From positions 1 to 21,006 of the IMG/VR virus record IMGVR_UViG_3300005733_000032: a DNA stretch of 21,006 nt; one strand, given 5' to 3'. This document shows, piece by piece, positions 1-21,006 of this stretch. The DNA is from a virus. Below the pieces are notes generated by a model that was given only the letters and a program-made list of their open reading frames with translations, had not been told where the DNA came from and did no database searches. The position numbers were made by a program, and so were the translations under genes. Numbering within the stretch: the stretch's first letter is position 1; each line of letters starts with the position of its first letter.

Positions 1-54
1 ACAGATTCAGTCCCAAAAGATTTAAGGGAAGAAATGAAAGATGAGCTTTGTTAA
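1..54 (+). CDS. 3' end of an unidentified gene (partial)
   Basis: An open frame enters from the left edge and ends at a TAA at 52-54; only 17 residues, ending DLREEMKDELC, are visible. The stop abuts the ATG of the next gene, so the two are probably co-transcribed. In T4-like phages the large clamp-loader subunit (gp44) precedes gp62, so that identity is possible from position alone. The visible tail is too short to test it. Confidence 0.6.
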   Translation, partial: TDSVPKDLREEMKDELC

Positions 55-468
55 ATGAAGAATATCTTTGATTGGTTAAAATGTATTAATACTACTAAAC
101 CTCCTGTCGAGTCATTTTCTGATAAAGATTGGGAGGTTTGGAATAGTTATATGATCCACAGATTCATCTCAATGAATCCAGATTATTTAGAGATAGTAAA
201 TTATGTACAAGATTTTCCACCACAAGAAAAGAGAATGATATATTCTATTTACAAAGAATTTATCCCTAAAAATAATAAATGGAATAAGTACATTAAATCT
301 AAGGTAAAACAACCAAACAAAGATTTAGTAGACCACATCAAAGATTATTTTGAATGTTCAAGTAAAGAAGCAAAAGAATATATAAATATATTGGCTACCC
401 CAGAAATAAATCGTATATTAGCGAATAGAGGATTAGATAAAAAGGAAATAAAACCATTATTAAAATGA
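55..468 (+). CDS. 62: T4 gp62-like clamp loader small subunit
   Basis: A 137-residue protein resembling the short gp62 proteins of marine T4-like phages. These pair with gp44 to load the sliding clamp (gp45) onto primer-template DNA. Visible marks are an N-terminal FDWLKCINTTK segment, a central SYMIHRFISM stretch, a WNKYIKSK motif near residues 77-84 and a C-terminal DYFECSSKEAKEYI helix. This order matches cyanophage gp62 as I remember it; no alignment was run. The protein is shorter than T4 gp62 (about 187 residues), as is usual for marine relatives. It starts directly after the upstream stop and overlaps the next start by 4 bases, so it sits in a tight replication operon. It is the main evidence for a T4-like phage. 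Confidence 0.7.
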   Translation: MKNIFDWLKCINTTKPPVESFSDKDWEVWNSYMIHRFISMNPDYLEIVNYVQDFPPQEKRMIYSIYKEFIPKNNKWNKYIKSKVKQPNKDLVDHIKDYFECSSKEAKEYINILATPEINRILANRGLDKKEIKPLLK

Positions 469-692
469 CAAAAGAATTATACACTATGCTAAAAACATCT
501 GCAGAAGCAGATAAAGCAAAAGCGTTACTATCACTTGAATTATTAGGTAATAAAGCAGTTGGTATTGGAGATCACTCAACAGAAGATTTTTATAAGAATG
601 CTGAAGAAGCACTTATTATGTTAGTTGACGCCGATGATAGATTAGGAGCATTACATAAGTATTTCGACATTACAAGACAATTAAATGGGTGA
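465..692 (+). CDS. Small conserved-looking phage protein, function unknown
   Basis: A 75-residue acidic protein, mostly predicted helix, with no motif I can assign. The segment GDHSTEDFYKNAEEAL (about residues 35-50) followed by MLVDADDRLGAL suggests a compact helical bundle. It starts inside the last codon and stop of the gp62-like gene (ATGA overlap) and overlaps the next start by 8 bases, so translation is probably coupled. Placement between the clamp loader and an Nmad1 protein hints at DNA or nucleotide metabolism, but that is context only. Confidence 0.65.
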   Translation: MTKELYTMLKTSAEADKAKALLSLELLGNKAVGIGDHSTEDFYKNAEEALIMLVDADDRLGALHKYFDITRQLNG

Positions 693-1101
693 TACGATAA
701 CTAAATACCACGAAATGATGAGTGATAGAGAAATTATGGATGCCAAAAGAGGTGTATCATCAAAATTAGGTGTACAAGTATTCGAAAAAGAGTACCCTGA
801 ATTATCTAAGGAATTTAAAAAAATCCAAAAAGAAATGTATGAAATGTTTGCTCGTAAGCATATGGACTACGGTTTAAATAACATTGCTTTAGGTGGAGAT
901 ATCGTTAATAACAGCGATGATAAGAAATTCTCATTAACTGGGTTGTGTATTAGATTAACCGACAAAATATCACGTTTAAAAAATTTATTAATTAATGGTA
1001 GATCATTTGTTGAAGGTGAAGGTATGCAAGATACATTTATTGATATTGCCAATTATGGAATAATCGGTCTTTTAGTAGGTCGGGATAAATGGAAAAAATA
1101 G
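685..1101 (+). CDS. Nmad1 (DUF1599) domain protein
   Basis: A 138-residue protein with the pattern of the DUF1599 family, also called nucleotide modification associated domain 1. Key stretches are RKHMDYG at 57-63, CIRLTDKISRLKNL at 88-101 and MQDTFIDIANYGIIGLL at 114-130. The conserved charged positions D61, R90, D93, K94, R97, D116, D120 and N123 are all present. The family is linked by genome context to modified nucleotides or bases in phages; I know of no settled reaction. The N-terminal 45 residues are a charged helical extension. Its place in the replication block fits nucleotide handling. The identification rests on remembered motifs. Confidence 0.72.
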   Translation: MGDTITKYHEMMSDREIMDAKRGVSSKLGVQVFEKEYPELSKEFKKIQKEMYEMFARKHMDYGLNNIALGGDIVNNSDDKKFSLTGLCIRLTDKISRLKNLLINGRSFVEGEGMQDTFIDIANYGIIGLLVGRDKWKK

Positions 1102-1102
1102 T

Positions 1103-2074
1103 TTGGCTAAAAAAATCCCAAAGATTATAAAGGAGATTAGAAATAACCCTCCAACACCCATTAATTATGCATATCAAAAGAATATATCATATTCTCAGAT
1201 GTCTATATTTAGAGGGTGTCCTCATAGATGGAAATTACAGTATAAGGATAAAATTAAACGTTTTACTTCTTCAATTCATACTGTATTTGGAACAGCCATT
1301 CATGAAGTTATGCAGCATTATTTAGATGTAGCATACGACCAATCATTTTCAGTTGCTGATAGGGAGATTAATATGGAAGAATTCTTCCAAGAAAAATTTA
1401 TAGGTGAATACCAAAACCAATATAAAAAAAATAATAACCAACATTTCTCTTCGGCTGAAGAAATGAGAGAATTTTTTGAGGATGGAATTGGTATATTAAA
1501 TTGGTTTAAGAAAAAAAGATCTAGATACTTCCAAAAACGAGGCTGGCACTTAGTTGGCTGCGAAATACCATTAGTAATAGCACCAAATAAAATGTATAAC
1601 AACATATTATACGCGGGCTTCTTAGATGTTGTAATGTACCATGAACCAACAGAGACATTTAAGATAATCGATATTAAAACTAGTACTCGGGGATGGAGGG
1701 AACAAGATAAGAAAAATGAAGATAAACAATATCAACTACTTCTATACAAACAATACTTTAGTGAACAATATGGAATCCCATTAAGTAATATTGATATTGA
1801 GTTTTTTATTGTTAAAAGAAAAGTAATGGATTGGGATGATGAAAAAATAATGTCACCCCATCAAGCATATAGAGTACAACAATTTAGCCCACCAAGTGGA
1901 AAAATAAAATTAGGACGAGCTAAGAAAGCTATAAATAGTTTTATAAACGAATGTTTTAACTCTAATGGAGATATTAAGGAATTAGAATACCCAAAGTCTG
2001 TTTCAAAATGGAATTGTATGTTCTGTCCTTATAAAGAAGATAAAGAAAATTGTGGGGAAGGTATAATCTACTAG
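1103..2074 (+). CDS. Cas4/RecB-like PD-(D/E)XK nuclease with Fe-S cysteines
   Basis: A 323-residue member of the PD-(D/E)XK exonuclease superfamily (PDDEXK_1, Cas4/AddB-like). The core reads GTAIHE (H67), a conserved E154, AGFLDV (D175), IDIKTS (D190, K192) and a downstream QYQLLLYKQYF helix carrying the family Q/Y motif. A cysteine at 39 in FRGCPHRW and three near the C terminus (C305, C308, C317) match the four-cysteine [4Fe-4S] clasp of Cas4 and AddB. Likely role: 5' or 3' exonuclease in replication, recombination or host DNA breakdown. The only start that keeps the N terminus is TTG at 1103, two bases after the upstream stop. The first in-frame ATG (residue 33) would still keep C39, so the TTG start is not certain. 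Confidence 0.85.
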   Translation: MAKKIPKIIKEIRNNPPTPINYAYQKNISYSQMSIFRGCPHRWKLQYKDKIKRFTSSIHTVFGTAIHEVMQHYLDVAYDQSFSVADREINMEEFFQEKFIGEYQNQYKKNNNQHFSSAEEMREFFEDGIGILNWFKKKRSRYFQKRGWHLVGCEIPLVIAPNKMYNNILYAGFLDVVMYHEPTETFKIIDIKTSTRGWREQDKKNEDKQYQLLLYKQYFSEQYGIPLSNIDIEFFIVKRKVMDWDDEKIMSPHQAYRVQQFSPPSGKIKLGRAKKAINSFINECFNSNGDIKELEYPKSVSKWNCMFCPYKEDKENCGEGIIY

Positions 2075-2121
2075 AATCCCCATATATGTATATAAAATTA
2101 AATGTTACTAAAATAAAGATT

Positions 2122-2310
2122 ATGAGCGCAAAAAAAGATATGACACTTACTAGTGTAAAAATCAAAAGCGATTTATTCGAGAACTTTAAAATTGAATGCG
2201 TCAAAAGAAAGTTCAGTTTCCAAAAACTGGCCGATCGAGCTATTTATTTGTATCTTACAGATGAAGAATTTCGTAAAGCAGTTACCAATCAAACTAATCT
2301 CGAACTATAA
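2122..2310 (+). CDS. Small ribbon-helix-helix-like protein
   Basis: A 62-residue protein, MSAKKDMTLTSVKIKSDLF onward. A short strand (TLTSVKIKSD) is followed by two helices (LFENFKIECVKRK and FQKLADRAIYLYL), the order expected of a ribbon-helix-helix (MetJ/Arc/CopG-type) DNA-binding protein, probably a dimer. I chose the ATG at 2122. The longer in-frame start at 2050 would overlap the nuclease gene and add an atypical tail, and 2122 is preceded by an A-rich stretch typical of Bacteroidota starts. It sits just before the glycan cassette and could be a local regulator, but no operator was identified. Confidence 0.6.
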   Translation: MSAKKDMTLTSVKIKSDLFENFKIECVKRKFSFQKLADRAIYLYLTDEEFRKAVTNQTNLEL

Positions 2311-2322
2311 ATTGTAAATTAA

Positions 2323-3762
2323 ATGAATAAAAGTTTTAAATATCTTCCTAAAGATCAAAGGAAGAAAATACTCCTAATATGTGATGATATTAGAGTACAC
2401 TCTGGAGTTGCTACAGTGGCAAAAGAAATTGTACTGCATACATCACACCACTTTAATTGGGTACAAATGGCAGGGGCAATTAAACACCCTGATGTTGGGA
2501 AAAGATTAGATTTATCTGAAAGTATTAATAAAGAGACAAATACATTAGACAGTTCAGTTACATTATATCCCATTAATGGTTATGGGGATCAAAATTTAAT
2601 AAGACAGGTAATAGAAATTGAAAATCCTGATGCTATATTATTAATAACGGATCCTAGATATTTTATTCATATTTTTAATATGGAAGTTGAATTAAGGAAA
2701 AAAATTCCTATTTCTTATTTAAATATATGGGATGATTACCCTGCCCCAATGTATAATAAACCTTATTATAAAGCGTGTGATCTATTGATGGGCATTTCTA
2801 AACAAACAGTAAATATTAATAATATAGTATTAGGAGAAGATGCTAAAAATAAAGTAATTAGGTATGTACCTCATGGGTTAAACCATAATATTTATAAACC
2901 TTTAGATAAAAATGATGAGGGATTATTAAAGTTTAAAAAAGACTTTTTTAATAATAATATACCTGAATTTATAGTATTTTTCAATTCAAGGAATATTAGA
3001 CGTAAACAAATTCCTGATACAATGTTAGCTTTTAGGGCATTTTTAGATTCACTTCCTGAAGAAAAAGCTAATAAATGTAAATTAATAATGCATACTGAAG
3101 CAGTTACTGATGCTGGTACTGATTTATATAAAGTAAAAGAATACTTTTTTGATGAAAAATACCCAAATGTTATTAAATTTTCCCATAATAAATTAGAATT
3201 ACACCAACTAAATTATTTATATAATATAGCAGATGTTCAAATTCTTATTACTTCAAATGAAGGGTGGGGGCTTACTATTACTGAAGCAATTTTAGCAGGT
3301 ACTCCTATTATTGCTAATGTTACTGGTGGGATGCAAGATCAAATGCGTTTTATAGATGAAAATGGAAAATGGTTTACCCCATCTCCAGAAATTCCTTCTA
3401 ACCATAGGGGTACTTATAAAGAACATGGTGAATGGGCATTTCCAGTTTACCCCACTTCAAGATCAATTCAAGGGTCACCCCCAACACCTTATATATTTGA
3501 TGATAGATGTAAATGGGAAGATGTAACTAAAAGATTAATTGAGGTTTATAATTTATCTCCTGAAGAGAGACAAACTCGTGGGTTAAAGGGAAGAGAATGG
3601 GCTTTAAGTAATGAAGCAGGTTTTACAGCAGAATATCAAGCTGTTAGAGTAATGGAAGCATTTGATACTTTATTTAAAACTTGGAAACCCAGAGAAAAAT
3701 ATAATATCATCAATGCTACAGAATATAAAGGAAATTTTTTAAAACATAAAATATATTATTAA
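2323..3762 (+). CDS. GT4-family glycosyltransferase (first)
   Basis: A 479-residue GT-B retaining glycosyltransferase of the GT4 (group 1) type. The nucleotide-sugar-binding half carries the E-x7-E motif, E313-GWGLTIT-E321, followed by AGTPIIANVTGGMQD. The preceding HQLNYLYNIADVQI segment is also typical. The N-terminal half opens with a Rossmann strand, KILLICDD, and a HSGVATVAKEI loop near the acceptor site. About 60 residues between 350 and 410 (FTPSPEIPSNHRGTYKEHGE onward) look like an insertion or loop. Donor and acceptor cannot be told from sequence. It opens the glycan cassette 12 bases after the RHH-like gene, and its stop overlaps the next ATG (TAATG), so the two GT4 genes are translationally coupled. 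Confidence 0.9.
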   Translation: MNKSFKYLPKDQRKKILLICDDIRVHSGVATVAKEIVLHTSHHFNWVQMAGAIKHPDVGKRLDLSESINKETNTLDSSVTLYPINGYGDQNLIRQVIEIENPDAILLITDPRYFIHIFNMEVELRKKIPISYLNIWDDYPAPMYNKPYYKACDLLMGISKQTVNINNIVLGEDAKNKVIRYVPHGLNHNIYKPLDKNDEGLLKFKKDFFNNNIPEFIVFFNSRNIRRKQIPDTMLAFRAFLDSLPEEKANKCKLIMHTEAVTDAGTDLYKVKEYFFDEKYPNVIKFSHNKLELHQLNYLYNIADVQILITSNEGWGLTITEAILAGTPIIANVTGGMQDQMRFIDENGKWFTPSPEIPSNHRGTYKEHGEWAFPVYPTSRSIQGSPPTPYIFDDRCKWEDVTKRLIEVYNLSPEERQTRGLKGREWALSNEAGFTAEYQAVRVMEAFDTLFKTWKPREKYNIINATEYKGNFLKHKIYY

Positions 3763-5039
3763 TGAGTAAACCAGTTTTTGTAATCAGTTGCCCATTTGAT
3801 ACCTACTCGGGGTATGGGGGGAGATCAAGAGATTTAGTTAAAGCTATTATTGAATTAGATAAATATGATGTTAAATTAGTATCTCAAAAATGGGGGGGTA
3901 CTTCATGGGGATTTTGTAAAGACCACCCAGAATGGGGATTTTTATACAATCATCAAATAAAACAACTTACTCAACGACCTGATATTTGGATGCAAATAAC
4001 AATCCCTAATGAATTCCAACCCCAAGGAAAATATAATATTGGTTGTACAGCAGGAATTGAGGCTACAGTATGTAAACCTGAATGGATAGAAGGATTAAAT
4101 AGAATGGATGTTAACTGGGTTTCTTCTACTTTTGCTAAAGGGATGTTTGAATCTATTAGTTTTCAAAAACAAGATAAAAAAACTAACCAAGTTATTGGGG
4201 AAATAAAAGTAGAAAAACCTATTGAAGTAATATTTGAAGGAATTAATTTAGATGTTTATAAACATTTATCCCCTAATAAAATTAAAACTGTAGATTTAAA
4301 AGGTATTAAAGAATCTTTTTGTTTTTTAAGTGTAGGACATTGGATGCAAGGAGATTATGGACATGATAGAAAAAATTTAGGGGTATTAGTAAGAACTTTT
4401 TATGAAACTTTTAAAGGATATAAATCATCAAAACCAGCTTTAATATTAAAAGCTTCTAAAGGGGTAGCTTCATATATAAGTGAACAAGAAATTTTAAACC
4501 AAATTAAACAAATTAAAGGGACGATTAATTCTAGAAATTTACCAAATATTTACTTATTAAGTGGAGAATTTACTGATGAAGAAATGAATGAATTGTATTA
4601 CCACCCTAAAGTAAAAACAATGGTATCTTTTACTAAAGGTGAAGGATATGGCAGACCTCTACTAGAATTCAGCTTAACAGGCAAACCCGTTATAGCATCA
4701 GGGTGGTCAGGCCATCTAGATTTCTTAAAACCCAGTATGAGTACTTTATTAAATGGGGAATTAGAAAATGTTCACCCAAGTGCTGCTAATAATTGGTTAA
4801 TTCAAGAGGCTCAATGGTTCAAAGTAGATATTACATCCGCTCATCGTCATTTAAAAGACTGTTACAAAAAATATAAACAATACCAAAATAAAAGTAAACT
4901 GCAGAAAAAATTTAGTAAAGATAATTTCAATTGGGATAAAATGAAAGAGTTAATAAATAACAGCCTAACTACTAATCTTCCTAAATTTCCAAAACAAGTA
5001 GAACTTACATTACCTAAATTAAATTTACCTAAATTATAA
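3762..5039 (+). CDS. GT4-family glycosyltransferase (second)
   Basis: A 425-residue GT-B glycosyltransferase. The donor-binding motif is E294-GYGRPLL-E302, followed by TGKPVIASGWSGHLDFL. The middle segment FCFLSVGHWMQGDYGHDRKN begins the C-terminal Rossmann domain, and the N terminus holds a glycine-rich YSGYGGRSRD loop after VISCPFD. The C-terminal 25 residues carry imperfect LPK repeats (NLPKFPK, TLPKLNLPKL), which look like an added tail. It probably adds a hexose or similar unit to a growing glycan in the cytoplasm; specificity is unknown. It overlaps the preceding GT4 by one base and differs from it in the N-terminal half, so it is not a simple tandem duplicate. Confidence 0.88.
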   Translation: MSKPVFVISCPFDTYSGYGGRSRDLVKAIIELDKYDVKLVSQKWGGTSWGFCKDHPEWGFLYNHQIKQLTQRPDIWMQITIPNEFQPQGKYNIGCTAGIEATVCKPEWIEGLNRMDVNWVSSTFAKGMFESISFQKQDKKTNQVIGEIKVEKPIEVIFEGINLDVYKHLSPNKIKTVDLKGIKESFCFLSVGHWMQGDYGHDRKNLGVLVRTFYETFKGYKSSKPALILKASKGVASYISEQEILNQIKQIKGTINSRNLPNIYLLSGEFTDEEMNELYYHPKVKTMVSFTKGEGYGRPLLEFSLTGKPVIASGWSGHLDFLKPSMSTLLNGELENVHPSAANNWLIQEAQWFKVDITSAHRHLKDCYKKYKQYQNKSKLQKKFSKDNFNWDKMKELINNSLTTNLPKFPKQVELTLPKLNLPKL

Positions 5040-5058
5040 CATATTTTACAAATAAAAA

Positions 5059-5685
5059 ATGTACCAATACTCAGAAAAATATAAATTCACACAAACTTGG
5101 TTTGATCCCTTTATCTCCCCTTGGACTAAATTGTTGACAATCCATTTAAAATCCTATCAAATTAATTCAGTCTTGGAAATAGGATGTTTTGAGGGTAGGT
5201 CAACAGTTTTTTTAGCAGATAATTTTTTACAAAAAAATACAAATTATGACATCGTAGATACTTTTAAGGGTTCCGCTAGTGAACCTGGAATGAAGAAGGC
5301 AACTGAGAAATTAAAAGAAAAAGATTTTATTTATGAAAATTTTCTCCATAATATTTCTTTTTTTCCCCAAATTAATTTTAATATTAATAGAGGAATTTCA
5401 CAAGAAATTTTACCTAATCTTTCTCAACAAAATAAAAAATATGATTTTATTTATATAGATGCCTCCCATAGATCAGATGATACATTTGTAGATGCTTATT
5501 ACGCTAATAAAATGTTGAATCCTGGGGGGTTAATTATATTTGATGATTTTAGATGGAAAGATCCGACAAACTCTCATCCTATTGTTTCTCCTGAGGTAGG
5601 GATTAATGTGTTTTTTCATTTATATAATACTGAGTATAAAATAATAATGAAAGGCTATCAAATAGCAGCTATAAAAATAAAATAA
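5059..5685 (+). CDS. Class I SAM-dependent methyltransferase (Methyltransf_24 type)
   Basis: A 208-residue Rossmann methyltransferase. Motif I is VLEIGCFEGRS (E40 to G46). YDFIYIDASH (D134, H137) is the post-II region, followed by NPGGLIIFDDF (D162, D163), which in Methyltransf_24 enzymes helps bind a metal and the acceptor hydroxyl. The family O- or N-methylates sugars and small molecules. Inside a glycan cassette, O-methylation of a sugar, perhaps capping a chain, is the likeliest role. One base separates it from the next ORF. A protein or lipid substrate cannot be excluded. Confidence 0.8.
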   Translation: MYQYSEKYKFTQTWFDPFISPWTKLLTIHLKSYQINSVLEIGCFEGRSTVFLADNFLQKNTNYDIVDTFKGSASEPGMKKATEKLKEKDFIYENFLHNISFFPQINFNINRGISQEILPNLSQQNKKYDFIYIDASHRSDDTFVDAYYANKMLNPGGLIIFDDFRWKDPTNSHPIVSPEVGINVFFHLYNTEYKIIMKGYQIAAIKIK

Positions 5686-5686
5686 T

Positions 5687-6103
5687 ATGAACTTTGATGA
5701 ATTAACAGAATGTACCCGTTGTGGTTCCGATGCTTGTTACAAACAAGAAGTAACTAAAGATATTTCAATTGAGATGTGTTATGGGTGTGGTTTTCAATCC
5801 AACTCCTTAATGAAAAGTGGATCAGAATTTTTTAACGAACAATTAGAATTACTCCCCGAATTATATAAGGTATTAATGGATGAAGAAGAAGAAACTGGTA
5901 AAGTTTGGATGCCTTCTACTATTAATCTAAAAGAAAAAGGAATGGTATTTGCCGAAGGTACATCTAGAAGTAATTGGAAATGGGCAGGAGTTAAAGCTAT
6001 TCCTGATGAAGAAAAAGAGTATAAAACTGATATGACTACAAAAAAACATTTTGAAGAACGTGATTTTATGGAGGCTTTATCGTATATTGAAGTATTACCA
6101 TGA
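5687..6103 (+). CDS. Zinc-ribbon phage protein, function unknown
   Basis: A 138-residue protein with an N-terminal zinc ribbon: C9-x2-C12 and C31-x2-C34 (ECTRCGSDACY and MCYGCGFQ), plus an extra C17. The rest is acidic, with a KVWMPSTINLKEKGMVF stretch and a conserved-looking SRSNWKWAGVKAIP segment near residues 95-110. I recognise no enzyme. It starts one base after the methyltransferase stop and shares ATGA with the next gene. It has no visible link to sugar chemistry and may be a phage core gene around which the cassette grew. Confidence 0.68.
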   Translation: MNFDELTECTRCGSDACYKQEVTKDISIEMCYGCGFQSNSLMKSGSEFFNEQLELLPELYKVLMDEEEETGKVWMPSTINLKEKGMVFAEGTSRSNWKWAGVKAIPDEEKEYKTDMTTKKHFEERDFMEALSYIEVLP

Positions 6104-6540
6104 GGCTAGGAGATCTAACAGAAAAATTAATATCTATAATTACCTTAGGACAAGGTAAAAAAATTGCTACTTACATAGCTAAACTAAGAGGGAAAGAAGA
6201 TTGTGGGTGTAATAAAAGAAAAACAATACTAAATAACCTAAATACTAAATCCATGTCAGTACCTGAAACATCCTTTGCCTTAGATTGGGATAAAAAATGG
6301 CAAGAAATAAGAAGCCAAGTATCATGTGCTTGTAAATTTGATTATGCTATTTTATTAGTTAAAGATAAAATGGGAGGAGTTCTTTATGAAGAAAAATTAT
6401 CTGCTGCCCCCTATATGAATGGTCAAGCAAGAAATAAAACGGTATCACTTCCTACTTTTTTTACCCCTCATTCTTATAGTTTAAAATTCCATAAAAAGGA
6501 AGAAAACGAGTTTATAAACCCCATAGAGATAGAATTATAG
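6100..6540 (+). CDS. Phage protein with CGC-type cysteine motif, function unknown
   Basis: A 146-residue protein in two parts. The N-terminal 50 residues contain DLTEKLISIITLGQGKKIA and a cysteine knot, EDCGCNKRK (C35, C37), of a kind that recurs in small phage proteins. The C-terminal part has SCACKFDYAILLVKDK and ends in hydrophobic/charged repeats, possibly beta-rich. The four cysteines could bind a metal. No catalytic motif is visible. It overlaps the previous gene by ATGA and the next by TAGTG. Like its zinc-ribbon neighbour it is an orphan embedded among the sugar genes. Confidence 0.65.
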   Translation: MRLGDLTEKLISIITLGQGKKIATYIAKLRGKEDCGCNKRKTILNNLNTKSMSVPETSFALDWDKKWQEIRSQVSCACKFDYAILLVKDKMGGVLYEEKLSAAPYMNGQARNKTVSLPTFFTPHSYSLKFHKKEENEFINPIEIEL

Positions 6541-7163
6541 TGAAAATAAGTTATGCAATAACAGTTTGTAACGAAAAAAAAGAAGTTAAACAGTTAGTTG
6601 ATTTTCTTTTACATTACAAACGTCAACAAGATGAAATAGTTGTTCTTTATGATCAAAAGAATGGTGATGAAGAAGTGATTAATATGCTTACTAAATTAAA
6701 CAAACTTCCTAACTTCCAAGTATGGAGAGGATTCTTTGAAGGACATTTTGCTGATTGGAAGAATAAATTAACAGAATATTGCTCCGGTGATTATATTTTT
6801 CAGATAGATGCAGATGAAATTCCTAATCAAGCCTTACTAGAAAATTTACCCCTTATATTAGAACAAAACCCAGATAACGAAGTTTATTTAGTCCCTAGAA
6901 TTAATACAGTAGAAGGACTAACCCAAGAACATATCAACAAATGGAGGTGGAATATTGATGATGAAGGAAGAGTCAACTGGCCTGATTATCAATGGAGAAT
7001 CTGGAAAAATAAACCAGAAATCAAATGGGTTAATAAGGTACATGAAAGATTAGAAGGTTTTGAATCATATACTCTACTACCAGCCTTACATGACTTAGCT
7101 CTACAGCACCCCAAAACAATAGAGAGACAAGAAAAACAAAACTCATATTATGACACATTATAA
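6540..7163 (+). CDS. GT2-family glycosyltransferase (first)
   Basis: A 207-residue GT-A glycosyltransferase. It begins KISYAITVCNEKKE, the typical first strand and loop of GT2 enzymes, and carries the metal/nucleotide motif D90-A-D92-E93 in IFQIDADEIPN. A later WRIWKNKPEIKWVNKVHE stretch with a conserved HE is common in this group (WaaE/KdtX-like). The length is short but covers a full GT-A core. The start is GTG at 6540, sharing its G with the TAG stop upstream; no in-frame ATG lies near. The 3' end overlaps the dehydrogenase start by 14 bases. Sugar specificity is unknown. Confidence 0.87.
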   Translation: MKISYAITVCNEKKEVKQLVDFLLHYKRQQDEIVVLYDQKNGDEEVINMLTKLNKLPNFQVWRGFFEGHFADWKNKLTEYCSGDYIFQIDADEIPNQALLENLPLILEQNPDNEVYLVPRINTVEGLTQEHINKWRWNIDDEGRVNWPDYQWRIWKNKPEIKWVNKVHERLEGFESYTLLPALHDLALQHPKTIERQEKQNSYYDTL

Positions 7164-7974
7164 AGTAGGAATTATAGGGAATGGTTTTGTAGGGGAATCA
7201 CAATCGTTTGCTTTTTCTCCAACAAATGAGATTAGAATCTATGATGTAGACCCTTTAAAAAGTACCCATACTCTTAATGAAATTAATGAATGTGATTTTA
7301 TATTTGTGTGTGTGCCCACTCCTATGGGTAAAGATGGTTCACAAGATATATCATTTATAGATGAAGTATTTGAAAAAGCTATAGAATACCCTATCTATAT
7401 TATTAAATCTACAATACTACCTGGTACTACAAAAAAACTTTCTAAGAAATACCCCCACCTTAATATAGTCTTTAGTCCCGAATTTTTAACTGAAAGAACT
7501 GCTAAGCTAGATATGCTAACCCAAGCAAGGATTATTTTTGGGGGTAAAAAAGAAGATACAAAAAAGGTAAGAAAGTTATATGAAAATAGGTTTATGAATC
7601 GTCATATAATTGAAACCGATTCAACTACAGCTGAATTAATTAAATATATGAATAATACTTTTTTTGCAACCAAAGTTAGTATTATAAACGAATTTAAGCT
7701 ACTATCAGACAAATTAGGAACCAATTGGAAAGATGCATTGTATGGATTTGCTTCAGACCAACGTGTAAGTGATAGTCATTTACATGTACCTGGTCCGGAT
7801 GGTAAATTAGGGTACGGTGGTACTTGCTTCCCTAAAGATGTTAATGCCCTAATTATATTAGCTAAAGAACTAAACACACCTCTTAATACAATAGAAGGGG
7901 GGTGGAAGACAAATTTAATAGTAAGGCCTGAAAAAGAATGGGAATTAGATAAGGGTAGAGCAGTAAGCGAATAA
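7150..7974 (+). CDS. ugd: Short UDP-glucose 6-dehydrogenase-like enzyme
   Basis: A 274-residue UDP-glucose/GDP-mannose dehydrogenase. The NAD site is G10-N-G12-FV-G15. The CVPTP motif follows, then FSPEFLTERTA, a helical central domain (ELIKYMNNTFFATK) and the catalytic cysteine C226 in YGGTCFPKD, which is the Ugd form rather than the WecC form. Full-length family members have about 390-450 residues. Here the C-terminal UDP-binding domain is missing, and about 45 residues between the NAD motif and PTP are trimmed. Expected reaction: two-step oxidation of UDP-glucose to UDP-glucuronate, or of a related sugar. Whether this compact form is active is open. No frameshift is visible: the frame simply ends at 7974. 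Confidence 0.82.
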   Translation: MTHYKVGIIGNGFVGESQSFAFSPTNEIRIYDVDPLKSTHTLNEINECDFIFVCVPTPMGKDGSQDISFIDEVFEKAIEYPIYIIKSTILPGTTKKLSKKYPHLNIVFSPEFLTERTAKLDMLTQARIIFGGKKEDTKKVRKLYENRFMNRHIIETDSTTAELIKYMNNTFFATKVSIINEFKLLSDKLGTNWKDALYGFASDQRVSDSHLHVPGPDGKLGYGGTCFPKDVNALIILAKELNTPLNTIEGGWKTNLIVRPEKEWELDKGRAVSE

Positions 7975-7988
7975 AAAATAGAAAAAAT

Positions 7989-8921
7989 ATGATTAAAGGA
8001 GAAAAAATCTTCATTACAGGGGGTGCAGGATATTTAGGAAAAAATTTAGTTGAAAGGTTATATAAGGATAATGAAATAACTATTTTTTCTAGAGATGAGG
8101 CTAAACATTATTTTCTTAAAAAGAAGTTTCCAAATATTAAGTGTATTATTGGAGATGTCCGTAATTACCCCCTTTTAAAAAAGTCTTCAATTGGTCATTC
8201 TATAGGTATATTTGCTGCTTCTATTAAACATATTCAAACTGTAGATCAAAATGTTCAAGAAGGATTAGAAATTATTATTAATGGAGCGATTAATTCAAGA
8301 AAAGCAGCAGAGGAAAATAATATGAAAGCTGCTTGTTTTATATCTACTGATAAATCTAGAGCAGCTACTACTTTATATGGTTCAATGAAATTTGTAGCAG
8401 GAGAATCATTTATTGTTAATTCTGAAGATTCTTCCGTAAATTTATCAACAGCGATTTATGGAAATGTTCTTAATTCAACCGGAAGCATTATTCCCCTTAT
8501 TTGGGATTCAATAAATAACAACTATCCTCTTACACTGTATTCAGATAAAATGAGTAGATTTATGATTACAATTGATGAAGCTATAAAACTAATAGAACAT
8601 AGTCTTGAAGTTAATGGGTATAATATTATTCCAAATATTAAATCATTTTTAGTAAAAGATTTATTTGAAATATATTTTGAAAAATTCGGATTAAAATATA
8701 ATTTAGGAGTCCCTCGGGTTTCAGAAAAACTCCATGAAATGATGATTTCACCTGAAGAAGTTCCAAGAACTTATTTTGATAAAAATAAAAATATATACCT
8801 TATGCATTATTCAAAACTAGCAGATAACCCTATTAAAAACGAATATGTGAGTGATAATTCATTAATAACTAAAAAAGAACTTGAAATAATATTAAAACAA
8901 TATAACTATTTTACACCATGA
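7989..8921 (+). CDS. CapE/PseB-type UDP-GlcNAc 4,6-dehydratase
   Basis: A 310-residue extended SDR enzyme of the Polysacc_synt_2 family (CapE, WbjB, PseB, FlaA1). The NAD motif is G11-GA-G14-YL-G17. FAASIKHIQTVDQN matches the family helix before the active site. STDK (D121, K122) and Y130-GSM-K134 form the catalytic set, and RFMITIDEA and EKLHEMMIS are family signatures. The PxN usual between STDK and YG is replaced by SRAATTL, so it is divergent. Expected reaction: UDP-GlcNAc to a UDP-4-keto-6-deoxy-HexNAc, with C5 inversion in CapE- and PseB-type members. The CapF-type gene starts at its stop codon (ATGA), which favours the CapE role. Confidence 0.87.
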   Translation: MIKGEKIFITGGAGYLGKNLVERLYKDNEITIFSRDEAKHYFLKKKFPNIKCIIGDVRNYPLLKKSSIGHSIGIFAASIKHIQTVDQNVQEGLEIIINGAINSRKAAEENNMKAACFISTDKSRAATTLYGSMKFVAGESFIVNSEDSSVNLSTAIYGNVLNSTGSIIPLIWDSINNNYPLTLYSDKMSRFMITIDEAIKLIEHSLEVNGYNIIPNIKSFLVKDLFEIYFEKFGLKYNLGVPRVSEKLHEMMISPEEVPRTYFDKNKNIYLMHYSKLADNPIKNEYVSDNSLITKKELEIILKQYNYFTP

Positions 8922-9964
8922 CCATAGCAATTACAGGAGAAAAGGGTTTTTTAGGGTATCATTTAACCCAATATTACAAATGGATAAAAAAATATCAAAT
9001 AATAAGTTTAGGTAAAAATTATTTAGATAATATAGGTTTATTGAGTAAATGTGATTTACTTATTCATTGTGCTGGGGTTAATAGAGGAGATTCAGTGTAT
9101 GAAGGTAACATTAAATTAGCTTCGGATTTAGTTGAGGCATTAAAAAACAATAATATTAAAATAAATATTAAATTTACTTCATCAACCCAAGTTAATAAAA
9201 ATAATGAATATGGGAATTCTAAATTAGAGGCAGAAAAAATACTATTTGATTATTGTACCAAAAGTAATACCCAATTAAATACATTTTATATTCCTAATTT
9301 ATTTGGTCCTTTTGGGAAACCTAATTATAATTCTTTTATTTCTACTTTTTGTTATAACCTAAACAATAATATAGAATGCAAACATAATACTAATTTAGTA
9401 GAATTATGCCATGTATATGATGCAATAAAAGCTATTGATTTGGATATTCCTTTTATTACTAATGATATAACTGTTGAAGATGTTTATTTAAAACTACAAT
9501 CTTTTCAAGAAGACTATTCCCAAGGGATCATCCCCAACCTAACCTCTAAATTTGATCTTGATTTATTTAATACTTTTAGAAGTTATAGTAATAATCTTTT
9601 TAAATTTAAAAGACATTCAGATGATAGAGGACATTTAGTTGAACTTGTAAAAGGCAAAGGTAGTCAAACTCAAGTATTTTTTTCTACAACCAAACCAAAT
9701 ATAACAAGAGGTGACCATTTTCATTTTGGTAAAGTAGAAAGATTTTGTGTATTATATGGAAAAGCTTTAATTAAAACCAGAAAAATAGATTCAGAAGAAA
9801 TAAATGAATATATTATTTCTGGGGATGATAATAAAGTAATTGATATGCCTGTTTTATTTACCCATAATATTACTAATGTTGGAAATGAAGATTTAATCTG
9901 TGTATTTTGGGTCAATGAAGTATTTAATGTAGATAACCCTGATACCTATTATATAAAAGTATAA
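8918..9964 (+). CDS. capF: CapF-type bifunctional reductase/epimerase (SDR + cupin)
   Basis: A 348-residue two-domain protein matching CapF/WbjC/FnlB. The N-terminal SDR has G7-EK-G10-FL-G13, LIHCAGVNR (48-56), Y98-GNS-K102 and NLFGPFGKPNYNSFISTFCY (127-146), a very characteristic CapF stretch. The C-terminal cupin (about 228-348) carries the probable metal ligands H267, H269, E274 and H316 in GDHFHFGKVERF and FTHNI. In Staphylococcus aureus the cupin domain epimerises C3 of the CapE product and the SDR domain reduces C4 with NADPH, giving UDP-2-acetamido-2,6-dideoxy-L-talose. It is coupled to the CapE-type gene by ATGA. All expected active-site elements are visible, so this is the firmest assignment in the cassette. 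Confidence 0.93.
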   Translation: MTIAITGEKGFLGYHLTQYYKWIKKYQIISLGKNYLDNIGLLSKCDLLIHCAGVNRGDSVYEGNIKLASDLVEALKNNNIKINIKFTSSTQVNKNNEYGNSKLEAEKILFDYCTKSNTQLNTFYIPNLFGPFGKPNYNSFISTFCYNLNNNIECKHNTNLVELCHVYDAIKAIDLDIPFITNDITVEDVYLKLQSFQEDYSQGIIPNLTSKFDLDLFNTFRSYSNNLFKFKRHSDDRGHLVELVKGKGSQTQVFFSTTKPNITRGDHFHFGKVERFCVLYGKALIKTRKIDSEEINEYIISGDDNKVIDMPVLFTHNITNVGNEDLICVFWVNEVFNVDNPDTYYIKV

Positions 9965-9966
9965 TT

Positions 9967-10695
9967 ATGATTACTAATTCTTTTAGAGGGGATATAGAAT
10001 TTATCCATACTAAATTAAAAAATAAAGAAAAGTTTGCGTTTAGTAAATATGCTGATGGTGAATTTCGTATCTTAGCCAACCAACATATTAATCTATTAGC
10101 CAAAGCCAATGGAGAATTTAAATACGATCCTAATGATATCAGTGATTCACTTTATAGACAAGAATTAGTCCATTCATTCCAATACCAACATCAAAATTAT
10201 TATGTAGGGATAGGATGTAAGTGTTGTATGGGTGATACTTCTTTTAACTGGATGAAAGACAACAGTGGTCAACCCCCCCTGAATTTAACTTGGGCTAATA
10301 TATTTGTAAACGGAAATTATAAATATTATCAAAAAAATATAATTCCCCTTTATAGTAATTATGAAGTAGTAATGGTGGTAAATCATAAAGCAAAACTAGA
10401 TAGTTTACCATTTAATGTTATTAAAGACTTTAGAGTAGGTACAAATGCCTATAAAGAAGATTATAATTTGTTTAAAGAAATAAATTATTGGGTGAATGAA
10501 AATAACATAAAAAATAAGTTATTTTTATTTTGTGCTGGACCTTATGGTAATATTTTGACTTGGAAGCTCCATCAAAATTCCCAAAATAATACTTATATAG
10601 ATGTGGGTTCAACTTTAGACCCATATTTAGAGTTAGGTAAAACACGTGGTTATCTTAAAGGAGCTGATACATTAAGTAAAATGTGTATTTGGTAA
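9967..10695 (+). CDS. GT-D-type glycosyltransferase (DUF1792-like)
   Basis: A 242-residue protein resembling the GT-D fold family (DUF1792, first described in a streptococcal serine-rich-protein glycosyltransferase). FAFSKYADGEF contains the DxE motif (D30, E32) that family members use for metal and UDP binding. A second nucleotide-type loop, LFLFCAGPYGNILTWKL (185-201), precedes a strand ending IDVGS (D212). Three clustered cysteines (C84, C86, C87) are unusual. GT-D enzymes extend O-glycans on proteins, so this weakly favours protein glycosylation. It starts 2 bases after the CapF-type stop. The assignment is from motifs only. Confidence 0.65.
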   Translation: MITNSFRGDIEFIHTKLKNKEKFAFSKYADGEFRILANQHINLLAKANGEFKYDPNDISDSLYRQELVHSFQYQHQNYYVGIGCKCCMGDTSFNWMKDNSGQPPLNLTWANIFVNGNYKYYQKNIIPLYSNYEVVMVVNHKAKLDSLPFNVIKDFRVGTNAYKEDYNLFKEINYWVNENNIKNKLFLFCAGPYGNILTWKLHQNSQNNTYIDVGSTLDPYLELGKTRGYLKGADTLSKMCIW

Positions 10696-10704
10696 AATTA
10701 AAAA

Positions 10705-11346
10705 ATGAAAGAAATGAATATTACTGGAATTGTAGGTACTTGTGATTCTTATTTGGATCTAGTTCCTAATTATATAAAATTATTTACTAAATATAGCAGT
10801 TTAAATCCATTTCTTATTATAGGAGAAACCCAAACCCTGGAGTCCATAGAAGTTTTTACACCTGGTAAAAAACCCTGGGGAGAAAGGTTATTAAATGGAT
10901 TAGAACATATCAATACTAAATATATATTATTTACTTTAGAGGATTATTATCTTCAAACTCCCATAGACTCCTATATTAAACATAGTATAGATATTATGGA
11001 AAATAATGATCTAGATAAAATTAGTTTTATATCTAATAGCCATTTTAGAAATTATAAATTAAATCCTACTAATATTGATAATTTTTATTTAATGGATTCT
11101 GATTGTAGCTGGTTAGCTACTTTACAAATGGGGATATGGAAAACCCAAATATTTAAAGATACTTTAAAACCTTCTTATAGTCCATGGGATTTTGAGTTTA
11201 AAGGTAGAAATTATTTGATGGATAAAAAATGTGGAGTTTTAGATCCCAATTGTGAATTAGTATTTAATTTTGCCAGAAGGGGCAAAACCCTATCTCAAGG
11301 ATGGGAAGAATTTCTTAATAGTGAAAATTTAACATATAAACCATGA
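10705..11346 (+). CDS. GT-A-like glycosyltransferase, divergent
   Basis: A 213-residue protein with the layout of a small GT-A transferase. It begins NITGIVGTCDSYLDL, a first strand and loop. PWGERLLNGLEHI then leads into KYILFTLEDYYL, where E79-D80 stands where a DxD-type motif would be. Capsule-type relatives I recall read FLLDDFFL here. A tryptophan-rich WLATLQMGIWKTQIF segment (135-149) and PWDFEFKGRNYL could form the acceptor side. It overlaps the next gene by ATGA and lies 9 bases after the GT-D gene. Activity and sugar are unknown; the changed acidic motif makes it less certain than the other transferases. Confidence 0.55.
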   Translation: MKEMNITGIVGTCDSYLDLVPNYIKLFTKYSSLNPFLIIGETQTLESIEVFTPGKKPWGERLLNGLEHINTKYILFTLEDYYLQTPIDSYIKHSIDIMENNDLDKISFISNSHFRNYKLNPTNIDNFYLMDSDCSWLATLQMGIWKTQIFKDTLKPSYSPWDFEFKGRNYLMDKKCGVLDPNCELVFNFARRGKTLSQGWEEFLNSENLTYKP

Positions 11347-12326
11347 TACTATTTTGTTTTGGAACCCGGCCTGAATGGTTAAAAATAAAACCCATAATTA
11401 AACTTCTAGATAAATCCCAATATAAACTTTTATTCACGGGACAACATACGGATTTACTTAAGGATATAAAAGTAGATTACAAAATTACTATTCCCCCACA
11501 TGAAAATAGACTAGATGCTATAATTAGTGCCTGTATATTACAATTTCCTGAAGGGGAATTTGGTAGTGTATTAGTACAAGGTGATACTGCTTCTGCCTTT
11601 GCTTGTGGTTTAGCAGCTTTTAATAGACAATTAAAAATTTATTATTTAGAAGCCGGATTACGTAGTTATGATATGCAGCACCCCTACCCAGAAGAGGCAT
11701 ATAGGCAAATGATTGCTCGTATTGCAGATATTAACTTTTGCCCTACAGAATTATCAGCTAAAAATTTAAAGAATGAATTAGTACATGGTAAAATTCATGT
11801 TGTAGGGAATAGTGTATTAGATAATTTATTATCCTATAAAGATAAATGTGAATATACTAATAAAGTATTAGTTACTTTACATAGAAGAGAAAACCACCAT
11901 TGGATGGGTAAGTGGTTTACTCAAATAAACCAATTAGCAATTAATAACCCAGATTTAGAATTTATTTTACCTTTACACCCTAACCCAAAAGTTCAAAAAC
12001 ATAAACATCTATTAACTAATATTAAGGTTGTTAAACCCTTAACCCATTCTGAATTATTGGGTATTTTAGTAAAATCTAAATTTGTGATTAGTGATAGTGG
12101 TGGATTACAAGAAGAAGGGACATTTTTTAATAAAAAGGTAATTGTGTGTAGAAAAACAACAGAACGACCAGAAGCAATCCCTACAGGACATTTATATTTA
12201 TGTAAATCCCCTGAAGATTTATATAGCTTATTTGGAGAAATAAATCAAAATTACTATATTAATAACAAATGTCCTTATGGAGAGGGAGATACTAGTAAAA
12301 AAATAAAAAATATTATATGCATATAA
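11343..12326 (+). CDS. UDP-HexNAc 2-epimerase (WecB/CapG superfamily)
   Basis: A 327-residue GT-B-like non-hydrolysing 2-epimerase. Motifs are GTRPEWLKIKPI, VQGDTAS (D81), LEAGLRS (E103), HPYPEEAYR (E117), TLHRREN (H180) and SDSGGLQEE followed by TTERPEA. The equivalents of the E. coli WecB catalytic residues D95, E117, E131 and H213 are all present. It is about 50 residues shorter than WecB (376). The AGLRS and YPEE forms match WecB (UDP-GlcNAc to UDP-ManNAc), while CapG/WbjD, as I recall, has AGNR and VPEE. Its neighbours are CapE- and CapF-type genes, so the CapG reaction (making UDP-L-FucNAc) fits the context. Sequence and context thus point to different substrates. Confidence 0.88.
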   Translation: MILFCFGTRPEWLKIKPIIKLLDKSQYKLLFTGQHTDLLKDIKVDYKITIPPHENRLDAIISACILQFPEGEFGSVLVQGDTASAFACGLAAFNRQLKIYYLEAGLRSYDMQHPYPEEAYRQMIARIADINFCPTELSAKNLKNELVHGKIHVVGNSVLDNLLSYKDKCEYTNKVLVTLHRRENHHWMGKWFTQINQLAINNPDLEFILPLHPNPKVQKHKHLLTNIKVVKPLTHSELLGILVKSKFVISDSGGLQEEGTFFNKKVIVCRKTTERPEAIPTGHLYLCKSPEDLYSLFGEINQNYYINNKCPYGEGDTSKKIKNIICI

Positions 12327-12397
12327 AAAATTATAATTTAGGCAACTATATAGTACCTGATAACACAAAAGGTGGAATAATAATAATATTTAATTGA
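12317..12397 (+). pseudogene. 26-codon ORF, possible remnant of an FkbM-type methyltransferase
   Basis: A short frame that starts inside the end of the epimerase gene and stops with TGA at 12395-12397. It encodes MHIKNYNLGNYIVPDN followed by TKGGIIIIFN. FkbM-family methyltransferases often begin their SAM domain with a similar 'Y-(I/V)-VPDN...GG-(I/V)-DIG' run. Here the frame ends just where the SAM-binding DIGxNxG would follow. It may be the stump of a gene deleted from the cassette. It could equally be a chance ORF in the 87-base gap, since 26 residues is little to judge by. Confidence 0.3.
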
Positions 12398-12413
12398 TAT
12401 ATAATTTATTAAT

Positions 12414-13130
12414 ATGATTACAGTAATACTTAATAGCTATAAAAGAGCTACATACCTAACAGAACAAATTCAGGCAATAGAAAATCAAACGGTTAAACCT
12501 AAGGACATAATGGTTTGGTCTAATAGACCTGAGGAAGGTAAACAGTATAATTTAGATGATTTGGGGGTAAAGGCAGCTTATGCTAATCATAACTTTAAAT
12601 TTCATGCCCGATTTGCTTTTGGTCTTTTAGCTAAAACTGAATATGTAGCTTTTTTTGATGATGATACCATCCCAGGTCCTAAATGGTTTGAAAATTGTAT
12701 GAATTATTTAAAAAATGACAATTTAATTTTAGGGAGCACAGGAGTATTATTTAAAAGAGATGAGTATGATGGAGCCACAAAAATAGGATGGAATGGTATT
12801 CATAATTCTAAATTAGAGTATGTAGATTTAGTGGGACATGCTTGGTTTATGAGAAGAAACACATTAAAATACCTTTGGGAAAATTATCCTTTATCTTGGG
12901 ATAATGGAGAAGACATCCAACTATCAGGATGGGCTTATCAATATGGAGGGATAAAAACTGCAGTTCCCCCTCACCCTAAGGATGATGTAAGTCTTTGGGG
13001 TAGTACAAAAGGGTGGGAGTATGGGAATGATAAGAATTCTTCTTGGAGAAAAAACAACCATTTTCCCCTTAGAAACCAAATAGTAAGGGATATTATAGAC
13101 CAAGGTTATATTAGAGTTGAAAAAAGATAA
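12414..13130 (+). CDS. GT2-family glycosyltransferase (second)
   Basis: A 238-residue GT-A inverting-type transferase. It begins ITVILNSYKRATYL, with Q-I-x-A-I-x-N-Q-T following, a classic GT2 N terminus. The DxD motif is AFFDDDTIPG (D82-D84), and the catalytic-base region is DNGEDIQLSG (E166, D167). A WFMRRNTLKYLW segment fits the acceptor-binding strand. It starts 87 bases after the epimerase, the widest gap in the cassette, with an AT-rich leader and no clear promoter. The next gene's ATG follows its stop directly. Donor and acceptor are unknown. Confidence 0.9.
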   Translation: MITVILNSYKRATYLTEQIQAIENQTVKPKDIMVWSNRPEEGKQYNLDDLGVKAAYANHNFKFHARFAFGLLAKTEYVAFFDDDTIPGPKWFENCMNYLKNDNLILGSTGVLFKRDEYDGATKIGWNGIHNSKLEYVDLVGHAWFMRRNTLKYLWENYPLSWDNGEDIQLSGWAYQYGGIKTAVPPHPKDDVSLWGSTKGWEYGNDKNSSWRKNNHFPLRNQIVRDIIDQGYIRVEKR

Positions 13131-13880
13131 ATGAAATTAGTAGTATACACTGCATTATTTGCTGATCCTGAGTTACCATTAGAAGAGGTAGGTAGATTTT
13201 TTCCATTTAAACATGAAAAAAATGATGTAAAATATATAGCATTTACAAACAGAAAGGATTTAAAATCAGATTATTGGGAAGTGCGCCATTTAGATAAATG
13301 GGATAATTATTCTTATAGAATGATGTCTCGATTTTTAAAATGGAATCCTGATAAAGCATCACTTCCCGAACATACACATTCTTTATGGATGGATTCACAA
13401 TGTTATTTTAAATTTGAACCTACTGCCATAATAAATCACTATTTACAAAGTAAATACCACACGGCTATACACCATCATACTGATTTACAAAGTGCTTATG
13501 TAGAAGGAATGGTTACATCTTATGTTTATTTTAACGATAAACCTTCTATAGTTAATAGACAGTTAGAAGGATATTTTGAAGAAGGAATGCCCTATCAATA
13601 TGATCATTTTGAAACTGGTATATTAATTAGAAAAAATTGTAAAGAATCTATAAAATTATCCAATAGGATATTCACAGAATTAGAAAACAAAAGTATTAGA
13701 GACCAAATATGTACCCCTTATGTTGTCTGGAAATCCAGACAAGAGGGAGATAAGGGTATATTAACTATAAAAGAATCATTCACCGCTCATAAGGGACAAT
13801 TACCACTACCCAAATCCCAGATATTTTTTACTGAACCAAAACCTAGTGAAAAGCTTAAAGAAAACTTGGATAATCGCTAA
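13131..13880 (+). CDS. TOD1/MUCI70 (DUF616)-like glycosyltransferase
   Basis: A 249-residue protein with the pattern of the DUF616 family, named after the plant proteins TOD1 and MUCI70 and treated as glycosyltransferase-like. Marks are VVYTALFADPE at the N terminus, YIAFTNRKDLKS, YSYRMMSRFLKWNP and HSLWMDSQCYFK, where D88 is the likely metal-binding acid. HFETGILIRKN (159-169) resembles the family's later motif. Bacterial members usually lie in surface-polysaccharide loci. It is the last cassette gene, and the next promoter's -33 element lies inside its last codons. Its substrate is unknown. Confidence 0.75.
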   Translation: MKLVVYTALFADPELPLEEVGRFFPFKHEKNDVKYIAFTNRKDLKSDYWEVRHLDKWDNYSYRMMSRFLKWNPDKASLPEHTHSLWMDSQCYFKFEPTAIINHYLQSKYHTAIHHHTDLQSAYVEGMVTSYVYFNDKPSIVNRQLEGYFEEGMPYQYDHFETGILIRKNCKESIKLSNRIFTELENKSIRDQICTPYVVWKSRQEGDKGILTIKESFTAHKGQLPLPKSQIFFTEPKPSEKLKENLDNR

Positions 13881-13918
13881 AATGTTCGTATATTCCATCC
13901 TAATTTTTAAAAGGTTAT
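13865..13918 (+). promoter_or_regulatory. Bacteroidota-type promoter P1 with GGTTAT leader
   Basis: CTTG at 13865-13868, exactly 20 bases, then TATATT at 13889-13894 within TTCGTATATT; GGTTAT lies at 13913-13918, before the ATG at 13925. This is close to the Bacteroidota housekeeping consensus TTTG-N19-TAnnTTTG. The same layout recurs upstream of three other genes (16405, 16908, 19676). It would restart transcription after the glycan cassette. Confidence 0.6.
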
Positions 13919-13924
13919 ATATTT

Positions 13925-14284
13925 ATGCTACAGACTATTAAAAAACCAATTCAAGTGAAAATGATTCCATGTTCTAAGTGTGGTAACGATATGCCGGAAC
14001 TTAGAAAAATAAAATTTGGCTATGATTTCTGTGTCCATTGTTCAGAAGGATTAAATTTAGTGGGTAAAAAACGTGCTTTACCAGTGCAAATGGGAGAAGG
14101 CGACCACTCTTGGACAGAAACCATTATCATGGAAGAAAACGAGTATCTACAGTATGAAATGATGGAAGCTATTAATTCTAAATCTAAAAAGAAAAATAAA
14201 GCTGAAATACTAAATTTTGAATCTGAAGAAAGAAATCTTCAAGGACCTTTTAAAATCATAAATAACCCTACAGAAGAAGACTAG
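13925..14284 (+). CDS. DksA/TraR-like zinc-finger protein
   Basis: A 119-residue protein whose residues 18-41 form a C4 zinc finger, CSKCGNDMPELR then FCVHC. The spacing C-x2-C-x16-C-x2-C is one short of the DksA/TraR finger. DksA-family proteins reach into RNA polymerase through its secondary channel, but the coiled-coil with acidic tip that normally precedes the finger is absent. A long acidic helical C-terminal region follows instead. It may bind host RNA polymerase or simply be a zinc-ribbon phage protein. It is the first gene after promoter P1. An AAAAGG stretch 11 bases before the ATG could act as a weak Shine-Dalgarno. Confidence 0.6.
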   Translation: MLQTIKKPIQVKMIPCSKCGNDMPELRKIKFGYDFCVHCSEGLNLVGKKRALPVQMGEGDHSWTETIIMEENEYLQYEMMEAINSKSKKKNKAEILNFESEERNLQGPFKIINNPTEED

Positions 14285-14286
14285 TT

Positions 14287-14904
14287 ATGCCCAAACCAAA
14301 ACCATTATCAAAAGAAATGATAGTGGCGGCTCAAGCAAATACTAAATCAAATATGGCCGCTAGCAGGTACTTGCATGTTTCTTATCAACATTATAAGAGA
14401 TATGCTAAGTTATATGGTTTGTTTGAAGACCATAAAAATCAAAGCGGTAAAGGTATACCCAAATTTTTAAAAGGTAAAGGCAAAGAACCCGCTCTTTTGG
14501 ATATAATTGAAGGAAGAGTATCAGCCGCTCATTTTACTCCTGCAAAAATAAAGTATCGTTTAATAGAAGCTGGATATTTATTAGAGCAATGCTCAATGTG
14601 TGGTTTTCAAGAACGACGGGTACTAGATTATAAAATGCCCTTATTGTTGCACTTCAAAGATAATAACAAGTCTAATTATAGTAAAGAAAATATAGAATTA
14701 CTATGTTATAACCACTATTTCCTTACAGTAGGGGATATTTTTACTGAAAAGGATGTAAAACAAATTGAGTCACATCAAGAACATCATGGCACAAGTGAAA
14801 AAATTGAATTTGAAGTAGATGATTACCACTTACAGCGCCTAAGAGAATTAGGATTAGCAGATGATGATGAAGATGATGTTAACCAATATATTTCAAGAAT
14901 ATGA
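14287..14904 (+). CDS. HTH plus HNH-like zinc-knuckle protein
   Basis: A 205-residue protein with three parts. Residues 8-45 resemble a helix-turn-helix (MAASRYLHVSYQHYKRYAKL), followed by a basic GKGIPKFLKGKGKE linker. Residues 102-145 form an HNH-like fold: C102-x2-C105, LLLHFKDNN (H122), KENIELLC (N135, C140) and NHYF (H143). In an active HNH enzyme the first motif is usually a His-His or Asp-His pair; here it is L-H-F, so activity is doubtful. The tail is acidic (ADDDEDD). It may be a DNA-binding regulator or a decayed homing-type nuclease kept for binding. It lies 2 bases after the zinc-finger gene. Confidence 0.6.
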   Translation: MPKPKPLSKEMIVAAQANTKSNMAASRYLHVSYQHYKRYAKLYGLFEDHKNQSGKGIPKFLKGKGKEPALLDIIEGRVSAAHFTPAKIKYRLIEAGYLLEQCSMCGFQERRVLDYKMPLLLHFKDNNKSNYSKENIELLCYNHYFLTVGDIFTEKDVKQIESHQEHHGTSEKIEFEVDDYHLQRLRELGLADDDEDDVNQYISRI

Positions 14905-15071
14905 GAAAAGGCAAATCATATATAAAAAAACATAATCGAATAGTCAAAGATTATGACAATCAAAAATCAAAGCATTTAGAAAAACTTACAGATAAAATGC
15001 TTAAAAATGATGAAAAAGCCAATAAATTAAAATCCAAACCTATTAAAGGTGATTTTCTTAAAAATTTTTAA
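14901..15071 (+). CDS. Small basic lysine-rich protein, function unknown
   Basis: A 56-residue ORF, MRKGKSYIKKHNRIVKDYD onward, sharing ATGA with the preceding gene's stop and ending 2 bases before the next ATG. It is strongly basic with a long predicted helix rich in K, N and D, and has no recognised motif. Coupling to both neighbours and full use of the space between them support a real gene. It might bind nucleic acid, judging only by charge. Confidence 0.6.
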   Translation: MRKGKSYIKKHNRIVKDYDNQKSKHLEKLTDKMLKNDEKANKLKSKPIKGDFLKNF

Positions 15072-15073
15072 TT

Positions 15074-15379
15074 ATGAAATTTGAACACAACTGGGTATAT
15101 GATACCACAGAAGAAATGAATGATGCCTTTAGGGGCGGACAAAAAAAGTTGCATGACTTAATTGTTGATACTGCTCTAGCTAATTTAAAAACCAAAAGAA
15201 AACAAATCCCAGTAGTATCAATTTATACTAAAGATGAAGATATAACTTATGATATTATGATCGATAGGGTTGATATGGTTGAAACCTTGGAACAAAATCT
15301 CCTATCCATGGAAGATTTTGAAGATTATGAGCGATGTCAAAAAATTGTTAATGCTTTAGATTATCTTAAAAACAAATAA
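15074..15379 (+). CDS. Small phage protein with UVR-like C-terminal motif
   Basis: A 101-residue protein, function unknown. The C-terminal third, LEQNLLSMEDFEDYERCQKI, resembles a UVR motif (leucine helix, acidic turn, ERC helix) and is similar to the end of the protein at 20317-20571. The UVR motif mediates UvrB-UvrC contact and occurs in other small regulators. The N-terminal part is alpha/beta (KQIPVVSIYTKDEDITYD). It starts 2 bases after one gene and ends one base before the wall-lytic gene. Confidence 0.62.
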   Translation: MKFEHNWVYDTTEEMNDAFRGGQKKLHDLIVDTALANLKTKRKQIPVVSIYTKDEDITYDIMIDRVDMVETLEQNLLSMEDFEDYERCQKIVNALDYLKNK

Positions 15380-15380
15380 T

Positions 15381-15959
15381 ATGAAAAATTATATAACAAT
15401 TGTTATATGTGGACTTGGTTTAAGTGCTTTAATGGCATTTACAACTATAAACAAAACAAAAATTACCCCTATACCCTTAAAACTTAACACAACTTCAGTA
15501 ATTGAATCTGAGATTAAATTTGAAGAAGTAAAAATTGAAATTAAAGGACATGATCAATTTTTAGAAGCAATTGGGCATAGAGAATCTGGTAATAGGTATA
15601 ATATTGTAAACAAATATGGATACATGGGTAAGTATCAATTCGGTAAATCTACCCTAAGGGGATTAGGATTTAAAGTTACCCAAGATGAATTTTTAAATAG
15701 TCCTTATATTCAAGAAAAGGCAATGCAATCCTTATTAGAACATAATTATAAAAAATTAAAAAAACAAATTGAAAAATATTGTGGGAAAACAATAAATGGA
15801 GTGTATATTACTGAATCAGGGGTACTTGCAGCAGCCCATTTAGCTGGCCAGGGCAATGTTAAAAAATTCTTTAGAAGAGGATATGAATTTGAAGATGGAT
15901 TTGGAACTAAAATGACAACCTATATGGAACAATTTGGTGGTTATCATTTAGACTTATAA
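15381..15959 (+). CDS. Lytic-transglycosylase-like cell-wall enzyme with N-terminal signal or anchor
   Basis: A 192-residue protein with an N-terminal hydrophobic segment (residues 3-21, YITIVICGLGLSALMAF), which could be a signal peptide or a signal-anchor. A linker follows, then a lysozyme-like domain from about 57. The catalytic glutamate is probably E68 in IGHRESGNRY, followed by GYMGKYQFGKSTL, which matches SLT-type folds. GVLAAAHLAGQGNVKKFF (146-163) fits the C-terminal helix of that fold. It probably cleaves peptidoglycan glycan strands, acting as an endolysin exported by the host or as an aid to DNA entry. No holin or spanin is evident next to it. Confidence 0.8.
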   Translation: MKNYITIVICGLGLSALMAFTTINKTKITPIPLKLNTTSVIESEIKFEEVKIEIKGHDQFLEAIGHRESGNRYNIVNKYGYMGKYQFGKSTLRGLGFKVTQDEFLNSPYIQEKAMQSLLEHNYKKLKKQIEKYCGKTINGVYITESGVLAAAHLAGQGNVKKFFRRGYEFEDGFGTKMTTYMEQFGGYHLDL

Positions 15960-15981
15960 TATGTATAAGCAAAAATAGATT

Positions 15982-16119
15982 ATGGCTAAAAAAGGTTTAC
16001 ACGGAGAAGTTATTCAAAAGCATAAGAAAAAAAGACCTGGTATTCATGCAAAATCAAAATCATCAAAACTGAAGCAAAGTAAAAATTATGTTAAACAATA
16101 TAGAGGACAGGGAAAATAA
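15982..16119 (+). CDS. 45-residue highly basic protein, function unknown
   Basis: ATG at 15982, TAA at 16117-16119. The protein is mostly K, R, H, S and G, with IQKHKKKRPGIHAKSKSS in the middle and ending VKQYRGQGK. It resembles small basic proteins I recall from marine phages, which carry a KRPG...YRGQG pattern, but I can attach no function. Charge suggests nucleic-acid binding. It lies 22 bases after the wall enzyme and its stop directly precedes the next ATG at 16121, which supports a real gene. Confidence 0.65.
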   Translation: MAKKGLHGEVIQKHKKKRPGIHAKSKSSKLKQSKNYVKQYRGQGK

Positions 16120-16120
16120 A

Positions 16121-16273
16121 ATGAATATAACAGTAACATCATTATTTAATTCAATGACTGATAAAGACTTTATGATATTACATGAAGCAGGTCAATTAAA
16201 ACAGTTTTGTTATGTCCTATCTTTAGATTTAAATTCAAAACATGATGAAAAAGATAACACTTACACAGCATGA
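16121..16273 (+). CDS. 50-residue orphan protein
   Basis: MNITVTSLFNSMTDKDFMIL onward, 50 residues, with no motif recognised. I chose ATG 16121, one base after the preceding stop. The longer frame starting at 16088 would overlap the basic-protein gene. Predicted as two short helices with a charged tail (HDEKDNTY). Its end overlaps the next small ORF by about 30 bases. Confidence 0.5.
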   Translation: MNITVTSLFNSMTDKDFMILHEAGQLKQFCYVLSLDLNSKHDEKDNTYTA

Positions 16274-16394
16274 ATGGTTTGATGCCTTAAAGGTTCCTAC
16301 ACCTCATAGGAACAAGAAAAAATATAGACGAAAAGAAAAACATAGAGCTGCTTGGAAAAGCGGCTCTTCTTTATTATATTTACAAAGTAAATAA
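16245..16394 (+). CDS. 49-residue basic orphan protein
   Basis: MKKITLTQHEWFDALKVPTP onward, with a very basic middle (HRNKKKYRRKEKHRAAW), ending LLYLQSK. An in-frame ATG three bases earlier (16242) is an equal candidate. The frame overlaps the previous ORF by 29 bases. Its last 17 codons contain the terminator-like hairpin and promoter P2. That double use could mean a chance frame, but the full use of space and sensible composition favour a gene. Confidence 0.45.
   Translation: MKKITLTQHEWFDALKVPTPHRNKKKYRRKEKHRAAWKSGSSLLYLQSK
16344..16376 (+). terminator. Hairpin with T-rich tail, candidate terminator
   Basis: AGAGCTGCTT (16344-16353), loop GGAA, AAGCGGCTCT (16358-16367) form a 10-bp stem with one G·T pair, followed by TCTTTATTAT. 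It lies within the 3' end of a small ORF, and its left arm and loop contain the CTTG of promoter P2. It may end transcripts from the lysis region just where P2 starts new ones. Confidence 0.55.
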
Positions 16395-16401
16395 AGGTTA
16401 T
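16351..16401 (+). promoter_or_regulatory. Bacteroidota-type promoter P2 with GGTTAT leader
   Basis: CTTG 16351-16354, N20, TATATTTAC from 16375, GGTTAT 16396-16401, ATG 16405. From TATATT to GGTTAT it is nearly identical to P4 upstream of 19676 (TATATTTACARAGTAAA shared). AAAGG 8 bases before the ATG is a plausible Shine-Dalgarno. Confidence 0.62.
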
Positions 16402-16404
16402 ATT

Positions 16405-16842
16405 ATGGCACTCTGGGAATTTAGAAATTTAAACAAACACGGTAATTACAGAAAACGAATTATCCATACTAAAGGTGCATTAAGCATACCTGGTAGTGGG
16501 TTTGGTCCATCTGTAATGGTAAATAGGTTCAAGTACAAATATGAACACCCACTTATGCCTCCTATGATTTGGAAAAATAATGGTAAAACATATTTGATGC
16601 CATTATGGCAAGAGGTAGTTGATGGTACTACAGTTGATGATATAGAATGGGTTAAACCTAAACCTAGGGTTAAACAAGAACCTGTTATTGAAACTCATAC
16701 TAGCAGTAGTAGTGCTGATAAAACATATAAAACAGTATATTATCCAGATTCAGGTAAGTTTTACTGTGATTGTCCAGGCAGATGGAGAGCGTTTGATAAT
16801 CGTTGTAAACACATAAAAGAATTAGAAAAAAAAGTAAAGTAA
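16405..16842 (+). CDS. SWIM zinc-finger protein
   Basis: A 145-residue protein ending in a SWIM-type zinc finger: C121-x-C123 and C134-x-H136 in FYCDCPGRWRAFDNRCKH. The SWIM fold binds DNA or proteins and occurs in transposases, helicases and plant regulators. The N-terminal 85 residues contain LWEFRNLNKHGNYRKR, PPMIWKNNGKTYLMPLW and GTTVDDIEWVKPKP, perhaps a small beta domain. A serine-rich linker (HTSSSSADKTYK) joins the parts. Driven by its own promoter P2. Likely a DNA-binding accessory factor; the partner is unknown. Confidence 0.72.
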   Translation: MALWEFRNLNKHGNYRKRIIHTKGALSIPGSGFGPSVMVNRFKYKYEHPLMPPMIWKNNGKTYLMPLWQEVVDGTTVDDIEWVKPKPRVKQEPVIETHTSSSSADKTYKTVYYPDSGKFYCDCPGRWRAFDNRCKHIKELEKKVK

Positions 16843-16853
16843 TGTGCGAGAAA

Positions 16854-16909
16854 TTTCTTTACCTGAAGGAAGGGTCGTATATTGGAGTATAATTAAAAAT
16901 AGTGGTTAT
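16854..16909 (+). promoter_or_regulatory. Bacteroidota-type promoter P3 with GGTTAT leader
   Basis: TTTC 16854-16857, N20, TATATT 16878-16883 in TCGTATATT, GGTTAT 16904-16909 merging with ATG 16908. TTACCTGAA at 16859-16867 is repeated at the same offset (7 bases before TCGTATATT) in P4, so it may be a binding site. Confidence 0.58.
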
Positions 16910-17342
16910 GAATTATAATTTTAAATTTAAAACAGTTTTTTATTTAAAAAAAATAGGGGATGAAGAAATATTAGTTCCTTCTGTACCTAAAGAATTTCGT
17001 TTTAAAAATGGAGTTTATCTTTGGATTTACCAAAACAAAGTAATTAAAGTTGGTATTTTTGGAGAGGGAGTTTCGAGTAACTCAAACTCAAGATATTCTA
17101 CTTATAAAACTGTAGGTAAACACCTTTGGAAATATATAGCTAAAATTAATAAATCAAATGGTAGTGTTAAACCATTACAAACTTTATGTGAAAAAATTAA
17201 AGTAGGAGATAAAGTAGAAGTACAATTTGTTGAATTGCCTAAAGAAGTTAAATACGTAAATGGCCTTCCTTATCGTTTAGACCTTTATACATTAGAAGAA
17301 TATTTTAAAAATCAACATAAAGAAAATCTTTGGTTAAATTAA
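16908..17342 (+). CDS. GIY-YIG-like protein
   Basis: A 144-residue protein with a possible GIY-YIG nuclease core. G35-V-Y37 in NGVYLWIYQNKVIKVGIFG stands for GIY, and VGIF ten residues on stands for YIG. R62 in SRYSTYK is where the catalytic arginine would lie, and E130/E131 in LEEYFKNQHKENLWLN could be the metal-binding glutamate, with a late N. Such proteins include homing and restriction nucleases. I chose ATG 16908 over GTG 16902 because the promoter module places GGTTATG at this point. The assignment is tentative; the rest shows no further domain. Confidence 0.5.
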   Translation: MNYNFKFKTVFYLKKIGDEEILVPSVPKEFRFKNGVYLWIYQNKVIKVGIFGEGVSSNSNSRYSTYKTVGKHLWKYIAKINKSNGSVKPLQTLCEKIKVGDKVEVQFVELPKEVKYVNGLPYRLDLYTLEEYFKNQHKENLWLN

Positions 17343-17354
17343 AAAATAAAAAGT

Positions 17355-17729
17355 ATGAGCAGAGGTAGACCAAGTGAACAAGTAGAAAAATTAGAACAAT
17401 GGACTTTAAATACAGATGATGCTGTATGGAAATACGATGTAAATAAAAATCCAAATGGATGCTATTCAGTAGAAACTAAATTTAAAGCAGGTGATAAGGT
17501 AAAACCTAAAATTGATCAAAAAACTTATGGTGGGCACCCAGTTGTAATGGTATTTAAAACATCAAATCGTTCAAATGCTAAAACTAAAATTAAAATATTC
17601 AATAAAAATATTGATTATATTATTAGCGCTAAAAAGTTACCTGGTGTGCCAGAAAAGGCAGTAATACTTGATTTAGCTGTTGGTAAGTCATTTATTAACA
17701 AATATAGGCAAAAATATAATTTAGCTTAG
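17355..17729 (+). CDS. Conserved-looking phage protein, function unknown
   Basis: A 124-residue basic protein. The N terminus, MSRGRPSEQVEKLEQW, is flexible, and a beta-rich core with KAGDKVKPKI and HPVVMVFKTSN follows. The last third, KKLPGVPEKAVILDLAVGKSF, looks like a conserved amphipathic unit. No catalytic motif is visible. It begins 12 bases after the GIY-YIG-like gene and is followed by 43 AT-rich bases holding the run TTAATTAATTAATTA. Confidence 0.62.
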   Translation: MSRGRPSEQVEKLEQWTLNTDDAVWKYDVNKNPNGCYSVETKFKAGDKVKPKIDQKTYGGHPVVMVFKTSNRSNAKTKIKIFNKNIDYIISAKKLPGVPEKAVILDLAVGKSFINKYRQKYNLA

Positions 17730-17772
17730 TCTTTATATATTTATAACAAAATATTAATTAATTAATTATCAA

Positions 17773-18048
17773 ATGAAAACAATCCTAGTTATTTTAGTTT
17801 TATTAGTAGCAGCTGCTGCAGTTTATTATTTCGGATTTTATAAAAAAGGAAAAATTAATGATCGTGATGGAGATTTTATTCCTGATGAAGTTGAAGATGC
17901 AGTAGAAGATGTTAAAGAAGTTGCTAAAGAAGTAAAACGTAGAGCCAAAAACGTTAAAAAAGAACTTAAAGATGTAGCTGAACAAGCTAAAGATGTAGTT
18001 GATGCTGCAAAAGGTAAAAAACGTAGAGGTAGAAAACCCAAAAAATAA
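17773..18048 (+). CDS. Membrane-anchored protein with Ca-binding DxDGD loop and basic coil
   Basis: A 91-residue protein in four parts. A hydrophobic segment (4-22) comes first, followed by KKGK, which suggests one membrane span or a signal anchor. D30-R-D32-G-D34-FIPDEVED is a calcium-binding thrombospondin type-3-like loop. Helical repeats of the form 'EVxDVAKEVK' (43-78) could make a coiled or amphipathic helix, and the very basic tail is GKKRRGRKPKK. This resembles bacterial envelope proteins with TSP3 loops and could tether DNA or a virion part to the membrane. Function is unknown. It lies 3 bases before the large acidic protein. Confidence 0.65.
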   Translation: MKTILVILVLLVAAAAVYYFGFYKKGKINDRDGDFIPDEVEDAVEDVKEVAKEVKRRAKNVKKELKDVAEQAKDVVDAAKGKKRRGRKPKK

Positions 18049-18051
18049 AAA

Positions 18052-19071
18052 ATGAGCAAATACAATTTAATAGACATTTACGAACAATTCAAACCAGGAG
18101 ATAAATTTTCAACTGACTTTGATTATGATGAAATGTTAAGAGCAGGTTTAAAAACAGGAGTTGACACCGATCTTAATACCTTAAAAGCCCTATCAGATTC
18201 TTTTGAAGATGTTAATTATCATACAGAAAACCATCATTTACAAAATGCTATTGAGGCGTTAGAAGATGGTGCTGAAAAAGAAGCAGCTATGTTTTTTGGA
18301 GATTTCCATGCTGAAATTAAAGCAACAATAGAAAAACAAGGTATGGACATTGAACCAACAGTAGGACAATTTATGGCTTCTAAAATGGAAGAAGGTGAAG
18401 AAGTAGAAGAAGTAACTTCACGTGAAGGTTCTCGTATGGAAAGTTTAGTAGACCAACGTATGAAAGCTAAATTTTTAGAAGTGTTTGCTGATTTGTATTT
18501 TAATTTAACAGATAAGGATCCATTCCAAGCTGAAGATGTAGTTGATTATTTAGGTATTGAAATGTTAAAACATTTAGATGCTATTCAGGCTCAAGGCGAT
18601 ATATTAAATAGTACAAACACAGATGCTGACTTTGAAAGAGAGCAAAGAATGCAAATGGATATGAGAGAAGAAGAAATGTCTTTAAAAGATATAATTAAGT
18701 CAACTAAAGTTGATGGTAATATGATTGATTTAGAAAAAGCAGTAATGGCTAAAGCTAAAAAATCAGGTTTAGATGTTACTGATAAAGAAGTCGAAGATGC
18801 AGTTGAAAAACATGCTGACATGGCTTTAGGTTTAATGGAAGAACTAGCCCCTACTGGAATTGCAATATCACAAAAACAACTTGATGATCTTAAAAAACTT
18901 GGAGCCATTTCAGGATTAGAAGTAATGGTTCAAGACAAAGATGGATCAAACGTAAGAAAAGTAGATTATACTTTAACTAATACAGACTTTGAAAAAGGTG
19001 ATGATGATTATGATTATCTAGATGAAAATCTAAAAGAACACTTTGGTCGTTTCATGAAGGATTATCAATAA
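18052..19071 (+). CDS. Large acidic, helical phage protein, function unknown
   Basis: A 339-residue, strongly acidic, mostly helical protein, methionine-rich in its middle (REQRMQMDMREEEMSLKD, about 199-216). EEGEEVEEVTSREGSRM divides an N-terminal and a central domain, and the C terminus has GDDDYDYLDENLKEHFG. No enzyme motif is seen. Acidic helical proteins of this sort serve as scaffold, core or inner-head proteins in large phages, but there is no direct evidence here. It is the longest gene in the right half and is followed by a strong hairpin. Confidence 0.62.
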   Translation: MSKYNLIDIYEQFKPGDKFSTDFDYDEMLRAGLKTGVDTDLNTLKALSDSFEDVNYHTENHHLQNAIEALEDGAEKEAAMFFGDFHAEIKATIEKQGMDIEPTVGQFMASKMEEGEEVEEVTSREGSRMESLVDQRMKAKFLEVFADLYFNLTDKDPFQAEDVVDYLGIEMLKHLDAIQAQGDILNSTNTDADFEREQRMQMDMREEEMSLKDIIKSTKVDGNMIDLEKAVMAKAKKSGLDVTDKEVEDAVEKHADMALGLMEELAPTGIAISQKQLDDLKKLGAISGLEVMVQDKDGSNVRKVDYTLTNTDFEKGDDDYDYLDENLKEHFGRFMKDYQ

Positions 19072-19093
19072 GATAAATTTAAATATAAAAGAA

Positions 19094-19120
19094 AAGAGAG
19101 CTATTTAGCTCTCTTCTTTT
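19094..19120. terminator. Bidirectional hairpin terminator between convergent genes
   Basis: AAGAGAGCTA (19094-19103), loop TT, TAGCTCTCTT (19106-19115): a perfect 10-bp stem with CTTTTG after it on the + strand and TTTTCTTTTA after it on the - strand. It sits between the stop of the acidic protein gene and the minus-strand gene, whose TAG stop (19101-19103) lies in the stem. Confidence 0.85.
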
Positions 19121-19301
19121 GTTTTGGGCAACAATGTAAATATGCTTTCCACATTTTTTGGGCGGTTTCAACATCAATTTTTCCCTCGTTTAATTGCTGT
19201 TTAATAGTAGCATAAACTGCTCTTTTATCTGCTTCTGTTTTTTCATGAGCGAAGCTGAGAGTACTGATCAACATTAAACCGATTAAGACTAATCTTTTCA
19301 T
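19101..19301 (-). CDS. Small secreted protein, function unknown (only minus-strand gene)
   Basis: A 66-residue protein with a textbook signal peptide, KR then VLIGLMLISTLSFA, with likely cleavage after A18 before HEKTEAD. The mature part is about 48 residues and helical, containing TIKQQLNEGKIDVETAQKMW, two cysteines (HCCPK) and a basic end (KQKKRAK). It lies opposite to all neighbours and converges on the acidic protein gene, with a shared terminator. Possible roles are an envelope-modifying or superinfection-exclusion protein, an idea based only on size and export. No convincing promoter is seen upstream; a TAAATTTAC lies close to the start but lacks a -33 partner. Confidence 0.68.
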   Translation of the reverse strand: MKRLVLIGLMLISTLSFAHEKTEADKRAVYATIKQQLNEGKIDVETAQKMWKAYLHCCPKQKKRAK

Positions 19302-19343
19302 AATAGTAAATTTAATGTTCGGTTATACATATGTAATATTTTA

Positions 19344-19378
19344 GTCATATTAACGTCATCAATATGACGCCTTTTTTT
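19344..19378 (+). terminator. Nested hairpins followed by a seven-T run
   Basis: CGTCAT (19354-19359), loop CAAT, ATGACG (19364-19369) is followed by CCTTTTTTT, giving a terminator form on the + strand. An alternative longer stem, GTCATATT (19344-19351) with AATATGAC (19361-19368), uses the same right arm. It lies between the divergent starts of the secreted-protein gene and the ExoX-C-like gene and may insulate or attenuate the latter. Confidence 0.55.
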
Positions 19379-19393
19379 ATTATATTTAACTAT

Positions 19394-19624
19394 ATGAGAT
19401 TTCCAAGAGGTAAATACAAAGGTAGATTAATATCTGAAGTTGAAAGATATGATCCTAGTTATATTAGATGGTGTAAAGAAAATACACCTTGGATGTTAAA
19501 ATCTACTACTCCTAAGGTAAATAGAGCAGAACAAGAATTTGTTAGTGATTACAAAGAACAACAAAAATTGACAGAATATTTAAGAAATAATCCTGGAACA
19601 TTAGAAGAAGCTTTCGGCGATTAG
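19394..19624 (+). CDS. ExoX C-terminal-like (DUF3820-type) small domain protein
   Basis: A 76-residue protein beginning MRFPRGKYKGRLISEV, followed by YDPSYIRWCKENTPWML. This matches the 'FGKYKGK...DPxYLxW' pattern found at the C terminus of ExoX-type exonucleases and in stand-alone DUF3820-like proteins. The domain probably binds nucleic acid; no nuclease domain is attached here. I chose ATG 19394 because the longer frame from 19364 starts inside the terminator stem and adds residues unlike the family. The C-terminal tail is charged (YKEQQKLTEYLRNNPGT). Confidence 0.66.
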   Translation: MRFPRGKYKGRLISEVERYDPSYIRWCKENTPWMLKSTTPKVNRAEQEFVSDYKEQQKLTEYLRNNPGTLEEAFGD

Positions 19625-19625
19625 A

Positions 19626-19677
19626 TTTGGTTACCTGAAATAGAGTTCGTATATTTACAGAGTAAAATTGAGGTTAT
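19626..19677 (+). promoter_or_regulatory. Bacteroidota-type promoter P4 with GGTTAT leader
   Basis: TTTG 19626-19629, N20, TATATTTAC from 19650 in TTCGTATATT, GGTTAT 19672-19677 merging with ATG 19676. This is the copy closest to the TTTG/TAnnTTTG consensus. It starts two bases after the preceding stop codon and shares TTACCTGAA (19631-19639) with P3. Confidence 0.65.
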
Positions 19678-19783
19678 GTTTAAAAAGTACAAAAAAGAGT
19701 TTGACACAGTAGCAGGATTTTTATTTATTGCTGCTATATTTTATTTATTATATTTCACATTATGGGTTGTTTGCCCATGCTAA
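19676..19783 (+). CDS. 35-residue single-span membrane peptide
   Basis: ATG 19676, TAA 19781-19783. A charged N terminus (MFKKYKKEFD) precedes a hydrophobic span, AGFLFIAAIFYLLYFTLWVV, ending CPC. It is placed exactly at the leader of promoter P4, which supports expression. Small one-span phage proteins include holins, antiholins and exclusion proteins; nothing chooses among them here. The next gene starts 11 bases later. Confidence 0.6.
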   Translation: MFKKYKKEFDTVAGFLFIAAIFYLLYFTLWVVCPC

Positions 19784-19794
19784 AATTAAAGATT

Positions 19795-20082
19795 ATGAAA
19801 ACATTTGACGATTTAAAATTCACAAAACATAAAGCTACTAAAAAAGCCATTATGGCATCACTTGAACTTAAACCTAATGTGTTTATATCAGTAGTTGCAG
19901 GTGAAGGAATGTACAGTACATCTAGAAAAGGTGTTAAAGCAGAATGTACTAAAGTTGAAGATGCTGCTACATTTGAAGTTGCTATTATAGATGAAAACCT
20001 GCCTGAAGATGAACAACAATGGGATGTGGTTGGTTGGCAAACAAGAGAAGATATTAATAAACTAATAATTGAGAACTCATGA
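19795..20082 (+). CDS. Small phage protein, function unknown
   Basis: A 95-residue protein, MKTFDDLKFTKHKATKKAIM onward. I chose ATG 19795, preceded by AAATTAAAGATT; the longer frame from 19762 would overlap the membrane peptide gene. It looks alpha/beta, with LKPNVFISVVAGEGMYS (a strand and glycine turn) and a late DEQQWDVVGW. Function not recognised. Its TGA overlaps the next ATG. Confidence 0.62.
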   Translation: MKTFDDLKFTKHKATKKAIMASLELKPNVFISVVAGEGMYSTSRKGVKAECTKVEDAATFEVAIIDENLPEDEQQWDVVGWQTREDINKLIIENS

Positions 20083-20315
20083 GTAAAGATAAAAGATATG
20101 TAGTTACATTTGAAGCATATGTTTATGCTCCTAATGATTATATGGCTCGAAAACGAGCACATGCAATTAATGATTCAATTAATGCTATTATGAACGTTCA
20201 GGATTCAGAAGTAAATGGTATTATTGAACAACCATTTGGTACTATTGGTAATAGAAAATTAGATGATATTTCGAAACCAACTAGTAAAGATAAAGATGAA
20301 CCCTTACCTTTTTAA
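20079..20315 (+). CDS. Small phage protein, function unknown
   Basis: A 78-residue protein beginning MSKDKRYVVTFEAYVYAPND, probably a strand-helix-strand fold (YVVTFEAYVYAPNDYMARKRA), with a proline- and charge-rich tail (SKPTSKDKDEPLPF). Coupled to the preceding gene by ATGA and followed one base later by the next ATG (20317). No function recognised. Confidence 0.6.
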   Translation: MSKDKRYVVTFEAYVYAPNDYMARKRAHAINDSINAIMNVQDSEVNGIIEQPFGTIGNRKLDDISKPTSKDKDEPLPF

Positions 20316-20316
20316 T

Positions 20317-20571
20317 ATGGAAGGACAAATATTATTAGGTAAAGCAATGGATATTAGCTATAAAATGTTAATGGGTGAAGATATAGAATTTGAACCTAAT
20401 GACAGTAATAAAATAGAAGATATGATTTTCATTCCTGACCCGGAAATAAGTGAGTTAGAAATGGCTAGTAATTTACTTGAATATTTTGAATCAACTGAAG
20501 AATATGAAAAGTGTACTAATATAAAAAATATTATTAAATTAAATAAAATTATAAACAAATGTCTAAAATAG
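20317..20571 (+). CDS. Small acidic protein with UVR-like C-terminal motif
   Basis: An 84-residue protein, MEGQILLGKAMDISYKMLM onward. I chose ATG 20317, one base after the preceding stop; an upstream in-frame ATG at 20263 lies inside that gene. The C-terminal ASNLLEYFESTEEYEKCTNI resembles the UVR motif and the tail of the protein at 15074-15379. IEDMIFIPDPEISELE is an acidic linker. Function unknown. Confidence 0.6.
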   Translation: MEGQILLGKAMDISYKMLMGEDIEFEPNDSNKIEDMIFIPDPEISELEMASNLLEYFESTEEYEKCTNIKNIIKLNKIINKCLK

Positions 20572-20789
20572 AAAAACAAGTATTACACCATTGCTTTGCT
20601 AAGGCAAAAGAATTTCGTAAATTGGGGGATGATGATAAAGCCCGAGATTATTTAGATTTTGGGATAGCACGAGTAGCACATATGAAAGAAGATGGCTATG
20701 GAGGTGAAGATTTAGTTGAAGGAGTTAAAATTAATCTTTGGTTAGAAAGATTTTGGATGAAATTAGAAAATTGGGATTTAATGTTATAA
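20559..20789 (+). CDS. Small helical phage protein, function unknown
   Basis: A 76-residue protein overlapping the previous gene by 13 bases. It is nearly all helix: a TPR-like AKAKEFRKLGDDDKARDYLDFG (15-36), then a GYGGEDLVEG turn and a tryptophan-rich end (LWLERFWMKLENWDL). A single TPR-like helical hairpin could bind a partner protein. Nothing more can be assigned. Confidence 0.6.
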   Translation: MSKIEKQVLHHCFAKAKEFRKLGDDDKARDYLDFGIARVAHMKEDGYGGEDLVEGVKINLWLERFWMKLENWDLML

Positions 20790-20792
20790 GTT

Positions 20793-21006
20793 ATGGGATT
20801 AAGGTTTGACAGTGAAAATACAGGAAAATGGTGGGAATTACTATTAGCATGGAAATGGCCACATGAAGGATTTACTTTAGGATATGATTTTGTTCAGCCT
20901 AATGAGGACCAAAACCCAGAAATATTATTCTTTGCTATTTTAATTTATTTAGGACCTCTTTCAATTATTTACAATTGGGGGGATGAAAATTGGAGATTAG
21001 AAGATG
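20793..21006 (+). CDS. Membrane protein, 5' part only (runs off the window)
   Basis: ATG at 20793, open to the right edge, 71 codons visible. The N terminus, MGLRFDSENTGKWWELLLAW, is amphipathic. EILFFAILIYLGPLSIIYNW forms a likely membrane span, followed by GDENWRLED. It lies 3 bases after the preceding stop. Function cannot be judged from this fragment. Confidence 0.6.
   Translation, partial: MGLRFDSENTGKWWELLLAWKWPHEGFTLGYDFVQPNEDQNPEILFFAILIYLGPLSIIYNWGDENWRLED

Follow-up and report, generated by a model that had tools for sequence, protein, structure and literature searches.

The closest described counterparts of the locus reported here are the CapE-CapF-CapG, WbjB-WbjC-WbjD and FnlA-FnlB-FnlC systems of S. 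aureus, P. aeruginosa and E. coli, which yield UDP-L-FucNAc and in which a dehydratase is likewise coupled to a full CapF comprising an SDR and a cupin domain. The CapE/WbjB subfamily is marked by an MxxxK motif replacing YxxxK, and by a latch of 23 residues (PMC3699295). A virus-encoded set is also known: passages of two papers describe the synthesis of UDP-L-RhaNAc in Megavirus chilensis via Mg534 and Mg535 (PMC4691112, PMC9614988), and the products associated with Mg534-Mg535-Mg536 are UDP-L-RhaNAc and UDP-L-QuiNAc. Mg534 is latch-less according to a passage of PMC4691112, and is of the Y-type in our alignment with the phage dehydratase, while Mg535 is 270 aa long (PMC10117803) and, judging from this length alone, would be too short to hold an SDR plus a cupin. 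Megavirus is, however, a giant virus of eukaryotes, whereas the DNA studied here belongs to a phage. Among phages, large T4-like phages with LPS clusters of the cyanophage P-SSM2 type carry NAD-dependent epimerase/dehydratases, in some cases together with cupin-fold sugar isomerases, as described in passages of PMC7824862, the main text of which names CapF 0 times.

We analyzed a viral record of 21,006 nucleotides (hereafter, the window), in which all features discussed below lie on the plus strand. As in the P-SSM2-type clusters, sugar genes are found here in a T4-like phage, but its CapF is a single SDR-cupin chain. Compared with the CapEFG systems, the phage pair has a latch-less YxxxK dehydratase, no CapG was seen, the 2-epimerase is WecB-like, and the CapF belongs to a separate group. 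We lean towards reading the locus as a nucleotide-sugar cassette in a variable slot of an immuto-related T4-like phage, the pair of which would make UDP-2-acetamido-2,6-dideoxy-L-talose, with the WecB-like 2-epimerase acting separately and no CapG seen. The initial annotation knew of no described phage set able to make UDP-L-FucNAc or its L-talose precursor. Taken broadly, as a statement on viruses, this is ruled out by Megavirus, and the pair itself occurs in 20 IMG/VR loci; as Megavirus already makes a related L-sugar, the kind is known and the variant is new. Full-text searches of the open-licence literature gave no description of phage CapF modules among the matches listed.

The coupled dehydratase and CapF genes

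The dehydratase gene (7989..8921) is an open reading frame for 310 aa matching PF02719 (E = 3.4e-41), and its product (STDKSRAATTLYGSMK) is a homologue of 4,6-dehydratases that falls in a phage clade which we call window-type. Its best sequence match in the PDB is Mg534 (4tqg, 7.3e-41). The AlphaFold2 model (pLDDT 90.4) aligns best with the UDP-GlcNAc 4,6-dehydratases, with VIA-align Z values of 36.5 for WbjB, 36.4 for CapE (although a CapE entry of which the model is short reaches only 31.5), 36.1 for Pen, 36.0 for PseB/FlaA1 and 34.0 for Mg534, against 28.7 for PglF and at most 25.4 for the other SDRs listed; WbjB, CapE, FlaA1 and Mg534 are inverting enzymes. With the catalytic D, K and Y also present, the protein resembles the PseB/CapE/Mg534 group more than any other SDR in fold. 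Stereochemistry is not fixed by this comparison, since Pen of B. thuringiensis scores as high. The protein shares both fold and catalytic residues with PseB/FlaA1, but differs in its coupled partner, CapF, and in scoring 153.2 bits against the PseB equivalog TIGR03589, for which the cut-off is 407.75. It also lacks both marks of CapE/WbjB: its motif is YxxxK (Y130-x3-K134), and the region of the 23-residue latch is mostly gapped when aligned with CapEs.

The active-site residues had initially been described as complete. This is true of CapF and of the core of the dehydratase (D121, K122, Y130 and K134), but not of the dehydratase as a whole: at 12 positions that are conserved in at least 90% of the 75 other rows of the alignment, the family residue is absent from more than 90% of the 46 rows of the window-type clade, even though D/K/Y/K is retained there. 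The clade stands on a long stem in the dehydratase tree, of 2.09 changes per column. The dehydratase belongs to a divergent phage clade that has, judged by its model, a UDP-GlcNAc 4,6-dehydratase fold, and it is not CapE proper; in view of its score of 153 bits against the PseB cut-off and its 12 replaced positions, it may act on a substrate other than UDP-GlcNAc.

The coupling of this dehydratase to a full SDR-plus-cupin CapF by an ATGA overlap (8918..8921), as initially noted, was borne out. CapF (8918..9964) is an open reading frame for 348 aa, in which an N-terminal SDR (PF01370) is followed in one chain by a Polysacc_synt_C cupin (PF14667, residues 233-344, E = 2e-43), and it matches Cap5F of S. 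aureus over its full length (E = 2.9e-62). It has the TGxxGxxG motif, S89 and the YxxxK residues Y98 and K102 in the SDR, as well as the HxH...E...H set H267, H269, E274 and H316 in the cupin. We took 88 bacterial CapFs as the reference for these residues, of which 88 have the lysine, 86 the tyrosine, and 88 each cupin residue. The protein is an intact CapF, of class A, although it scores 222.2 bits against the CapF equivalog NF047837 (cut-off 500) and shares no more than 42% identity with any of the 80 bacterial CapFs retained. The junction between the two genes is a 4-base overlap in 12 of 20 phage pairs, a 7-base overlap in four, and without overlap in four; a 4-base overlap of CapE and CapF is also found in five of eight plasmid operons.

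Related phage loci and exchange of the second gene

A search for CapF in phage sequences, as the initial annotation had proposed, identified the dehydratase-CapF pair in 20 IMG/VR loci, one of which is the window's own phage; a Y-type dehydratase lies directly upstream of a CapF of at least 330 aa in 20 of 26 loci. Among the 131 IMG/VR loci examined, which hold two related dehydratase clades, an RmlD-like reductase lies directly behind the dehydratase in 63, CapF in 19 and a shortened CapF in three, with no gene adjacent in 42 and the locus cut in four. In the CapF tree, the 21 phage CapFs form one group apart from the bacterial ones, while CapF as a partner is scattered over the dehydratase tree, from which we infer that the second gene has been exchanged. 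CapF and the RmlD-like reductase have, on this comparison of trees, been swapped repeatedly behind related phage dehydratases, apparently changing the sugar made. Twelve of the 21 phage CapFs have lost the reductase lysine but keep a complete cupin site; provided that the predicted activities hold, these would amount to naturally occurring separation-of-function variants of an enzyme with two domains. Ratios of dN/dS were low in seven pairs of relatives, all Mg534-type and on the class B side rather than from the window's clade (0.05-0.20 for CapF, 0.03-0.09 for the dehydratase).

More tentatively, and as a possibility we would not yet favor, T4-like phages, probably of Bacteroidota, may carry a sugar-switching cassette, in which either dehydratase clade would feed an interchangeable second enzyme (CapF, a CapF without cupin together with an RmlD-like protein, a reductase-disabled CapF, or an RmlD-like protein alone), such that one swap of a coupled gene would alter the stereochemistry of the L-sugar. 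Class B CapF would then have become a 3-epimerase that works through its cupin alone, and a new substrate may be used by the window-type dehydratase. If the predicted activities are true, these phages produce an L-talo amino sugar of their own and vary it by exchanging one translationally coupled gene, which would offer a testable approach to the question of why sugar genes are present in large phages, and would place the stereochemistry of virion or host-surface glycans under diversifying exchange.

Several further searches gave little resolution. A genome scan with an alignment of two phage CapFs gave no relative among 150 stretches, the best-ranked match in a viral fold library had 16% identity, and the search for PF04321 (RmlD) matched 20 of 21 records, with dehydratases caught too. 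A Bacteroidota-wide search for the dehydratase matched 296 of 296 genomes, which was too broad, and its 30 loci were left out. As a separate observation, PIG-L proteins occur in 8 of 14 neighborhoods with CapF against 4 of 50 without, and ATP-grasp proteins in 6 of 14 against 0 of 50; these enrichments are confounded by relatedness, and neither cluster includes the window.

Predicted product and alternatives

In the route that we favor, the dehydratase would convert UDP-GlcNAc by 4,6-dehydration and C5 inversion to the 4-keto-6-deoxy-L-arabino sugar, the cupin of CapF would invert C3, and its SDR would reduce C4, giving UDP-2-acetamido-2,6-dideoxy-L-talose. No CapG was seen in this 21 kb record, a fragment of the phage genome, and the L-talo sugar or something made from it would therefore be the end product; flanking glycosyltransferases may attach it, or a derivative made by neighboring enzymes, either to the virion or to the surface of the host. 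The 2-epimerase would have its own role on UDP-GlcNAc, apart from the pair. Of the two products first suggested, the L-talose compound is thus the likeliest by prediction, while UDP-L-FucNAc is unsupported.

An unlikely alternative is that the window-type dehydratase has shifted to another nucleotide sugar or outcome, and that the cassette makes a different deoxy sugar, with CapF acting on the dehydratase product. The long stem and the 12 lost positions, with D/K/Y/K kept, are consistent with such a shift, as is the fact that CapF is just one among several partner genes behind these dehydratases. Yet the fold places the dehydratase in the UDP-GlcNAc group, the window CapF is intact, and the same CapF family partners the conventional phage clade, a member of which (P0006) matches FlaA1 at 8.9e-59.

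We consider it rather improbable that the phage makes the L-talo compound for a host CapG to complete UDP-L-FucNAc, thereby boosting or redirecting a capsule or O-antigen pathway of the host. The bacterial CapFs nearest to that of the window, among the 80 retained, are mainly from Bacteroidota, CapG lies near CapF in 75 of the 80 loci, and the nearest cultured phage has Flavobacterium as host, all of which would suit a host-completed pathway. The limited identity of the window CapF to these proteins and the separate grouping of phage CapFs argue against it, as do the dehydratases: bacterial CapF is accompanied by an MxxxK CapE in 76 of 80 loci and by a Y-type dehydratase in 0 of 80.

Less credible again is the reading in which the protein encoded at 11343..12326 serves as third enzyme and completes a CapEFG-type set for UDP-L-FucNAc. 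The gene content resembles the trio, a 2-epimerase (327 aa, Epimerase_2 E = 6.3e-65) being present as an open reading frame 1.38 kb downstream of the pair, and some 2-epimerases could be promiscuous. Its identity as CapG is nevertheless ruled out by searches against sequences of known structures (1.6e-49 for UDP-GlcNAc 2-epimerase, 2.7e-16 for CapG), by identity (30.9% and 4e-45 with E. coli WecB, 27.5% and 2e-27 with the best of eight CapGs) and by motifs: where CapG has EAGNR...PEExNR and SDSGT, this protein has EAGLR, within EAGLRSYDMQHPYPEEAYRQ, and SDSGG. It also matches the WecB/MnaA model TIGR00236 (222.3 bits, cut-off 210.15), which alone decides nothing because annotators name CapG wecB as well. 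By its sequence it is WecB-like, not CapG, and as the dehydratase, with its YxxxK motif and no latch, is also distinct from CapE proper, the proposed trio is not present here. PF02350 occurs in 4 of 27 records: in L034 and L036 the protein has the CapG motif, and in the window and L003, which represent the same phage, it is WecB-like. It was unmatched in the 348,582-base record of L015 and in all records, themselves fragments, that contain the remaining 19 phage pairs, and a protein with the CapG motif was found at 0 of the 20 loci with a Y-type dehydratase and a CapF of at least 330 aa. One viral record (L036) does hold a Y-type dehydratase alongside CapG.

Phage context and the sugar slot

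The window is a fragment of a T4-like phage, as first proposed: DNA polymerase, exonuclease and gp44- and gp62-type clamp loaders (the latter at 55..468 of the window; phrog_225, E = 1.3e-14) stand together in one record, GroEL is encoded as well, and the flanks are syntenic with Flavobacterium phage immuto (Immutovirus). Its host group is probably Bacteroidota. The gp62 gene recurs in 18 of 27 related records (two of which are the window's phage) and in 0 of 14 control genomes. The Gp23 capsid gene is found in one of the 27, the 348 kb relative, where terminase is also present, but was not found in the fragments of 21 kb and 33 kb; a tail-sheath gene is the next large ORF behind the window-type dehydratase at 12 of 80 loci (family tested for one). 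A bacterial chromosome or contamination is thereby ruled out as nearly inconceivable, the flanks being phage, even though capsule loci typically hold sugar genes and the two CapF-containing Staphylococcus records of INPHARED probably represent bacterial DNA.

The slot has the same borders as in immuto, where a nuclease, two glycosyltransferases and a GT2 lie to the left. In the window, the left border is a GT2 glycosyltransferase (6540..7163) with 69% identity to immuto, and the right border consists of two proteins (13925..14904) with 38% and 48% identity to immuto genes annotated as DnaK suppressor protein and HNH endonuclease; the HNH was also recovered by PHROG, while Pfam matches neither. 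The contents differ, in that immuto has aminotransferases, an epimerase and glycosyltransferases where the window has the dehydratase-CapF pair; PF01041 aminotransferases occur in 9 of 21 records, the window not among these. The pair is followed by a possible GT-D-fold glycosyltransferase (9967..10695), which matches PF08759 weakly (E = 0.0077, 16.5 bits, cut-off 27), and, beyond the 2-epimerase, by a GT2 (12414..13130; PF00535, E = 1.3e-8) and a TOD1/MUCI70-like glycosyltransferase (13131..13880; PF04765, E = 8.2e-11). Between CapF and the 2-epimerase, a 213-aa protein (10705..11346) without a Pfam match above cut-off has homologues in other phage sugar islands (L031/L216, L200, L247 and L255). 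Upstream of the pair lies a short nucleotide-sugar dehydrogenase (7150..7974, 274 aa), of which the C-terminal UDP-binding domain is unmatched and the GGTCFPKD stretch is presumably the motif with the catalytic Cys; a similar short dehydrogenase gene is found in L002, at 12627-13496.

Phage setting of the dehydratase-CapF pair

The dehydratase (7989-8921, + strand, 310 aa) and CapF (8918-9964, + strand, 348 aa) that were paired in the initial annotation form a real pair, with the 2 genes overlapping at ATGA. Its description of a full SDR-plus-cupin CapF also held, as both the SDR and the Polysacc_synt_C cupin domain were found, and S. aureus Cap5F could be aligned to the protein from end to end (E=2.9e-62). 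Upstream of the pair lies a nucleotide-sugar dehydrogenase of 274 aa (7150-7974), for which the usual C-terminal domain was not matched; a second phage, L002, carries a short dehydrogenase as well (12627-13496, 289 aa), and in both proteins the profile matches end before the C-terminal part. Two ORFs separate CapF from a 2-epimerase gene (11343-12326, + strand): a possible GT-D glycosyltransferase (E=0.0077, under the cutoff) and a protein without an assigned family. The window is a virus record of 21,006 bases in IMG/VR; nearly all its plausible genes are on the + strand, and its G+C content is 25-32% in steps of 1 kb.

The first genes of the window encode a clamp-loader subunit of the gp62 type and a phage exonuclease. 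L003, a second record of the same phage (CapF 100% identical), reaches further upstream and adds DNA polymerase, Hsp20, GroEL, and gp44- and gp62-type clamp loaders. A search with the exonuclease identified Flavobacterium phage immuto as the nearest annotated phage found (42.5%). Both maps run in the same order from a nuclease (43% identity) through a small protein, 2 glycosyltransferases (GTs; 57% and 52%), another small protein and a GT2 (69%) to the sugar genes, behind which lie genes for a DksA-like protein (38%) and an HNH protein (48%). The sugar genes occupy a variable slot between shared borders, which contains aminotransferases, an epimerase and GTs in immuto and corresponds to 7150-13880 in the window. 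A bacterial chromosome had been named as the alternative to a phage origin; the flanks consist of phage genes in synteny with immuto, which bears out the phage origin. Because both the map and the proteins match a Flavobacterium phage, the host is probably a member of the Bacteroidota. Of 27 related records (the window's phage counted twice), 18 match the gp62 family, compared with 0 of 14 control genomes; Gp23 was found in 1 and terminase in 4, 3 of these above the cutoff. The GroEL of the window's phage (L321, 3188-4810) is 59% identical to that of immuto, and the window protein at 16405-16842 has a C-terminal CxC...CxH stretch, which we take to resemble a SWIM zinc finger.

Enzyme assignments and predicted product

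The best PDB sequence matches of the window dehydratase were Megavirus Mg534 (7.3e-41), FlaA1/PseB (2e-29), WbjB (1.8e-27), Pen (2.6e-26) and CapE (4.5e-25). Fold alignment of its AlphaFold2 model (pLDDT 90.4, 24 sequences) gave Z-scores of 36.5 for WbjB, 36.4 for CapE, 36.1 for Pen, 36.0 for FlaA1 and 34.0 for Mg534; a shorter CapE model reached 31.5 and PglF 28.7, and the other SDRs listed 25.4 or less. The modeled fold thus puts the enzyme among the UDP-GlcNAc 4,6-dehydratases and leaves its stereochemistry unfixed, since Pen, whose outcome may differ, scores as high. The CapE subfamily is defined by MxxxK and a latch in a passage of PMC3699295; the window enzyme has neither, so that of the proposed CapE/PseB-type assignment the fold stands and the subfamily does not. 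Excerpts of PMC5774825 give D132, K133 and Y141 as catalytic residues of FlaA1, and the window dehydratase has D121, K122, Y130 and K134. At 12 positions, less than 10% of 46 window-type rows have the family residue, compared with 90% or more of the 75 rows of other types (e.g., N96I, P126A, N128T, R156I and T184Y, with the family residue first and the window's position and residue after it). Window-type dehydratases have retained the core, with some of its surroundings altered. The claim that all active-site residues are present holds for CapF and for the D/K/Y/K core of the dehydratase, with these 12 family-conserved positions replaced.

The 2-epimerase matched solved UDP-GlcNAc 2-epimerases (1.6e-49) and E. 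coli WecB (5.4e-40) better than CapG (2.7e-16) in a sequence search against solved structures, and BLAST gave 4e-45 for E. coli WecB versus 2e-27 for the best of 8 CapGs. Its motifs are EAGLR and SDSGG, versus EAGNR and SDSGT in CapG. We therefore rejected its identification as CapG. It also passed the cutoff of the WecB model, which does not discriminate it from CapG, as CapGs of plasmid operons are annotated wecB as well. In the bacterial pathway, as passages of PMC3699295 and PMC5774825 describe it, CapE acts as a dehydratase and C5 epimerase, CapF as a 3-epimerase and 4-reductase, and CapG as a 2-epimerase. With a 2-epimerase nearer to WecB, neither the suggested CapEFG trio nor UDP-L-FucNAc as its product can be upheld. 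Without CapG, the predicted pathway would end at the L-talo sugar, named UDP-L-PneNAc. The many GTs in the slot favor a glycan, be it on the virion, on the host surface or elsewhere, as the likely destination of this sugar.

CapF genes in viruses and bacteria

Successive IMG/VR scans with CapF yielded 2, 5 and then 26 loci. A dehydratase with YxxxK (Y-type) lies immediately 5' of a CapF of at least 330 aa in 20 of the 26, including L003 and L030, the latter cut by the contig end. Elsewhere, the contig begins at CapF (L024), CapF is short and SDR-only (L031, L032) or split over 2 ORFs (L035), or an MxxxK (M-type) dehydratase and CapG accompany a CapF truncated where the contig stops (L034). None of the 20 loci with the pair contains a CapG-motif protein within the locus. 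Y-type dehydratase and CapG do co-occur in one viral record, L036, together with an SDR-only CapF; the 3 genes adjoin at 2945-5704 (CapG with EAGNR) in 52,889 bases that match a terminase family. Of 27 whole records, 4 match PF02350 (the window, L003, L034 and L036). The annotated phage collection, with 50,697 records, gave only 2 matches to CapF, both in Staphylococcus entries without annotation that we take to be bacterial DNA.

For comparison with bacteria, a second genome scan confirmed at least 591 CapF relatives, of which the best 80 by similarity to the window, mostly Bacteroidota, were retained. Window CapF is at most 42% identical to these 80 (best segments), versus 61% to the best other phage. 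Within approximately 6 kb of CapF, these best 80 loci have an M-type CapE in 76 (missing in L079, L089 and L109, cut in L092), a CapG bearing EAGN in 75 (missing in L039, L079 and L098, cut in L037 and L044), and a Y-type dehydratase in 0. In a tree of 109 CapFs (21 phage, 80 genome and 8 plasmid loci, leaving out L003, L031, L032, L034, L035 and L036), the phages are on one side of a branch with an SH-aLRT of 99 (quick method).

An aminotransferase-like protein of only 195-211 aa occurs in six sugar islands (L014, L017, L020, L021, L023 and L025), and PF01041 was matched in pieces, in frames of 195-215 aa, in their whole records. An ATP-grasp protein (L263, 5048-6004) and a PIG-L deacetylase (L204, 13813-14448) are commoner around CapF than around the RmlD-like gene discussed below, a difference confounded by relatedness; the window belongs to neither cluster holding them.

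Probable exchange and breakdown of the second gene

More interesting than the pair itself is that the second gene appears exchangeable. With a dehydratase alignment as the query, a relative was detected in 258 loci; in the best 80 it is always at least 62% identical to the window dehydratase. The adjacent partner in these best 80, window-type loci is CapF in 5 (one being the window's phage), a short CapF in 3, an RmlD-like gene in 45 and none in 24, with 3 loci cut. In the related Mg534-type clade (51 loci at least 51% identical to the L002 dehydratase), CapF was found in 14, an RmlD-like gene in 18 and none in 18, with 1 cut, and a more distant set of 29 loci gave an RmlD-like gene in 3 and none in 26. 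In L242-L244, with dehydratases 80-81% identical to that of L002, an RmlD-like gene replaces its CapF. A tail-sheath protein, its family tested for one, is the next large ORF in 12 of the best 80; these loci (L186, 9266-11041, and 11 more) lack a reductase adjacent to the dehydratase, and the tail-sheath gene lies approximately 330 bases 3' of it.

"RmlD-like" is defined here by a profile built from these partner proteins: RmlD_sub_bind matched one member at 6.8e-5 (below the cutoff) and a longer one at 6.8e-15, leaving one unmatched, 3 of 4 tested had no NCBIfam match, and YGx[ST]K is present in 68 of 82. For a dehydratase tree, 163 rows were thinned to 115, with one short row removed and 7 references. 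Counting partners up to 1.3 kb downstream, the CapF label changes 11 times by gain or loss on this tree, at least 7 of these forced by well-supported branches; the program warns of long branches (window-type stem 2.09). Because the label is scattered on this tree while phage CapFs form one group, the simplest reading is repeated swapping of the gene behind the dehydratase.

The closest precedent for the phage cassette is Megavirus, which according to parts of PMC4691112, PMC10117803 and PMC9614988 makes UDP-L-RhaNAc with Mg534 and Mg535 (270 aa); by analogy, these 2 enzymes may be a model for the RmlD-like phages. Leaving the window's phage aside, 6 of the 131 loci contain a CapG-profile match (EAGN motif in one), and in these the partner is RmlD-like in 4 and CapF in none; the RmlD-like loci among them recall the Megavirus trio.

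CapF itself varies among phages. In class A (9 rows including the window), every listed SDR and cupin residue is intact. In class B (L020-L030 and L033; 12 rows including 2 near-identical pairs), the catalytic lysine is replaced by arginine in all 12 and the tyrosine is lost in 5, with the cupin residues intact in all; the 88 bacterial CapFs have the lysine in 88, the tyrosine in 86 and each cupin residue in 88. Class B CapF probably combines an inactive reductase with a functional 3-epimerase. A third form shows the reverse: CapF consists of the SDR alone (214-229 aa), retains YxxxK and is followed by an RmlD-like gene in L182 (8930-9574; the record of L032), L200 (8909-9574) and L216 (8930-9619; the record of L031). 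Over 7 pairs of class B phages, all outside the window's clade and with high dS (0.65 to 3.0), dN/dS was 0.05-0.20 for CapF and 0.03-0.09 for the dehydratase, low values that argue that both genes are maintained in these phages.
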